Origin: Acidocella aquatica | GTDB taxonomy: Bacteria > Pseudomonadota > Alphaproteobacteria > Acetobacterales > Acetobacteraceae | DNA: 64,000 bases | Assembly (NCBI RefSeq): GCF_030160635.1 | Contig: NZ_BSOS01000094.1 | Location: 62,001-126,000 of the forward strand | Reading direction: 5' to 3' | In this document: positions 1 to 64,000 of the stretch, piece after piece | Numbering within the stretch: the first letter of the stretch is position 1 | How the letters are laid out: each line of letters begins with the position of its first letter | Translations under genes and position numbers: made by a program | The notes under the pieces: model-generated | What the model was told of the DNA's origin: nothing | Database searches by the model: none | What the model saw: the letters and a program-made list of their open reading frames with translations, nothing else

Positions 1-2
1 TT

Positions 3-683
3 GGCATCGGCACCACCCTGTTCAGCCAGTTCACCCAGGGTTTTGGCAACACCCAGCCAACCATCGAGGACGCGCTCTCCCTGGTCCTGGCCTCCCTGTC
101 GCTGCTCGGCCTGGGCATTTTTGGCCCCGGCATCGCCACGGGCTTGCTCTCTGGCGCGCCACAGCTTGGCGCAGGGGCTGCCATTGGCACCGCACTCGCT
201 GCCGGTGGCATTGGCGCCGCGGGTTTGATCGGTTCGGCTGGTGCCCTTCGCGCTGGTGCTGGTGCGCTTGTCGCAGGCACACGGGGTGGCGCGGCTCTCG
301 CAGGCGGCACATCGACCGCCTATCGCCTGGGCGCCGCAGCCTCCGGCGAAGGCGGCATAAAAGGCGCTGCCGCGGGCATGGCCGGTGTCGCCAAGGCAGG
401 TGCCGCCGTGCCACGCGCCATGGCGGCCCGCGTCGCCGACAACTTGAAGCAAAGCTTTGCCGCCGGTGGCCGTGCCGCATTCCAGGCAACCGGCGGTGCA
501 CAGCCAAATGCATCGGCCGAGGCCACACCCACCGGTGCCGCCGCAGGCGGTCCACCCGGCTGGGCCCGGCAGATGCGCCGCCGCCAGGCCGTCAGCCACG
601 GCGTCTCCACCGCCACCCATGTCATGCGCTCTGGCGACCATGGCGGCGGCTCCACCAATGTTGATCTTTCGGGAGAGAAATAA
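3..683 (+). CDS. trbL: TrbL/VirB6-like conjugal transfer protein, C-terminal part
   Basis: The reading frame is open from the window edge, so the N-terminal part is missing. The visible 226 residues start with a glycine-rich membrane stretch followed by a hydrophobic segment, then a long Ala/Gly-rich region and a polar tail. This is the usual layout of TrbL, the polytopic inner-membrane channel component of the P-type mating-pair-formation apparatus. The position immediately before trbF and the one-base stop/start overlap (TAATG) with it support the call. The low-complexity tail alone would not identify the family; order in the operon does most of the work. Confidence 0.8.
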   Translation, partial: GIGTTLFSQFTQGFGNTQPTIEDALSLVLASLSLLGLGIFGPGIATGLLSGAPQLGAGAAIGTALAAGGIGAAGLIGSAGALRAGAGALVAGTRGGAALAGGTSTAYRLGAAASGEGGIKGAAAGMAGVAKAGAAVPRAMAARVADNLKQSFAAGGRAAFQATGGAQPNASAEATPTGAAAGGPPGWARQMRRRQAVSHGVSTATHVMRSGDHGGGSTNVDLSGEK

Positions 684-1366
684 TGCAGTTCCGCCGCGCC
701 GGCACGCGCTATGGCCGCACCCCCGAGCCCGAAACCCCCTACCAGAAAGCCGCCCAGGTGTGGGACGAGCGCATCGGCTCCGCCCGCGTCCAGGCCCGCA
801 ACTGGCGCCTTATCGCCTTTGGAAATTTGCTCCTTGCCATGGGCTTGGCCGGTGGCCTCGTCTGGCAATCCGCGCGCGGCAGCGTCGTCCCTTGGGTGGT
901 GCAAATCGACAGTCTCGGCCAGGCCCAAGCCATCGCCCCCGCCATCGCCGATTACCGCCCGACCGACCCGCAAATTGCCTGGCAACTCGCCCAGTTTATC
1001 GAGGACGTGCGCTCGATCCCCGACGATCCCGTCATCGTGCGCCAAAATTGGCTCCGCGCCTACGACTTCACCACCAGCCAGGGCGCGATGGCACTGAACG
1101 ACTATGCCCGCAACAATGATCCCTTCGCCGACATCGGCAAGGCGCAAGTCGCCGTCGACGTCTCCAGCGTCATCCGCGCCTCTGACAACAGTTTCCAGGT
1201 CTCCTGGGTCGAACGCCACTACCAGGACGACAGCCTGGTCTCGACGGAACACTGGACCGCCATCCTCACCATCGTCCTGTCCCCACCCACCGACGCCGAT
1301 CGCCTGCAGAAAAACCCCCTCGGCGTCTACGTCGACGCCATCAACTGGTCGAAGGAGCTCGACTGA
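683..1366 (+). CDS. trbF: TrbF, VirB8-family conjugal transfer protein
   Basis: A 227-residue protein with a cytoplasmic N-terminus, one membrane helix at about residues 42-61, and a periplasmic domain, the layout of VirB8/TrbF scaffold proteins of type IV secretion systems. Recognisable TrbF traits are the N-terminal TPYQKAAQVWDERIGSA stretch and the PWVVQID motif just after the helix. VirB8 proteins link the inner-membrane channel to the outer-membrane core complex. The start overlaps the trbL stop by one base, and its own stop overlaps the trbG start by one base, so the three are translated as one coupled unit. Confidence 0.93.
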   Translation: MQFRRAGTRYGRTPEPETPYQKAAQVWDERIGSARVQARNWRLIAFGNLLLAMGLAGGLVWQSARGSVVPWVVQIDSLGQAQAIAPAIADYRPTDPQIAWQLAQFIEDVRSIPDDPVIVRQNWLRAYDFTTSQGAMALNDYARNNDPFADIGKAQVAVDVSSVIRASDNSFQVSWVERHYQDDSLVSTEHWTAILTIVLSPPTDADRLQKNPLGVYVDAINWSKELD

Positions 1367-2358
1367 TGAAAATTTCCGTCTCCCCGCTGGCCCTATCCGC
1401 CGCGCTCGTGCTCGCGGGTTGCGCGACCTACAAACCGCCCAGAATCAGCTACGACACCGCCCCCCAACCGGCAGTGTTGCTCCCGGCACCACCCGCGCCG
1501 GTCGACATCGTGCAAATCCCGACACCGCTCCCGCTCCCTGACCAGCTAAAGCCGCTCCCGGCAGGCCCAACCGCACCGGCAGCGTCGTCTAACCCCACGG
1601 CGCAAGTGGCCGCGGCGAACGCCGCCGCCCGCATCCAGCCAACCAGCGATGGTTATATCAACGCCATCCAGGTCTACCCCTTCACAGATGGCGCGCTCTA
1701 CGAGGTCTACGCCGCCCCCGAGGAAATTACCGACATCGCCCTGCAACCCGGCGAGCAACTCGTCGGCTCCGGCCCCGTCGCCGCCGGCGACACTGTCCGC
1801 TGGATCATTGGCGACACGACAAGCGGCACAGGCCCAACAACGCAGGTCCACATCCTGGTCAAACCGACACGCCCCGATCTGGTGACCAACCTCATCATCA
1901 ACACCGACCGCCGCACCTACCACCTGGAACTGCGCTCCACGACAGTGACCTATATGGCCTCGATCTCGTGGAACTATCCAGAAGACGAGCTGATCGCCCT
2001 GCAGCAGCAGAACAACGCCGCCGACGCGGCCACACCCACCGCGACCGGTATCGATATTTCCGCACTGAATTTCCGCTACCAGATCGAGGGTGACAACCCA
2101 CCCTGGCGCCCCTTGCGCGCCTTCGATGACGGCCACCAGGTTTTTATCCAATTCCCAAATGGCATCGGGCAGGGGGACATGCCGCCGCTCTTTGTCATTG
2201 GCCCCAGCGGCAAGACGTCCGACCTAGTCAACTACCGGGTGCGCGGCCCCGACATGATCGTCGACACCTTATTTGCCGCCGCTGAACTGCAAATGGGCGA
2301 CGGCAATTCTGAGCAGCGTGTCCGCATCGTCCGCACCGACGGGACACCGTCACAATGA
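1366..2358 (+). CDS. trbG: TrbG, VirB9-family outer-membrane core lipoprotein
   Basis: A 330-residue protein. The N-terminus is a lipoprotein signal with lipobox LAGC (Cys19), so the mature form should be attached to a membrane lipid. A proline-rich linker (about residues 25-70) precedes the VirB9/CagX-type beta-rich domain that runs to the C-terminus. TrbG forms the outer-membrane core complex of the conjugation channel together with TrbI (VirB10). It overlaps trbF by one base and trbI by four bases. Length and order match the trb clusters of Tn4371-like and related integrative elements. Confidence 0.92.
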   Translation: MKISVSPLALSAALVLAGCATYKPPRISYDTAPQPAVLLPAPPAPVDIVQIPTPLPLPDQLKPLPAGPTAPAASSNPTAQVAAANAAARIQPTSDGYINAIQVYPFTDGALYEVYAAPEEITDIALQPGEQLVGSGPVAAGDTVRWIIGDTTSGTGPTTQVHILVKPTRPDLVTNLIINTDRRTYHLELRSTTVTYMASISWNYPEDELIALQQQNNAADAATPTATGIDISALNFRYQIEGDNPPWRPLRAFDDGHQVFIQFPNGIGQGDMPPLFVIGPSGKTSDLVNYRVRGPDMIVDTLFAAAELQMGDGNSEQRVRIVRTDGTPSQ

Positions 2359-3533
2359 CCGGCCAAGACCCCGGAAACGGCGAAACCCGACCGCTTGCCG
2401 CCGAACTCCGGCTGCGGCCAAATCGGCCGAGCGTCACGCGACTCTCGCGCCGGGTGCTGATCGGTCTCGGCACCGTCGCCAGCCTCTCCATCTTCGGCCT
2501 GACCTACTGGGCGCTGCAAACACGCGGCGTAAAACCTGAAAACCAGGAACTCTACAACACGCGGAACCAGAACATCGCCGACGGCGTTACCAGCCTGCCG
2601 AGCAGTTACAACGACCTGCCAAAACCCACGCCGCCACTCGGGCCGCCACTGCCCGGCGATCTTGGCCCACCAATCCTCCATGCCGAGCAGCAGGGCCGCG
2701 TCTCGACGGGCAATGACCAAGCAGACCAGCAACTGGCCCAGGAGCAGAACTCCGCCCGCACCAGCAGCCTGTTCGTTCAAACGGCCACGCCAACGGCCAC
2801 CTCCGGAACTGGACAGGTCGCGAGTCCCGATCAAGAGCCAGGTTATACCGGCGCCCCTTCGCCAACCGATCCAACGGCTACCCAAAACATGCAGGACCAA
2901 AAGCTGGCCTTCCTGAACGGCCCCTCCGACGCGCCCACCGTCAGCCCAGACCGGCTGACCAACGCGGCGTCGCCCTACATCGTCCAGGCCGGATCGGTGA
3001 TCCCCGCCGCTCTCATCACCGGCATCCGCTCAGACCTGCCCGGCCAAGTCACCGCCCAGGTAACGGAAAATGTCTATGACAGCCCAACCGGTCAATATCT
3101 TCTCATCCCCCAAGGCTCAAAGCTGATCGGGGAATACAACAGCGAGGTCGCCTTCGCGCAAAGCCGTGTCCAACTGGTTTGGACCCGGCTGATCCTTCCG
3201 AATGGCCGCTCCATTGTTCTGGAGAACCAGCCCGGAGCCGACACCCAAGGCTATTCCGGGCTTCAGGATGGGGTGGACAACCACTGGGGTTCATTATTTG
3301 AAGCCGCCCTGCTCTCCACATTCCTGAGCGTCGGCGCCGAGGCAGGAACCGGCAACCAGGAGAACAGCCTCGTCCAGGCCATCCGCAGTGGTGCGTCCGA
3401 CAGCATCAACCAAACCGGCCAGGAACTCGTCGAACGCGAGCTTAACATCCAGCCGACGCTCACCATCCGGCCGGGGTTTCCGGTTCGGGTGATCGTTAAT
3501 CGTGACCTAGTCCTCGCGCCATATCAGGGTTAA
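2355..3533 (+). CDS. trbI: TrbI, VirB10-family conjugal transfer protein
   Basis: A 392-residue VirB10-type protein that spans the envelope. Residues 1-33 are cytoplasmic, residues 34-54 form the single inner-membrane helix, and a Pro/Gly/Gln-rich linker leads to the C-terminal TrbI domain (about 190-385) with the conserved region around YLLIPQGSKLIGEYNS. VirB10 senses ATP use at the inner membrane and gates the outer-membrane pore. The start overlaps trbG by four bases (ATGA-type coupling). This is normally the second-to-last gene of the trb operon in related elements, which fits the small gene that follows. Confidence 0.94.
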   Translation: MTGQDPGNGETRPLAAELRLRPNRPSVTRLSRRVLIGLGTVASLSIFGLTYWALQTRGVKPENQELYNTRNQNIADGVTSLPSSYNDLPKPTPPLGPPLPGDLGPPILHAEQQGRVSTGNDQADQQLAQEQNSARTSSLFVQTATPTATSGTGQVASPDQEPGYTGAPSPTDPTATQNMQDQKLAFLNGPSDAPTVSPDRLTNAASPYIVQAGSVIPAALITGIRSDLPGQVTAQVTENVYDSPTGQYLLIPQGSKLIGEYNSEVAFAQSRVQLVWTRLILPNGRSIVLENQPGADTQGYSGLQDGVDNHWGSLFEAALLSTFLSVGAEAGTGNQENSLVQAIRSGASDSINQTGQELVERELNIQPTLTIRPGFPVRVIVNRDLVLAPYQG

Positions 3534-3544
3534 AGGAGATGGGC

Positions 3545-3826
3545 ATGGTAAAGTTAAAGCTTGGCATGATTCCAGACGACAAGCCCGTGAAACTCACCGT
3601 AGAAATCCCAGCCGCAGTTCATCGCGATCTTCTTGCCTATGCTGAGGTGCTCGGACGAGAGACGGGACATCCGGTCACCGACCCAGCACGACTGGTCGCG
3701 CCCATGCTGATCCGGTTTATGGCAACCGATCGAGCTTTCGCCAAAATACGACGGGTGGCACAACCTCAACCAACCGACGACCGACCGACACGGTTCGGCA
3801 CATCGCAACAAGTCAAAGATCCTTGA
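3545..3826 (+). CDS. DUF2274 protein, last gene of the trb operon
   Basis: A 93-residue soluble protein of the DUF2274 family, which is found almost always directly behind trbI in conjugative elements; its biochemical role is not known. The N-terminal KLKLGMIPDDKPVKLTVEIP stretch and the PARLVAPMLIRFMATDRAF stretch are typical. An ATG six bases upstream (3539) is in the same frame, but the AAAGGAG ribosome site at 3532-3538 has a spacing of six bases to the ATG at 3545, so I prefer 3545. It lies 11 bases behind trbI, hence in the same operon, and it ends the plus-strand part of the island. Confidence 0.88.
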   Translation: MVKLKLGMIPDDKPVKLTVEIPAAVHRDLLAYAEVLGRETGHPVTDPARLVAPMLIRFMATDRAFAKIRRVAQPQPTDDRPTRFGTSQQVKDP

Positions 3827-3851
3827 AGTGACCGCACCCGCCCAGTAAAAA

Positions 3852-6512
3852 TCACGAATACTTGCGAGCTAGCCCCTCTAACGTCATATTTTCAGCAATT
3901 GCATCATGCGGGATCAGTACGTAGCTCCACGGCTTTCCGCCATAACTTGCGGCATGTTCCGTAGCGTGACGGCACCATTCGACCGCGACGGCCTTCTTAG
4001 CCACCACATCCGGATCGGTCATATTGTTTGATGCCTTAGGCTCCAACATAAAAATGTGTCCTTCGGTCTCAGCCACGAAATCCGGCTGATATTCGAGCTG
4101 CTCAACACCTGAGCGGTAAAATAGCTTGAACTGTCCCTTCACCGGCTTGAACCATTTCAGCGATTCCCGTTCCAAAATCACCGCCATTTTGCGTTCGCCG
4201 TCGGCCTGGAACTTTTGCTCACGGTATAGGCAACGCTTGAACCCAGCAAATACATACCGCGCCATGTTGCTCTTGTCGGGTGGCGAGATTCGGTAATCAA
4301 GCGGCGCATCTCCGGCACTGGCACTATAGGCGCTAGGCAGGAGTTCGGTGAAACCACGCGTTACCACCACTTCATATTCAGCCCGTTGGTCTTGCCAAAA
4401 ATGTTCTTGCATTTGTGCATGAACAAAACTGGCAATCTCTTTCTTATGCAGTCGCAGCACGTTGCGTGCATCATCCTCCGACAGATAGCCCAGAAAATGG
4501 CGCGTCACTTGCCCCGCGAGATCATAGAGTAATTCGGCATTTTCATCGTATGACACATCGTCGAAATCGATTAGGCTACCAACTACGTAATCCTCCAACC
4601 TTTGCTCTTCGATATTACCCGTCCCCGTGCCAATGCGATCGATCTGATCCGTACGCAAATGTTGGGCCAATAAGGTATCGTCCGGCGCCTCGTACCTCAT
4701 CCTTGACAGATCGAGTTTGAAGGGGCGGAAGCCCGACTTCACCTCGCCCTTGGGAACCACCAGGATGCGCGGAATATCAATCGTCTGTTGCACCACCAAT
4801 TCGCTAGTTTTAGCGATGATCGCGGCAAAATTCGGTTGGGTGATGATGCCCCCCAACTCCATCTGCACCGGGCGATAACTCTTCTCCACCTCAGCCAGCA
4901 ACGCCGCCTGCACCTCCGGCCGCAGTAAATGCCCTGCACTGGGAATCAGCAACGGTTGTGCCTCTAGTTTGCGGATCGCCGCATAGGCGATCTGCGCAAC
5001 CCTTTCATCGTCGCCCCCAAACGCCGCCTGATTTTCATGAAACCCACCATAGCTTGGGGCTGCTGGTGCCAAACCAAGCTGCACAGCCAGTTGCGGGGCA
5101 GATACCACCGTCACCGTCTTTTGCCCGATCGGATCATCGGACAGGATCAGCTGTTGCAACCGGATAGTCGAGTCGGGCCGCCTTGCTTCGTCAACGATCT
5201 CTTGAAAGCGATCATGTGCCACGATGTTCAGCCGGTCGACCGCCATCACCCCGGTGCGTTTGCCATACGGCAGCCGCAAGCCGCGTCCGATCGATTGTTC
5301 GATCAAGGTCCTGGCATTCGCCGCGCGCAGCGGCACGATGGTATAAAGATTGGTTACATCCCAACCTTCCTTCAGCATGTTCACATGGATAACGATCTCA
5401 GTTGGCTCGTCGGTATGTTCTACCTTCAAAAGCCGCTCAATGGTTTCCTCTTCCTTCACGGATGAATCAACCTGGATTACCTTGTCCTTATACCGCCCCT
5501 CAAAAAAGCCATCCGACTGGATCAATCGCATCAATTCAGCTGCGTGGGTGGTGTCGCGCGCAATCACCAGAATAAACGGTTTCACAATCCGCTGGCCGGT
5601 CTGGCGGGCATATGTTTCAAGCTCCACCTTCACGCTTTCGTGCAGCCGCACGCCATCTTCCAACTTAATCTGCTGGATCGATTCCGGCGATTTTCCCACC
5701 GGACTAAAATTCTCACGTGTAACCACGGCCGGCTCTTTCACAAAGCCGTCTTCCATCGCCCGGGCCAGAGGGTAATCAAAGATCACGTTTTGAAATGCCA
5801 CAGGACCGCGCGTAGTCTCGACAAACGGCGTCGCGGTTAACTCCAACCCAATCACCGGCTTTAATTCATTGATCGCGCGAATGCCCGCCGATGCCCGGTA
5901 GCGGTGCGATTCATCCATGATCAGTACCAGGTCTTTCAGCCCTGCCAGATAATCGAAATAGCTCTCGCCAATTTCCTCACGAAAACTGCGGATACGCGGC
6001 GAACGTCCACCCCGCACCTCGGAATTGATCTTGGAAATGTTAAAAATATTGATCGTCGTGGGGAACAAGCTGCCACCGCTGGCAATTTGCCGTTCATAAT
6101 TCTCGCCCGTCGTAATCACCGGCGGGCTGATCGCAAATTCAGCGATGCCTTTCAGCACATATTTAGGCGTGTTCTGGGTAAAGTCGGCAATCAGCTTGTT
6201 ATAGATCGTCAGGTTTGGCGCCAGCACAAAGAAATTATTCAGCCCATGCGCCAGATGCAAATAGGCAATAAACGCGCCCATCAACCGCGTCTTGCCCACA
6301 CCAGTCGCCAATGCAAAACACAGCGAGGGAAAATCGCGTTCAAAATCCTTCACGGTGGGGAATTCGCTGTTGATTGCAGCCAGTGCCGCCTCCAAATCTA
6401 CCCCCTTTTGCGGTGGCACGATCTCAGTGATGCGGTCGAGGATTTCCAGCGAACGGCGTTGCGGCGCGCGTAAACTTAACCGCCCAGCGATGGCATTGAC
6501 GTGGCGGTTCAT
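3852..6512 (-). CDS. res: Type III-like restriction subunit: DEAD/DEAH helicase with C-terminal nuclease
   Basis: An 886-residue superfamily 2 helicase fused to a nuclease. Walker A ATGVGKT lies at residues 69-75, DESH at 200-203, LTATP near 225-229, and the QSIGRGLRLP motif VI follows in the second RecA domain. Near the C-terminus PD at 810-811 and E-P-K at 824-826 form a PD-(D/E)xK-type nuclease site, as in type III Res proteins. It is somewhat shorter than the roughly 950-1000 residues usual for that family. The start overlaps the RhuM gene by four bases. It is last in the six-gene operon and would cleave DNA not modified by the methylase encoded two genes upstream. Confidence 0.85.
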   Translation of the reverse strand: MNRHVNAIAGRLSLRAPQRRSLEILDRITEIVPPQKGVDLEAALAAINSEFPTVKDFERDFPSLCFALATGVGKTRLMGAFIAYLHLAHGLNNFFVLAPNLTIYNKLIADFTQNTPKYVLKGIAEFAISPPVITTGENYERQIASGGSLFPTTINIFNISKINSEVRGGRSPRIRSFREEIGESYFDYLAGLKDLVLIMDESHRYRASAGIRAINELKPVIGLELTATPFVETTRGPVAFQNVIFDYPLARAMEDGFVKEPAVVTRENFSPVGKSPESIQQIKLEDGVRLHESVKVELETYARQTGQRIVKPFILVIARDTTHAAELMRLIQSDGFFEGRYKDKVIQVDSSVKEEETIERLLKVEHTDEPTEIVIHVNMLKEGWDVTNLYTIVPLRAANARTLIEQSIGRGLRLPYGKRTGVMAVDRLNIVAHDRFQEIVDEARRPDSTIRLQQLILSDDPIGQKTVTVVSAPQLAVQLGLAPAAPSYGGFHENQAAFGGDDERVAQIAYAAIRKLEAQPLLIPSAGHLLRPEVQAALLAEVEKSYRPVQMELGGIITQPNFAAIIAKTSELVVQQTIDIPRILVVPKGEVKSGFRPFKLDLSRMRYEAPDDTLLAQHLRTDQIDRIGTGTGNIEEQRLEDYVVGSLIDFDDVSYDENAELLYDLAGQVTRHFLGYLSEDDARNVLRLHKKEIASFVHAQMQEHFWQDQRAEYEVVVTRGFTELLPSAYSASAGDAPLDYRISPPDKSNMARYVFAGFKRCLYREQKFQADGERKMAVILERESLKWFKPVKGQFKLFYRSGVEQLEYQPDFVAETEGHIFMLEPKASNNMTDPDVVAKKAVAVEWCRHATEHAASYGGKPWSYVLIPHDAIAENMTLEGLARKYS

Positions 6513-7492
6513 CGCTTATTATCCTTCTTCACAGTCGCCGCAATTTTTTGCAGTTCTTCCAGTTCATCGCCCGCTGCCGCAGCGCTTCTGCGGTTGGCAT
6601 CGAACAAATCATATTTCTGATGGGCAATCGCCTCGGCCCGAGCCGCCGAGACACTTCCTGCACTCCGCAGCACCGGCAACTCGTTGTTTTTCAGAAACGC
6701 GTCCAGAATGGTCTCCCATTCGGCCAACGCAATCTCCTGGCGGCGTTTGCTCCGCAGTTCGGCGGTATCCAGGAACATCGTCACGATCAGGTTCAGTTCC
6801 TTCACCTCCGCCTCGCCGAGGTAATTTTTGGCCGTTGTCACATCCCCCTTGCGCACCCGCCCGGCCTTCCAGGTGGTCAGCCCCATATTGGGGGCGTTTT
6901 CATTGGCACGGGCCGCGATCAGCTCCGCCGCCGTGTGGTGCGTAACGGCATAGAGCATCTTGTTTTGAATGCTCGCGTAAAACAGCGGAGCGGCATCGGA
7001 TTTGGCGTTGTAATCCACACTGAGCGCCAAAATATCGCGGATTTTCTGGTAAAACCGCACCTCCGAGGCCCGAATGTCCCGGATGCGCTCCAAAAGCTCG
7101 TCGAAATAGTCAAATTTCGGGTCTTTCAGGCGCTTGTCGTCTATGACAAAGCCTTTCAGCAGATATTCTTTCAGCACCGTAGTGGCCCAGCGCCGGAATT
7201 GGGTGCCACGTTCGGATCGCACCCGGTAACCCACGGCCAGCACCACCTCCAGGCTATAAAGCCTGACGGGCTTGTCCGAATGAGCAATGTGCATAATTTG
7301 CACATTGCTCACCTCATCCAACTCGCCGCTCGTAAACAAATTGCCGATATGCTTGGTAATCACCGACCGTTCACGGTCAAACAAGGCCGCCATCTGCTCT
7401 TGGGTCAGCCAAGCGGTGCCCCCGATAGACCGCAGTTGGATGTCGATCTTGCCATCCTCGGTGGTATAAAGGATCAGCTCGCCCTCGCTCAT
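6509..7492 (-). CDS. RhuM-family protein
   Basis: A 327-residue protein of the RhuM (virulence RhuM) family. The N-terminal part contains a helix-turn-helix-like stretch, TQEQMAALFDRERSVITKH (about residues 30-48), and the stretch GYRVRSERGTQFRRWATTVL, both hallmarks of the family. No catalytic motif is obvious. RhuM proteins were first noted in a Salmonella pathogenicity island, but most copies in bacteria lie beside restriction or toxin genes, and the molecular role is unsettled. It overlaps the methylase gene and the res gene by four bases each, so it must be made together with them. This suggests a regulatory or structural role in the complex, or a separate effector. Confidence 0.85.
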   Translation of the reverse strand: MSEGELILYTTEDGKIDIQLRSIGGTAWLTQEQMAALFDRERSVITKHIGNLFTSGELDEVSNVQIMHIAHSDKPVRLYSLEVVLAVGYRVRSERGTQFRRWATTVLKEYLLKGFVIDDKRLKDPKFDYFDELLERIRDIRASEVRFYQKIRDILALSVDYNAKSDAAPLFYASIQNKMLYAVTHHTAAELIAARANENAPNMGLTTWKAGRVRKGDVTTAKNYLGEAEVKELNLIVTMFLDTAELRSKRRQEIALAEWETILDAFLKNNELPVLRSAGSVSAARAEAIAHQKYDLFDANRRSAAAAGDELEELQKIAATVKKDNKR

Positions 7493-9183
7493 TTGCGCCC
7501 CCGTTTACCGGGGCTGGGCGAGGCGCCGAATAAATCGCTGGGGTCGGGCGCCAGCGGGGGCGGGGCTTCCTCTACCGGCGGACGCACGGGCCTGGGCGGT
7601 GCTTTGGGCAGGTTCTCCACATTCAGGCTGTAATCATCATGCCCCCACTCACAGCGGTTCTTGATGTGGTTGGGGATCTTCTTCACGGTCAAGTTCTCAA
7701 ACCTGTCCGTCCGCCCGCGAAAGGCGGAGCATAGCACCAGCAGCGAGCGATCGGCTCCCACCTCCTCACTCAAATGCGCCAGTTGCTCCAGCGAGAGCGT
7801 TTGGGTGGTGACATAGATAAAATCACGCTCCGTCGAGGCGCCATGTTGCCAATAGAGCGTATCGCTGGGCGCATAAACAAACCCCTCCAGCTTGCACAAA
7901 GCCTCGGCCAGCATGGCCGCATTATACGCCTTGCTGATGACCTCGCGTCCATAGCGGTCTGTCTCCAGCAGCGAAGGTGCAAGGCGGAAGTAGCGGAATC
8001 CGCCGCCACCTTCCCAGCCCATTGCTTCGGTGATGCCGCCTTTGTCGTCGCCATCGATCACTTTGCGCAGGCGAGGGATGATATGGGTATGGCAATGCTC
8101 ACCCAACTCGATCATGATCCAGCGTCGGCCCATCTTGTGGGCGACAGCGCCAGTGGTGCCCGAACCAGCGAAGGAATCGAGGACGAGATCGCCGTGGGCC
8201 GTGGCAATTTCCAGGATCCGCTTTATCAGGCGCTCGGGCTTCGGTGTGGAGAAAGGAGTCTCTGGAAACAACTTATCAATTTCAAGTTTTGATTCTTGAT
8301 TATGACCAGTTTCATCAAACCCCCAAATACTCCGTGGCACTATTTTTTTGGTCTCGGTAAGAAACTTCTTGATTCGGGGCATGGTTCCAGTTCCACCCTT
8401 CCCCCAGTAAAGAAGATTGTTTTCCACATTTTTCTGGTGCGTGTTAATATCATATGCCCACACCCGCGTTTTACTCGGCAAAATTTCTTTTCGAGTAAAC
8501 GGATTCGTAATGGGATAATACAAATTCGGTCTCTCATCGGACGACTTAGCGCAGGTGTACGCAGCAGAGTTCCAATCTCCGCGAGGATCATTGTCGGGGT
8601 TTTTGTAATATTCAAGTTGTGATTCAGAACGATTTAAGCGATTTGGCCGCCAGTTTTCTTTGTTAACCGCATAGACTAGAACGTGATCGAAATCCGCACT
8701 GAAATATTTTGCATCATTCGCGGGCGAAACTCGTTTGTGCCACGCAAGATTGGCAACAAAATTTCGACGCCCAAATACCTCGTCGCAAAGCACTTTCAAA
8801 TAATGTGCTTCATTATCGTCGATCGTGATCCACAGCGAACCATCATCCGCTAATAGCCGTCGAATAATCTCCAGCCGATCTCGCATTAATGACAGCCAGA
8901 TAGAATGCTCCACCCCATCATCATAATGCTCAAACGCACTGCCAGTGTTGTAGGGCGGGTCGATGAACACACATTTCACCTTCCCCGCGAACTCCTGCTC
9001 CAATGCCTTCAATGCCAGCAAATTATCGCCAAAGATCAGCCGGTTATCAAAGAGATCATTGTCACCCACCATATGCCGCGCATGATAGGACAGCGCCGCA
9101 TCCTCCAACAAAATCCGCGGCTCCAACTGCGGCCGGTTTTCCTTACCCACCCACGTGAGTTCTAGTTTTTGCTTTTTAGCCAT
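7489..9183 (-). CDS. mod: Site-specific DNA methyltransferase, type III Mod-like (beta class)
   Basis: A 564-residue amino-methyltransferase. Motif IV DPPY at residues 75-78 comes before motif I FAGSGTTG at 338-345, the order of beta-class enzymes such as type III Mod, which methylate adenine N6 or cytosine N4. The segment between the motifs should hold the target recognition domain; it is richer in A and T than the rest (181 of 420 bases G or C at 8281-8700, against 37 of 60 at 7861-7920, hand counts). The C-terminal part ends in a Pro-rich and basic tail. It lies seven bases behind the ATPase gene and overlaps the RhuM gene by four bases. Confidence 0.9.
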   Translation of the reverse strand: MAKKQKLELTWVGKENRPQLEPRILLEDAALSYHARHMVGDNDLFDNRLIFGDNLLALKALEQEFAGKVKCVFIDPPYNTGSAFEHYDDGVEHSIWLSLMRDRLEIIRRLLADDGSLWITIDDNEAHYLKVLCDEVFGRRNFVANLAWHKRVSPANDAKYFSADFDHVLVYAVNKENWRPNRLNRSESQLEYYKNPDNDPRGDWNSAAYTCAKSSDERPNLYYPITNPFTRKEILPSKTRVWAYDINTHQKNVENNLLYWGKGGTGTMPRIKKFLTETKKIVPRSIWGFDETGHNQESKLEIDKLFPETPFSTPKPERLIKRILEIATAHGDLVLDSFAGSGTTGAVAHKMGRRWIMIELGEHCHTHIIPRLRKVIDGDDKGGITEAMGWEGGGGFRYFRLAPSLLETDRYGREVISKAYNAAMLAEALCKLEGFVYAPSDTLYWQHGASTERDFIYVTTQTLSLEQLAHLSEEVGADRSLLVLCSAFRGRTDRFENLTVKKIPNHIKNRCEWGHDDYSLNVENLPKAPPRPVRPPVEEAPPPLAPDPSDLFGASPSPGKRGRK

Positions 9184-9190
9184 AAGTCAA

Positions 9191-11509
9191 TCAACCTGGT
9201 TTCTTGAGAGGATGGAGGCGCCGTGTATCACCGCTATTCCTCCAGTAACTGCCTGATTTGTCGTTGCTCGGCCATCCATGAACCGGACAGGTTAGGGCAT
9301 CGATTAACGCGACAACTTGGCTTGAAAAGCCGATGGCATCAGAGTCGAGCATTTCAAATGAAATCGACTTGAAATGCGCGCCAAACGCATTTCGCGCCTG
9401 AAATATTCGTTGCAACTCGTCGAGACAAGCTTTTAATTCGACTGTGACCGCTGTTGGTTGGTTTCCATTCTCCGGCTTGTCTCTGATCTCAACTTTCAGA
9501 GCTTCACGCAACTTCTTGTCTATCGCCTGGAGGAAATCACCGATTGTATAAGTGGAATTTGTCCGCCGGGGCAGACTGCATTCATATTTCTGGGTTAAAT
9601 AATCGAGCGCTGCCTCAAGAATAACACCCGCCTTGCTGCATATCGCTTGTGGGTCAACCGGGTTAGCGCTCAGCAAAGTTTTCAACCGATCAATTTCAGG
9701 AATTGAATTTACAGAACGTATACCATTGCCGATCGTCCAGCCATGCAATTCAATAAATTGGCAGGGTTGGTCGGGCTTGAGCCAGCCCCACCGATATTTC
9801 TCGCGCCATGGTCGGTAATGCGTTGTCACAATCGTATGACGAAATTTTTCGCTGACGCCATAAATCATTTGAATCACTCGCTCAACATGCGGCTCATCTA
9901 CGCTGCCCAGAACATCATCAAGGATTAGAATGGTTTCCTTCGCTCGATCACGTAGCGCGAGCGCCAGGAAGACACAAAGCCCCAACGTATCCAAATGCGA
10001 CTGGCTATAATAGGCTTGTGGAGGCGCCTCTTGTCCTGAAAATTTTGCCTTGAGCTCTAACGATGCTCTCTTATCAGGGTCAAGGGGCAACGCAATTTTA
10101 TCTAAACCCTCACCAGGGTGAACATCCTCATAAAGTTTGCCAACTTGCTCTGCGATTTCCTTGATAATTCCGTCCGTGAAAGCCTGACGCTCAGCAACAC
10201 AGATTTTTAACGCCTCTTCAATCTGCGGAACCAGCGCCCCTAGCTCGATTCTCCTTCCATGATTGTTCTCATAGCCGTCTAATGCAGATGCGAGGGCGGT
10301 AATAAACTGCTTTTCTCCTCGCCACGAATTTTCCCTCACCGCCCATGAATCTGCGGCGGGCACAGCGGACAAAAGCCATGCCGGCAGGTCTTTCAAGTCT
10401 CCGGGAGGCGAGTTATCGGGTAGATGCACGTCGCCGGACCATTGATGCCCTGCCTTTGCTGCCTCGTATGCCTTTGTGCCTTGGCTATAATCGACGCCAA
10501 TCTGCAGTCGAATCGCTTCAGTTTTACTTAGCGCATCTTTCTGCTTCTTCCATTCCGTATTAGCGGCCTGTAGGGCGCTAAATTGGCCTAGGCGCTCTTT
10601 GATTGCTTCTTCCAAACCAGATACATTTTCAGTGCTTTGGCATAGTGGACATTCTGAAATCAATGTATGTGCATGCAGATATGCTTGCCCAGCTTCAAGC
10701 AACTCCAATAAATCATTCGCCCCGTCGCTTGCCTGAGCGGCCGCTTCCGTGCGGGCTTTTTCAGCTTTCGTGACGGCTAATTTTACGACTTCAAGAGCCT
10801 CTTGGTTGACGCTAGTCCTTTCTGAAAAATCCTTTAGCGCTTGAAATGCCAACCGCAATTTCCCTATCGCAGCGATATCAGAAGTTAGACTTGTTGCTGG
10901 AGCTGCCAACTTACTTTTGGCCCATGAGACGGGATTTTTACCAGCAGGATTTTCGGCTGCATCATAATACTCTTGCAGAGAGACTAGATTTTGGTCTTCA
11001 ATAAGTTGAGCGTTATCTCTCTCGACAGCGATACGTTTTCCAAGTTGACGAAGCGCTTCCTCGGATGTCTCGAAAGGCGCGATATCGATAAACCGTTTTA
11101 TCTCTTCATATCTCTTCGCGGGCGCAGCTTCGATCAATGCCAGTATTTGTTGACGCCGGAGAAGTTCAATACGCGGCTTGGCACTATGTGGCGCAACAGA
11201 ATATTTTTTGCCAACAAGGCTACCGCTACAATCTCCATTGGACGACTTTAGAACTACCAATAAGTCCGAACCAGTCTTGCCAGCAGTATGCCAAAATTTT
11301 GTAAGTGCCGATCCCATGCCACGGTCTTCGAGCGAACCAACCTTCTCCTTCGCGAGGAATTCAAATGCATCGCAAATTGTAGTTTTTCCCGTACCATTTT
11401 CTCCGTAGATCAGCGTAAATTTTCGATCCTTTTCAAAACCAATCGTAAAATTTGATGATGAGCCACGGAATGCAGATAAAGACAATGATTTAAGAGAGTT
11501 TGAACTCAT
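9191..11509 (-). CDS. SMC/RecF-like AAA ATPase with CxxC hook
   Basis: A 772-residue ATPase. The Walker A motif GENGTGKTT is at residues 36-44, a CPLC pair (Cys287, Cys290) sits between two charged helical stretches, and an ABC-signature-like SHLDTLG stretch (about 504-510) precedes Walker B ILILDD at 527-532. This is the split ATP-binding head with a coiled-coil and zinc hook seen in Rad50/SbcC and RecF-like defence ATPases. Residues from about 560 form an extra C-terminal domain I do not recognise. It overlaps the 65-residue gene by four bases and is followed by mod after seven bases. The expected role is ATP-driven DNA or complex sensing. The locus has low G+C compared with the core chromosome. 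Confidence 0.85.
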   Translation of the reverse strand: MSSNSLKSLSLSAFRGSSSNFTIGFEKDRKFTLIYGENGTGKTTICDAFEFLAKEKVGSLEDRGMGSALTKFWHTAGKTGSDLLVVLKSSNGDCSGSLVGKKYSVAPHSAKPRIELLRRQQILALIEAAPAKRYEEIKRFIDIAPFETSEEALRQLGKRIAVERDNAQLIEDQNLVSLQEYYDAAENPAGKNPVSWAKSKLAAPATSLTSDIAAIGKLRLAFQALKDFSERTSVNQEALEVVKLAVTKAEKARTEAAAQASDGANDLLELLEAGQAYLHAHTLISECPLCQSTENVSGLEEAIKERLGQFSALQAANTEWKKQKDALSKTEAIRLQIGVDYSQGTKAYEAAKAGHQWSGDVHLPDNSPPGDLKDLPAWLLSAVPAADSWAVRENSWRGEKQFITALASALDGYENNHGRRIELGALVPQIEEALKICVAERQAFTDGIIKEIAEQVGKLYEDVHPGEGLDKIALPLDPDKRASLELKAKFSGQEAPPQAYYSQSHLDTLGLCVFLALALRDRAKETILILDDVLGSVDEPHVERVIQMIYGVSEKFRHTIVTTHYRPWREKYRWGWLKPDQPCQFIELHGWTIGNGIRSVNSIPEIDRLKTLLSANPVDPQAICSKAGVILEAALDYLTQKYECSLPRRTNSTYTIGDFLQAIDKKLREALKVEIRDKPENGNQPTAVTVELKACLDELQRIFQARNAFGAHFKSISFEMLDSDAIGFSSQVVALIDALTCPVHGWPSNDKSGSYWRNSGDTRRLHPLKKPG

Positions 11510-11703
11510 GGCTGTTCGCTCTTCGCAATGGCAAGCTCAATATCCAGTTTCCAATCCTCGCCCTTCATTGTGCCAGCAGCAATTTTTGTGACGAGTTGTT
11601 CCCGTTTATCCGCACGGAGCAACTTCTTTTCGATTAGTCGGTCCACCAAAATTTTTGCCAATTGTGAAGACGGTGTTTCCAACTCTGTCATACCAGCACC
11701 CAT
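11506..11703 (-). CDS. Small protein of the defence operon, unknown function
   Basis: A 65-residue acidic/basic helical protein with no recognised family. It overlaps the helicase gene upstream by 16 bases (four bases if the internal ATG at 11691 is used, giving 61 residues) and the ATPase gene downstream by four bases. This double coupling, and its presence between two clearly functional genes, argues that it is real. The composition (regular spacing of Leu, Ile, Lys and Glu) suggests two or three amphipathic helices. It could be an adaptor between helicase and ATPase; that is only an inference. Confidence 0.7.
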   Translation of the reverse strand: MGAGMTELETPSSQLAKILVDRLIEKKLLRADKREQLVTKIAAGTMKGEDWKLDIELAIAKSEQP

Positions 11704-14549
11704 CGTAAAGTGAACAACGACTCAGTTTTAATATTTTGACGTAGTTTGCCTTCAATTTGGGCGATCAACGTGCCGCGCTGACGGTCGATCTCGTCCTGTG
11801 CTTCAAATAAATTACGGCGCTTGGTGGTACGTAAATGCTCCAGAGATTTAATCTGCTTCTGCCCCGCCAGCTTGTCTTCCAGACCAAGGGCCGCCAATGC
11901 TGCCCGGCGGGCTTCTTTGATCTGGCGGTCTATCTCCTTGATCTCGCGTTCCAACCCGAGTTTCAGATCATCGGCCCAGCATTCCAACTTGTCAGCCTCG
12001 GCCTCAAAAAATTTTACATTACGGTCGGCGTTAGCTTGGCGGATACGGCCAGCCTGGTCATCCCAATGCGTCTCCAAACTCGTCAACGGGCCCTCCGGCA
12101 ACATGTCCATCTCGCCCATTGTAGCAGCTAACCCCAACAAACGCTTAGCGGCATCTGGGCTGATCGCGGTGCCGTTGTCAGCTTCCCCCGCCAAAATGAT
12201 ATGATCTTCAGGCGCATCCAGCGCTTCAATGGTAAATAGCCGTGCGATGAGCCAACCGCTCTGGCCGCGCAGAGGTTCCAGCGCACTGATCTTGCCGCTG
12301 TGGCTACTGAAATCAAACCGCACTTCGTGAGCGGCTGATCCATGCGCTTTGGCCCGTGCCACGACCGCTTCGCCCAATGGGTGATTGATACGGTATAAAT
12401 GCGCTTCGCCTGACCGGCGTGGCAATTCGTACAAGCCCAGCGGCACAGCCCGGGCGTCCGCCCAGGGCGGGCATTCGCGTAACGCGAAGGCGCCGGTTGC
12501 CGGAAAATCGGCATAGGGTGCCAATTCATGCCGGGTAAGGCGCAGTAACTGTTCCTCAAATCGTCCCAGATAATCTTTTGCCTCACTGTTGCGGGATTTC
12601 AGCTTCTCTCGCACCTCATCATCAAAATTCTCCAGTAATTTCTGCCTCGTTTGGCTCATGGCCTGGTTGATTTCCAGACTCATATCCCGCTGCAACTGGT
12701 CGAAGGCGGCCTTGATCTCGTCAGTCTGCCGGCATTGCTGGTAAATGCCAGAAATGCGTTTTTCAAAATCGACGCCGGATTCAATCACGCCAAGAACCTC
12801 GTCGCTGGCGCCAAACACACCTTCAAATAATTTAAATTTTTCAGACAGCAATTCATAGACGCGCTGATCGGCCTCGTTCTTGCGATTGATGAAATTCACC
12901 ACCACCACGTCGTGCTTTTGGCCGTAGCGATGGCAGCGGCCAATGCGCTGTTCAATGCGTTGCGGGTTCCATGGCAGGTCGTAATTCACAACCAGCGAAC
13001 AAAATTGCAGGTTGATCCCCTCCGCACCCGCCTCAGTAGCGATCATGATGCGGCCCTGGTCTCGGAAATAATCCACCAGGGCGGATCGCATATCGGCGGT
13101 ACGCGAACCGGTAATGCGGTCGGTGTCTTTGTGATGCGCATACCAAGCGTTGTAAATTTTCTTCGAGGCTTCGTCGGTGTTGGTGCCGTTGAACAGCACG
13201 ATGCCGTCGCTGTAGGGACTTACGCTAAGCAGTCGCAGCAAATAGGCTTGGGTACGGCGGGATTCTGTGAAGATGATGGCTTTCTGCGCAGCGCCCAACT
13301 CATCGGCTTTGGCAAAGGCCACCTTCAATGCTTTTAACAGCGCTTTTCCTTTGGCATTCTCTTCAATCGAAGTGGCAAGCTTGGCAAAACCATCCAAATC
13401 GGCAATTTCGGCGGCAATGGCGCGGCGGTCGGCTTCGGTCAAAGGCTCCGGTGCGTCCTCGTCCCATTCGTCGGCGGTCTCGTCCAGTGCCTCGTAATCT
13501 TCGCCCAGATCGAGTTCACTAAATTTATCGTCGTCGGCCAGCTTGCCGCGTAGACGTTGGGCAATGGAATTAAGCGCGCCTGCGATGGCGAAGCTGGACG
13601 AGGCCAGCAGCTTGCGCAGAACCAGGGTCATCAGCGAGCGTTGGCCAGAGGGCAAGGCTTGCAAGTTTTCGCGACGTAGATAATCGGAGACAAGCTGATA
13701 TAGCCGGTCTTCGCTCTCCTCGGGGGTAAATTCTTCCACGATCGGGAAGCGTTTGGTGTAGGGCACATAGGTGGTCACTTGCCGTCGCAAGGTACGGTGG
13801 CAGATAGGTTTCAGCCTATCGCGTAACTGGCTGAATACCCGGTCGGGGGCAGCCGCCATGAACTGCTCACGGAAGCTCTTCAGATCACCGAAACTGTATT
13901 CATCAATAAAACTGACCAGACCATAAAGCTCAAGCAGTGAGTTTTGCAAAGGCGTCGCAGTGAGGAGCAGCTTTTGCTTGCCTGACAACGCGCCTTTCAA
14001 TGTGTTAGCGATGACATTGGAAGGTTTATAGACGTTACGCAGCCTGTGGGCTTCGTCGATCACTACCAAATCCCAAGGGGTTGCCGCAACGTCGGCGGCT
14101 TTGCTGCAGGCGAATTGGTAGGAACAGATGACGACGGTGTTGTCCTGGGTAAACGGGCGGAAATTGCCCGCCTTTATGGCCTGATTGTAGGATTTCGCCT
14201 CGATAATGGCGCAACGCAGGAAAAACTTCTCGGTCAGCTCCTGATGCCATTGCTTACGCAAGTTTGATGGTGCGATGACCAAAATTGCCCGTTTGCGCTC
14301 GGCCCAGCGTTGCGAGATGACCAGTCCGGCCTCGATCGTCTTGCCGAGGCCCACTTCATCCGCCAGCAAGGCTCCTTTGGAGAAGGGGGAGGCAAAGGCG
14401 AACAAGGCTGCATCGACCTGATGAGGGTTGAGGTCCACTTGCGCTCCCGCGACAGCGCTGGCCATGCGCTCGCCATCATCCGGCGCTTGGCGGCGAGTGA
14501 GGTCGTAGGCAAAGTATTTGGCCTGGAAGTCGGTGATCATGCCAGGCAT
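11688..14549 (-). CDS. SNF2-family helicase-like ATPase, first gene of the defence operon
   Basis: A 953-residue SNF2/RapA-type translocase. Walker A DEVGLGKT is at residues 64-71, DEAH at 165-168, and the C-terminal RecA domain has the arginine-finger motif QRIGRCHRYGQ. Such proteins move along duplex DNA without strand separation and are present in several antiviral systems (DISARM is one). The C-terminal 250 residues are helical and charged, probably coiled-coil. ATGs at 14549 and 14540 are both possible starts; neither has a clear ribosome site. The gene is first in the minus-strand operon and its stop overlaps the small gene that follows. Confidence 0.9.
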   Translation of the reverse strand: MPGMITDFQAKYFAYDLTRRQAPDDGERMASAVAGAQVDLNPHQVDAALFAFASPFSKGALLADEVGLGKTIEAGLVISQRWAERKRAILVIAPSNLRKQWHQELTEKFFLRCAIIEAKSYNQAIKAGNFRPFTQDNTVVICSYQFACSKAADVAATPWDLVVIDEAHRLRNVYKPSNVIANTLKGALSGKQKLLLTATPLQNSLLELYGLVSFIDEYSFGDLKSFREQFMAAAPDRVFSQLRDRLKPICHRTLRRQVTTYVPYTKRFPIVEEFTPEESEDRLYQLVSDYLRRENLQALPSGQRSLMTLVLRKLLASSSFAIAGALNSIAQRLRGKLADDDKFSELDLGEDYEALDETADEWDEDAPEPLTEADRRAIAAEIADLDGFAKLATSIEENAKGKALLKALKVAFAKADELGAAQKAIIFTESRRTQAYLLRLLSVSPYSDGIVLFNGTNTDEASKKIYNAWYAHHKDTDRITGSRTADMRSALVDYFRDQGRIMIATEAGAEGINLQFCSLVVNYDLPWNPQRIEQRIGRCHRYGQKHDVVVVNFINRKNEADQRVYELLSEKFKLFEGVFGASDEVLGVIESGVDFEKRISGIYQQCRQTDEIKAAFDQLQRDMSLEINQAMSQTRQKLLENFDDEVREKLKSRNSEAKDYLGRFEEQLLRLTRHELAPYADFPATGAFALRECPPWADARAVPLGLYELPRRSGEAHLYRINHPLGEAVVARAKAHGSAAHEVRFDFSSHSGKISALEPLRGQSGWLIARLFTIEALDAPEDHIILAGEADNGTAISPDAAKRLLGLAATMGEMDMLPEGPLTSLETHWDDQAGRIRQANADRNVKFFEAEADKLECWADDLKLGLEREIKEIDRQIKEARRAALAALGLEDKLAGQKQIKSLEHLRTTKRRNLFEAQDEIDRQRGTLIAQIEGKLRQNIKTESLFTLRWVLV

Positions 14550-15131
14550 AGGGCGGCGCGAATGGCAACTATAGCGTCCGTCAACAGGTTACCCTCGCGT
14601 ATAAGTGGAATGAAGCCATCCTTAGGTATCACCACGAATCGGCAATCGTGAAGGGATTTTTAGGAAACGCGGTAGCGAGGTTCGTGGACATTGGGGGGCG
14701 CACCCAGCCCCCGAATTTGATTAGACTATCCGGGGCTATAAAGGCGCCGAAAACGGTCAGCATCTAGTGTAACGTCACCCAAACCGCTCGAAGTCCGTCT
14801 CAGCCAGTCTCACCCGAACAGTTTTCTTGGCTTAACTTACTGAAGTGAATGCTGAAGATAAGCCGGACTGAATCGGGGGACAACCCATTACGACCAAAAT
14901 CGATCTGACCATGCGGCCTGAACAGTGAGTGCAAAAGCGGTCAATATGCGCCGAGTCGACCGGTTCCAAGGCCTCCCCAAGCCGCCAATCCTAAATCAAA
15001 CGCTCATTGCTATAGAGCCGACTGGATTCAGCTCCTTGAGTGCGCTTGCTTCCGTAGTGCTTCCGTGGCTAAAAACCACTCCGGTGTCGGAATGGATTAA
15101 CTTAACAACACATTGATTTTACTAAGAAAAT
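14550..15131. other. Gene-poor stretch between defence operon and tRNA-Arg
   Basis: About 580 bases without a credible gene. Open frames here are short, lack ribosome sites and resemble nothing I know. The promoter of the minus-strand operon should lie near 14550-14700, but I could not pick convincing -35/-10 boxes. A hairpin with six G:C pairs (arms 14694-14699 and 14707-14712) is present without a T tract. The last bases before 15132 should contain the element/chromosome junction, because the tRNA 3' end is the presumed attachment site. No integrase remnant is visible. Confidence 0.5.
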
Positions 15132-15208
15132 TGGCGGACCCGACGCGATTCGAACGCGTGACCTTTGCCTTCGGAGGGCAACGCTCTATCCAGCTGAGCT
15201 ACGGGTCC
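15132..15208 (-). tRNA. tRNA-Arg (anticodon CCG)
   Basis: The minus strand folds as a 77-base tRNA with an encoded CCA end. The acceptor arms are GGACCCG and CGGGTCC with G as discriminator base. The D arm contains GCTC..GAGC, the T arm contains GTTCGAATC, and the anticodon loop CTCCGAA on the stem TTGCC/GGCAA gives anticodon CCG, which reads the Arg codon CGG. The gene stands alone. Its 3' end faces the conjugative island, so it is the likely integration target. Confidence 0.96.
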
Positions 15209-15263
15209 GTACCGCGGCGCTTCTATCTGAAAACCCGGCACCCGGCAACGGCAATGGGATATT

Positions 15264-15935
15264 TCAGCTTTTACAATCTAATGCCATCATCTCCCGCGCC
15301 AAACGGATCAGCGGCAGATGGTCCGGCACCGCGAACTGGCTGGCCCGCAGGCTCATGATCTCCGCCACCTGCACGGCCTTCGCATCGTCACCCGGCTGCA
15401 ACGGCAGTTCGCGTAAATCCCCCGGCAGCCTGAAGCAGAACCCCTGCGTGGAGACGCCGAAAACGTCGCCCTGCCGTATGCTGGTGCCGGGCAGGTTGTT
15501 CCACGCCACGCGAATGTCGAACGGACGGTCATACAAGCGGCGCCCGACCGGCCCCGCCGTCCCCTCCCGCAGCAGCCTTTCGTCCACGCCGGTCTCCTCC
15601 ACCGCCTCGCGGATCGCCGCGTCCAGTGGGTTTTCCACCCCGCCGTCCACCTCATCAATAAACCCGCCCGGCAGCGCCAGCAGCCCGGCGCCGGGATGAT
15701 GCAGCCGCGTGATCAGCACCACCTGGCCATATTCATCGAGCAAAATGGCATCCGCCGCATGGCGCAGATGCAGCGCCACATCACCTGTGCCAGGCAGGCT
15801 CACGCGGCCCAGATCATGCACCGCATGGCTGGGAATATCCCCAAAACACCCCGCGATAAAGCGATCGGTGATTTGGCGCTGCAATGCTGCATCGACAATC
15901 ATATGGTCTTTAACGGCTTCCACAGGCCCCTCCAC
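15264..15935 (-). CDS. Nudix hydrolase
   Basis: Up to 223 residues. A Nudix box is clear: GGFIDEVDGG followed by REAVEETGV, with a short insertion in the first part compared with the canonical spacing. The glutamates of REAVEETG bind the divalent metal that cleaves a nucleoside diphosphate linked to another group. The substrate cannot be told from sequence; the N-terminal HAVHDLGRVSLPGTGDVALH segment suggests a larger Nudix subfamily. The longest frame starts with GTG at 15935, only a few bases behind the typA terminator; an ATG at 15902 would give 212 residues and may be the true start. Confidence 0.8.
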   Translation of the reverse strand: MEGPVEAVKDHMIVDAALQRQITDRFIAGCFGDIPSHAVHDLGRVSLPGTGDVALHLRHAADAILLDEYGQVVLITRLHHPGAGLLALPGGFIDEVDGGVENPLDAAIREAVEETGVDERLLREGTAGPVGRRLYDRPFDIRVAWNNLPGTSIRQGDVFGVSTQGFCFRLPGDLRELPLQPGDDAKAVQVAEIMSLRASQFAVPDHLPLIRLAREMMALDCKS

Positions 15936-15938
15936 AAC

Positions 15939-15968
15939 GAAAAAGGGGCACCCCGTGAGGTGCCCCTT
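15939..15968 (-). terminator. Intrinsic terminator of typA
   Basis: On the minus strand a ten-base-pair stem (arms 15959-15968 and 15943-15952, GGTGCCCC type) with a six-base loop is followed by a run of T. It lies directly behind typA and directly before the Nudix start, so the Nudix gene probably depends on read-through or its own promoter. Confidence 0.85.
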
Positions 15969-15977
15969 GTTTTCTGT

Positions 15978-17813
15978 TCAGGCCGCGTCGCCTGAGGCGC
16001 GGTCGGCGCGCTTGCGGGCGTTGGGGTCCAGGTGCTTCTTGCGCAGGCGCACGGCGCTGGGGGTCACTTCCACCAGCTCATCGTCCTCAACATAGGCAAT
16101 GGCCTGCTCCAGCGTCATCTTGCGGGGCGGCACCAGCAACAGCGCCTCATCCTTGCCGGCGGCGCGGATATTGGTGAGCTTCTTCTCGCGGACCGGGTTG
16201 ATGTCCAAATCGTTCTCGCGCGAATGCTCGCCCAGGATCATGCCAACATAAACCTTCTCGCCCGGCGAGACGAACAGCGTCCCGCGGTCCTGCAGGGCGA
16301 ACAGCGAGTATTGCACGGCCTCGCCATCCTCGGATGAGATGAGAGCGCCGTTGCGGCGGCCCTCGATCTTGCCTTTCCAGGGGCCGTAGCCCGCAAAAAG
16401 GCGGTTCATCACGCCGGTGCCGCGCGTGTCGGTGAGGAACTCGCCATGGTAGCCGATCAGCCCGCGCGAGGGGATACGGAACGTCAGGCGCTGCTTGCCG
16501 CCGCCGGAGGGGCGGATGTCGGAAAGCTCGCCCTTGCGGCGCGACATTTTGTCAACAACCGCGCCGGCATAAGGCTCGTCCACGTCGATCAGGCACTCTT
16601 CATACGGTTCTTCGCGCTCGCCGGTCTCTTCGTTGGTGCGGGTCAGCACGCGCGGGCGGCCGATGGTCAGCTCAAATCCCTCACGGCGCATCTGCTCGAT
16701 GAGCACGCCAAGCTGAAGTTCGCCACGGCCGGAAACCTCGAACGCATCGGTCTCGGAGCTGTCGGCCACCATGATGGCGACATTGCCCTCGGCCTCGCGG
16801 TAGAGCCGGTCGCGGATCTGGCGCGACGTCACCTTCTTGCCTTCGCGCCCGGCCAGCGGGCTGTCATTGATGCGGAAGGTCATGGAGAGGGTCGGCGGAT
16901 CGATCGGGGTGGCGGGCAGGGGGCCCTGCAGATCCATCGAGCCGATGGTATGCGGGATGGTGGCGTCGGTCAGGCCCGCGACGGCGATGATGTCGCCGGC
17001 TGAAACCTCATCAACTGAAACCCGGTCCAGGCCGCGGAAGGAGAGCAGCTTGGTCAGGCGGCCGGTCTCAACCACCGTGCCATCCAGGCGGTAGACCTTC
17101 ACCGGCATGTTCACGGTGGCGCGGCCCTGCTCGACACGCCCAGTCAGCACGCGGCCGAGGAAGGTGTCGGACTCCAGGATGGAGGCAACCATGCCAAACG
17201 GCGCATCGACATTCAAATTAGGCGCCGCAACGTGGGAAAGGATAAGGTCGAACAACGGCGTCAGGCTCTCGCGCGGGTCTGCGAGGTCCTTCACAGCCCA
17301 GCCCTGGCGGCCCGAGGCAAACAGCATCGGGAAGTCGAGCTGTTCCTCATTGGCGTCCAGCGCCGCGAAGAGGTCGAACATCTCGTTATGCACGTCATCC
17401 GGCCGGGCGTCGCCACGGTCGATCTTGTTGACGACCACAATCGGCTTCAACCCGCGCGCCAGCGCCTTGCCAAGCACGAACTTGGTCTGCGGCAACACGC
17501 CCTCGGCGGCATCCACCAAAATCACGGCGCCATCCACCATGTTCAAAATCCGCTCAACCTCGCCGCCGAAATCGGCGTGGCCAGGGGTATCGACGATGTT
17601 GATGCGCACATCGTTCCACACCACCGAGGCAACCTTGGCGAGAATGGTGATGCCGCGTTCCTTTTCGAGGTCGTTGCGGTCGAGCGCGCGCTCGGTCACG
17701 GCCTGGTGCGCGGCATAGGCGCCGGACTGCTTGAGCAGCTGGTCGACAAGCGTGGTTTTGCCATGGTCAACGTGTGCGATGATGGCGACATTGCGGATCT
17801 TTGGAGCGGACAT
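15978..17813 (-). CDS. typA: TypA/BipA ribosome-associated translational GTPase
   Basis: A 611-residue GTPase of full family length. The G1 motif AHVDHGKT is at residues 13-20, the switch I RGITI motif and the VDTPGHADFGGEVER motif follow, and NKID gives guanine specificity. Elongation-factor-like domains II and III/V and the TypA-specific C-terminal domain (rich in basic residues) are present. TypA binds the 70S ribosome near the EF-G site and helps 50S assembly and growth under stress and cold. A hairpin terminator closes the gene. Two direct repeats of 12 bases lie just upstream of the start. Confidence 0.97.
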   Translation of the reverse strand: MSAPKIRNVAIIAHVDHGKTTLVDQLLKQSGAYAAHQAVTERALDRNDLEKERGITILAKVASVVWNDVRINIVDTPGHADFGGEVERILNMVDGAVILVDAAEGVLPQTKFVLGKALARGLKPIVVVNKIDRGDARPDDVHNEMFDLFAALDANEEQLDFPMLFASGRQGWAVKDLADPRESLTPLFDLILSHVAAPNLNVDAPFGMVASILESDTFLGRVLTGRVEQGRATVNMPVKVYRLDGTVVETGRLTKLLSFRGLDRVSVDEVSAGDIIAVAGLTDATIPHTIGSMDLQGPLPATPIDPPTLSMTFRINDSPLAGREGKKVTSRQIRDRLYREAEGNVAIMVADSSETDAFEVSGRGELQLGVLIEQMRREGFELTIGRPRVLTRTNEETGEREEPYEECLIDVDEPYAGAVVDKMSRRKGELSDIRPSGGGKQRLTFRIPSRGLIGYHGEFLTDTRGTGVMNRLFAGYGPWKGKIEGRRNGALISSEDGEAVQYSLFALQDRGTLFVSPGEKVYVGMILGEHSRENDLDINPVREKKLTNIRAAGKDEALLLVPPRKMTLEQAIAYVEDDELVEVTPSAVRLRKKHLDPNARKRADRASGDAA

Positions 17814-17827
17814 TTTTGACGGGCCTG

Positions 17828-17853
17828 ACAGTTAGTGCAGTACAGTTAGTGCA
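17828..17853. repeat. Tandem 12-base direct repeat upstream of typA
   Basis: The sequence ACAGTTAGTGCA occurs twice (17828-17839 and 17842-17853) with two bases between, 14 bases from one start to the next. It sits in the leader or promoter of typA. The period is not a full helical turn multiple, so slippage duplication is as likely as an operator. Confidence 0.6.
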
Positions 17854-18075
17854 ATGCTTGGGCCGCTGCCTCGTCTGAACGGAGCAACGGCCCAAAAATC
17901 GCGCGGAAGATTTCCCGCTCCGCATAGCCATATTGCGCCGCAAAAGCGAGGGCTAAAAAACAATTGCTGCCCTGCGGCGGCATGTAACCGGAAAATTCAC
18001 GGAATTGCGACCCGAAAGCCTCGCCAGCTTCGGGCCATTTGCGTAAGGATTCGGGCCGAGGGAGGCGGGATTGGC

Positions 18076-18819
18076 TTGAAACACTTGTCGCTTGGCACGA
18101 TTCCACGAAAAGCGGGTCCGCTGGCAACAGGATTGCTGGTAACCGGGCTGCTGGCAATGCTGGCGCGCGCGGCATGGGCTGATCTGCCGCCCGGCCAGGC
18201 CTGCGGCATCGCCGGGCACGCAGCCGAACAGGCCGCCGCCCTGCCAGCCAACCTGCTGGTCTCCATCGGCATGGTGGAAAGCGGCCACCCCGACCCGCTC
18301 ACCGGCCGCATCGCCCCCTGGCCCTGGACGGTCAACGCCGGCGGCAACGGCCAATATTTCATGGATAAAGCCGCCGCCGAAGCCTTCGTCCGCCTCGCCT
18401 TATCCTCCGGCGTGCGCGATATTGACGTCGGCTGCTTCCAGATCAGCCTGCAAAACCACCCCGGCGCCTTCGCCACCCTCGATGACGCCTTCGACCCGGT
18501 CGAAAACGCCAATTACGCCGCCGGCTTCCTCAACCGCCTGAAAAGCCAGACCGGCTCCTGGAACACGGCCATCGCCGATTATCACTCCGCCGAACCCGAC
18601 CTTGGCCTACCCTACCAGCGCCATGTCCTCGCCGTCTGGCACGGCCTGGGCCTCATTCCGCCTGGTCTCGACTCCCAATTAGCCGACGCCGCCCTCACCG
18701 CGCCCGACCCTTACGTCATCCTGATGTCCCCCGCCGCCCGCCGCATCCATGTCTACACCCCGGCCAGCCCCCCCGGCGCCGGGCTGCCGCGCGGCCTCCC
18801 CCGGGTGATCACGCCATAA
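18076..18819 (+). CDS. Secreted lytic transglycosylase-like protein (SLT domain)
   Basis: About 247 residues from a TTG start at 18076, chosen because GGAGGCGG (18061-18068) stands seven bases upstream; the frame is open further upstream but without a ribosome site. The N-terminal 33 residues are a signal peptide (hydrophobic core ATGLLVTGLLAMLA, cleavage near AWA). The mature part shows the SLT pattern: catalytic Glu in GMVESGH, then DVGCFQISL and the NAAGFL/YHSA region. Lytic transglycosylases cut peptidoglycan between MurNAc and GlcNAc. It is convergent with sucB and shares its terminator. Confidence 0.82.
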   Translation: MKHLSLGTIPRKAGPLATGLLVTGLLAMLARAAWADLPPGQACGIAGHAAEQAAALPANLLVSIGMVESGHPDPLTGRIAPWPWTVNAGGNGQYFMDKAAAEAFVRLALSSGVRDIDVGCFQISLQNHPGAFATLDDAFDPVENANYAAGFLNRLKSQTGSWNTAIADYHSAEPDLGLPYQRHVLAVWHGLGLIPPGLDSQLADAALTAPDPYVILMSPAARRIHVYTPASPPGAGLPRGLPRVITP

Positions 18820-18820
18820 A

Positions 18821-18853
18821 AAAAAGGCCAGAGGATGATCCCCTGGCCTTTTT
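18821..18853. terminator. Bidirectional terminator between transglycosylase gene and sucB
   Basis: An 11-base-pair stem (arms 18821-18831 and 18843-18853) built of AAAAAGGCCAG and its complement carries A runs on one side and T runs on the other, so it can end transcription from both sides. Confidence 0.88.
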
Positions 18854-18872
18854 GCGCGCGGTACCGCCCGGA

Positions 18873-20105
18873 TCAGATTTCCAGCAGCAACCGCCGCGGG
18901 TCTTCCAGGCTTTCCTTCACGCGCACCAGGAAGGAGACGGCCTCGCGGCCATCAATGATGCGGTGGTCATAGGAGACGGCCAGATACATCATCGGGCGGA
19001 TGACAACCTGCCCGTTTATCGCAACCGGGCGTTCCTGGATTTTATGCATTCCCAAAATAGCCGATTGCGGCGGGTTGATGATCGGCGTGCTCATGAGCGA
19101 GCCATAGACGCCGCCGTTGGTGATGGAGAAAGTGCCGCCTGAGAGCTGCTCCAGCTTCAGCGTGCCATCCTTGGCGGCCTTGCCGAACCCGGCGATCTCC
19201 GCTTCGATCTGCGCGATGGTTTTCTCACCCGCGTCGCGGATCACCGGCACCACCAGCCCGTTGGCGCCGCCGACGGCGATGCCCATGTGAACATAGTGCT
19301 TATACACGATGTCATCGCCGTCGATCTCGGCGTTAACCGCGGGGAACTCAGCCAGCGCCGCGACCACGGCCTTCACGAAGAAGCCGTTGAAGCCCAGGCG
19401 CACGCCCTTATGCTTCTTCTCGAATGCGTCTTTATATTCGCTGCGCAGCGCCATGATCGCGCTCATATCCACCTCGTTGAAGGTGGTGAGCATCGCGGCG
19501 GTGTTCTGCGCGTCTTTCAGGCGGCTGGCGATGGTCTTGCGCAGCCGCGTCATCTTCACGCGCTCTTCGCGGGCATCGGGCGTGCGGGCGGGCTTGGCTG
19601 CGGGCGGGGCGGGCACCACGGGCGGCTTGTTGACGAATTCGAGCACGTCACCCTTGGAAATACGGCCTTCCTTGGCGGTGCCGGTGCCGATATCGGCGGC
19701 GGAGATGTGTTTCTCCTCCATCATTTTCGCGGCGGCGGGCAGTGCCGCCACGCCGGGGCGCGCCACCGGGCCGGGCGGTGTCTGCGGCGGATGCACGCCT
19801 GCGGCCGCGGCGGGCGCCGTGGCGGGGGCGGATTTGGGCTCGATCACCTTTCCGGCAGCCTTGGCCCCTGCGGCGCCAATACGGCCAAGCAGCGCGCCGA
19901 CCTCAACTTCAGCCCCCTCCGGCGCGATGATTTCTTCCAGCACACCAGCTTCCGGCGCGTTGACCTCAACCGTCACCTTGTCGGTTTCCAGCTCCACCAG
20001 GGGTTCGTCGGCGGCCACGGTGTCCCCGGCCTTTTTGATCCATCGGGCGATGGTTGCGCTGGTAACGCTTTCCCCAAGTGTCGGGACTTTGATGTCGGCG
20101 GCCAT
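18873..20105 (-). CDS. sucB: 2-oxoglutarate dehydrogenase E2, dihydrolipoyl succinyltransferase
   Basis: A 410-residue E2 protein. The lipoyl domain carries the acceptor lysine in ETDKVTVEV (Lys43). An Ala/Pro-rich linker (about residues 80-105), a peripheral subunit-binding domain (about 108-150) and a second linker follow, then the catalytic acyltransferase domain with the HxxxD motif in SYDHRIIDG (His381, Asp385). It transfers the succinyl group to CoA. It follows sucA by 51 bases and is the last gene of its unit; lpd (E3) is not next to it in this window. It ends at a bidirectional terminator. Confidence 0.97.
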
Positions 20106-20156
20106 AACTGCTCCTAATTTTTAGACGCGGGGTCGTTCGGGAGGTGTTGCGAAAGT

Positions 20157-22997
20157 TTAGACGGATAATGCCTCATTCACCAGGGCCGCCTGTTCGGCGG
20201 CGTGGACGCGGGCAAGCCCGGTTGCCGGGCTGGCAGCGGCGGCGCGGCCAACATAGCGCGGCCGTTTGGCAGCGCCCCCGGCGGCGATGAGCACAGCCTC
20301 GATCTTGCGGTCAACAAAGGTCCACCCGCCGTTGTTCTCCGGTTCCTCCTGGCACCAAACCACCTCGGCCTTGGTATAGGGCGCGAGTGCTGCCTGCAGC
20401 TTGCGGGCAGGGAAGGGGTAGAACTGCTCCAGCCGCACGATGGCGACATTCTTGATCCCCCGCTCGCGCCGCTCGGCCAGCAGGTCATAATACACCTTGC
20501 CGGAGCAAATCACGACTCGCTTAACCTGCGCCGGCGCGGCGATTTTGTCGATTTCCGGGATCACGTATTTGAAACCGGACCCGGTGGCCATGTCGCTCAA
20601 CGGCGACACCGCCAGCTTGTGCCGCAGCAGCGATTTCGGCGTCATCAGCACCAGCGGCTTGCGGAAGTTGCGCTTGAGCTGGCGGCGCAGCGCGTGGAAA
20701 TAGTTCGCCGGCGTGGTCAGGTTGCACACCGTCATGTTGCGTTCGGCGCAAAGCTGCAGATAGCGCTCCAGCCGGGCGGAGGAATGTTCCGGCCCCTGGC
20801 CCTCATGCCCGTGCGGCAGCAGCAGGGTCAGCCCGCACATGCGCAGCCACTTGGTCTCGCCCGAGGCCAAAAACTGGTCGATAATAACCTGCGCGCCGTT
20901 GGCGAAATCGCCGAACTGCGCTTCCCACAGCACCAGCACGCTGGGGTCAGCCAAAGCGTAGCCATATTCAAAGCCCAGCACGCCCACTTCGGAGAGCAGC
21001 GAGTTGAAGATCTCGATCCGCGCCTGGTCTGTGCTGATATTGTTCAGCGGCGTGTATTCGTTCTGGTTGGTCTGGTCGATCAGCACGGCATGGCGCTGGC
21101 TGAAGGTGCCGCGCTGGCAATCCTCGCCGGAGAGCCGCACGCGGTGGCCATCGAGCATCAGCGTGCCAAACGCCAGCGCCTCGCCGGTCGCCCAGTCGAT
21201 ACCCTCGCCGGTCTCGATCATCTGCCGCTTGGCTTCGAGCTGGCGCAGAATCTTGGAGTTGATGTCAAAATTTTCCGGCGGCGTGGAAATGCCTTTGCCA
21301 ACCTCGCGCAGCTGCTCCAGAGGCGCGGCGGTGGCTTGTTCCTCCTGCTCGTCTTCCTCGCTGGCCTGGCCCAGGCCCGACCAATGGCCTTCCAGCCAGT
21401 CCGCCTTGTTCACCTTATACGCCTGCGCACCCTTATAGGCGTCCTCCAGGGTCTGGTTGTAATTATCGGCAATCGCCTGCGCCTGTTCGGCGCTCACGCT
21501 GCCCTCGGCCGCCAGGGCATCGGCATAAAGCGCGCGCGTGGTCTTCAGCGATTTGATCGCCTTGTACATGATCGGCTGCGTGAACGCCGGCTCCTCGTTC
21601 TCGTTATGCCCGTGGCGGCGATAGCAGACGAGGTCGATCACCACATCCACCGCGAATTCCATGCGGAACTCGGTCGCCAGCCGGGCCGCGAACACCACGG
21701 CCTCCGGATTATCGCCGTTCACATGCAAAATCGGAGACTGCACGGCCTTGGCGACATCCGTACAATACAGGCCGGAGAAAGCATGCGCCGGCACGGTGGT
21801 GAAGCCGATCTGGTTGTTCACGATCAGATGCACCGAACCGCCGGTGCGGTAGCCGATCAACTGGCTCATCGCCAGGGTTTCATACACCACGCCCTGGCCC
21901 GCGAAGGCAGCGTCGCCATGCATCAGAATCGCCATCGCGTTGCGGCGGGTGGCATCGCCCATCATATCCATCCGGGCGCGGATCTTGCCGACCACCACCG
22001 GGTCCACCGCTTCAAGATGCGAGGGGTTGGGTTGCAGCGAGAGATGCAGCTGGTTGCCGTTGATGGTAATATCGGTGGAGGTGCCGAGATGGTACTTAAC
22101 GTCGCCTGAGCCTTCCACATCCTCCGGCTTGGCGCTGGCGCCGCCGAACTCGCTGAACAGCGCCACCAGCGGCTTCTGCACGATGTTAACCAGCGTGTTC
22201 AACCGGCCGCGATGCGGCATGCCGATCGCGATTTCCTTCACCCCACCCTTGGCCGCGGTCTCGATGATCGCGTGCAGCGCCGGAATGGTGCTCTCCCCGC
22301 CCTCCAGGCCGAAGCGCTTGGTGCCGACATAGCGGCGCTGGCAGAAGGTCTCGAAACTGTCAGCCTCGGTCAGCTGACGCAAAATGGTGGCTTTCTCTTC
22401 CCGCCCGAACGCGGCGAGCCAGGGCGCCCCCTCGATCCGCTGCTGGATCCAGGATTTCTGCGCCGGGTCCTGAATATGCATGAACTCGACGCCGATTTCG
22501 CCGCAATAGCTGGCCCGCAAAATGGCGAGAATTTCCCGGACGGTCGCAGTGTCCCGGCCAAGCACGCCGTCGATGAAAATCGGCCGGTCCATGTCGGCTT
22601 CGCTGAAGCCGTAGGTCGTGGGGTCAAGCTCTGTATGCTGGCGGGGCTGGCGCAGATGCAGCGGATCAAGCTGCGCCTCCAGATGCCCGCGCACGCGGTA
22701 GGCGCGGATGAGCATCAGCGCGCGGATGGAATCCAGCGTCGCGGCGCGGGTACCGGCGGCCGGCGCCGGGGCGGGCTTGGCGGCCTCGGGCACATCGAAC
22801 ACCGCGGGGCGTGGCGCCCAGGAGGCGCCGGAAGCATCGGTGAGAACCGATCGGGCCTCATCGTCCAGCGAGGCGAAGAGCACCGCGAAATCCGGGTCCA
22901 CCGAATGGGGGGCGGAAATCCATTTTGCGTAAAGCTGTGCGATGAACTGGGCATTCGCGCCATTCATGGCGGTTGCGATAATGTCTACGCCGGCCAT
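20157..22997 (-). CDS. sucA: 2-oxoglutarate dehydrogenase E1
   Basis: A 946-residue thiamine diphosphate enzyme of the usual SucA length. Recognisable features are the N-terminal E2-binding helix (FIAQLYAKW), the TYGFSEADMDRPIFI region, the GMPHRGRLN motif, the ThDP/metal site GDAAFAGQG with NNQIGFTT, and the C-terminal transketolase-type domain. It decarboxylates 2-oxoglutarate and passes succinyl to the SucB lipoyl arm. The start at 22997 has an AGG element six bases upstream; an internal ATG at 22967 is an alternative. A terminator behind sucD separates it from sucCD, so sucAB has its own promoter. Confidence 0.97.
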   Translation of the reverse strand: MAGVDIIATAMNGANAQFIAQLYAKWISAPHSVDPDFAVLFASLDDEARSVLTDASGASWAPRPAVFDVPEAAKPAPAPAAGTRAATLDSIRALMLIRAYRVRGHLEAQLDPLHLRQPRQHTELDPTTYGFSEADMDRPIFIDGVLGRDTATVREILAILRASYCGEIGVEFMHIQDPAQKSWIQQRIEGAPWLAAFGREEKATILRQLTEADSFETFCQRRYVGTKRFGLEGGESTIPALHAIIETAAKGGVKEIAIGMPHRGRLNTLVNIVQKPLVALFSEFGGASAKPEDVEGSGDVKYHLGTSTDITINGNQLHLSLQPNPSHLEAVDPVVVGKIRARMDMMGDATRRNAMAILMHGDAAFAGQGVVYETLAMSQLIGYRTGGSVHLIVNNQIGFTTVPAHAFSGLYCTDVAKAVQSPILHVNGDNPEAVVFAARLATEFRMEFAVDVVIDLVCYRRHGHNENEEPAFTQPIMYKAIKSLKTTRALYADALAAEGSVSAEQAQAIADNYNQTLEDAYKGAQAYKVNKADWLEGHWSGLGQASEEDEQEEQATAAPLEQLREVGKGISTPPENFDINSKILRQLEAKRQMIETGEGIDWATGEALAFGTLMLDGHRVRLSGEDCQRGTFSQRHAVLIDQTNQNEYTPLNNISTDQARIEIFNSLLSEVGVLGFEYGYALADPSVLVLWEAQFGDFANGAQVIIDQFLASGETKWLRMCGLTLLLPHGHEGQGPEHSSARLERYLQLCAERNMTVCNLTTPANYFHALRRQLKRNFRKPLVLMTPKSLLRHKLAVSPLSDMATGSGFKYVIPEIDKIAAPAQVKRVVICSGKVYYDLLAERRERGIKNVAIVRLEQFYPFPARKLQAALAPYTKAEVVWCQEEPENNGGWTFVDRKIEAVLIAAGGAAKRPRYVGRAAAASPATGLARVHAAEQAALVNEALSV

Positions 22998-23320
22998 ATC
23001 AAACCTATCCCTCTATAAAGCGATTCCGCCCCGCTTAATTCACACTGTTCCAAGCAAACAGCGTCAAGTCCGGCCTCCCGCCAAAATAGGGCAGGTTTAC
23101 GAACTCTGCGGGCATATAGGCCACAAGCCCGGCCTAATCTTTATCCGGTTTGGAGGGGCTGGGTTGTTCAACCTGCATGTGTATCAGATTATTCGCCCCG
23201 CACCTTCCGATTCCTTAAAATCCGCCCGTTTTATCAGAAAAAACGCAGCGGGAGTCATGAAAAAGGCTGAACCACTTTCGCGATCCAGCCTTTAACAAAC
23301 CAATCATATGGGCCCGGCGC
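22998..23320. other. Spacer between sucD and sucA with sucAB promoter region
   Basis: About 320 bases. The sucD-proximal end holds the sucCD terminator; the rest should carry the minus-strand promoter of sucAB. I could not choose -35/-10 boxes with confidence. A forward open frame that crosses into sucA has no ribosome site and is not reported as a gene. Confidence 0.5.
23260..23293 (-). terminator. Terminator of sucCD
   Basis: On the minus strand AAAGGCTG (23286-23293) pairs with CAGCCTTT (arm within 23260-23269), ending in a T run, 27 bases behind the sucD stop. The loop is long (16 bases) but contains further partial pairing. Confidence 0.75.
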
Positions 23321-24196
23321 TTATGCCCGCAGCGCCTTCACCATGGTGCTGCCCAGCGCCGCCGGGCTATCGGCGACAAAAATGCCAGCCTCGATCATCG
23401 CCGCGATTTTCGCCTGGGCGGTGTCCTTGCCGCCCGAGATCACCGCGCCGGCATGGCCCATGCGGCGGCCCGGAGGTGCGGTCACACCCGCGATAAAGCC
23501 CACAACCGGCTTCTTGATCTTGTGGCGGGCGAGGAACTCAGCCGCGTCGATCTCCGACGGCCCGCCGATTTCGCCGATCATGATAATCGCCTGGGTCTCG
23601 TCGTCATGCAGGAACAGGTCCAGCACCTCGATGAAATCCATGCCCTTCACCGGGTCGCCGCCGATGCCAACACAGGTGGACTGGCCAAGCCCGGCGGCGG
23701 TGGTTTGCGCCACCGCCTCATAGGTCAGCGTGCCCGAGCGCGAGACGATGCCAATCGAGCCGCGCTTGTGAATATGGCCCGGCATGATGCCGATCTTGCA
23801 TTCATCGGGGGTGATGACACCGGGGCAGTTCGGCCCCACGAGGCGCGAGTTGGAGCCGCAGAGCGCGCGCTTCACCCGCACCATGTCAAGCACCGGAATG
23901 CCCTCGGTGATGCACACAATCAGCTCCATCCCGGCGTCGATCGCCTCCAGGATGGAGTCGGCCGCGAACGGCGGCGGCACATAAATCGCCGAGGCATTGG
24001 CGCCGGTCTTGGCGCGCGCCTCGCCCACGGTGTTGAACACCGGCAGGTCAAGATGCCTGGTGCCGCCCTTGCCCGGCGTCACGCCGCCGACAACCTGCGT
24101 GCCATAGGCCAGCGCCTGCTCGGAGTGGAACGTGCCCTGCGCGCCGGTGAAACCCTGCGTGATGACTTTGGTGTTTTTATTGACGAGAATGGCCAT
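23321..24196 (-). CDS. sucD: Succinyl-CoA synthetase alpha subunit
   Basis: A 291-residue subunit with the CoA-binding Rossmann domain at the N-terminus ([16 protein letters not shown]) and the phosphohistidine loop in [11 protein letters not shown] (His248). It converts succinyl-CoA to succinate with formation of ATP or GTP, with SucC. The start overlaps the sucC stop by one base (TAATG), so the two subunits are coupled. It ends at a hairpin terminator. Confidence 0.97.
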
Positions 24197-25392
24197 TACG
24201 CGGCTTCCTTCACGGCTTTGACGATTTTTTCAGCAGCATCGGCGAGATTGTCCGCCGGGATGATCGGCAGGCCGGATTTGGCCATGATATCCTTGCCAAG
24301 CTGCACATTGGTGCCTTCCAGGCGCACCACCAGCGGCACCGAGAGCGAAACCTCCCGCGCCGCGGCGATCACGCCCTCGGCGATGACATCGCAGCGCATG
24401 ATGCCGCCAAAAATGTTGACCAGAATGCCCTCAACGTTCGGATCGGACAGAATGATCTTGAACGCGGCCGTCACGCGCTCCTTGGTCGCGCCGCCGCCAA
24501 CGTCCAAAAAGTTCGCCGGCTCCGCGCCGTAGAGCTTGATGATGTCCATGGTCGCCATCGCCAGCCCGGCGCCATTGACCATGCAGCCGATGTTCCCATC
24601 CAGCGCCACATAAGAGAGGCTGTGCTTGTTGGCCTCCAGCTCCTTGGGGTCTTCCTCGGACTCATCGCGCAGCTTCTCGATCTCGGGATGGCGGTAGAGC
24701 GCGTTGTCATCGAAGCTCACCTTGGCATCCAGCGCGATGATCTCACCGGCGCCGGTCACCACCAGCGGGTTGATCTCGATTATCGCGGCATCCAGCGCGA
24801 CGAATGCCTCATAGATCGCGCTCACGAACTTGGTGAACGTGCCGACCTGCTTGCCTTCCAGCCCAAGGCCGAAGGCCAGCTTGCGGGCGTGGAAACCCGA
24901 AATCCCGGAGGCCGGGTCAACCGGCGCGCGCAAAATCTTCTCGGGGTGGTGCTCGGCCACCTCCTCAACTTCCATCCCGCCCTCGGTCGAGGCGACGATC
25001 ACAATCTCGGAGACCGAACGGTCGATCAGCAGCGAGAGATACAGCTCGCGCTTGATATCGCAACCAGCTTCCACATACACGCGGCGCACCAGCCGCCCGG
25101 CCGGGCCGGTCTGCTTGGTGATCAGCGTATGGCCGATCATCGCCTCAGCAGCCTCGCGCACTTCCTCCAGGCTCTTGGCCAGGCGCACGCCGCCCTTGCC
25201 GGCCGGGTCATCCTTGAACTTGCCAGCGCCGCGCCCGCCCGCGTGGATCTGCGATTTCACCACATAGACCGGCCCGGGAAGCTTCTTCGCGGCTTCAACC
25301 GCCTCTTCCGGCGTCCAGGCCACATGCCCGCCCAACACTGCGACGCCATAGGCTTTCAGCAGTTCCTTGCCCTGATATTCATGTATGTTCAT
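24196..25392 (-). CDS. sucC: Succinyl-CoA synthetase beta subunit
   Basis: A 398-residue subunit, exactly the family length when started at the ATG at 25392 ([17 protein letters not shown]). The frame is open 135 bases further upstream but that extension has no homology to the family. The ATP-grasp domain (about residues 1-240) holds the nucleotide, and the C-terminal flavodoxin-like domain contacts SucD and CoA ([19 protein letters not shown]). In many alphaproteobacteria mdh stands directly upstream; here the upstream gene is zapE, and mdh is absent. Confidence 0.97.
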
Positions 25393-25434
25393 TTGAAGTC
25401 GGCCTACCCTGTTTTCTGGAGTTAAAACGGCGTC

Positions 25435-25468
25435 GCCGGGGGTGCTACTCCAATCATCAGCCCCCGGC
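25435..25468 (-). terminator. Possible terminator or leader hairpin between zapE and sucC
   Basis: GCCGGGGG (25435-25442) and CCCCCGGC (25461-25468) form an eight-pair GC stem with an 18-base loop. On the minus strand a short GTTTTAAC run follows about seven bases later, so this may weakly end zapE transcription, or lie in the sucC leader. Confidence 0.4.
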
Positions 25469-25538
25469 AAGAAGCATTGCTGCGCTGCGGGAATTTCACG
25501 ATCGCGAGGGGGAAAGCCCGGCGGCATCTCCCCGGGGT

Positions 25539-26687
25539 TTAAGTCAGATGCGGTAGTTTCAGATATTCCTCGCTCTGCATCTCCTCCAGCCGGGAGGCAG
25601 TGCGTTCAAAAATTTTCGCGCCTTCGCCGGCGCGGTACAAATCATCCGGCCGCGCGGCGGCGGTGGCGTAGAGTTTCACCCGGTGCTCATAGAGCGCGTC
25701 GATCAGCGTCACAAACCGGCGCGCCTCGTCGAAATTATCCGGCGAAAGCCGCGGAATCCCGTCGATCAGCAAATTGTGATAATGCGTTGCCAGGGCCAGA
25801 TAGTCCCCCGGCCCCAGCGGCACGCCGCAAAGCGCCTGAAAATCGAACCGCGCGGTTTGCGCGGCGGCCAGCGGCACGGGCAAAGTGCGTCCGGTGACGA
25901 TGATGCTCTCCGCCCTGGGCGCCGCCCCGGCGGTGAGTTCATCAAAAATCCGGTCCAGGGCATTATCGGCGCGGCTGTCGGCGGGCGCGTACCAGCAGGC
26001 CAGCCCATGTAGCCGCTCGCGCCGGTAGTCGCGCTCGGCATCCAGCACCAGCACGTCCAGCTTTTTCTTGATCAGGGAGATGAACGGCAAAAACGCATCG
26101 CGCCCCGGCTTGCCCTTATATAAATCATCAGGGAGCGTGTTGGAGGTGGCGACAACCACCACCAGCCGGGCGAACAGCGCCTCGAACAAGCGGCCCAGGA
26201 TCATCGCGTCCACAATGTCATGCACCTGGAACTCATCGAAGCAGAGCAGCGACGCTTCCTCGGCGATCTCGTCGGCCAGGGCCGGGATCGGGTCGGCGAT
26301 ATTGGGATTGTCGCGCTTGATGGCATGAAAGCGCCGGTGCGCGTCCTGCATGAATTCGTGGAAATGGATGCGTTTTTTGCGCGGCACGTCGGCCGCCTCA
26401 AAAAACAGGTCCATCAGCATCGATTTGCCGCGCCCGACCTCGCCCACGATATACAGCCCGTTGGGGTGGTCCTCCACCTCATCCACCTGTTTACGGTGGA
26501 GCAACCGGCCGACCCAGCCGTTGGGCGGCTTTTTCGGATACGGATTATACCCGCGCAGCTTTGCCCATAAATCCTGCAACCGCTCGGCCGCGCTGGCCTG
26601 CGCGGGATCGGAGATGATCGCCCCGGCGGCAATGCGCGCGCGATACGCTGGAATAACGCCAGAGAGGAGGGGGAGGGCGCTGGACAT
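25539..26687 (-). CDS. zapE: ZapE/AFG1-family AAA ATPase
   Basis: A 382-residue P-loop ATPase, with Walker A GEVGRGKS at residues 82-89 and Walker [12 protein letters not shown] in the middle. Family marks are [14 protein letters not shown] near the N-terminus, IHFHEFMQD after Walker A, and [11 protein letters not shown]. In E. coli ZapE binds FtsZ and acts at cell division; mitochondrial AFG1 deals with respiratory-chain proteins. I chose the ATG at 26687 because the 47 residues upstream in the same frame look unlike the family. Position next to sucC is common in alphaproteobacteria. Confidence 0.9.
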
Positions 26688-26863
26688 ACTGGGCACCCCC
26701 GATACTCCCGGGGCTTGTGCGGCGCAACAACCATAAAGCGTAGGTGCATTGCGCGCGGGGCTAGGCAATAATCCAGGGGCGCCGCGCGCAATAATTTGTC
26801 GCGCGCCTCCCATGCCCCCGCGCCACATTGACGCGCGGCCCCGGCTTCAATACGCATTTGCAC

Positions 26864-27499
26864 ATGGATATTCTGGATTTTGAGGGCTTGCGCGCGGCGC
26901 CGGTCGCCACCGGCCCGTTTCCCCATATTGCCCTGCCGCGTTTCGTGAAGCCCCAGGCGCTGCCCGCCGTGTTCGCGGCCCTGCCGCCGATGAAAGGGCG
27001 CGGCAGCTTCCCCATCGGCGCGCTGAAGCTGGGCCCGGCCGCCCGCGCCGCCATCGCCGGGCTGGAGGGCGAAGAGTTCCGCGCCATCATCGCCGAAAAA
27101 TTCAACCTCGACCTTCAGGGCGCCCCGCTGATGACCACCCTGCGCGGCAATTCCGGCGCCCAGGACGGCCAGATCCACACCGATTCCACCGCCAAGCGCG
27201 TCACCATCCTGCTTTATCTCAATCCGGCCAGCGGCGCGGCCTGGGCGCGTCAGGAGGGTTGCCTGCGCCTGCTGCGCAATGGCACCGATCTGGAAAACTA
27301 CGCCGCCGAAATCCCCCCGGTGGACGGCACCCTGCTGGTTTTCCCCAACAGCCCCACCGCCTTCCACGGTCACAAACAATTCATCGGCCAGCGCTATGTG
27401 GTGCAGATGAACTACATGACCACGAGCACCAAGGCGAAGGCCGAAATGCGCCGCCACCACCTCTCCGCCTTCATCAAGCGCCTCACCCGCGCGGCTTAA
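26864..27499 (+). CDS. 2-oxoglutarate/Fe(II)-dependent oxygenase
   Basis: A 211-residue protein with the double-stranded beta-helix iron site. The metal ligands are most likely His105 and Asp107 (QIHTDS) and His168 (TAFHGH), with Arg177 positioned to bind the 2-oxoglutarate carboxylate. This is the layout of prolyl-hydroxylase-like 2OG oxygenases. The substrate is not known. I chose the ATG at 26864; a TTG at 26828 is in frame, but no ribosome site marks either. It is divergent from zapE and its stop overlaps the modC stop by four bases. Confidence 0.8.
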   Translation: MDILDFEGLRAAPVATGPFPHIALPRFVKPQALPAVFAALPPMKGRGSFPIGALKLGPAARAAIAGLEGEEFRAIIAEKFNLDLQGAPLMTTLRGNSGAQDGQIHTDSTAKRVTILLYLNPASGAAWARQEGCLRLLRNGTDLENYAAEIPPVDGTLLVFPNSPTAFHGHKQFIGQRYVVQMNYMTTSTKAKAEMRRHHLSAFIKRLTRAA

Positions 27500-28392
27500 C
27501 CCAGCCGTTTCAGCTTTAAGGGGTCAGGCCGCAGAAAAACCTCCGCCCCCGGCGCAAACCGCTTCCTCCCGCCTGCCTCCAGATGCACCACAAACCGCGT
27601 GCCCGCCCGCGCGCATTCCAGCCGCAGCCCCTCGCCATGCGCGCGCGCTGACATAACCACCGCCGCCAACCCCGTTTCGGTCACGGCAATATCAGCGGCG
27701 CGGATCGCATAACCAACGCCGCCTTCTTCCCAGACATTCTCAAACCCCAGCAACTGCGCCGCCGCCGCCGAGCAAGGGGTGGTGAAAACCTCGCGCGTAA
27801 CCCCCTGCTGGATCACCCGCCCCCCCGCCAGCAGCACCAGCCAGTCCGCCATCCCCGCGATGGCGGGATCATGCGTCGCCGCCAGTGCCGGCAGCTTGCG
27901 CGCGGTGAGGGTAGCGCTCAGCCAGGCCAGCGCGGCGTCGCGCGTGGTGGCGTCCAGCCCGCTCAACGGCTCATCGAGGAGCAAAAGTTCCGGCCCGCGC
28001 GCCAGTGCCCGCGCCAGCGCCACCCGCTGCGCCTCCCCGCCGGAGAGCGCCTTCGCATCGCGCCGCGCCAGCATCCCCAACCCCAGCTCGTCCAGCAACG
28101 CCTGCGCCTGCGCAAACCGCCCCGCCCCGCGCAGCGCATAGGCGGTGTTTTCCAGAACATTCAAATGCGGGAACAGACCCGCCTCCTGCGGCAAATACCC
28201 GACCGGCCGCGCCTGCGCGCTCAGCCCGCCCCAGGGCGCCCCCGCCGCCGGCAACAACCCCGCCAACGCCTTCAACAGCGAGGTTTTGCCCGCTCCCGAG
28301 CGCCCCAACAGCGCGGTAAACCCCCGCACCTCAAAGCGCGCCTCCAGCGCCACCGGCGCTTCCAGCCGGTAATCAACCAACAGCGGCGTCAT
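27496..28392 (-). CDS. modC: Molybdate ABC transporter ATPase
   Basis: A 298-residue ABC ATPase. Walker A GRSGAGKTS is at residues 30-38; the signature LSGGEAQRVALARAL, Walker B LLLLDEPLSGLD and a switch histidine (ATHD) follow. The C-terminal part, with GLAAVVMSARAHGEG, is a TOBE-like domain as in ModC. It powers molybdate (or tungstate) uptake through ModB. The start at 28392 overlaps the modB stop by four bases. Gene order and the neighbouring ModE-like regulator and moaDE support molybdate as substrate. Confidence 0.9.
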   Translation of the reverse strand: MTPLLVDYRLEAPVALEARFEVRGFTALLGRSGAGKTSLLKALAGLLPAAGAPWGGLSAQARPVGYLPQEAGLFPHLNVLENTAYALRGAGRFAQAQALLDELGLGMLARRDAKALSGGEAQRVALARALARGPELLLLDEPLSGLDATTRDAALAWLSATLTARKLPALAATHDPAIAGMADWLVLLAGGRVIQQGVTREVFTTPCSAAAAQLLGFENVWEEGGVGYAIRAADIAVTETGLAAVVMSARAHGEGLRLECARAGTRFVVHLEAGGRKRFAPGAEVFLRPDPLKLKRLG

Positions 28393-29147
28393 CCCCGCCG
28401 CCGCGCCCGCAGCCCCAGCCACAGCGGCAGCGGCAGCGCCGCCAGCAGAAACACCGCGACCAGCGGAAACACCGCCTCAATCCCCAGGTCCTGCACATCC
28501 ACCCACAGCCGCACCGGCATCCCGGCGGGAAAATACGCGAGGATCAGCACAATCCCGAACTCCCCCAGCGCGCGCACCCAGCACAGCGCCAGCGCCCCGG
28601 CCAGCCCGCGCTGCGCCAGTGGCAGCGTCACCCGCCAAAACACCCGCCATGGCCCATCCCCCAGCGTGCGGGCAATCTGCTCCAACGCGTCCGGCACCTC
28701 CACCAGCGCCCCGCGCGCGGCGATGATATAAGTCGGCAGCGCCGCATAAACCCCGGCCAGCACAAAAGCCGCCGGCGAGTTGGTCAACACCAGCCCCACC
28801 CGCGCGAACGCCGCCCCCACCGGCGCCGCCGGGCCGTACAAGCTGACCAGCAATATGCCCAGCGCCAGCGTAGGCATCAGCATGGGGATCAGCACCAGCG
28901 CCTCCACCATCGCGCCGCGCCGCCCGGCCGTGCGCGCCAGATACAAGGCCACCGGCGTTCCCATCACCGCGATCAACCCCACACTCAGCGCGCCGCCGGC
29001 CAGCGAGGTAACAACCGCCCGCACATCCTGCGCGTCCAGATTGGCGCCGCGCCAATCTCCGCCGGTCAGCAGCGCGAACAGCGGCGCGCTCAGAAATCCC
29101 AGCACCAGCAGCAGAAAAGCCCGCCGGGCGAGGGGCAGGGCGTTCAG
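28389..29147 (-). CDS. modB: Molybdate ABC transporter permease, start uncertain
   Basis: About 252 residues of a BPD-type permease with five or six membrane helices and the EAA-like loop GALVEVPDALEQIARTLGDG. It forms the membrane channel for molybdate with ModC. The start is hard to place: there is no ATG, GTG or TTG in frame between the end of modA and the first helix. A CTG at 29147 stands seven bases behind a strong GGGGG purine tract and overlaps the modA stop, and would keep the first helix whole. A GTG at 29105 is the next conventional codon but would cut that helix. I list the CTG start with reserve. Confidence 0.8.
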   Translation of the reverse strand: MNALPLARRAFLLLVLGFLSAPLFALLTGGDWRGANLDAQDVRAVVTSLAGGALSVGLIAVMGTPVALYLARTAGRRGAMVEALVLIPMLMPTLALGILLVSLYGPAAPVGAAFARVGLVLTNSPAAFVLAGVYAALPTYIIAARGALVEVPDALEQIARTLGDGPWRVFWRVTLPLAQRGLAGALALCWVRALGEFGIVLILAYFPAGMPVRLWVDVQDLGIEAVFPLVAVFLLAALPLPLWLGLRARRRG

Positions 29148-30040
29148 ATGCTTTCCCCCTTGCCGGGACCATAACCATCGCGCGCCAAAATCGCCTGCCC
29201 CGCCGGGCTGCTTAAAAACGCGGCAAACGCAGCCGCCGCCCGCGGGTTGGGCGCGTTTTTCAGCACGGCGGCATAAAACACCAGCGGGCCTGGATGCAGG
29301 GTCTTGCCGTCCAGGCTCAACCCCGCCCGGCCGTACCACGTCGTCGCCAGTGCCGGATCGCTCAAATTAACCTCCGGCGGCAGCTCAATGAACGGCAGGC
29401 GCTGCGACACCGCGGCACTCTTATACGTCAGCGTCGCGTCAATCTGCCCGTCCTGCAGGCGCGCGAGCAGCGAGGGTTCGGCGAATATCTGCGCCGGATT
29501 CTCCACCGCCCCGGCCACCCGCGCTGCGAAGCCCGGCAGCTTGTAATAGGCCTCGGCCAGTTGCAGCGCGTATAAAACATACTGCCCCTGCGGGTCGCTC
29601 GCCGGGTCGGTCCGCCCGAAGCGCAAGCCCGGCGCCGCCAAAATCTTCCGCCAATCCGCCCCCGCCCGCGCAAACCGCGCCGCATACGCCGACTCCGGCG
29701 CATAGGCCAGCACCATCTCCGTACTGGCAAAGGGCACCGCCCCCTCGGCCAGCCCCGCCGCCTCCACCACTTTCACCGGCCCCGCCGAGATCGAGACAAA
29801 CACATCCGCGTTCAGCGCCCGGCCCGCCAGCAGATGCGCCAGCGCCATCGCGCCCTGTCCGATCCCCTCAAAGCGCGTCCCCGTCCGCGCGCTGAACACC
29901 GGCCCCAGCCCCCTGTCCATCACCACGCCCATAGACCCCGCAAACGCCACGACGACCTTCTCCGCCGCCCAGGCCGGGGCGGCGGCGAGGCCCAGCATAC
30001 TGGCGGCAGCGGCAAGCAGCAGGCGGCGTGTCGTCGGCAT
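29144..30040 (-). CDS. modA: Molybdate/tungstate-type periplasmic binding protein
   Basis: A 298-residue exported solute-binding protein. Residues 1-25 are a signal peptide with two arginines (TTRRLLLAAAA) and a cleavage site after AWA. The mature part begins VVVAFAGSMG, typical of the ModA/WtpA class in which a serine contacts the oxyanion. It captures molybdate or tungstate for ModBC. The ATG has no strong ribosome site. It is divergent from the ModE-like regulator, with a 26-base palindrome between the two genes. Confidence 0.85.
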   Translation of the reverse strand: MPTTRRLLLAAAASMLGLAAAPAWAAEKVVVAFAGSMGVVMDRGLGPVFSARTGTRFEGIGQGAMALAHLLAGRALNADVFVSISAGPVKVVEAAGLAEGAVPFASTEMVLAYAPESAYAARFARAGADWRKILAAPGLRFGRTDPASDPQGQYVLYALQLAEAYYKLPGFAARVAGAVENPAQIFAEPSLLARLQDGQIDATLTYKSAAVSQRLPFIELPPEVNLSDPALATTWYGRAGLSLDGKTLHPGPLVFYAAVLKNAPNPRAAAAFAAFLSSPAGQAILARDGYGPGKGESI

Positions 30041-30068
30041 GTTTTCACTCCAAAAATCAGGTCAGGCC

Positions 30069-30094
30069 ACGATATGTTCACCCGGCTATATCGT
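30069..30094. promoter_or_regulatory. Candidate ModE operator (Mo-box)
   Basis: Half-sites ACGATAT (30069-30075) and ATATCGT (30088-30094) are perfect inverted repeats separated by 12 bases. They lie between the divergent modA and ModE-like genes and resemble the known ModE site, which has CGnTATATA-type half-sites. Molybdate-bound ModE would repress modABC here. No search for other sites could be run. Confidence 0.65.
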
Positions 30095-30125
30095 CAATCG
30101 CCGCCAATCATGCTTGGCTGCCGCC

Positions 30126-30521
30126 ATGGCAACCGCACCCCCTCTGGCATTGCGCCTGCGCCTGCAACGCAACGGCGCCATCATCCTCGGCCCCGGCCGT
30201 GCCGACCTGCTCGCCTACATCGCCGAAACCGGCTCCATCGCGGCCGCCGGCCGGCGCATGGGCATGAGCTATAAACGCGCCTGGGTGCTGGTCGATTCGC
30301 TAAACGCCACCTTCCACGAACCCCTGGTCCTGGCCACCAAGGGCGGCGCCGGCGGCGGCGGCGCCCGGCTCACGCCGCTGGGTGCGCGCCTGCTCGCCGC
30401 CTATCGCGGGCTGGAGGCCGCCACCGCCACGGCGGGTGCCGGGCATTTGATGGAAATTGAAGCCGCTTTAGCGGTTCCGCCCGCGCCAAAAGCCAGCTAC
30501 GATGCTCAAAATGATCAGTGA
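30126..30521 (+). CDS. ModE-type winged helix regulator, HTH domain only
   Basis: A 131-residue protein with the ModE/LysR-like winged helix: LLAYIAETGSIAAAGRRMGM followed by SYKRAW and a wing rich in glycine (KGGAGGGGARLTPLG). The molybdate-binding MOP domains of full ModE are missing, as in many alphaproteobacterial single-domain ModE proteins. It would bind the palindrome in front of it and control modABC on the opposite strand. The first ATG at 30126 gives the family-like N-terminus. It overlaps pgsA by 20 bases. Confidence 0.82.
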   Translation: MATAPPLALRLRLQRNGAIILGPGRADLLAYIAETGSIAAAGRRMGMSYKRAWVLVDSLNATFHEPLVLATKGGAGGGGARLTPLGARLLAAYRGLEAATATAGAGHLMEIEAALAVPPAPKASYDAQNDQ

Positions 30522-31095
30522 TTTGCCAAATATCCTCACTCTCTCGCGCATCGGCGCGATCCCGGTACTTGTGCTGTTCGTCGCCATCGGCGCCCCCTGG
30601 GCGGATTTCCTGGCGGCCCTGGTCTTCCTCATCGCGGCGGTGACTGATTATCTTGACGGCCGGCTGGCCCGCGAAATGGCCCAATTGTCCGATTTCGGCC
30701 GTATGCTCGACCCCATCGCCGACAAGCTGCTCATCGGCGCCACACTCATGGCCCTGGTCGGCTTCGGCCACCTGCCGGGCTGGGGCATCTATCCCGCCAT
30801 CGTCATCATGCTGCGCGAGATCCTGGTCAGCGGCCTGCGTGAATATCTGGCCGAGCTGCGCATCGGCCTGCCGGTAACGCGCCTCGCGAAATGGAAAACC
30901 GGCGTGCAGATGGTGGCGCTCGGCCTGCTCCTGCTGGGCAGCAGCGGCGCGCGGATCATCGGCCTCGGCTGGCTGCCGATGGCCTGGCTCGGCGGCACAT
31001 TATTATGGATGGCCGCGGTCCTCACCCTGGTCACCGGCTGGGACTATCTGACCGCCGGCCTGCGCCACGCCAGCGCCCCGCGCCCCGGCGCCTGA
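30502..31095 (+). CDS. pgsA: CDP-diacylglycerol-glycerol-3-phosphate 3-phosphatidyltransferase
   Basis: A 197-residue integral membrane enzyme with about five helices. It carries the CDP-alcohol phosphotransferase motif DYLDGRLAR followed by GRMLDPIAD, with all conserved aspartates. It makes phosphatidylglycerol phosphate, the first step to phosphatidylglycerol and cardiolipin. The start at 30502 lies inside the end of the preceding regulator gene; ATG at 30511 is also in frame. It does not belong functionally to the molybdenum genes around it. Confidence 0.93.
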   Translation: MLKMISDLPNILTLSRIGAIPVLVLFVAIGAPWADFLAALVFLIAAVTDYLDGRLAREMAQLSDFGRMLDPIADKLLIGATLMALVGFGHLPGWGIYPAIVIMLREILVSGLREYLAELRIGLPVTRLAKWKTGVQMVALGLLLLGSSGARIIGLGWLPMAWLGGTLLWMAAVLTLVTGWDYLTAGLRHASAPRPGA

Positions 31096-31191
31096 ACAGG
31101 CATCTGACCAGGCCCTGGCGCCTGCGCGCCGCAAGGCGCATTTCCTCCCGCCGCGGCTTCGTCTAAACACACCCCCATGGGCATAGGAGTC

Positions 31192-31620
31192 ATGGTTTTG
31201 CGGCATCGTCTGGTTCTGGGTCTGAGTTTGAGTCTGTTATTGTCCGGCTGTGCGAGTGAGCGCCAGTTCGCCGCCGATTCGCTGTGGCCTTTTGGCAATC
31301 CAAATGCGCCGAAGTCAGTGAGTGAAACCGCGCAGCGCTCCCTGGGTAAAAACCCGGCCGTGACCCCGATCCCCCCGCAGGCGGGCAATGTCTGGCCCGG
31401 CCCGGTGGAGCCGATGCCAACTTTGAGCGACATCCAGAAACACGCAAACCAGCCGCTTGGCCAGTCTTATACCCCCTCGCTGCCCTCGCCTTATCCGCCG
31501 GGGCAGGGGCCTGCGCCGGGCACGGGCGTCTCCGCCGGCATGGCCGACAGCACCTTGTACTCTGTCCCCTCGGGCGCCACGCCACAGGTGGTCCCCTCCG
31601 CCACAGGCAGCGGCAACTAA
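31192..31620 (+). CDS. Predicted lipoprotein of unknown function
   Basis: About 142 residues with a lipoprotein signal: a hydrophobic stretch ending in the lipobox LLSGC. The rest is rich in Pro, Gly, Ser and Gln and probably has little fixed structure. No family is recognised. Start codons are uncertain: ATG at 31177, ATG at 31192 and TTG at 31198 are in frame, and AGGAG at 31185-31189 has its best spacing (eight bases) to the TTG. The stop is directly adjacent to the moaD start, so it is cotranscribed with the molybdopterin synthase genes. Confidence 0.7.
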   Translation: MVLRHRLVLGLSLSLLLSGCASERQFAADSLWPFGNPNAPKSVSETAQRSLGKNPAVTPIPPQAGNVWPGPVEPMPTLSDIQKHANQPLGQSYTPSLPSPYPPGQGPAPGTGVSAGMADSTLYSVPSGATPQVVPSATGSGN

Positions 31621-31872
31621 ATGAAACTGCTCTATTTCGCCTGGTTGCGCGAGAAAATAGGGCAGGCCGAGGAAAACCTGACCCCGCCGGAGAACGCCGC
31701 CACGGTCCACGACCTCATCGTCTGGCTGCGTACGCGCTCCCCCGGCCACGCCGCCGCCTTCGCCGACACCAAGCTGATCCGCTGCGCCATCGATCAGGAG
31801 TTCGTCAGCCTCGACGCCCCCCTCGCCAGCGCCGCCGAACTGGCCTTTTTCCCGCCTGTCACGGGGGGCTGA
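31621..31872 (+). CDS. moaD: Molybdopterin synthase sulfur carrier subunit
   Basis: An 83-residue ubiquitin-like protein that ends in the required Gly-Gly (PPVTGG). The C-terminal glycine is charged with sulfur as a thiocarboxylate and donates it to cyclic pyranopterin phosphate in the MoaE active site. The N-terminal KLLYFAWLREKIG stretch is typical. It is directly adjacent to the lipoprotein gene upstream and one base from moaE. Confidence 0.95.
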   Translation: MKLLYFAWLREKIGQAEENLTPPENAATVHDLIVWLRTRSPGHAAAFADTKLIRCAIDQEFVSLDAPLASAAELAFFPPVTGG

Positions 31873-31873
31873 G

Positions 31874-32329
31874 TTGCCGCGCATCCTTGTCCAGGCAGCG
31901 GATTTCAACCCCGGCGCCGAGCTGGCACACCTCGGCGGCAGCGGCACAGGCGGCATCGCCAGCTTCACCGGCATCGTGCGCGCGGGCGATGGCCCTGGCC
32001 CACGGGTCAGCGCCCTCACGCTGGAGCATTATCCGGGCATGACCGAGGCGGCGCTGGCAAAAATCGCCGCCCGCGCGCAGGCCCGCTGGGCACTCACCGG
32101 TTGCACCATCATCCACCGCATCGGCCGGCTCCTGCCGGGCGAGAACATCGTCTTCGTGGCGGCCGCCAGCGCCCACCGGGGCGACGCCCTGCAGGCGGTG
32201 GCGTTCCTGATCGATTACCTGAAAACCGGCGCCCCGTTCTGGAAGGCCGAGGAATTGGAGACTGGCGAGCGCCGCTGGGTCGCCGCCCGCGCGGCCGACG
32301 AAACGGCGGCGGCCGCTTGGCATGAATAA
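31874..32329 (+). CDS. moaE: Molybdopterin synthase catalytic subunit
   Basis: A 151-residue subunit with the family motifs GIVRAGDG, LEHYPGMTE, HRIGRLLPGE and the catalytic lysine in FWKAE near the C-terminus. With MoaD it builds the dithiolene of molybdopterin. The start is TTG at 31874, preceded by a GGGGGG tract at the end of moaD. Together with modABC the window provides uptake of molybdate and one step of cofactor synthesis; moaA, moaB and moeA are elsewhere. Confidence 0.95.
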   Translation: MPRILVQAADFNPGAELAHLGGSGTGGIASFTGIVRAGDGPGPRVSALTLEHYPGMTEAALAKIAARAQARWALTGCTIIHRIGRLLPGENIVFVAAASAHRGDALQAVAFLIDYLKTGAPFWKAEELETGERRWVAARAADETAAAAWHE

Positions 32330-32380
32330 GCCCCGGCATCAAGGTTTGCCCCGCCGTGCGGGTCGGCTATAGACGCGCTC

Positions 32381-32896
32381 ATGAACCTGAAAGACCATAT
32401 CCGCGGCGTCCCCGATTTCCCCAAGCCGGGGATACTTTTTTATGACATCTCAACCCTGCTGCGCCATGCCGATGCCTGGCAGGTGGCGATGGGCCGGCTG
32501 ACCAATGTGGTGCGCGCCTATCACCCCACGGTGCTGGCCGGGGTGGAGAGCCGGGGCTTCCTGCTCGCCGCCCCCCTGGCGCTGAAGCTGGGCTGCGGCT
32601 TTGTCATGCTGCGCAAGCGCGGCAAACTGCCCGGCGCCACCGTCGGGCTTGATTATGCGCTGGAATACGGCACTGACCGGATCGAGATTCAGTCCGATGC
32701 CGTGGCCCCCGGCGCGCGGGTGGTCGTGGTCGATGACCTGCTGGCCACGGGCGGCACCATGGCCGCCGGGATTAAACTCTTGCAGAACGTCGGCGCCGAG
32801 GTTGTCGCCGCCGCCGCGCTGATCGAGCTGACCTTCCTGAACGGGCGTGGAAAATTCGACGTTCCGTTCGAGGCGCTTGTTCAGTACGACGATTAA
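32381..32896 (+). CDS. apt: Adenine phosphoribosyltransferase
   Basis: A 171-residue enzyme of normal length. N-terminal [20 protein letters not shown] and the PRPP-binding loop [13 protein letters not shown] mark it as Apt. It salvages adenine to AMP with PRPP. The 50 bases in front contain no clear ribosome site, and the gene may be transcribed alone. Confidence 0.96.
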
Positions 32897-32963
32897 GTTG
32901 GCCATCAATTAGCCATTAATAAGACGTGACGTGCCGTATAACCGAAAGAGGGTGGTAGTCCGA

Positions 32964-34001
32964 ATGAATCGCCGGCAGATGATGCGCGGATTGGCCTTGG
33001 CCTCCCTGGTGCCGCTTGGCGCGGCGCCCGCCCGCGCCGAAGCCGCCCTGGCGCTGCTGGTGGCCGGGCCGGATGGCGAGCAGACCAGCCGCTGGGGCAA
33101 TGCCTGCGCGCTGGCGATGCAGGCCGGATTTCCCGGCGCCCCCTCCATCATCACCCAGGCGGTCGGCGGGCTGGACGGTGTCACCGGCGCCAACCGGCTT
33201 GATGCCCTGGTCGTCCCCGACGGCAAAACCGCCGTGATTCTGCCCGGCGCCGCGTTGATCGCCTGGCTCACCGGCGACTCCCGCGTGCATTTTGACCCCA
33301 CGCGCTGGGTGCCGCTGATGGCCGGGGGCAATTCCGGCGTGCTGGTGGTGCGTCTCCCCTCTGGCGCCGCGCCGGATTTAAAGACCCTGCAATCCCTGGC
33401 CCCGCTCAAACTGGCGGCCGATCAGCCGCAAAGCAACGACCTCGCGGTGTTGCTCGCCCTGGCCCGGCTCGGCGTGCCCACGGCCCCGGTGTTCGGCCTG
33501 CGCGGCACCGATGCCAAAATCACCGCCTTCACCGCCGGTCAGGTCGACGCTGTTTTCCTCTGCGGCGAAGGCGTCCCTGAGGACATCGCCCCCCTCACCG
33601 CCAGCGGCGGGGTGCCGGTGTTCAGCCTGGGCCTGCAAAATGCTGACGGCACCATCAGCCCCGACCCGGCGTTCCCCAGCCTGCCCGATGCCACGGCGCT
33701 CGGCCCCAGCGTCTCGCCCTTTCTTGATACCGCCTACCGCGCCGCCGCCGCCGCCGCCCGGCTGGATTTCATCATGGTGCTGCCACGGCTGACCGACCCC
33801 GGCAGCATCTCCCAGTGGCGCCAGGCCGCCAGCGAGGCATTGGCCGCGCCCGCCCTGGTTGCCGCCGCCAGCGCCAGCTCCATAACCCTGCAATCCGCCC
33901 CGGCGGTCATCGCCGGGCTTACCGCCCTAAACCTCGCCCCCGCCGATCAGGCCGATATGCAGGCTTTTCTGACCAAGAATTTCGGCTGGCAGCCAGGCTG
34001 A
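32964..34001 (+). CDS. Exported binding-protein-like protein (possibly Bug/TctC type)
   Basis: A 345-residue exported protein. The N-terminus is a signal with two arginines (MNRRQMMRG) followed by a short hydrophobic core and the AxA-type cut near APARA. The body resembles periplasmic receptors of tripartite tricarboxylate transporters (Bug family), with an ITQAVGGLDGVTGANRL region and a GQVDAVFLCGEG region, but the match is distant. I chose ATG 32964; a GTG at 32931 would add 11 residues. No transporter genes are near. It is followed one base later by radA. Confidence 0.6.
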   Translation: MNRRQMMRGLALASLVPLGAAPARAEAALALLVAGPDGEQTSRWGNACALAMQAGFPGAPSIITQAVGGLDGVTGANRLDALVVPDGKTAVILPGAALIAWLTGDSRVHFDPTRWVPLMAGGNSGVLVVRLPSGAAPDLKTLQSLAPLKLAADQPQSNDLAVLLALARLGVPTAPVFGLRGTDAKITAFTAGQVDAVFLCGEGVPEDIAPLTASGGVPVFSLGLQNADGTISPDPAFPSLPDATALGPSVSPFLDTAYRAAAAAARLDFIMVLPRLTDPGSISQWRQAASEALAAPALVAAASASSITLQSAPAVIAGLTALNLAPADQADMQAFLTKNFGWQPG

Positions 34002-34002
34002 T

Positions 34003-35430
34003 TTGGCGAAACCGGCCAAATCCTTCGTCTGTTCGGCCTGCGGCAGTGTGTTCCCCAAATGGGCCGGGCGCTGCGAGGCCTGCGGCGCCTGGAACACGCT
34101 GGAGGAGCAGGCCGCCATCCCGGCGCTGCCCGGCGGCCTCAAGACCACCGGCAACGCGCGCGGCAAAAAAATTGAATTCGTCGGCCTCTCGGGCATCACG
34201 CCGCCGCCCCCGCGCGTGCCCACCACCATCGCGGAGTTTGACCGTGTGCTCGGCGGCGGTCTGGTCCCGGCCTCGGTCGTGCTGGTCGGCGGCGATCCCG
34301 GCATCGGCAAATCCACCTTATTACTACAGGCGGGCGCCGCGCTGGGCTGTGCGGGCAGCCAGGTCATCTACATCTCGGGCGAAGAGTCGGTGGACCAGAT
34401 CCGCATGCGCGCTGCCCGCCTCGGCCTGTCCAGCGCGCCCATGCATCTCGCCGCCACCACCCAGCTGGGCGACATCCTGGCCAGCCTCGCGCAATTCCCC
34501 GATGCCGCGCTGGTCGTCATCGACTCCATCCAGACCATGTGGACCGAAAGCGTGGACTCCGCCCCCGGCAGCGTCACCCAGGTCCGCGCCGCTGCGTTCG
34601 AGCTCATCCGCGCCGCCAAATCCCAGGGTTTCGCCCTCATGCTGGTGGGTCACGTCACCAAGGAGGGCAACCTCGCCGGCCCGCGGGTGCTCGAACACAT
34701 GGTCGATGTCGTGCTCCATTTCGAGGGCGACCGCGGCCACCAGTTCCGCATCCTGCGCGGCGTGAAAAACCGCTTTGGCGCCACTGATGAGATTGGCGTC
34801 TTCGAGATGACCGGCGGCGGCCTCGCCCAGGTGCTCAACCCCTCGGCCCTGTTCCTGGCCGAGCGGCGCGGCAATGTCTCCGGCAGCGCGGTCTTCGCCG
34901 GGCTGGAGGGCTCGCGCCCCGTGCTGGTGGAAATCCAGGTCCTGCTCGCCCCCAACCCCGGCGGCTCCCCCCGCCGCTCGGTCATCGGCTGGGATTCGGG
35001 GCGGCTCTCGATGTTGCTGGCGGTTCTGGAATCGCGCTGCGGCTTAAAATTGGCAATGAACGATGTGTATCTCAACGTCGCCGGCGGCCTGCGCGTCACC
35101 GAACCGGCGGCCGACATGGCGGTGGCCGCCGCGCTCATCTCCGCCGCCTCCGATGTCCCAACCGATCCCTCCATGGTCTTCTTCGGTGAAATCGGCCTCT
35201 CCGGCGAGCTGCGCCAGGTCGCGCAGGCGGAGCTGCGCCTGAAGGAAGCCGCCAAACTCGGCTTCGCCCAAGCCGCCGCCCCCAAGCGCGTGGCGGGCGG
35301 GGCGGGGCGCATCGCCATCCCCTCCAGCCTCAAGCTGCTGGAAATCGGGCATCTGACGGACCTTGTTGGCATCGCCACATCAGGGGTAAAACGTGCCGCG
35401 CCAAAAACCAAGAACAAGGAGCAGGAATGA
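34003..35430 (+). CDS. radA: DNA repair protein RadA
   Basis: A 475-residue RecA-like branch-migration protein. The N-terminal zinc finger CSACG..CEACG, the Walker A GGDPGIGKST, the RadA signature KNRFG, and the Lon-like C-terminal domain are all present. It acts in processing of recombination intermediates. The start is a TTG at 34003, one base behind the preceding stop; the family N-terminus (KSFVCSACG) fixes it. It overlaps the cvpA-like gene by four bases. Confidence 0.96.
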   Translation: MAKPAKSFVCSACGSVFPKWAGRCEACGAWNTLEEQAAIPALPGGLKTTGNARGKKIEFVGLSGITPPPPRVPTTIAEFDRVLGGGLVPASVVLVGGDPGIGKSTLLLQAGAALGCAGSQVIYISGEESVDQIRMRAARLGLSSAPMHLAATTQLGDILASLAQFPDAALVVIDSIQTMWTESVDSAPGSVTQVRAAAFELIRAAKSQGFALMLVGHVTKEGNLAGPRVLEHMVDVVLHFEGDRGHQFRILRGVKNRFGATDEIGVFEMTGGGLAQVLNPSALFLAERRGNVSGSAVFAGLEGSRPVLVEIQVLLAPNPGGSPRRSVIGWDSGRLSMLLAVLESRCGLKLAMNDVYLNVAGGLRVTEPAADMAVAAALISAASDVPTDPSMVFFGEIGLSGELRQVAQAELRLKEAAKLGFAQAAAPKRVAGGAGRIAIPSSLKLLEIGHLTDLVGIATSGVKRAAPKTKNKEQE

Positions 35431-35993
35431 CCTGGATTGATGCCGCGGCCCTGGTGATCGTTATTCTCTCCGCGGCGTTCTCCATGGTGCGCGGCTTCGT
35501 GCGGGAGGCCCTGGGCGTCGCCGCGTGGATCGGCGCCGCCTTCGCGGCGGTGAAATTCTACACCCTGGTGCAGCCCGAAATGGCCAGCATCCTGCCCAAA
35601 AACCTGGTTGATTACGGCTCCATGGCGGTGGTGTTCATCGTGGTGCTGATCGTGCTGAGCCTCATCAGCGCGCTGGTTGGCGGCTATGTGCGCGACTCCG
35701 CCCTCTCCGGGCTGGACAGCAGCCTCGGCCTGGTCTTCGGCGCGGCGCGCGGAGCGCTCGTCGTCTGCCTGGCCTATATCGCCCTTTCCGTCGGCGTCGC
35801 GCCCGAGCAATGGCCCGCCCCGGTGAACAACGCCCGTTTCCTGCCGCTGGCCTTTCAGGGCGCCACGGCGCTGGTCTCGCTGCTGCCCAAGCAATATCAG
35901 CCGAAGGTTGATCCGCTGCCGGGCAAGCCCGCGCCCAGCGCCGGGGCCCTGATGCAACAGCCCGTCGCCGGCAGCGCGCTGAGCGCGCATTAA
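35427..35993 (+). CDS. cvpA: CvpA-family membrane protein
   Basis: A 188-residue protein with four predicted membrane helices in the first 130 residues and a polar Pro/Ala-rich tail. The N-terminal TWIDAAALVIVILSAAFSMVRGFVREAL stretch is the CvpA family mark (shown here only as the region at residues 2-30). CvpA proteins affect envelope integrity and, in enterics, colicin V export. The gene overlaps radA by four bases and stands before purF, the same neighbourhood as in many proteobacteria. Confidence 0.9.
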   Translation: MTWIDAAALVIVILSAAFSMVRGFVREALGVAAWIGAAFAAVKFYTLVQPEMASILPKNLVDYGSMAVVFIVVLIVLSLISALVGGYVRDSALSGLDSSLGLVFGAARGALVVCLAYIALSVGVAPEQWPAPVNNARFLPLAFQGATALVSLLPKQYQPKVDPLPGKPAPSAGALMQQPVAGSALSAH

Positions 35994-36051
35994 CAAAGCG
36001 GGGGAGAGCAATGCGCATGCTCTTCTCGACATCGGACTGTCACAAGGCTAG

Positions 36052-37542
36052 TTGAGGCGCGAGCGATTTAGAGTGGGGGTAGAGGCCGGCGTGATCGACG
36101 ATGACAAGCCTCATGAGGAGTGCGGCGTATTCGGTGCCTGGAACGTCACTGACGCAGCGGCGATAACGGCGCTTGGCCTGCATGCGCTGCAACATCGCGG
36201 GCAGGAGGCAACCGGCATCGTCACGCATGATGGCGTGCGCTTCCACTCGCACAAGGGCCTCGGCCTGGTCGGCGACAATTATAGCGACGCGAAAACCATG
36301 GCGGGCCTCCCCGGCACCCGCGCCATCGGCCACAACCGCTACGCCACCACGGGCGAGACCGTGCTGCGCAACGTGCAGCCCTTGTTCGCCGAGTTCGAGT
36401 TCGGCGGTTTCGCCGTCGGCCATAACGGCAACCTCACCAACGCGCACACATTGCGCAAGGCGCTCACCCGCCGCGGCTGCCTGTTTCAGTCCACCATGGA
36501 CTCTGAGGTCTTCGTCCACCTCATCGCCATCAGCCTCTACGCCAGCGTGGTTGACCGCCTGATCGACGCGATCAAACAGGTCATCGGCGCCTACTCCCTG
36601 GTGGCGCTCACCGAAAACCAGCTCATCGGCGTGCGTGACCCTCTGGGCGTGCGCCCCCTCATCCTCGGCCGCGTCCACGGCGCCGACGGCAATGCAGGCT
36701 GGATTCTCGCCTCCGAAACCTGCGCGCTCGACATTGTCGGCGCTGATTTCATCCGCGACGTCGAGCCCGGCGAGATCGTGCTGATCGACGATACCGGCGT
36801 GCGCAGCATCAAGCCCTTCGCGCCGCAGAGCCCCCGTTTCTGCGTGTTTGAATACATCTATTTCGCCCGGCCCGACTCGGTGATGGAGGGCACCTCCGTC
36901 TACAACGCCCGCAAGCTCATCGGCGCGCAATTGGCCAAGGAGGCCCCGGCCGAGGCGGATGTCATCGTCCCCGTGCCCGATTCCGGCGTCCCCGCCGCCA
37001 TGGGCTTCGCCGAGGCCAGCGGCATCGCCTTCGAACTCGGCATCATCCGCAACCACTACGTCGGGCGCACCTTCATCGAGCCGACCGACCAGATCCGCCA
37101 CCTTGGCGTGCGTTTGAAACATTCGGCCAACCGCGCGATCCTGGAGGGCAAGCGCGTCGTGCTGGTGGATGATTCCATCGTGCGCGGCACCACCAGCCAG
37201 AAGATCGTCGAGATGGTCCGCGCCGCCGGTGCCGCCGAGGTCCACATGCGCATCGCTGGCCCGCCGACCGCCTATTCCTGCTTCTACGGCATCGACACGC
37301 CCGAGCGCAGCAAGCTCCTCGCCGCGCGCAACAGCATCGAGGAGATGGCCAAGCTGATCGGCGTTGACAGCCTGGCCTTCATCTCCATTGACGGCCTCTA
37401 CCGCGCCCTGGGCAAACCCGGCCGCGACCCCAAAAAACCGGCCTTCTGCGATGCCTGCTTCACCGGCGATTACCCGATCGCCCTCACCGACCACATCGAG
37501 CCGCGCGATGAGCAACTAACCCTGCTCGCCGAACTCAGCTGA
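36052..37542 (+). CDS. purF: Amidophosphoribosyltransferase
   Basis: Up to 496 residues. The catalytic cysteine of the glutaminase domain is in EECGVFGAW, followed by LQHRGQEATGI; the phosphoribosyltransferase domain holds the PRPP loop VVLVDDSIVRGTTS. It makes phosphoribosylamine, the first committed purine step. The cysteine must be released by processing of a short propeptide. The start is open: TTG at 36052 (AAGG four bases upstream), GTG at 36073 and GTG at 36091 (AGAGG five bases upstream) are all possible; the last gives the shortest propeptide. Confidence 0.95.
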   Translation: MRRERFRVGVEAGVIDDDKPHEECGVFGAWNVTDAAAITALGLHALQHRGQEATGIVTHDGVRFHSHKGLGLVGDNYSDAKTMAGLPGTRAIGHNRYATTGETVLRNVQPLFAEFEFGGFAVGHNGNLTNAHTLRKALTRRGCLFQSTMDSEVFVHLIAISLYASVVDRLIDAIKQVIGAYSLVALTENQLIGVRDPLGVRPLILGRVHGADGNAGWILASETCALDIVGADFIRDVEPGEIVLIDDTGVRSIKPFAPQSPRFCVFEYIYFARPDSVMEGTSVYNARKLIGAQLAKEAPAEADVIVPVPDSGVPAAMGFAEASGIAFELGIIRNHYVGRTFIEPTDQIRHLGVRLKHSANRAILEGKRVVLVDDSIVRGTTSQKIVEMVRAAGAAEVHMRIAGPPTAYSCFYGIDTPERSKLLAARNSIEEMAKLIGVDSLAFISIDGLYRALGKPGRDPKKPAFCDACFTGDYPIALTDHIEPRDEQLTLLAELS

Positions 37543-37961
37543 TGGACGATGTAGCCGCCTATCTCTGGGTTGCCCTTGGCGGGGCGCTCGGCAGTGTGGC
37601 GCGCTTCGCTTTGGGCAACGCCATGGTCCTGCTTACCGGCCCCGCCTTTCCCTGGGGCACGCTGCTCATCAATGTCATCGGCTCCTTCGTCATCAGCTTT
37701 TTCGGCATGCTCACCGGCACGGGCGACCGATTCGCCCTGCCTTATGAAGCGCGGGTTTTCGTTACGGTCGGAATTTGCGGCGGATTCACTACATTCTCAT
37801 CATTCAGCCTGCAGAGCGTGGACCTCATCCGCGCCGGCCAGCCCGGCCGCGCCGGGCTCTATGTTGCGGCCTCCCTGATTCTCTGTGTTGCGGCCTGTGG
37901 CCTTGGCTTTTTGTCAGCGGCGGCCCTTAATAACAGCGCCGGTCCCGCGCATTCTCTCTAA
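37542..37961 (+). CDS. crcB: Fluoride channel CrcB (Fluc)
   Basis: A 139-residue membrane protein with four helices and the family motifs GGALGSVARF (helix 1) and GGFTTFSSFS (helix 3, the phenylalanines line the fluoride path). It exports fluoride as an antiparallel dimer. The start overlaps the purF stop by one base (TGATG). I did not see a fluoride riboswitch in front; the gene is coupled to purF instead. Confidence 0.94.
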   Translation: MDDVAAYLWVALGGALGSVARFALGNAMVLLTGPAFPWGTLLINVIGSFVISFFGMLTGTGDRFALPYEARVFVTVGICGGFTTFSSFSLQSVDLIRAGQPGRAGLYVAASLILCVAACGLGFLSAAALNNSAGPAHSL

Positions 37962-38100
37962 GAGATACGCGCCTGAAACGGATTAAATTCCTGTCGGAAT
38001 TTGTGTTATTTAAGCAACAGGAATGTTGCAAAACGATTATGCGGCTTCTTTTGACTGGCCCGGTGACCGGATCGGCATGTAGATTGTCATTTCGTCGTTA

Positions 38101-38147
38101 TGAGATGATGCAAAATCAGGTTCTTGCCCTGAATGAGTAACATCTCA
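38101..38147 (+). promoter_or_regulatory. Two-tier hairpin in the porin leader
   Basis: TGAGATG (38101-38107) pairs with CATCTCA (38141-38147), and inside it TCAGG (38116-38120) pairs with CCTGA (38128-38132). The element ends 50 bases before the porin start and has no T tract, so it is more likely a leader structure or mRNA stabiliser than a terminator. The promoter should be upstream, in 37962-38100. Confidence 0.5.
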
Positions 38148-38197
38148 GGCTACGTTTTAGGCATTTAAGCGCAACAACTGCGCATTCAGGAGGCATA

Positions 38198-39397
38198 ATG
38201 ATTACCATGCGTCGGCAACTTCTGGGACTGGGCTTCGTCGCCGCGTCCTCTCTCTTGGCCCTTCACGCGGCCCAGGCCATGAGCGGCCCCACGGCAATCA
38301 CGATTGACGGTGGCCCGCTCGGCTCGCTCGCCCTCAGCGGCGGCGTTGACGGTTATGGCTATTACCTGACCGAGACCAACAACAACGGCTACCTGCCGTA
38401 CAGCAACAAGTCCAACGGCGCCTATGTCGGCAGCGGCCTGGTCGAGTTGCAGAAGACCTCCGGTGTTCTGCAGTTCACCCTCGAGGTCGGCTCCAACGGT
38501 GGCCCCTTCGCGCTCGGCACCGCCCCGAGCCAGACCAGCATCAGCAACCTCTCCACCGGCCCGCTCTATGCCGGCTACATCACCATCGCCCCGCCGAACA
38601 CGCCGATCACGGTCTCCGTCGGCCAGATGGGCTCGCTCGAAGGCTACGAATCCGGCGTTGACTGGAACAACGCCAACCAGTTCGTCACCGGCTTGTGGTA
38701 TGTTGAAAATGCCCAGGCGCGCGGCGTGCAGGTCAACTATTCGCAGGGTCCGGTCTCGGCCTCCGTGCAGTTTGGCGATGGCTATGACACTGGCGTGTTC
38801 AACTTCCTGCAGGCTCTGGGCAGCTACGCGTTCAACGCCAACAACACCCTCAGCGTCTTCTACGCGGGCAACCTCGGCCGCACCGGCCTTAACGCCCACA
38901 CCTACGCCGGCACCGGCAACTACAACAACACCTCAGTTGGCGCCTACGGCTCCTACTTTGATAATTCGCAGATGGTTGGCGCCTATTACAGCTACACCAA
39001 CGGCAACCTGAACGTGGTGCCCGAAGTGCAGTACCAGATCGCCAAGGCTGACGCGAAGCTGAACCAGATGAAGGCGACCAGCAACTTCGGCGCCGCCGTG
39101 TTCGGTGATTACACCTTCGCCAACACCCCGTATTCGCTTGGCGGCTGGGCTGAATACTTCACCTCGCACACCTCCAGCATGGACAGTTCCTTCTGGTACC
39201 TCGCGCCGGACGCCGAAGCGGTTGGCTTCTCGGCAACCCCGACCTGGCAGTACAAGGACCTGTTCGCCCGCGTGGACGTTGGTTACCTCTACATGCTGAA
39301 CAAGACCCTGCCGAGCGGCATCAAGTCTGGCTTTGGCAACAGCGGCAACGACAGCGGCATTTTCCAGAGCACTCTGGAAGCCGGCCTGCTGTTCTAA
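38198..39397 (+). CDS. Outer-membrane beta-barrel porin
   Basis: A 399-residue exported protein. The signal peptide ends near HAAQA; the rest is rich in Gly, Asn, Tyr and Ser with alternating hydrophobic strands, and the last residue is Phe (EAGLLF), the barrel assembly signal. It resembles the abundant porins of Acetobacteraceae (beta-barrel porin-2 type), and has no recognised substrate. A strong ribosome site, AGGAGG at 38188-38193, and a perfect terminator suggest high expression. ATG at 38207 is a possible later start, but the spacing favours 38198. Confidence 0.85.
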   Translation: MITMRRQLLGLGFVAASSLLALHAAQAMSGPTAITIDGGPLGSLALSGGVDGYGYYLTETNNNGYLPYSNKSNGAYVGSGLVELQKTSGVLQFTLEVGSNGGPFALGTAPSQTSISNLSTGPLYAGYITIAPPNTPITVSVGQMGSLEGYESGVDWNNANQFVTGLWYVENAQARGVQVNYSQGPVSASVQFGDGYDTGVFNFLQALGSYAFNANNTLSVFYAGNLGRTGLNAHTYAGTGNYNNTSVGAYGSYFDNSQMVGAYYSYTNGNLNVVPEVQYQIAKADAKLNQMKATSNFGAAVFGDYTFANTPYSLGGWAEYFTSHTSSMDSSFWYLAPDAEAVGFSATPTWQYKDLFARVDVGYLYMLNKTLPSGIKSGFGNSGNDSGIFQSTLEAGLLF

Positions 39398-39422
39398 AAA
39401 TCCGTTACGTTTAACGGCAATG

Positions 39423-39451
39423 CGGCCGGACCTTCGGGTCCGGCCGTTTTT
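39423..39451 (+). terminator. Terminator of the porin gene
   Basis: A perfect ten-pair GC stem (arms 39423-39432 and 39437-39446) with the very stable TTCG tetraloop is followed by five T, 26 bases behind the porin stop. Confidence 0.95.
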
Positions 39452-39472
39452 GTTTGTGTCATAAAGTTTGCC

Positions 39473-39934
39473 TTATAAAGGCAGCCGCGCCGTCCGCTTC
39501 ACAGTGCGCAACGTGAGCGTCGATTGCACCCGGCTCACCCCCGGCACGCTGGTCAAAACCTCCGAGTGCAACCGCTCCAGATCCTCCATATCGCGGAAAA
39601 TCACCCGCAACAGATAATCCGACTGCCCGGCCAGCAAATAACATTCCTGAATCTGCGGCACGAGATTAACCTTCGCCTCGAAGGCATCCAGCTTCTTGCG
39701 GTCCTGCCCGTCGAGCGTGATGAAAACATAAGCCGTCCCCGGATATCCCGCGGCCTTCTGGTCAAGTACCAGATGCGTCCCGGCCACCAGATCCCCCTGC
39801 ATCAACAAATGCAGCCGCCTTAAACAGGCCGATGGCGATAAATTCACCTTCTCCGCCAAATCGGCGTTGGAGAGCCGCCCATCGCCCTGCAAGGCGTTCA
39901 GAATCTGCACATCCCGCGCGTCGATCTCATTCAT
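39473..39934 (-). CDS. Lrp/AsnC-family transcriptional regulator
   Basis: A 153-residue regulator. The N-terminal helix-turn-helix (DVQILNALQGDGRLSNADLA) is followed by the AsnC ligand-binding domain with the effector-pocket region YVFITLDGQ and a C-terminal SRVQSTL strand. It is divergent from ald, which is the standard target of such regulators: they activate alanine dehydrogenase when alanine is present (known from Rhizobium and Mycobacterium). An AT-rich spacer of about 150 bases separates the two. Confidence 0.92.
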   Translation of the reverse strand: MNEIDARDVQILNALQGDGRLSNADLAEKVNLSPSACLRRLHLLMQGDLVAGTHLVLDQKAAGYPGTAYVFITLDGQDRKKLDAFEAKVNLVPQIQECYLLAGQSDYLLRVIFRDMEDLERLHSEVLTSVPGVSRVQSTLTLRTVKRTARLPL

Positions 39935-40008
39935 TGATATAAACTTCGAATAATTATCTAATAAGTAAAATATTTCTCCATAAAACCTTAAAAGTCCACA
40001 TGATATTC

Positions 40009-40022
40009 GTGAAAAATTTCAC
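40009..40022. promoter_or_regulatory. Candidate Lrp-type operator between lrp and ald
   Basis: GTGAAAAATTTCAC is a perfect 14-base palindrome in the AT-rich spacer, 67 bases before the ald start. Lrp/AsnC proteins bind AT-rich dyads of this kind. The assignment is inferred from position. Confidence 0.5.
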
Positions 40023-40088
40023 ATAATTCCGTTATTATGCAGTTTAACAGCCGATCCCCGGCTGGCTCAGAACAGAAGGGACTGTCCC

Positions 40089-41204
40089 ATGCGTATCGGT
40101 GTACCGGCTGAAATCAAAGACCATGAAGACCGCGTCGGCCTCGTGCCCGCCTCGGTGCGTGAACTCACCCATCGCGGCCATGAAGTTTCGGTCGAAGCCG
40201 GTGCGGGCCACGGCATCGGCATTTCCGACGCCGACTATGAGGCCGCCGGCGCCAAAATCGTCACCGGACCTGATGACATCTGGGCCAAATCCGAAATGGT
40301 CATCAAGGTGAAGGAACCCCTGTCCGTCGAGCGCAAAAAGCTCCGCCCCGGCCAGGTGCTGTTCACCTACCTCCACCTCGCTCCAGACCCCGAGCAGACC
40401 AAAGACCTGCTGGCCTCCGGCGCCACCTGCATCGCCTATGAGACCGTCACCAGCCCCACCGGCGCGCTGCCGCTGCTCACCCCCATGTCCGAAGTCGCCG
40501 GCCGCATGGCCGTGCAGGTCGGCGCGCATAATCTGGAAAACGCCAACGGCGGCCGCGGCATGCTGCTCGGCGGCGTCCCCGGCGTGCCCCCGGCTGAGGT
40601 GCTGATCCTCGGCGGCGGCGTCTCCGGCGCCAACGCCGCCCTCATCGCCATCGGCATGGGCGCCGATGTCACCGTGATGGACCGCAACATCGACGTGCTG
40701 CGCCGCCTCGTCGCCCAGCACGGCACCCGCATCAAAACCGTGTTCTCCACCCAGCACGCCATCGCCACCCACATCGCCACGGCTGATCTCGTCATCGGCA
40801 CGGTGCTCATTCCCGGCGCCGCGGCCCCCAAGCTGGTCACCCGCGCGCTGCTGCAAACCATGAAGAAGGGCGCGGTCATCGTCGACGTCGCCATCGACCA
40901 GGGCGGCTGCACCGAAACCTCGCGCGCCACCACCCATTCTGACCCCACCTATGTGGTCGACGGCGTGATCCACTACTGCGTCGCCAACATGCCGGGCGGC
41001 GTCGCCCGCACCTCCACCTTCGCGCTCAACAACGCGACGCTGCCCTTCGCCCTGGCGCTGGCCGACAAAGGCTGGAAACAGGCCCTGAAGGACGATCGGC
41101 ACCTGCGCGACGGCCTCAACGTCCACGCCGGCAAAGTTACCCATCCGGCGGTCGCCGCCGCGCTGGGTTACACCTATGAGCCTGCGGAGAACGCGCTGGC
41201 TTAA
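40089..41204 (+). CDS. ald: Alanine dehydrogenase
   Basis: A 371-residue enzyme of full length with the N-terminal [18 protein letters not shown] motif, the substrate-binding KVKEPL loop, and a Rossmann fold with [10 protein letters not shown]. It deaminates L-alanine to pyruvate with NAD. The divergent Lrp-family gene is the probable regulator. No T-tracted terminator follows, but a cluster of hairpins does (41220-41350). Confidence 0.97.
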
Positions 41205-41219
41205 ATTCGTCATCCCCCA

Positions 41220-41350
41220 CGGCAGGGGCCAGCCCCTGCCGTCTGCGCCTTCCTCCCCCCGCCAGCCATGCCCGAATTTCCCCGGGCATGGCGCGGGGTG
41301 TTATGCGTTTTTCGCATGCGTGAGATGTTTTCAGGGGGGTTTTTCCCCCC
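41220..41350. repeat. Cluster of four hairpins behind ald
   Basis: Four inverted repeats stand in a row: arms 41220-41229/41232-41241, 41266-41274/41283-41291, 41303-41307/41313-41317 and 41334-41339/41345-41350 (the last is six G, five T, six C). None has a proper T tract behind it on the plus strand. The cluster may act as transcript end or mRNA stabiliser, or be an intergenic repeat family. Confidence 0.65.
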
Positions 41351-41464
41351 AAAGCACACGCCTAGCGATAGGATATAATGCCGCGAGAGCATGAGTAAGC
41401 GCTATGCAGCCCGGACGCCAATTCCATCATGGCAGGCTAAGGCTGGTGTTGGAGGGAATTGGAC

Positions 41465-43252
41465 TTGCTGCCGACTGACATTAAAGATCCCGGCTATTTC
41501 CACAAAGTGGTGGATTGCCAATGGGCCTGCCCGGCGCACACGCCGGTTCCCGAATATATCCGTCTGATCTCCGCCGGCCGTTATGCCGATGCATATATGG
41601 TCAACTGGAAATCAAACGTCTTCCCCGGCATTCTGGGCCGAACCTGCGACCGCCCCTGCGAACCGGCCTGCCGGCGCGGGCGGGTCGAGGAGCAGCCGGT
41701 GGCCATCTGCCGGCTCAAGCGAGTCGCCGCCGACTACAAGGGCGATGTCTCTGATCGCATGCCATCCCCCGCCGCCACAAAAAACGGCAAGCGCGTCGCA
41801 TTGGTCGGCGCCGGCCCCGCCTCGTTGACCGTCGCGCGCGACCTCGCTCCCTTGGGCTATGAGCTGACCCTTTTTGACGAAGGCCAGAAGGGCGGCGGCA
41901 TGGTCCGCACCCAGATCCCCAAATTCCGCCTGCCCGAGGAAGTCATCGACGAAGAAGTCGGCTACGTCCTGGGCCTTGGCGTTGAAACCCGCTTCGGCGC
42001 CCGCGTGAACAGTCTCAAATCCCTGCTCGACGACGGCTACGACGCCGTATTCATCGGCACCGGCGCCCCGCGCGGCCGCGACCTCGATCTTCCCGGCCGC
42101 AAGGAGGCCGCCGCCAACATCCATTTGGGCATCGACTGGCTCTCCTCCGTCTCCTTTGGCCACATCACCTCCATCGGCAAGCGCGTCATCGTGCTCGGCG
42201 GCGGCAACACGGCGATGGACTGCTGCCGTTCCGCGCGCCGCATGGGCGGCACTGACGTCAAGGTCGTCGTCCGCTCCGGCTTCAAGGAAATGAAGGCCAG
42301 CCCGTGGGAAAAAGAAGATGCGATGCATGAGGACATTCCCATCCTCAACTTCCTGGTGCCCAAGGAATTCACCCATGAGAACAACCGCCTCACCGGCGTG
42401 GTGTTCGAGACCGTGCACGCCGTCTACGACGATAAAGGCCGCCGCCAGCTGGTGAACAACGGCGAGCCGGATGTGCATATGCCATGCGATGACGTTCTGG
42501 TCGCCGTCGGCCAGGAGAACGCCTTCCCCTGGATCGAGCGCGACATCGGCATCGCCTTCGACCGCTGGGGCATGCCGGTGGTGGACGAGACCACCCACCG
42601 CTCCACTAACGAAAAAGTATTTTTTGGCGGCGATGCCGCGTTCGGCCCCAAAAACATCATCTGGGCCGTCGCCCACGGCCATCAGGCCGCCATCTCCATT
42701 GATCGTCTCTGCCAGGGCGGCGCCATCGATGACCGCCCCCCGCCGGGCGTGCAGCTGATCAGCCAGAAAATGGGCATCCATGAGTGGATCTACGATAACG
42801 AGGTCTCCAACGACCATCGCTTCGCCGTCCCCCACGCTGAAAAAACCGCAGCGCTTGCCAACATCAAAACCGAAGTCGAACTTGGCTTCGACCTCGGCCA
42901 GGCCCTCGCCGAAGCCCAGCGCTGCCTCAACTGCGATGTACAGACCGTCTTCTCCGCCCCCGCCTGCATCGAGTGCGATGCCTGCGTCGACATCTGCCCG
43001 GAAGACTGCATCACCTTCACCGCCGATGGCGAGGAGGCCGATCTGCGCGGCCGCCTCAACGCCCCGGCGCGCAACCTTTCTCAAGACCTCTACATCGCGG
43101 ACGGCCTGAAAACCGGCCGCGTCATGGTCAAGGATGAGGATGTCTGTCTGCATTGCGGCATGTGTGCCGAGCGTTGCCCGACCGGTGCCTGGGACATGCA
43201 ACGTTTTCTCTTCGATATGGCACAGGCAGGAACAGCATGCTCCAAGTCGTAA
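41465..43252 (+). CDS. GltD-like flavoprotein with two ferredoxin clusters, partner of KorAB
   Basis: A 595-residue multidomain oxidoreductase. The N-terminal part has the GltD-type iron-sulfur cysteines (CQWACPAH, CDRPCEPAC), then a FAD site VALVGAGPAS and an NAD(P)-type site VIVLGGGNTAMDCC. The C-terminus is a 2[4Fe-4S] ferredoxin: CIECDACVDICP and CLHCGMCAERCP. This could take electrons from KorAB internally and reduce NAD(P). I chose the TTG at 41465 because GGAGGG (41451-41456) is eight bases upstream; the TTG at 41459 is too close. It overlaps korA by 16 bases, so the three genes form one unit. Confidence 0.88.
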   Translation: MLPTDIKDPGYFHKVVDCQWACPAHTPVPEYIRLISAGRYADAYMVNWKSNVFPGILGRTCDRPCEPACRRGRVEEQPVAICRLKRVAADYKGDVSDRMPSPAATKNGKRVALVGAGPASLTVARDLAPLGYELTLFDEGQKGGGMVRTQIPKFRLPEEVIDEEVGYVLGLGVETRFGARVNSLKSLLDDGYDAVFIGTGAPRGRDLDLPGRKEAAANIHLGIDWLSSVSFGHITSIGKRVIVLGGGNTAMDCCRSARRMGGTDVKVVVRSGFKEMKASPWEKEDAMHEDIPILNFLVPKEFTHENNRLTGVVFETVHAVYDDKGRRQLVNNGEPDVHMPCDDVLVAVGQENAFPWIERDIGIAFDRWGMPVVDETTHRSTNEKVFFGGDAAFGPKNIIWAVAHGHQAAISIDRLCQGGAIDDRPPPGVQLISQKMGIHEWIYDNEVSNDHRFAVPHAEKTAALANIKTEVELGFDLGQALAEAQRCLNCDVQTVFSAPACIECDACVDICPEDCITFTADGEEADLRGRLNAPARNLSQDLYIADGLKTGRVMVKDEDVCLHCGMCAERCPTGAWDMQRFLFDMAQAGTACSKS

Positions 43253-45093
43253 AACCGGTTGACGGCCTCGTCCGCGTCAACGATTTCGTCGTCAAATTCG
43301 CCAACGTCAACGGCTCCGGCTCCGCCAGCGCCAACCAGATGTTCGGCAAGGCCATCCTGCGCATGGGCGTCCCCGTCGCCACGCGCAACATCTTCCCCTC
43401 CAACATCCAGGGCCTGCCGACGTGGTACGAAATCCGCGTCTCCGAGGCCGGCTACATGGGCGCGCGCGAGGGCACCGAGCTGATGGTGGCGATGAACCCC
43501 CAAACCTGGGACCAGGACATCGCCTCAATCCTCCCCGGCGGCTATCTCTTCTACGACTCCAGCCGCGTGGTGCCCGAAAACCGCCTGCGCAGCGATATCA
43601 TCATCATCGGCATGCCGCTCACCGAGCTGTGCAACCGCGCCTACACTGACCCGCGCCAGCGCCAGCTCTTCAAAAACATCATCTACGTCGGCGCCATCGC
43701 GGCCCTGCTGGATATCGGTCTTGAAGTGCTGGAAACCCTGATCGCCGAGCAGTTCAAGGCCAAGGAAAAACTGATCTCCGCTAACATCCAGGCGCTGCAC
43801 ATGGGCCGCGACTATGCGCAAACCCATCTGCAATGCCCCATCGGCCTGCGCGTGCGCCGCTCCAACGCGGTAGGCGATCGCATCGCCATCGAGGGCAACG
43901 CCGCCGCCGGCCTCGGCGCGGTCTATGGCGGCGCCACCGTCGCCGCCTGGTATCCCATCACCCCCTCCACCTCGCTGGTCGAGGGCTTCCAGAAATACTG
44001 CACCCGCTTTCGCGTCGACCCGCAAACCGGCGCGCATAACTTCGCCATCGTCCAGGCCGAGGACGAACTCTCCTCCATAGGCATGGTCATCGGCGCCTCC
44101 TGGAACGGCGCGCGCGCCTTCACCGCCACCTCCGGCCCCGGCATTTCGCTGATGCAGGAATTCTTCGGCCTGGCCTATTTCGCCGAAATCCCCGCCGTCA
44201 TCTTCGATGTCCAGCGCGCCGGCCCCTCCACCGGCATGCCCACCCGCACCCAGCAATGCGATGTTCTGGCCTGCGCCTATGCCTCGCATGGCGACACCAA
44301 ACACGTCCTGCTCTTCCCTGAAGATCCCTATGAGTGCTTCACCTTCGGCGCCCAGGCGTTTGACCTCGCCGACCGCCTGCAAACCCCCGTTTTCGTCCTG
44401 CTCGACCTCGACATCGGCATGAACGAGCGGCTCACCCGCCCGCTTGTCTGGGATGACTCCAAAAAAATGGACCGCGGCAAGGTGATGACCGCCGAAGAGC
44501 TCGAAGCCGGCAAGGATTTCGGCCGCTACCTCGATGTCGATGGCGACGGCATCACCTACCGCACCTACCCCGGCACCCATCCCACCCGCGGCTCCTTCTT
44601 CACCCGCGGCACCTCGAAGGACCGTTACGCCCGCTACACCGAACTCGGTTCGGCCTATGAGGACAACATGCAGCGTCTGCTGCGCAAATTCGCCACCGCC
44701 GCCACCCTGGTCCCGGCCCCGGTCGTCCGCCCGGCATCCCGGTCCACCAAACTCGGCGTCATCTATTACGGCTCCACCGCTGCCGCCATGCTCGAAGCCG
44801 CTGATCTGCTGGCAGGGGAGGGGATCGAGCTGGACCTCATGCGTGTGCGCGCCTTCCCCTTCAGCGATATCGTCAACGGCTTCATCGAGGCGCACGAAAA
44901 AGTCTTCGTCGTCGAACAAAACCGCGACGCCCAATTGCGCACCCTGCTGGTCAACGAGCTGGAAATCGACCCCGCCCGCCTGCCCAAAATCCTGCATTAC
45001 GACGGCTCGCCGATCACCGCGCGCCAGATCGCTGAAAAAATTAAAGGCCACCCCTCGCTCACGGCCAGGTCTTTCGAGAGGAGCGCGTCATGA
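43237..45093 (+). CDS. korA: 2-oxoacid:ferredoxin oxidoreductase, fused gamma-alpha subunit
   Basis: A 618-residue subunit. Residues 1 to about 190 are the gamma domain (NVNGSGSASANQMFGKAIL), and the rest is the alpha domain with the YPITPSTSL motif. This two-gene KorAB form is the one found in aerobic organisms such as Mycobacterium and halophilic archaea. The likely substrate is 2-oxoglutarate, but pyruvate or branched 2-oxoacids are not excluded. The ATG at 43237 lies in the end of the flavoprotein gene; a longer frame upstream lacks family similarity. The stop overlaps korB by four bases. Confidence 0.88.
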   Translation: MLQVVKPVDGLVRVNDFVVKFANVNGSGSASANQMFGKAILRMGVPVATRNIFPSNIQGLPTWYEIRVSEAGYMGAREGTELMVAMNPQTWDQDIASILPGGYLFYDSSRVVPENRLRSDIIIIGMPLTELCNRAYTDPRQRQLFKNIIYVGAIAALLDIGLEVLETLIAEQFKAKEKLISANIQALHMGRDYAQTHLQCPIGLRVRRSNAVGDRIAIEGNAAAGLGAVYGGATVAAWYPITPSTSLVEGFQKYCTRFRVDPQTGAHNFAIVQAEDELSSIGMVIGASWNGARAFTATSGPGISLMQEFFGLAYFAEIPAVIFDVQRAGPSTGMPTRTQQCDVLACAYASHGDTKHVLLFPEDPYECFTFGAQAFDLADRLQTPVFVLLDLDIGMNERLTRPLVWDDSKKMDRGKVMTAEELEAGKDFGRYLDVDGDGITYRTYPGTHPTRGSFFTRGTSKDRYARYTELGSAYEDNMQRLLRKFATAATLVPAPVVRPASRSTKLGVIYYGSTAAAMLEAADLLAGEGIELDLMRVRAFPFSDIVNGFIEAHEKVFVVEQNRDAQLRTLLVNELEIDPARLPKILHYDGSPITARQIAEKIKGHPSLTARSFERSAS

Positions 45094-46145
45094 GCTTTCT
45101 GCCCAAACCCAAGCTGCACCACCCCGGCCTGCTCCCCAACGCGCTGGGCTACACGCGGCGCGACTATGAGGGCGCGATCTCCACCCTCTGCGCAGGCTGC
45201 GGTCATGATTCCATCTCGGCGGCCATCGTCCACGCCTGCTTCCAGATGGACCTGCCCCCCCACCGCATCGCCAAACTCTCCGGGATCGGCTGCTCCTCCA
45301 AAACGCCTACCTACTTTCTCGGCAGCTCCCACGGCTTCAACTCCGTGCATGGGCGCATGCCCTCCGTCCTCACCGGCGCCAACCTCGCCAACCGTGATCT
45401 TATTTATCTGGGCGTCTCGGGTGACGGCGACTCCGCCTCCATCGGCCTCGGCCAGTTCGCCCACTCCATGCGCCGCGGCGTCAACATGGTCTACATCGTC
45501 GAAAACAACGGCGTATATGGCCTCACCAAGGGCCAGTTCTCCGCCACGGCTGACAAAGGCGCCAAGAGCAAGCGCGGTGTCGCCAATAACGACGAGGCGA
45601 TAGACCTGGTCAGCATGGCCATCCAGCTCGGCGCCAGCTTCGTCGGCCGCAGCTTCTCGGGCGACAAGGCTCAGCTCGTGCCGCTGATCCAGGCCGCCCT
45701 GGCCCACCCCGGCGCCGCCTTCATTGACTGCATCTCCCCCTGCGTCACCTTCAACAACCACCAGGGCTCCACCAAAAGCTTCGACTATGTGCGCGAGCAC
45801 AACGAGGCGGTGAATATGCTGGATGTCATCACCGGCCGCGACGAGATCACCGTTGACTACGCCCCCGGCGCCGTCGAAATCGTCGAACAGCACGACGGCT
45901 CCCTGCTGCGCCTGCGCAAGCTTGCGGGTGATTATGATGTCAGCAGCCGCGCCGAGGCGCTGGGCTTCCTGCAACACCATCACGCCAAGGGTGAAATCGT
46001 CACCGGGTTGCTCTACCGCGACCCGGAGCCCGAGGAGATGCACAGTTATCTCAAAACCACGGCAACCCCCCTCAATGAGCTCACCGAAGCCACCCTCTGC
46101 CCTGGTTCGGCGGCGCTCGAGAGGCTGAACGCCAGCCTGCGCTGA
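45090..46145 (+). CDS. korB: 2-oxoacid:ferredoxin oxidoreductase beta subunit
   Basis: A 351-residue thiamine-diphosphate subunit. The cysteines CAGCGHD and GIGCSSKTP ligate its [4Fe-4S] cluster; the ThDP/metal motif is GDGDSASIGLGQF followed by NNGVYGLTKGQ. With KorA it oxidises a 2-oxoacid and CoA to acyl-CoA and CO2, with ferredoxin as acceptor. The neighbouring flavoprotein provides a ferredoxin-like domain. It overlaps korA by four bases and is closed by a strong terminator. Confidence 0.92.
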   Translation: MSFLPKPKLHHPGLLPNALGYTRRDYEGAISTLCAGCGHDSISAAIVHACFQMDLPPHRIAKLSGIGCSSKTPTYFLGSSHGFNSVHGRMPSVLTGANLANRDLIYLGVSGDGDSASIGLGQFAHSMRRGVNMVYIVENNGVYGLTKGQFSATADKGAKSKRGVANNDEAIDLVSMAIQLGASFVGRSFSGDKAQLVPLIQAALAHPGAAFIDCISPCVTFNNHQGSTKSFDYVREHNEAVNMLDVITGRDEITVDYAPGAVEIVEQHDGSLLRLRKLAGDYDVSSRAEALGFLQHHHAKGEIVTGLLYRDPEPEEMHSYLKTTATPLNELTEATLCPGSAALERLNASLR

Positions 46146-46171
46146 CCGCCGCTGCGAAGCATCAGCCCACC

Positions 46172-46203
46172 AACCCGGGATGGCGCGCCATCCCGGGTTT
46201 TTT
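46172..46203 (+). terminator. Terminator of the kor operon
   Basis: A 28-base perfect palindrome (arms 46172-46185 and 46186-46199, AACCCGGGATGG type) is followed by a T run, 26 bases behind korB. Confidence 0.93.
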
Positions 46204-46290
46204 ATATCCGCCCATGCGCGGCCCCACCTCCCGGCGCGGCGCGGGTAAAATGTTACCAAATCTAACGCAAAAGATGAGGCGAACGCCACT

Positions 46291-46305
46291 TGCGAATGAT
46301 TATTA
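46291..46305. promoter_or_regulatory. Weaker Fur-box-like site
   Basis: TGCGAAT-G-ATTATTA matches the 7-1-7 Fur pattern TGATAAT-N-ATTATCA at 11 of 14 positions. It stands 18 bases in front of a better match, and spaced pairs of such sites are common at Fur-regulated promoters. Confidence 0.4.
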
Positions 46306-46322
46306 ATATAACTAAATGTTAT

Positions 46323-46337
46323 TGAGAATGACTATCA
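46323..46337. promoter_or_regulatory. Fur-box-like site in front of cyo
   Basis: TGAGAAT-G-ACTATCA matches the 7-1-7 Fur pattern TGATAAT-N-ATTATCA at 12 of 14 positions and is part of a wider dyad with ends ATTGA and TCAAT. Fur or a relative (Irr, Mur) could bind here and tie quinol oxidase expression to iron. An FNR-type site is less likely because the central spacing is wrong. Confidence 0.5.
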
Positions 46338-46442
46338 ATGCCATATCAAAATCGTATTTTTAGCCTACCATCAAAAATATAATTATTATATCGATATGAA
46401 TTGCCACCTAAATCAAAACAAAATAAACAGGCCAAAATCTGT

Positions 46443-46448
46443 TATAAT
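46443..46448 (+). promoter_or_regulatory. Candidate -10 box of the cyo promoter
   Basis: A perfect TATAAT lies about 220 bases before the leader ORF. No good -35 hexamer stands 16-18 bases in front; TTGCCA at 46401-46406 is too far away. In such an AT-rich stretch a chance match is possible. Confidence 0.35.
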
Positions 46449-46665
46449 ATGCTGAAAAACATAAAAATTATTAGGGCATTGCGGTCTCAATTAATCGCCG
46501 ATGGTATGCGTAAACCAAAATAACCACGACAAAACTATTACGATTTATATTCAAAAAATATTTTTTAGAACGCCGTAAAAAACTGAAAAACAAATCTGTT
46601 CAGCAATAACGCTTTCTATTATTACATTGCGTTAAGTTGTCGCGTCAGATCGGGAGGAACTCACC

Positions 46666-46773
46666 ATGTCCGCACTTGCATCGGATACCATTGGCGCGCG
46701 CCGCCGCCTTCGTCCCTTCGCGCAACACACCAGCGGCTCTCAACCCTCACTTATCTGGATAGACCGGAAATGA
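46666..46773 (+). CDS. 35-residue leader ORF coupled to cyoA
   Basis: A short reading frame with a strong ribosome site (GGGAGG at 46652-46657, eight bases before the ATG). It encodes 35 residues, rich in Arg and Ser (DTIGARRRLRPFAQHTSG in the middle), with no membrane segment or known family. Its stop overlaps the cyoA start in ATGA fashion. cyoA has no comparable ribosome site of its own, so translation of the oxidase would depend on this small frame. It could be a coupling device, a regulatory leader or a small subunit. Confidence 0.6.
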   Translation: MSALASDTIGARRRLRPFAQHTSGSQPSLIWIDRK

Positions 46774-47738
46774 ACCCGCCAAAGCAGCGCAGAGCCTCTC
46801 TGCTGTTAAAGCCTCTTCTCGCCCTGCCGGCCTTGCTGCTGTCAGGCTGCACCATGGCCGGCATCCGCCTGTTCCACCCGGCCGGTCTCGTGGCCGGCGC
46901 CGAGATGCACTACACCCTGATCCTCGTCATCACGATGCTCATCATCATCGTGCCGACGCTGTTGATGACCATCATCTTCCCCCTGCGCTACCACCATTCG
47001 CGCAACGCCAAATACACGCCCGACTGGCATTTCTCGCTGACCATCGAGCTGCTGGCCTGGGGCATTCCCTTCGCCATCGTCGCCTTTCTCTGCTATCTCA
47101 CCATCCAGGGCGTCTACGCGGTCAACCCCTGGGCGCCCGGCATCCTGGCCAACGCGCCCGGCGCCAGGCAGCCGCCCATCAACGTCGAGGTCATCGCGAC
47201 CGATTGGCAATGGGTGTTCGTCTACCCTGACCAAGGCATCGCCACGATTGACGATCTGGTGGTCCCCTCCGGTCGCGTCGTGCATCTGCAGATGACCGCG
47301 ACCAGCAACATGAACGGCTTCTACATCCCCCAGGTCGCGCCAATGGTTGATGCCATGCCGGCGATGGAATCCAGGGACGCCTTCGAGCTTGACCAACCCG
47401 CCACCTACACCGGTTTCTCGACCGATTTCTCCGGCGCCGGTTTTTCCTGGATGCAGTTCTCCACCCGCGTCGTGCCGCAGGCGGAATTCGATTCCTGGGT
47501 GGCGAGCGTGCAGGCCAACCCGAACCAGCTCACCTACGCCGCCTTCCAGAAAATCGCGCAGCCCACCGTGAATGCCGGCGCCAAACCCGCATACTTTTCC
47601 GCGCCTGATAAAAACCTGTTCGGCGAGGTGATGACAGCGGCAATGCAGGGCGTGGTCTACCCCGTGCCCGACTCATTCACCAAGCGCGTGTCCGATAATT
47701 CCGCGCAGGGCGCCCAAGCCCCCGCCAGCCCGCAATAG
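46770..47738 (+). CDS. cyoA: Cytochrome bo-type ubiquinol oxidase subunit II
   Basis: A 322-residue lipoprotein subunit: signal with lipobox LLSGC (Cys27), two membrane helices (about residues 45-70 and 88-112), and a cupredoxin-like periplasmic domain. The copper-A cysteines of cytochrome c oxidases are absent (STDFSGAGFSWMQF in that place), so this is a quinol oxidase. The start is fixed by the lipoprotein signal and overlaps the leader ORF stop. It is the first of four cyo genes. Confidence 0.95.
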   Translation: MNPPKQRRASLLLKPLLALPALLLSGCTMAGIRLFHPAGLVAGAEMHYTLILVITMLIIIVPTLLMTIIFPLRYHHSRNAKYTPDWHFSLTIELLAWGIPFAIVAFLCYLTIQGVYAVNPWAPGILANAPGARQPPINVEVIATDWQWVFVYPDQGIATIDDLVVPSGRVVHLQMTATSNMNGFYIPQVAPMVDAMPAMESRDAFELDQPATYTGFSTDFSGAGFSWMQFSTRVVPQAEFDSWVASVQANPNQLTYAAFQKIAQPTVNAGAKPAYFSAPDKNLFGEVMTAAMQGVVYPVPDSFTKRVSDNSAQGAQAPASPQ

Positions 47739-47752
47739 GAAAGGTTTCAATC

Positions 47753-49816
47753 GTGCAAGTAGCAGTAGACGGTCCCTGGTCGCCATTGCTCGGGCGCTTA
47801 TCGCTCGCGGCGATCCCCTACGACAATCCAATCCTGGTCTCCACCTTCGCGGTCGTAGCGCTGCTCGGCATCGTCATCATCGGCGCCGCCCTTTATTTCG
47901 GCAAGCTGGGCTACATCTGGCGTGAATGGCTCACCACCGTCGATCATAAAAAAATCGGCGTGATGTACATCATCCTCGGCCTCGTCATGCTCTTCCGCGG
48001 CTTCATGGACGGCGCGATGATGCGCACCCAGCAGCTCCTGGCCGACGGCCCTAATTCCCCCGGCTACCTCGGCGCCCAGCACGGCTATCTGCCGCCCTAC
48101 CATTTTGACCAGATCTACACCGCCCACGGCACCCTCATGCTGTTCTTCGCGGCAACGCCCCTGGTCGCTGGCCTGGGCAATCTCATCGTGCCGCTGCAAA
48201 TCGGCGCGCGTGACATGGCCTTCCCCTACCTCAACGCCACCAGCCTCTGGCTGACCGTCTCTGGCGCGGCGCTGTGCATGATCTCGCTCTTCGTGGGTGA
48301 GTTCTCCAACGCCACCTGGGTCGGCCTCATGCCCTTCTCCGAAATGCCGACCAACCCCGGCGTCGGCGTTGATTATTGGATGTGGGCCTTCCAGCTCTCC
48401 AGCATAGGCACCACCTTCAACGCCATCAACATGATCGCGACCATCGTAAAAATGCGCGCGCCGGGCATGCGCTGGTTCCGCATGCCGGTTTATTGCTGGT
48501 CCTCGCTCACCACCAACATCATCGGCCTTTCCATCTTCCCGGTTGTCACCGTGGCGCTCACCATGCTGGGCATAGACCGCTACTTCGGCACCCATTTCTT
48601 CACCGCCGGCTACGGCGGCAACTTCATGCTCTACGTCAACCTGTTCTGGATCTGGGGCCACCCCGAGGTCTACTTCCTCATGCTCCCCGCCTTCGGCCTG
48701 TTCTCCGAGATCGTGCCAACCTTCTCCAACAAGGCGCTGTTCGGCTATCCCACCATGGTCGCCGCCTCCTTCTCCATCGGCGGCATCGGCTGGGTCGTCT
48801 GGGCGCATCATTTCTTCACCATGGGCATGGGCCCGGAGCTGAACGGCTATTTCAGCGCCGCGACCATGCTGGTGGGCATCCCCACCGGCGTAAAAGCCTT
48901 CAACTGGCTGTTCACCATGTATCGCGGCCGCATCACCTACGCCACCCCGATGCTCTGGGCCCTCATCGGCCTGGTGCTCCTGCTCATCGGCGGCCTCACC
49001 GGCATGATGCTCTCGGCCTCGGTGTTTGACTATACCGTACACAACAGCCTCTTCGTGGTCGCCCATTTCCACTGCATGGTGCTGGTCATCGGCGCCGCGC
49101 TGTTCGCCGGCGTCACCTACTGGTGGCCAAAGGTGTTCGGCTTCAAGCTCGACGAGAGGAACGGCCAGATGTATTTCTGGACCTTCGTGCTCGCCAGCCT
49201 GCTGGTGTTCGTCCCGCTCTTCTACCTCGGCTTCGCGGGCGTCACCCGCCGTTTGGACTACATCTACAACCCGGCCCTCAAGCCGCTGCTGTGGGTGTCG
49301 GAGGGCGGCATCGGCATGTACTTCGTCTCGCTCTTCTACTTCGGCAAAATGCTCTACGTCTCCCTGCGCGACCAGATCCCCGCGCAAGCCGACGCCTGGG
49401 GCACCGGCCGCACGCTGGAATGGCTCACCCATACCCCCGTGCCGTTCTACAATTTCGCCGTCACGCCGCAGATCAACGCCCGCGATGAGCTGGCATGGCG
49501 CAAGGCCAAGGGCGTGGAGGGGGTGCAGCCAACGCATTACGTGCCCATCCACCTGCCCAGCAACACCGCGGTCCCTGTCATCATCGGCGCCCTGGCCACG
49601 GTCTTCGGCTTCGCCATGACCTGGCGCATCTGGTGGCTCTCCATCGCCTCGCTGCTGGCCATCATCATCGTGGTCATCATCCGCTCCTTCGACAAAAACG
49701 AGGGCTACGTGCTGAGCGCGGAAGACATCGCGAAAATGGAAAACCAGGTCGCGCTGGCGAGCATCATCGCCGAACAACCCAAACGCCCGGCCCTCGCCCA
49801 AGTGGAGGCACATTAA
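47753..49816 (+). CDS. cyoB: Cytochrome bo-type ubiquinol oxidase subunit I
   Basis: A 687-residue haem-copper oxidase core with about 15 membrane helices. Ligand motifs are clear: WIWGHPEVYFLMLPAFG (CuB histidine and cross-linked tyrosine) and the HHFFTMGM histidine pair; the haem ligands lie in AHGTLMLFF and VAHFHCMVL. It reduces oxygen to water with quinol electrons and pumps protons. The start is GTG at 47753, with GGAAAGG nine bases upstream. It overlaps cyoC by one base. Confidence 0.97.
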   Translation: MQVAVDGPWSPLLGRLSLAAIPYDNPILVSTFAVVALLGIVIIGAALYFGKLGYIWREWLTTVDHKKIGVMYIILGLVMLFRGFMDGAMMRTQQLLADGPNSPGYLGAQHGYLPPYHFDQIYTAHGTLMLFFAATPLVAGLGNLIVPLQIGARDMAFPYLNATSLWLTVSGAALCMISLFVGEFSNATWVGLMPFSEMPTNPGVGVDYWMWAFQLSSIGTTFNAINMIATIVKMRAPGMRWFRMPVYCWSSLTTNIIGLSIFPVVTVALTMLGIDRYFGTHFFTAGYGGNFMLYVNLFWIWGHPEVYFLMLPAFGLFSEIVPTFSNKALFGYPTMVAASFSIGGIGWVVWAHHFFTMGMGPELNGYFSAATMLVGIPTGVKAFNWLFTMYRGRITYATPMLWALIGLVLLLIGGLTGMMLSASVFDYTVHNSLFVVAHFHCMVLVIGAALFAGVTYWWPKVFGFKLDERNGQMYFWTFVLASLLVFVPLFYLGFAGVTRRLDYIYNPALKPLLWVSEGGIGMYFVSLFYFGKMLYVSLRDQIPAQADAWGTGRTLEWLTHTPVPFYNFAVTPQINARDELAWRKAKGVEGVQPTHYVPIHLPSNTAVPVIIGALATVFGFAMTWRIWWLSIASLLAIIIVVIIRSFDKNEGYVLSAEDIAKMENQVALASIIAEQPKRPALAQVEAH

Positions 49817-50445
49817 TGGCAACCAGCAATCCAACCGGGGCGGCCCTCGCCCTGTGGAACCCAGGCGCTGACGAGCATGACCCGATCTCGGCGCGCACCT
49901 ACGGTTTCTGGCTCTACCTCATCGGCGACGCCCTGCTGTTCTGCAGCCTGTTCGCCTCCTACGCGGTGCTGGACAATCCAGTAAACGCCGCCGGCGGCCC
50001 GCTCACGGCCCAGGTCATCAACACCCCGCACGGGCTGTGGCAGACCTTCATCATCCTCGCCAGTGTCCTGGCCTACAGCCTGGGCACAGTATCGCTGAAA
50101 AACGGCAACGCGGCGGGCGTCCAGCTCGGCATCCTCGCCGCTTTGCTGCTCGGCGGCGCCTTTCTCTACATCAGCGGCACTGACCTCTGGGCCCTCGCCG
50201 CCCAGGGCAACGGGCCCACGCGCAGCGCCTTCCTGTCCGTCTTCTTCACCCTTCTGCTCACCCACGGGCTGCACATGCTCTTTGGCATCCTGTGGATGCT
50301 GGTGATGCTGGTGCAGGTCGGCGTCCTCGGTTTCACCAAGGATGTCGTGGGCCGCCTGCTGAACCTGCGGCTGTTCTGGCAGTTCCAGGCCACCATGTGG
50401 GTCTGCGTTTATTTCTACGTCTATCTGCTCGGAGGTGCCCGCTAA
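49816..50445 (+). CDS. cyoC: Cytochrome bo-type ubiquinol oxidase subunit III
   Basis: A 209-residue membrane protein with five helices; the N-terminal RTYGFWLYLIGDALLFCSLF region and the central HGLHMLFGILWML are subunit III marks. It stabilises the oxidase core. The ATG at 49816 overlaps the cyoB stop by one base; a longer frame upstream lies inside cyoB and is not coding. Confidence 0.95.
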   Translation: MATSNPTGAALALWNPGADEHDPISARTYGFWLYLIGDALLFCSLFASYAVLDNPVNAAGGPLTAQVINTPHGLWQTFIILASVLAYSLGTVSLKNGNAAGVQLGILAALLLGGAFLYISGTDLWALAAQGNGPTRSAFLSVFFTLLLTHGLHMLFGILWMLVMLVQVGVLGFTKDVVGRLLNLRLFWQFQATMWVCVYFYVYLLGGAR

Positions 50446-50819
50446 TGTCCAGCCATTACAACCCCCTGCAACACCCGGAAGTCCAACAGGGCACAACCGG
50501 GCGCTACATCGCCGCCTTCCTCGCCTCGGCCGCCCTCATGGGCGGCGCCTATTACGCCTCCACCCAAAAACTCCCGCTCATGGAGTTCGCCGCCACCGCG
50601 GCGGCGCTCTCGCTGGCGGCGCTGGTCTCCCAGCTGGCGCTGTTCTTCGGGCTCAACATCTCGCAGGCGCAAATCTGGAAAGGTGTGGCCCTGTTCCTCG
50701 CCATTCCCCTGTTCATCATCACCATCGGCATGACCGTCTGGGCCTTCTCCTCGCTCTATTCGCGCACCATGCCGATGGACGGCATGCTGATGAGCGGCCA
50801 GCCGACCCTGCTGCAATAA
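50445..50819 (+). CDS. cyoD: Cytochrome bo-type ubiquinol oxidase subunit IV
   Basis: A 124-residue protein with three membrane helices, the CyoD size and layout. The start overlaps the cyoC stop by one base. It helps to assemble the CuB site. A terminator follows 11 bases later, so cyoE (haem O synthase) is not part of this operon in the window. Confidence 0.93.
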   Translation: MSSHYNPLQHPEVQQGTTGRYIAAFLASAALMGGAYYASTQKLPLMEFAATAAALSLAALVSQLALFFGLNISQAQIWKGVALFLAIPLFIITIGMTVWAFSSLYSRTMPMDGMLMSGQPTLLQ

Positions 50820-50830
50820 CCATCCCCGCA

Positions 50831-50866
50831 AAAAAGCCGCCTCCCGCCCCTGGGCGGCGGCTTTTT
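50831..50866 (+). terminator. Terminator of the cyo operon
   Basis: An 11-pair stem (arms 50831-50841 and 50856-50866, AAAAAGCCGCC type) ends in a T run directly behind cyoD. Confidence 0.92.
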
Positions 50867-51199
50867 GCCAATTTTCTCTCCCGCAAGGGCATTTTTCAGC
50901 CTCACGAAAAAATATTTTTTATGTCTCGCGGCATAAACACCCCACCCCTGGCGCGCGCCCGGTTGGAAGAGTTTTGCACCCCGCTCCCCGATGTTGGGAG
51001 CAAATTTCCTCCATCTCCCCCGGGAGAGTGAGAACCTCGACACCCCGTTTACAACCCGCTTTTTCCGCGCCGTGCCGCCATCTAATCCAAGGCCCATGCG
51101 CCCGGCCGGCCGGGTTTCAATCTCTGCGCTCATACCCTATTTCAGCTCAGCGCTCACGGGCGCCATGGTTTCGAGCTTAGGGAAGCGAGTGGATTGAGT
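50867..51199. other. Spacer in front of cysI
   Basis: About 330 bases with no supported gene. It should carry the cysI promoter. I see several short GC inverted repeats (for example CTCCC/GGGAG around 50983-51027) but no element I can name. The ribosome site of cysI is weak (GGAAGCGAG, about ten bases before the ATG). Confidence 0.5.
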
Positions 51200-53203
51200 A
51201 TGTCGTTAAGCATTATTTCCGCCAACCGCCTGCGGGACGGCCGCACCGTCTGGCGTACCGCCAACGGCGAATGGGCCGAAGACGTGCAAGCCGCCGGCGC
51301 GCTCGATGCGCAGGCCCTGGCCCTGGGCCTGCAAGCCGCCGCGCTGCAACCGCAGACCGTGGTGGATGTCCACGAGGCCGCCGTCACCCTCGCCGCTGAC
51401 GGCACGCCCATCCTCACCGCCCAGCGCGAACAGATCCGCGCCACCGGCCCTTCCGTGCGCCCTGATCTTCCCGTCAGCACCTGGGGCGCCACCGGCGCCG
51501 CCCTGCCGCCGCTCCCCTCCGAGACCTCAACCTCCCCCTTCGCCGGCATCTACCGCTATGATGACTACGACCGTCAGTTCCTGCGTGACCGCGCCGCCCA
51601 GTTCGGCGATCAGGCCGCCCGCCGCCTTGCCGGTGAGCTGAGCGAGGACGAATTCAAGCCCCTGCGCCTGATGAACGGCCTCTACCTCCAGCTCCACGCC
51701 TATATGCTGCGCGTCGCTTTGCCTTACGGCATCCTCAGCGCCGCCCAGCTGCGCCAGCTCGCCTACGTCGCCCGCCATTATGATCGCGGCTACGGCCATT
51801 TCACCACCCGCCAGAACATCCAGTTCAACTGGCTGCGGCTCGAAGACGCCCCGGCCGTTCTCGCCCTGCTGGCCGAAGCGGGCATCCACGCCATCCAGAC
51901 CAGCGGTAACTGCGTACGCAACGTCACCACCGACGAATTCGCCGCCGCCGCCGCCGATGAAATCGTCGACCCGCGCGTCTACGCCGAAATTCTGCGCCAA
52001 TGGTCCACCGACCACCCCGAGTTCACCTACCTCCCGCGCAAGTTCAAAATCGCCATCACCGGCTCCCCGCAGGACCGCGCGGCCGTGCGCGTGCATGACA
52101 TCGGCATCATGGCCCGCCGCAACGCGCAGGGCGAACCGGTGTTCCAGATATTCGCCGGCGGCGGCCTCGGCCGCATCCCGGTCATCGCCGTCAAACTGCG
52201 CGACGAGCTGCCGGTACACGACCTGCTCCGCTACGTCGAAGCCATCCTGCGCGTCTACAACGCGCTTGGCCGGCGCGACAACATCCACAAGGCGCGCATC
52301 AAAATCCTCATCCGCGAAATGAAGCCCGAACATTTCATCGAAATGGTCGAGAACGAATTCGCCTCCCTCCCGGCTGATTATTGCGTCCTGGAAGCGGACG
52401 TCGTGGCCGCCGTCGCCGCCCGCTTCGGCGCGCCGGCTTTTGAAACACTCGAGGCCAACCCAGCCGCATTCTCCAGCGCCCTGAAAGATCACCGCGCCTT
52501 CCGCGCCTGGGTCCGCACCAACACCCACCCGCACCGCCAGCCCGGCTACATCAGCGCGGTGATCTCGCTGAAAACCCCCGGCAGCATCCCCGGCGACGTC
52601 AAGGCCGAAGAGATGGACAAAATCGCCGATCTCGCCGACCGTTTCTCCTTCGGCGAACTGCGCGTCACCCATCAGCAAAATCTGGTCCTCCCCCATGTCC
52701 GCAAGGCCGATCTGCACGCATTCTGGTCCGAGCTGGTCACACTCGGCCTCGCCGCGGGCAATATCGGTTTGGTGACTGACATCATCGCCTGCCCCGGCAT
52801 GGATTATTGCGCTCTCGCCACCGCCCGCTCCATCCCCGTCGCGCAGCGCATCGCAGAGCGCTTCGCCGGCCCAGAGCGCCAGCAGGAGATCGGCCCGCTC
52901 GATCTCAACATCTCAGGCTGCATCAACGCCTGCGGCCACCACCATGTCGGCCACATCGGCCTGCTCGGTGTCGATAAAAGCGGCACCGAAGTCTACCAGA
53001 TCACCCTGGGCGGCGCCTCGGATGAAAAAGCCGCCATCGGCACCATCATCGGCCCGGCCGTGCCCACCGAGCAGGTGCCCGAGACGGTGGAGAAAATCGT
53101 CAACGCCTACATCGCCAACCGCACAGAAGGCGAAACATTCATCGATACCTACCGCCGGCTTGGCCTGGCGCCATTCAAGGAGGCCGTCTATGGCAATCAT
53201 TAA
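51200..53203 (+). CDS. cysI: Sulfite/nitrite reductase hemoprotein with N-terminal DUF2849 fusion
   Basis: A 667-residue protein. Residues 1 to about 95 match DUF2849 (IISANRLRDGRTVWRT, GEWAEDV), a small protein that usually is encoded separately in front of cysI in alphaproteobacteria. From about 115 the protein is a sirohaem reductase with two ferredoxin-like half domains; the [4Fe-4S]-sirohaem cysteines are in CPGMDYC and SGCINACGHH. It reduces sulfite to sulfide with electrons from a ferredoxin or flavoprotein. Assimilatory use is likely because of the DUF934 gene behind it, which it overlaps by 14 bases. Confidence 0.92.
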   Translation: MSLSIISANRLRDGRTVWRTANGEWAEDVQAAGALDAQALALGLQAAALQPQTVVDVHEAAVTLAADGTPILTAQREQIRATGPSVRPDLPVSTWGATGAALPPLPSETSTSPFAGIYRYDDYDRQFLRDRAAQFGDQAARRLAGELSEDEFKPLRLMNGLYLQLHAYMLRVALPYGILSAAQLRQLAYVARHYDRGYGHFTTRQNIQFNWLRLEDAPAVLALLAEAGIHAIQTSGNCVRNVTTDEFAAAAADEIVDPRVYAEILRQWSTDHPEFTYLPRKFKIAITGSPQDRAAVRVHDIGIMARRNAQGEPVFQIFAGGGLGRIPVIAVKLRDELPVHDLLRYVEAILRVYNALGRRDNIHKARIKILIREMKPEHFIEMVENEFASLPADYCVLEADVVAAVAARFGAPAFETLEANPAAFSSALKDHRAFRAWVRTNTHPHRQPGYISAVISLKTPGSIPGDVKAEEMDKIADLADRFSFGELRVTHQQNLVLPHVRKADLHAFWSELVTLGLAAGNIGLVTDIIACPGMDYCALATARSIPVAQRIAERFAGPERQQEIGPLDLNISGCINACGHHHVGHIGLLGVDKSGTEVYQITLGGASDEKAAIGTIIGPAVPTEQVPETVEKIVNAYIANRTEGETFIDTYRRLGLAPFKEAVYGNH

Positions 53204-53669
53204 CGCACAAGGCCGGGAAGTCGCCGATAGCTGGACCACCAGCGAACCCGACGCCGCGCCCGCCCCCTACGCCATCATCCCCCTGGCGGATCTGCCTCCG
53301 GCGGGCGAGAAGCTGCCCGCCCCGCTCGGCGTGCAGCTTCCCCCGGGCGCCGTGCTTGAAGACATTGCCGCCCGCCTCGGCAGCTTTGCCCTCATCGCCA
53401 TCGAATTCCCCAAATTCCGTGACGGCCGCGGCTTCACGCTGGCGCGCACCCTGCGGCAAAAATACGGCTTCAAAGGCGAAATCCGCGCCGTCGGCCATGT
53501 CATCCCCGACCAGTTCGTCGCCTTGCTGCGCTGCGGCTTTTCCACCTTAAGCACCTCGCCGGAACACCCGGCCGCCCAATGGCACCTGCCCAGCGCCACC
53601 TCGCCAGAAAACCCGGCCCACCCCGGCCAGCTCCTGCACCGCCTCATGAACCGGGGCCTCGCAGCCTGA
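53190..53669 (+). CDS. DUF934 protein, cysI partner
   Basis: A 159-residue protein of the DUF934 family, which occurs next to cysI/cysH in many proteobacteria and is thought to serve sulfite reduction, though no activity is established. Typical stretches are IAIEFPKFRDGRGFTLARTL and GEIRAVGHVIPDQ. It starts at the ATG behind AAGGAGG (spacing six) inside the end of cysI. cysH and the siroheme gene cysG are not seen in the window. Confidence 0.88.
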   Translation: MAIINAQGREVADSWTTSEPDAAPAPYAIIPLADLPPAGEKLPAPLGVQLPPGAVLEDIAARLGSFALIAIEFPKFRDGRGFTLARTLRQKYGFKGEIRAVGHVIPDQFVALLRCGFSTLSTSPEHPAAQWHLPSATSPENPAHPGQLLHRLMNRGLAA

Positions 53670-53763
53670 TCCGGCAACTCATTCCTTTTCCGTCACAAAC
53701 CCGCACAAATTGGGGTGCAAGTAAAAAATTAAGTTACACTAACAACGAGTTATAATGGAAACC

Positions 53764-53793
53764 GCGCAAGTGCTTCACGTGAAGCACTTGCGC
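53764..53793. repeat. Perfect 30-base palindrome between convergent genes
   Basis: Positions 53764-53778 and 53779-53793 are exact reverse complements (core TTCACGTGAA). It lies between the DUF934 gene and the aldehyde dehydrogenase gene. Neither side has a T tract of note. It could be a bidirectional transcript end or a protein site. Confidence 0.75.
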
Positions 53794-53805
53794 GCCGGCC
53801 CCCTG

Positions 53806-55176
53806 CTACCCCGCCACGCGCAGCACCGTCTTCAGGTTCATGAATTCATGCAGCCCATGCGTCCCCAACTCGCGGCCATGGCCGGAGCGTTTGATCCCGC
53901 CAAACGGCGCTTCCGGCGACGAGGCGAGCATCTGGTTGATCGCCGTCATCCCCGCCTGAATATCGCGGATGAAACGCTGTTGCTCCTGCGCATCATTGGT
54001 CCAAACCGAAGACCCCAGGCCGAAGGGAATGTTATTGGCAATGCGGATCGCCTCATCGATATTCGCCGCGCGGAACAACATCGCGATCGGCCCGAAAATC
54101 TCCTCATGCATCAGCGGGCTGTCCAGCGGCACCTCGGTGAGAATCCCAGCCGACATATAAGCCCCCGGACCCGGCAGCGCCTCGCCGCCGAACAATAGTT
54201 TGGCCCCCTGCTGCCTGGCCTCCACAAGCTGTTGCAACACCGTATCGCGCTGCTCGAAGCTGGAGAGCGGCCCCATGTCGCTCGCCGGATCCATCGGGTC
54301 GCCCGCCTTCACAGCCTTCATCGCGGTTGAGAACTTCGCAAGAAACGCCTCATAAATATCCGCATGCACAATCATCCGCTTGCCGCAGATGCACGACTGC
54401 CCGGTGTTCTGAATCCGCGCCTTCACCGCCATGCGCACGGCCGTATCCAAATCGGCTGAGGGCATCACGATGAACGGGTCCGAACCGCCAAGCTCCAGCA
54501 CGACTTTTTTCAACTGCCGCCCGGCCTGCCCGGCCACCGCCATGCCCGCTCCCTCGCTGCCCGTCAGCGTCACCGCGACGATGCGGTCATCAGCGATAAT
54601 ATCGGCGACAGCCTTTGATTTTACAGAAAGATTCTGAAACAGCCCAACCGGCGCCCCGGCCGCCACCACCATTTCCTCCAGCAGCCCCGCCACGCCCTGC
54701 ACATTGCTGGCATGTTTCAATAACCCAACGTTGCCCGCGAGAATGGTGGGCGCGATGAACCGCACCACCTGCCAATAGGGAAAATTCCACGGCATGACCG
54801 CGAGCACCGCCCCCTGCGGCAGCCAGTGCAGCTCCGCGCTGCCCCCTGTGCTCAGGGCGTGGCGCAACGGCACCAGCATGGCCGGGCCATGCTCGGCGTA
54901 ATGGTGAAACGCCGCGATGCATTTATCGACCTCGCCAACGGCGGAAGCATAGGTTTTGCCCATTTCCATCGTCGCCATGCGCGCCAGCCGGTCCTTGTTC
55001 GCCTCATACTGCGCGGCGATTTTTTTGAGCAGGGCAGCGCGCTCACTTACCGGGCTTTCCCGCCAATGCCGGTAAGCCTCAGCCGCCTTGTGGAGTTTAT
55101 CCTCCACCTCCGCGCCGGATAATTCCGGATAGGCCGCGATTTCCTGCCCGTTCGCCGGATTAACGCTTTTGAACAT
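53806..55176 (-). CDS. gabD: NAD(P)-dependent aldehyde dehydrogenase, succinate-semialdehyde type
   Basis: A 456-residue aldehyde dehydrogenase. The catalytic cysteine is in QSCICGKR and the general-base glutamate in LELGGSDPF; NFPYWQVVR is a stretch of the short SSADH (Sad) branch. It probably oxidises succinic semialdehyde to succinate, but the substrate is inferred from family. The ATG at 55176 gives the family N-terminus MFKSVNPANG; the frame is open 33 bases further upstream. No GABA aminotransferase gene is near. Confidence 0.82.
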   Translation of the reverse strand: MFKSVNPANGQEIAAYPELSGAEVEDKLHKAAEAYRHWRESPVSERAALLKKIAAQYEANKDRLARMATMEMGKTYASAVGEVDKCIAAFHHYAEHGPAMLVPLRHALSTGGSAELHWLPQGAVLAVMPWNFPYWQVVRFIAPTILAGNVGLLKHASNVQGVAGLLEEMVVAAGAPVGLFQNLSVKSKAVADIIADDRIVAVTLTGSEGAGMAVAGQAGRQLKKVVLELGGSDPFIVMPSADLDTAVRMAVKARIQNTGQSCICGKRMIVHADIYEAFLAKFSTAMKAVKAGDPMDPASDMGPLSSFEQRDTVLQQLVEARQQGAKLLFGGEALPGPGAYMSAGILTEVPLDSPLMHEEIFGPIAMLFRAANIDEAIRIANNIPFGLGSSVWTNDAQEQQRFIRDIQAGMTAINQMLASSPEAPFGGIKRSGHGRELGTHGLHEFMNLKTVLRVAG

Positions 55177-55370
55177 GTTTTGGCTCCCTTGAAAGACTTG
55201 CTTTTGCACGAGGTTTGCTTTTGCACGAGGTTTATAGCCTGGCCGCCGTCACGCGGTTTCTTCGAGGATCAGTCTCAACCAATCTATGCCGCGCGCCGCC
55301 GGTATACAACGCCATTTCCAGCGGTTGCTTGGCTCTAACCCCCCACGCGCCCCGCCGGCCTTGATCTGCG

Positions 55371-56999
55371 TCAATAAGGCTCCGCCACGGCGGCGCGCCG
55401 CATGATCGCGCGCGTATCCACCCCCTCGGGCAGCGTGCCAAACGTCATCCCCGGCGCGCCGTTCAGCCGCGAGGCGCAGAATGCGGCGGCGATCCCGGGC
55501 GGCGCGTGACGCAGCAGCAGGCTGGCGGCGAGGCCCAGGGCAAAATGCTCCACCAGCCGCCGCGCGTTGCGTTCCAGCGGCTCCGGCGGGGCGGTCCGCA
55601 GCCAGGCGTCCAGCGCGGGGTGCCTGCCCGCGGCCAGGGCGATCTCCGCGCGCAGCAGCCCCGCCGCCTCCGGCTCGCGGGCGAGGGCGCGCAGCACGTC
55701 CAGGCAGATGACATTGCCCGAGCCCTCCCACAGCCCGTTCACCGGCGCGTCGCGATACAGCCGCGCCAGCACATCCTCCTCGATATACCCGTTGCCGCCG
55801 TGGCACTCCATCGCCTCCGCCGCGACCACCGGCGCCCGCTTGCAGACGAAATATTTCGCCAGCGGCGCCAGCACGCGGTTCAGCACGCGCTCGGCATCAT
55901 CGCGCGGGGCGGCGTCCAGCGCGGCGGCGGCGCGCATCGCCAGCCACAGCGCGGCTTCGGACTCCAGCGCGAGATCGGCCAGCACATTGGCCATCAGCGG
56001 CTGGTTGACAAGCCTGTGTCCGAAGGCGCGGCGCTGCGTGGCGTGGTGGATCGCCAGCGTCACCGCCTGGCGCATCAGCGCCGCCGAGCCCAGCGCGCAT
56101 TCAAGGCGGGTGAGATGCGCCATCTCCAGCACAAGCCTGATGCCGTGCCCCTCCTCGCCCAGCATCACCGCCTCCAGCCCGCGGAACTCGACCTCCGCCG
56201 AGGCGTTGGACCGGTTGCCGCATTTATCCTTCAGCCGTTGCAGGAGCAAAAAGTTGCGGCTGGCGTCATTGCGCCAACCTTGCGCCAGAAAGCAGGAGAC
56301 ACCACCCGGCGCGCGCGCCAGCGTCAGGAAAAGATCACTGGTGGGAACAGAGAAAAACCATTTATGCCCGGTCAGGCGCCAGGTGCCGTCACCCGCCGCA
56401 ACCGCGACGCTCTGCGTCTGCCGCAAATCCGAGCCGCCCTGTTTTTCCGTCAGCGCCATCGCCACGCCGAGCGCGGTTTTTTGGTCCGGTGGCAACGGGC
56501 GCGGGTCGTATCCGGGGGAGAGAATTTTATCCTGGTATTTCGCCAGCGCCTCCGGCTGGTGGCGCAGCGCCGCGATGGCGGCAAAGGTCATCACCGCGGG
56601 GCAGCCAACCCCGGCTTCCCCCTGCGCCCATAAATATGAGAGCCCCGCCCGCGCCACATGCCCGCCGGGGCGCGCGGCGGTCCAGCCCAGCGCATGCACG
56701 CCATCCGCGCGGATCATCCCCATCAGCTCGTGCCAGGCGGGAGAAAATTCAACCATATCAATGCGGTGGCCAAAGCGATCATGCGTGCGCAGCTCCGGCA
56801 CGCAGCGGTTGGCGATACGGGCCAGATCCTGCACCTGCGCGCCACCTACCCGCGCGCCGCAGGCATCCAGCCTCTCTTCCGCCCAGCTTGCGCCAAAAAC
56901 CTTCATGGCGGCACGCAGCGCGGCATCAGTGGTGTAGGCGTTGAAGTTGACCAGTTCGCCGGGCTGGTTGGTTACCTCATGGGTCGCATAGCCTGACAT
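55371..56999 (-). CDS. AidB-like acyl-CoA dehydrogenase
   Basis: A 542-residue flavoprotein, the same size as E. coli AidB, with the N-terminal HEVTNQPGELVNFNAY tract and the acyl-CoA dehydrogenase core (TEKQGGSDLR, GHKWFFSVPTSD, CHGGNGYIEE). AidB binds DNA and takes part in the adaptive response to alkylation; it has weak isovaleryl-CoA dehydrogenase activity. The ATG at 56999 has GGAGGGG five bases upstream. No ada gene is visible nearby. Confidence 0.88.
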   Translation of the reverse strand: MSGYATHEVTNQPGELVNFNAYTTDAALRAAMKVFGASWAEERLDACGARVGGAQVQDLARIANRCVPELRTHDRFGHRIDMVEFSPAWHELMGMIRADGVHALGWTAARPGGHVARAGLSYLWAQGEAGVGCPAVMTFAAIAALRHQPEALAKYQDKILSPGYDPRPLPPDQKTALGVAMALTEKQGGSDLRQTQSVAVAAGDGTWRLTGHKWFFSVPTSDLFLTLARAPGGVSCFLAQGWRNDASRNFLLLQRLKDKCGNRSNASAEVEFRGLEAVMLGEEGHGIRLVLEMAHLTRLECALGSAALMRQAVTLAIHHATQRRAFGHRLVNQPLMANVLADLALESEAALWLAMRAAAALDAAPRDDAERVLNRVLAPLAKYFVCKRAPVVAAEAMECHGGNGYIEEDVLARLYRDAPVNGLWEGSGNVICLDVLRALAREPEAAGLLRAEIALAAGRHPALDAWLRTAPPEPLERNARRLVEHFALGLAASLLLRHAPPGIAAAFCASRLNGAPGMTFGTLPEGVDTRAIMRRAAVAEPY

Positions 57000-57088
57000 G
57001 TTCCCCTCCGCTTTATAAAGCAGCGTTATGAGGCACATGGGGGTGGCACAGGCTTTTTGCCAGCACCGGGGCCGGGCCGGCGAGGGTT

Positions 57089-58123
57089 TTAGCGCGCGAG
57101 GCGCTGAATATCGGCGTTGATCTGGTCCACCAGCGCGTAGCGGGCGCGCCAGGCGCTGCGCTTAGGCGGCGCGACCTCCTCGATTGAGCGGCGCGGGCGG
57201 ATTTTGGGCAGCAGGAAGAAATCCCCCGCTACGCGCACGCCGCCCAGTTCTTCCCAGAAGGAGTCGTAATCAGCGTACCAGCCGGATTTTTTCTGCCATA
57301 GGCCATGGCGGAAATGCCCGGCGTTGGAGATCGCCAAGAGGTCCGCGGTGCCGAGGCGTTCGGCCAGCGCATAGGCGGCGTGGACCACCGCATCCTTTGG
57401 CCGCAGGCCGAACAGCTCCTTGGTCGCCAGCACGGTGACGGCCTTGCTGTCCACGCGGCTGGCGCCCTGGATGCCGCCGATCCACAGATTTGCCGGCGCG
57501 CCCGGCGCCAAGGCGCCCGCCACCAGGGAGAGGCTGGTTACGCGCACGTTTCCCTCCACCCGGAACAGGTCGATGCTCAGCTCGCCCTCGCGGAAGTTGA
57601 GGAAATTGAGCGACAGCGAAATGCGGTACAGCGCGTCCTGCTTGCCTTTCAGCTCCACCAGAACGGTTGGTTGCTCGCGCAACACGCTGGCGACAAAAGG
57701 GGCGCCGAGAGTTGCCAGCAGATGGTCATAATGCGTGGTGAGCAGATTGTGTTTCGCCGCCTGCGGCAGGGAATGGTGCAGATAGTTCTGGCCGCTTTTA
57801 CGGACGACATCATAGGGGAGCTTCTCCAGGCCGCAGATCACGCGGATGCGCTCCAGCTCACCCAGCCAGCGCAGCGTCGCGATGGGGGAGCGCACGAACC
57901 GCCAAGCCAGCCGGAAGGCCTTGCGTCTGTCCTTCCGGGCGATCTGCGCGGCAAGCTGTTCGTATAGTAAAACCCAGGCATCAGCGGGCCTGATGCGGCC
58001 GTGATCGTTCGTGCGGGTGGGTTCAGCCTGTGCCTTTGGCGGCACGTCAGTAACAGTCTGCAATGGGATACCTTGGGCTGCGGCGCCCAGTTTGATGGAT
58101 TGATCCGGTCTTGGCCGGTTCAT
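57089..58123 (-). CDS. VirK/YbjX (DUF535) family protein
   Basis: About 344 residues of the DUF535 (VirK/YbjX) family, with stretches such as VLVELKGKQDALYRISLSLN, LWIGGIQGA and GLRPKDAVVHAAYALAE. In enterics, members affect resistance to antimicrobial peptides and polymyxin; the mechanism is not known. ATG at 58123 and TTG at 58174 are both possible starts, without ribosome sites. It stands 13 bases or more behind uvrC's stop side on the same strand and seems to be a separate unit. Confidence 0.8.
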   Translation of the reverse strand: MNRPRPDQSIKLGAAAQGIPLQTVTDVPPKAQAEPTRTNDHGRIRPADAWVLLYEQLAAQIARKDRRKAFRLAWRFVRSPIATLRWLGELERIRVICGLEKLPYDVVRKSGQNYLHHSLPQAAKHNLLTTHYDHLLATLGAPFVASVLREQPTVLVELKGKQDALYRISLSLNFLNFREGELSIDLFRVEGNVRVTSLSLVAGALAPGAPANLWIGGIQGASRVDSKAVTVLATKELFGLRPKDAVVHAAYALAERLGTADLLAISNAGHFRHGLWQKKSGWYADYDSFWEELGGVRVAGDFFLLPKIRPRRSIEEVAPPKRSAWRARYALVDQINADIQRLAR

Positions 58124-58187
58124 CGCACAAGTAACGAAATAGGTCCATTGTAATTGTGAGACTAAGTTCCACAATTCTCAGGCGGCG

Positions 58188-60068
58188 CTAGACTTCATCC
58201 ATGCGCACGCCGGGGTGGAAATACGCATACACCGCGCGCGCGGTGGCGCGGTTGATGCCGGAGACCGCTTCGAGGTCTTTCAGCCCGGCGCCGCGCACAT
58301 CGCGCGCCGAGCCGAAATGCATCAGCAGCGCCTTTTTGCGCGCGGCCCCCACACCGGGCACATCGTCCAGCTCCGAGGTGGTGATTTTTTTGCTGCGCGC
58401 GTTGCGGTGGGTGCTGATGGCGAAGCGGTGCGCCTCGTCGCGCAGGCGTTGCAGGAAGTAGAGCACCGGATCGCGCGGGGGGAGCTGGAAGGGCTCGCGC
58501 CCGGCCATGAAGAACCATTCGCGCCCGGCGTCGCGGTCTGGCCCCTTGGCGATGCCCACCAGGGGAATATCGGAGAGGCCGAGTTCCTCCATGATGGCGC
58601 TCGCCGCCGAGAGCTGCCCGGCGCCGCCGTCGATCAGCACCAGATCCGGCCAGTTCTCGCTCTCGCGGCCGGGGTCTTCGGCCAGGGTGCGCGAGAAGCG
58701 CCGGCGCATCACCTCGCGCATCATGCCAAAGTCATCGCCGGGGGTGATGGCGGATTTGATGGCGAATTTACGGTAGGCGGATTTGTTGAACCCCTCCGTC
58801 CCGGCCACGACCATGACGCCATAAGCATTGGTGCCCATGATATGCGAGTTGTCGTAGGTCTCGATGCGCGCGGGAGGCTCTGGCAGGCCGAACAGCTCGG
58901 CCACGGCGGCGAGCAGCTTGCCCTGGCCGGCGGTCTCGGCGAGCTTGCGCTCCAGCGCCTCGCGCGCGTTGGTTTGGGCATGTTGCACAACCTCATGCTT
59001 CTCGCCGCGCTGGGGCACCAGCAGGGATATTTTGCGCCCGGCCTTCAGCGATAGCGCCTCGGCCAACAGCTCATGTTCCTCCGGCTCGTGGCTGAGCAGG
59101 ATGAGTTGCGGGGCGGGTTTGTCATCATAAAACTGCGCGATGAAGGCGCTGAGCACGGCGCCCGGCTCGGCATCCTTGGCCTGGGAGGGGAAGAAGCTGC
59201 GGTTGCCGTTGTTGCGCCCGCCACGGATGAAGAACACCTGGATGCAGCTCTGCCCCGCCTCCTGGTGCAGGGCGATGACATCGGCATCCGTCAGGCTGGC
59301 GGGGTTGATGACGTCAGTGCCCTGGATATGCGCCAGGCCCCGGATACGGTCGCGGATGGCGGCGGCGCGCTCGAATTCCAGGTGTCCGGCGGCCTGCTCC
59401 ATGGCGGCGGCGAGGTCTTTTTGCACGGCGCCTGATTTGCCGGAGAGGAAGGCCTTGGCCTGGTCCACCAGGGTTTTATATTCGGCCTCGCTCACGCGGC
59501 CGACGCAGGGCGCGCAGCAGCGTTTGATCTGGAACAGCAGGCAGGGCCGGGTGCGGTTGGCGAATACGGTATCGGCACAGGTGCGCAGCAGGAAGATGCG
59601 CTGTAGCGCCTGGACCGTCTGGTTGACCGACCACACCGAGGCGAATGGCCCCCAATAGCTGCCCTTGCGCACCTGCGCGCCGCGGTGCTTGGCGATCTGC
59701 GGGAAGGGGTGGTCCTCGGTCAGCATCAGCCAGGGGTAGGATTTATCGTCGCGCAGCAGGATGTTGTAGCGCGGCTGGAGGCGCTTGATGAGGTTGGCCT
59801 CGAGCAGCAGGGCCTCGGCCTCGGTGTGGGTGGTGAGGATTTCCATGGCGGCGGTGGCGGCCACCATGCGGCGCAGGCGCTCAGGCAGGCGGGCGAGCTG
59901 CGTGTAGGAGACGACGCGCTTTTTCAGGTTGCGCGCCTTGCCGACATAGAGCGCGTCGCCTTTGGCATCCAGCATACGATACACGCCAGGGTTGCCGGGC
60001 ATGGTTTCCAGCGCCGTCAGGATGATTTCAACGCCTGTGGGAATGTTGATTTTATCCCCGTCTGTCAT
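58188..60068 (-). CDS. uvrC: Excinuclease ABC subunit C
   Basis: A 626-residue nuclease. The GIY-YIG domain at the N-terminus ([20 protein letters not shown]) makes the 3' incision; a cysteine cluster ([22 protein letters not shown]) is the reported iron-sulfur site; the UVR helix, the RNase H-like domain (5' incision, [15 protein letters not shown]) and two helix-hairpin-helix motifs at the C-terminus follow. It acts in nucleotide excision repair with UvrAB. Confidence 0.97.
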
Positions 60069-60276
60069 GGTAACCTTGTGGATAACTCTGTGGAAACTGT
60101 GTAACCGGCGAGGCGCTGGCGGGAAGAAGGTTATACCGCTTGGAAGTTGCCCCGTTTCGGCGGTTTATTGTTAATGCAATGATTTTGTTGCAAATAATGA
60201 AAATCATGAGTCATGTCATTGTAACAGTTTCGGGCCGGAACCCCTTGACTCAACGTGAATTCGGGGGAGTGGACAA

Positions 60277-60687
60277 CTAGGCGTTCCGGCGCTCGATTTC
60301 GACACCCGCGGAGGAGGCGTCAATAAAAACGTCGAGTTTTTCCACACGCACCCGGGCGATGCGGATGCGTGCATCGGTGAGGCAGGCTTCGCACAACCGT
60401 TCGGCCAGGGTTTCCACCAGTTGGACATGCCCGGTGGTGGCCAGGGCGCGCACCTTGTCCACGATTGTCTCATAATCGACGACGCGGCCCAGATCATCCT
60501 GCCCCACGGCGGCGCGGGAGAGGTTGGTGGTGTTTTCGTCGGCGACCGCAAGGTCGATATTGATGCGCACCCGCTGCCTGCCGGTGTGCTCATGTGGATA
60601 CACGCCGATGGAGGCGCTGAGCACCAGATCACGGATGAACATGTGGCGCGTGGCGCGCAGTGCGTCGGCGTAACGGGGCTGGTCCAT
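60277..60687 (-). CDS. folB: Dihydroneopterin aldolase
   Basis: A 136-residue tunnel-fold enzyme. FolB marks are IGVYPHEHTGRQRVRI, VVDYETI, LVETLAERL and the catalytic lysine in VEKLDVFI. It cleaves dihydroneopterin to hydroxymethyl-dihydropterin in folate synthesis. I chose ATG 60687; an upstream ATG at 60723 adds a basic 12-residue extension. No other folate gene is next to it. Confidence 0.92.
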   Translation of the reverse strand: MDQPRYADALRATRHMFIRDLVLSASIGVYPHEHTGRQRVRINIDLAVADENTTNLSRAAVGQDDLGRVVDYETIVDKVRALATTGHVQLVETLAERLCEACLTDARIRIARVRVEKLDVFIDASSAGVEIERRNA

Positions 60688-60752
60688 GAGCTGGGTTTTG
60701 CGCCGCCGGGGGCGCGATGGCAATCACCCCGGCGCATGGCAGGCTGGCGGTG

Positions 60753-61055
60753 CTATTTGCGGCGTGGAAAGCCCTCGATGAAGAGGAGGCTGCCCGATGC
60801 CGCGGGCCAGCGGAAGTTTTTGATGGCGTCCTGATATTCCGGGGAATGATACCAGCGCTCGGCCTCGGCGCGGTCGCGGAACTCGAGCAGGGCGAAGCGG
60901 CTGAACGGCCACTCCCCCTCGATGACGCTGGGCGCGTTGTCGGCGGCCAGCGCGCGGCCGTCATAACCTGGGAAAAGCTCCACAAACGCGGCGATGTATT
61001 TGTTGTAGAGCTCCCAGTCATGGACGTTGAGCTGGCCGGCGACGTAGCAGGGCAT
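60753..61055 (-). CDS. DUF1330 protein
   Basis: A 100-residue protein with the DUF1330 dimeric alpha-beta barrel: VAGQLNVHDWELYNKYI, ALLEFRDRAEAERWYHSPEY and the C-terminal LFIEGF strand. Related folds bind small ligands or act as monooxygenases, but no function is established for this family. GAGGAAACGCC stands before the ATG at 61055. It may be cotranscribed with folB (65 bases apart). Confidence 0.88.
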   Translation of the reverse strand: MPCYVAGQLNVHDWELYNKYIAAFVELFPGYDGRALAADNAPSVIEGEWPFSRFALLEFRDRAEAERWYHSPEYQDAIKNFRWPAASGSLLFIEGFPRRK

Positions 61056-61082
61056 GGCGTTTCCTCTTTGGTTACGCCAACG

Positions 61083-62132
61083 TCATGCCTTCAGTGAGGC
61101 CATGTCAATCGAAAACCTGTATTTCACGTCGCTTTGGAGCATACGCTCGTAGGCTTCGTTGATTTTCTGGATGGGGATGATCTCGACATCGGCGGTGATG
61201 CCGTGGGCGGCGCAGAAATCCAGCATCTCCTGGGTTTCGGGGATGCCGCCGATCATCGAGCCGGCGAAATTGCGCCGTTTCATGATGAGCGGGAACACGG
61301 CGATGGGGAGCGGGTGCTCCGGCGCGCCGACCTGCACCATGGTGCCCTCGCGCTTGAGCAGGTTAAAATAGGGCGTCAGGTCATGCGAGGCGGAAACCGT
61401 GTCGATGATCAGATCAAAACTCTCGGTATGCGCGGACATTTGCGCGGCATCCTTCGAGATCACCACCTCCTCGGCGCCGAGGCGCTTGCCGTCGTCCACC
61501 TTGCCGGGCGAGGTGGTGAACAGCACGGTTTGCGCGCCCATGGCATGGGAGAGCTTCACCCCCATATGACCGAGGCCGCCGAGGCCGATGATGCCGACCT
61601 TTTTGCCCGGTCCGGCGCCCCAGTGGCGCAGCGGCGAATAGAGGGTGATGCCGGCGCAGAGCAGCGGCGCGCTGCTGGCCAGGTCCATCCCCTCGGGCAT
61701 GCGCAGCACGAAAGATTGATCGACGACGATGCTGCTGGAATAGCCGCCGTGGGTGGGGCCGCCGATGACGGGCTCGGTGCCGCCGTAGGTGCCGACGGCG
61801 CCGGTGTCGCAATATTGCTCCAGCCCCTCGGCGCAGGAGGGACAGGTGCCGCACGAGTCCACCAGGCAGCCGACGCCGACATGGTCACCCACTTTATATT
61901 TGCTGACACCGGCGCCGACGCTGGTCACGCGGCCGACGATCTCGTGCCCCGGCACGGCGGGGTAGACGGTGTAGTGCCACTCGTTGCGGGCAAAATGCAG
62001 GTCTGAATGGCAGACGCCGCAATAGAGGATCTCGATTTGGACATCGTCGGCGCCAACGTCGCGGCGGTTGAAGGTGAAGGGGGCGAGCGGCGTGGTGGCG
62101 CTGGCGGCGGCAAAGCCGGTGCAGGTGAGCAT
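61083..62132 (-). CDS. Zinc-dependent alcohol dehydrogenase, CAD/YahK type
   Basis: A 349-residue MDR-family enzyme. The catalytic zinc is bound by the cysteine in YCGVCHSDLH and by GHEIVGRV; four cysteines (SCGTCPSCAEGLEQYC) hold the structural zinc; GLGGLGHMG is the nucleotide-binding turn. Cinnamyl-alcohol-type enzymes of this group reduce a wide range of aldehydes with NADPH. It is divergent from ahcY across a 200-base spacer. Confidence 0.92.
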   Translation of the reverse strand: MLTCTGFAAASATTPLAPFTFNRRDVGADDVQIEILYCGVCHSDLHFARNEWHYTVYPAVPGHEIVGRVTSVGAGVSKYKVGDHVGVGCLVDSCGTCPSCAEGLEQYCDTGAVGTYGGTEPVIGGPTHGGYSSSIVVDQSFVLRMPEGMDLASSAPLLCAGITLYSPLRHWGAGPGKKVGIIGLGGLGHMGVKLSHAMGAQTVLFTTSPGKVDDGKRLGAEEVVISKDAAQMSAHTESFDLIIDTVSASHDLTPYFNLLKREGTMVQVGAPEHPLPIAVFPLIMKRRNFAGSMIGGIPETQEMLDFCAAHGITADVEIIPIQKINEAYERMLQSDVKYRFSIDMASLKA

Positions 62133-62184
62133 CGTTTACGTATCCTTAAATTTAAGACCCTATAGGTATGGAGGGGCTGGCCGC

Positions 62185-62321
62185 TTCGCAATACGCTCCG
62201 TGCATGGCGGTGTGACATTTTGGCGTTATAGTATTGCGTCGCAATTTTGGCGGGGCGGTTGGGGCGGCAGTTGGCAGGGCGCGCCCAAAAGAATAAGGGA
62301 ACGCGGGAATTGTATTGCGAA
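62185..62321. promoter_or_regulatory. Repeated CGCAAT/ATTGCG elements in front of ahcY
   Basis: TTCGCAATAC at 62185-62194 is matched by inverted copies GTATTGCG at 62231-62238 and GTATTGCGAA at 62312-62321; a further CGCAAT (62240-62245) makes a 13-base dyad with the middle copy. The last copy touches the ahcY ribosome site. They may be operator half-sites or alternative RNA pairings. Confidence 0.5.
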
Positions 62322-62332
62322 GGAGCGAATTT

Positions 62333-63640
62333 ATGCCGGATGTGAACGTGGCGGCTGATTATAAGGTTAAGGACATCTCCCTGGCGGCCTGGGGCCGCAA
62401 GGAGATCGAGATGGCCCAGGACGAAATGCCGGGGCTGATGGCGCTGCGCGCCGAGTTCGGCCGGGACCAGATTTTGAAGGGTGCCCGCATCGTCGGTTGC
62501 CTGCACATGACCATCCAGACCGCCGTGCTGATCGAGACGCTGACCGCGCTGGGCGCCTCGGTGCGCTGGTCGTCGTGCAATATTTTCTCGACCCAGGACC
62601 AGGCCGCCGCCGCGATCGCCGCGACCGGGGTGCCGGTGTTTGCCTGGAAGGGCATGAGCGAGGAAGAATTCTGGTGGTGCATCGAGCAGACCGTGCGCGG
62701 GCCGGACGGTTGGGTGCCGAACATGATCCTCGATGACGGCGGCGATGTCACCAAGCTGATGCACGACAAATACCCGGACATGCTGAACCATGTGAAGGGC
62801 ATCTCCGAGGAGACCACCACCGGCGTGCACCGCCTGTGGGAAATGGCCCGCGCGGGCGAGCTGCTGGTTCCGGCCATCAACGTGAACGATTCCGTCACCA
62901 AGTCGAAGTTCGACAATCTGTATGGTTGCCGCGAGAGCCTGGTGGATGGCATCCGCCGGGGCACGGATGTGATGATGTCCGGCAAGGTCGCCGTGGTCGC
63001 CGGCTTTGGCGATGTCGGCAAGGGCTCAGCCGCCAGCTTGCGCAACGCCGGTTGCCGCGTGCTTGTCACCGAGATCGACCCGATCTGCGCGTTGCAGGCG
63101 GCGATGGAGGGCTATGAGGTCGTGACCATGGACGACGCCGCCCCGCGCGGCGATATTTTCGTCACCGCCACCGGCAATGTGGACGTGATCACCATCGAGC
63201 ACATGCGCGCCATGAAGCACCGCGCCATCGTGTGCAACATCGGGCATTTTGACAGTGAAATCCAGATTGAGTCGCTGCGGAACCTGAAGTGGGACAATGT
63301 GAAGCCGCAGGTGGACGAGATTGAGTTCCCCGATGGCAAGCGGCTGATCGTGCTCTCCGAGGGGCGGCTGGTGAACCTGGGCAACGCGACGGGGCACCCG
63401 AGCTTCGTGATGTCGGCCAGCTTCACCAACCAGGTGCTGGCGCAGATCGAGCTGTGGACCGCGCCGGCCGGCAAGTATGAGAACAAGGTGTATGTGCTGC
63501 CGCGCCATCTGGACGAAAAGGTCGCGGCGCTGCATCTCGCGAAAGTGGGCGCCAAGTTGACGCAGCTGACCACGAAGCAGGCTGATTATCTGGGCCTGTC
63601 GCAGCAGGGGCCGTTCAAGCACGAGCTGTATCGCTACTGA
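62333..63640 (+). CDS. ahcY: Adenosylhomocysteinase
   Basis: A 435-residue SAH hydrolase with the NAD site [10 protein letters not shown], the substrate motifs [15 protein letters not shown] and [11 protein letters not shown], and the C-terminal YRY that completes the neighbouring subunit's NAD pocket. It splits SAH to adenosine and homocysteine and so drives methylation, including by the island's methylase. GAAGGAG is seven bases before the ATG at 62333. The stop overlaps the next gene by one base. Confidence 0.97.
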
Positions 63641-64000
63641 TGTTGATCACCGGCAACATCCTGGTGGCGCTGGGCCTGGCGGCCCTGGTTGGCGGGATGT
63701 TGTTTTTCGGCGCCGTGATGGCGCCGCTGGTGTTCACCAAGCTACCGGCGGAGGCGGCGGGGAATTTTATCCGCGCTGCCTTTCCGTTTTATTATGCGTA
63801 TATCATCGCCGCGTCAGCGCTGGCGGCGGGCGGGTTTTTGTTCCGTGGCGAATATGGCGCGGCCAGCGTGCTGATGGTGGTGATGGCGGTGACGGTATGG
63901 CTGCTGTTCGGCTGGATGCCGCATCTGGAAGCGATGCGCGTGGCGGGGGACACCGCCGGGTTTTCGCGCGGGCACCGGATTTCAGTTTGGGTGAATGGCG
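63640..64000 (+). CDS. DUF4149-like membrane protein, N-terminal part
   Basis: The first 120 residues of a membrane protein cut by the window edge. Hydrophobic helices lie at about 5-28, 48-66 and 73-90; GGMLFFGAVMAPLVFTKLP after the first helix and AFPFYY at the start of the second are typical for the DUF4149 (TMEM205-like) family. No function is established. The start overlaps the ahcY stop by one base (TGATG). Confidence 0.75.
   Translation, partial: MLITGNILVALGLAALVGGMLFFGAVMAPLVFTKLPAEAAGNFIRAAFPFYYAYIIAASALAAGGFLFRGEYGAASVLMVVMAVTVWLLFGWMPHLEAMRVAGDTAGFSRGHRISVWVNG

Follow-up and report, generated by a model that had tools for sequence, protein, structure and literature searches.

Type III restriction–modification (R-M) loci with an extra helicase-like gene 5' of mod have been reported in more than 500 genomes (PMC8259958). 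In the Eco86II/BspHIV group of such loci, the extra helicase was dispensable for methylation, its peptides were undetected in an active enzyme preparation, and its role was left open (PMC8259958). Among R-M-associated ATPases, PrrC cuts RNA when EcoprrI is inhibited and RloC does so after DNA breaks, and the anticodon nuclease of RloC carries an Arg-X3-Glu-X36-52-His triad (PMC2610378, PMC12707154). Lamassu systems contain a small LmuC protein, and a zinc hook is present in many LmuB proteins (PMC10586767). Defence genes are found embedded in Hma (HEC; PMC12111858) and in BREX and BREX-related loci (PMC12839542).

Here we describe a six-gene locus in a 64,000-nucleotide stretch of Acidocella aquatica DNA (the window). 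We read it as a layered anti-phage locus, in which an R-M chassis and a slot-borne second layer are carried on a probable integrative and conjugative element, and give this reading a probability of about 0.6. The type III chassis is already known, and what appears to be new is the pair of slots on an SNF2–Mod–Res chassis, together with a Rad50-like module with a predicted HEPN tail. Screening by title and abstract start, with preprints outside its coverage, found no description of the slot arrangement on an SNF2–type III chassis. In what follows, loci used for comparison are numbered with the prefix L, and C94 denotes the contig of the window.

Organization of the operon

The minus strand carries six ORFs in the order gene 1 to gene 6, from window position 14549 down to 3852 (Table 1). 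The computed coordinates and Pfam matches agree with a preliminary description of this DNA, in which six genes of these families were placed on one strand. Of the spacings given there (−16, −4, +7, −4 and −4), the last four were confirmed, but the first is probably −4. A second ATG of gene 2, at 11691, forms an ATGA overlap with the gene 1 stop in the junction sequence, and aligned small proteins begin near this ATG. The true start of gene 2 is probably 11691, the called start at 11703 being 12 bases too early. With this start the operon spacing is probably −4, −4, +7, −4 and −4, so that four of the five junctions are 4-bp overlaps.

Table 1. Features of the locus and its surroundings, in window coordinates
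Feature	Position	Strand	Remarks
VirB8, CagX (VirB9-like), TrbI (VirB10-like) and DUF2274 genes	683..3826	+	adjoin the 3' end of the operon
Gene 6, type III Res subunit, helicase domain, chassis	3852..6512	−	886 aa; Pfam ResIII
Gene 5, RhuM-family protein, slot B insert	6509..7492	−	327 aa; Pfam Virulence_RhuM
Gene 4, type III Mod methyltransferase, chassis	7489..9183	−	564 aa; Pfam N6_N4_Mtase
Middle of mod lacking nucleotide similarity to L025	8248..8710	−	nucleotide comparison
Gene 3, Rad50-like ABC ATPase, slot A insert	9191..11509	−	772 aa
Gene 2, small protein adjoining gene 3	11506..11691	−	61 aa; ORF as called 11506-11703, 65 aa
Gene 1, SNF2-family helicase/translocase, chassis	11688..14549	−	953 aa; Pfam SNF2/Helicase_C
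22-base repeat, possible integrase arm site	15047..15068	+	copy at C94:387-408, 95% identical, near the integrase end
Right attachment repeat, 3' 45 bases of tRNA-Arg (ccg)	15132..15176	−	exact copy on the same contig
tRNA-Arg (ccg) gene	15132-15208	−	

A single transcript for the six genes, held to be nearly certain in the preliminary description because of their spacing, is likely: a promoter scan of positions 3400-15300 gave 10 sites against a shuffle mean of 9.4, which is no excess. The GC content of the six genes is 0.47-0.56, compared with 0.62 for the window. A GC content of gene 3 below that of the SNF2 gene, considered as a mark of separate origin, gave a mixed picture: the difference is evident in the window and L033, slight or lacking in L035, L057, L097, L098 and L110, and reversed in L143.

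The SNF2–Mod–Res chassis

Gene 1 aligns over residues 33-665 to DrmD_b of DISARM with 702 bits (NCBIfam), leaving its C-terminal third unaligned; against PADLOC models it gave 696 bits for DrmD and 177 bits for HmaA. Gene 4 matched the PADLOC model MTase_III (714 bits), and gene 6 matched REase_III (653 bits). Inspection by eye of the translations of genes 4 and 6 revealed DPPY and FAGSG patterns and the C-terminal PD...ExK of gene 6. Mod (a beta-class methylase) and Res (a helicase plus nuclease) share one locus, as in type III R-M. Type III systems methylate an asymmetric site and cleave between sites in inverted orientation.

Several known systems were considered and rejected. The PADLOC matches listed were the 25 best of 48 for gene 3, the 25 best of 64 for gene 4, and all nine for gene 6. 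For DISARM, the score of gene 1 lies below the DrmD_b cut-off of 950 bits, and DrmA, B and C are absent among the listed matches of the other five genes. The possible overlap with Hma raised in the preliminary description did not hold up, because the HmaA score is weak beside that of DrmD, and HmaB and HmaC are absent among the matches listed for genes 3, 4 and 6. The absence of a DISARM or BREX core was correctly noted there, none being present among the six genes. The MADS gene set comprises mad1-mad8, of which only a weak similarity of gene 3 to mad3 (60 bits) was found among the listed matches. RefSeq gives the name MAD1 to an HTH gene preceding the SNF2 gene in E. coli (L105:11814-12014, L107:11814-12014), and these loci continue as SNF2 plus type III-like R-M. 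No minus-strand ORF longer than 45 aa is present between gene 1 and the tRNA in the window.

Homologous loci were collected in a census of 92, made up of the best 80 of 567 relatives from a genome scan with an SNF2 alignment and 12 hand-picked plasmid loci, so that its frequencies are not population estimates. A locus with SNF2, Mod and Res in order on one strand was counted as complete (57/92). The 35 excluded loci ran into contig ends, had no Mod or Res within reach, or had another order, as in L022:2496-11844 (Conchiformibius), where Mod and Res are ahead of SNF2. By length, Mod/Res fall into a short family, which is the kind found in the window (40/57 complete loci), and a long family (17/57).

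In a sample of 299 genomes from the window's family, eight had the SNF2 gene at E ≤ 1e-200, the genome of the window counted; the six same-genus genomes listed for this sample all lacked it at that threshold. A plasmid search with gene 1 returned 51 records, 40 of them listed, and a search with gene 6 returned 34 records, 23 of which span at least 80% of Res. Twenty of these 23 Res plasmids share an accession with listed SNF2 rows (adjacency was viewed for some); on plasmid CP067418, about 40 kb separate Res from the best SNF2 match. The Res plasmids from Sphingopyxis and Ketogulonicigenium have an annotated SNF2 gene near Res, and the remaining one is from Paracoccus marcusii. In an E. coli search with L020, what most of the listed rows had in common was a short stretch of about 298 bases, and only 2 of 168 records covered most of the query.

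The preliminary description was right that the SNF2 helicase belongs with Mod/Res and that the locus goes beyond an ordinary type III pair. SNF2, Mod and Res form a three-gene chassis, and genes 2-3 and gene 5 resemble independent cassettes.

In E. coli NCTC86, the strain of Eco86II, the SNF2 gene is homologous to gene 1 (1324 bits against the family profile) and is followed by long-family Mod/Res; we take this SNF2-mod-res locus as the Eco86II locus. The window resembles the Eco86II/BspHIV group in the order helicase-mod-res, with a homologous helicase gene 5' of mod and res. It differs in that genes 2-3 separate the helicase gene from mod, and in that its Mod and Res belong to the shorter family (564 and 886 aa), whereas those of NCTC86 match the long one. 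The available parts of PMC8259958 make no mention of inserts in this group.

Occupancy and exchange of the two slots

We defined slot A as the SNF2–Mod gap and slot B as the Mod–Res gap, and scored a slot as occupied when the gap exceeded 300 nt. Slot A was filled in 33 of the 57 complete loci and slot B in 14; both were filled in 11, and neither in 21.

Thirty proteins were scanned against Pfam, of which 26 are slot genes and four belong to L143 and L100. Among the slot genes, matches were to AIPR, Schlafen AlbA_2, AAA_21, DUF4276, Abi_2, Abi_C, SIR2_2, HerA, Fic, BRO-N, PLD-like, protein kinase, GmrSD/HNH, YhcG, ParA-like AAA, SMC/AAA_15 and DUF2130, with AAA_21+DUF4276 occurring among the inserts; four of the 26 (L024, L042 twice, L145) had no Pfam match. 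Nine inserts, gene 3 relatives excluded, were compared with PADLOC; six matched (AbiU, HEC-01, AbiD, PDC-S13, SoFic and HEC-03), and three had no match at E 1e-10. The arrangement resembles Hma and BREX loci in having defence genes between core genes, with HEC-01 and HEC-03 relatives in the slots, but the core here is SNF2 with type III Mod/Res.

Gene 5, in slot B of the window, matched Pfam Virulence_RhuM with 332 bits and the PADLOC candidate PDC-S05 with 451 bits. RhuM was present between Mod and Res in three of the 80 scan loci (L078, L088, L104). A gene 3 relative and RhuM occurred together in none of the 92 surveyed loci, both having been sought with single-sequence profiles, which may miss distant relatives. 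The proposal that the six genes make one larger system is therefore not upheld, and a check for co-occurrence of all six across homologous loci found no second six-gene locus among the 92.

The closest SNF2 relatives seen, from Methylocystis (L025, 78% identity) and from the window's own family (L146, 77%), have AIPR in slot A, an empty slot B and no RhuM. In a DNA comparison with L025, similarity extends along SNF2 until 55 nt before its stop and is back 6 nt inside mod. Within mod, only 9177-8711 and 8247-7595 are similar; past 7595 the similarity is lost, and it returns where res begins. The segment between the two similar blocks of mod (Table 1) is probably the target-recognition domain, judging from the sequence comparison, and its divergence with both ends kept suggests exchange of this domain. 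A like gap in similarity is seen in mod of the E. coli loci L105 and L107. Their DNA is 98.5% identical in the HTH gene, 96.8% in SNF2 and 98.6% in Res, but only 65.7% over 1045 bases in the slots; an Abi-family gene occurs in both, joined in L107 by an additional AIPR gene.

Insert labels were placed on a quick SNF2 tree of 70 rows, in which incomplete loci with named inserts were deliberately included. The nine gene 3 loci required six changes (shuffled mean 8.7; a value as low in 1/500), and all labels together required 32 changes (minimum 7, shuffled mean 40.1). These counts indicate that inserts are partly inherited and often exchanged.

The small protein and Rad50-like ATPase of slot A

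Gene 2 had no match in Pfam, NCBIfam or PADLOC. Gene 3 matched SMC/AAA-type ATPase families in Pfam, near or below cut-offs. It contains a zinc hook (C287-P-L-C290), and CPxC and the P-loop are invariant in its homologs. HEPN RNases combine the HEPN fold with an R-X4-6-H motif. The C-terminal domain of gene 3 has a HEPN-like fold by structure prediction, and R706, N707, G710 and H712 are invariant in 11 aligned homologs, giving the motif R-N-x-x-G-x-H. We describe gene 3 as a Rad50-like zinc-hook ATPase with a predicted HEPN RNase domain at its end, a combination that suggests a PrrC/RloC-like guard.

Gene 3 is like PrrC/RloC in being an ABC ATPase with a zinc hook (as in RloC), a predicted C-terminal RNase and embedding in an R-M locus (PMC2610378, PMC12707154). 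It differs in having a small neighbour gene and in the type III-like nature of the R-M enzyme. The RloC/PrrC triad was sought and not found, and RloC membership was rejected: the residues invariant in the 11 homologs (R 15, 118, 119, 133, 441, 544 and 706; E 37, 150, 467 and 632) include no R-X3-E pair.

No match to gene 3 was found in 50,697 phage records. Counting its own genome, it matched 1 of 299 sampled family genomes (E ≤ 1e-20) and 4 of 385 sampled class genomes (E ≤ 1e-30). Relatives lie downstream of SNF2 in seven of the 80 scan loci (L033, L035, L037, L057, L097, L098, L100), preceded by other inserts in L033 and L037, and in four of the 57 complete loci. A gene 2 relative accompanies them in L033, L035, L037 and L100, and was not detected in L057, L097 and L098. 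Given a Mod gene or fragment, the gene 3 relative sits between SNF2 and Mod (window, L033, L035, L057, L097, L098, L110). L110, a contig from a viral collection, has an HTH-sized ORF, SNF2, a small gene, the gene 3 relative, Mod and Res, and is without RhuM.

Two further arrangements were observed. In L143:6994-14253, DarT and Macro-domain genes take the place of Mod/Res after SNF2, a small gene and a gene 3 relative. Rhizobium plasmid p7 (L152:232-2954) carries another kind of small-plus-ATPase pair, in which the hook is CPVC and the HEPN motif is missing; this pair is convergent with Res in an SNF2-Mod-DUF262-Res locus.

Genes 2-3 might instead be a compact Lamassu, with gene 3 as an LmuB-like ATPase with a fused C-terminal effector and gene 2 as LmuC. 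The best PADLOC matches of gene 3 are to LmuB (63 bits), the L057 relative reaches 79 bits over most of one model, and a Rad50-like ATPase with a zinc hook beside a small partner recalls the LmuB and LmuC of Lamassu (PMC10586767). However, these scores are weak and nearly equalled by mad3 (60 bits), none of the six genes encodes a separate LmuA effector, and the effector of gene 3 is predicted as a fused HEPN domain. We regard this identity as possible, though less likely than not. Lamassu membership as such was rejected, with weak LmuB similarity of gene 3 and no LmuA among the listed matches of the other five genes.

A probable integrative and conjugative element

The 45-base 3' end of tRNA-Arg is exactly repeated at contig positions 212-256 and 77132-77176, 76.9 kb apart; this pair was found on the whole contig, no attachment repeat being visible within the window alone. 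An integrase with an arm-binding domain is located just inside the computed left end, and a type IV secretion coupling protein, a VirB11-like ATPase, VirB8, CagX and TrbI are encoded between the ends. No relaxase was among the genes identified in the element, which were found without a relaxase-specific search. The operon is right-end cargo of this 77-kb element in tRNA-Arg, which is probably an integrative and conjugative element.

Nine same-genus stretches were compared outside the right end. L174 aligns from the gene at 15978-17813, which we take to be TypA, across the tRNA to 15124, just beyond it. On that side, the alignments of the other eight reach only about as far as the 15978-17813 gene and do not bear on the boundary.

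The same element carries, outside the window, a second defence-like cluster at C94:13789-26182 (L185, L186), with genes for a GmrSD-like protein (weak HEC-05 match), a PD-(D/E)XK protein, a WYL-type regulator and an AAA ATPase (IetA-like). A SoFic-type Fic protein is encoded at C94:1820-3019.

Discussion

In the layered reading, Mod would mark self DNA and Mod/Res would cut unmarked DNA, assisted by the SNF2 protein. A second layer would plug into two fixed places, slots A and B. In slot A, the small protein and the Rad50-like ATPase with its fused HEPN domain would be silent by default, and would be triggered by abnormal DNA or a disabled R-M complex. The HEPN domain would then cut RNA, probably tRNA, and stop the cell, acting if the first defence fails; RhuM in slot B would be another part of this layer. 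Computation establishes the gene content, order and overlaps, the exchange of slots, the CPxC hook, the conserved HEPN-type motif, the HEPN-like predicted fold and the ends of the element; we infer that the locus defends, that gene 3 is an RNase, what would set it off, and that it may be tied to the R-M enzyme. A tight guard is disfavoured by L143, where SNF2, gene 2 and gene 3 are retained in a stretch that has no Mod/Res as far as it extends.

The ATPase or helicase had been proposed earlier as a possible sensor of foreign DNA, with Mod/Res marking self. Sensing by the ATPase is plausible, but service to Mod/Res is less so: sensing fits a Rad50-like ATPase with its own predicted HEPN effector better than a helper of Mod/Res.

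Alternatively, the slots could be a mere landing site, where independent defence genes gain operon expression without interacting with the R-M chassis. The great diversity of the inserts fits this explanation, as do the relatives of genes 2-3 that stand alone on Bacteroidota plasmids and the persistence of gene 3 in L143 without nearby Mod/Res. The window RhuM, however, overlaps both its neighbours by 4 bp, as gene 2 does gene 1, and positions are fixed, in small numbers of loci: gene 3 between SNF2 and Mod in the seven loci given above, and RhuM between Mod and Res in four (window, L078, L088, L104). We consider a mere landing site possible, though less probable than layered defence. That all six genes form one obligate machine, with SNF2 or the ATPase as DNA sensor and Mod/Res as executor, is very improbable: their tight spacing favours it, but no second six-gene locus occurs among the 92, 21 of the 57 complete loci have both slots empty, and slot contents differ among relatives.

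The DrmD-like SNF2 protein could serve as a shared adaptor, sensing the condition of the R-M enzyme (or stalled DNA) and licensing whichever suicide effector occupies slots A and B. We think this rather unlikely; if true, one chassis would fire many different abortive effectors, which in this locus would be a Rad50-HEPN RNase and RhuM.

To our knowledge, an RNase effector joined to a DNA-end sensor is so far known from RloC; a Rad50-HEPN module with a small neighbour would add another. New effectors could be sought in the slots purely by their position, and two defined, repeatedly refilled slots provide a testable idea for the purpose of the extra helicase in this type III group.
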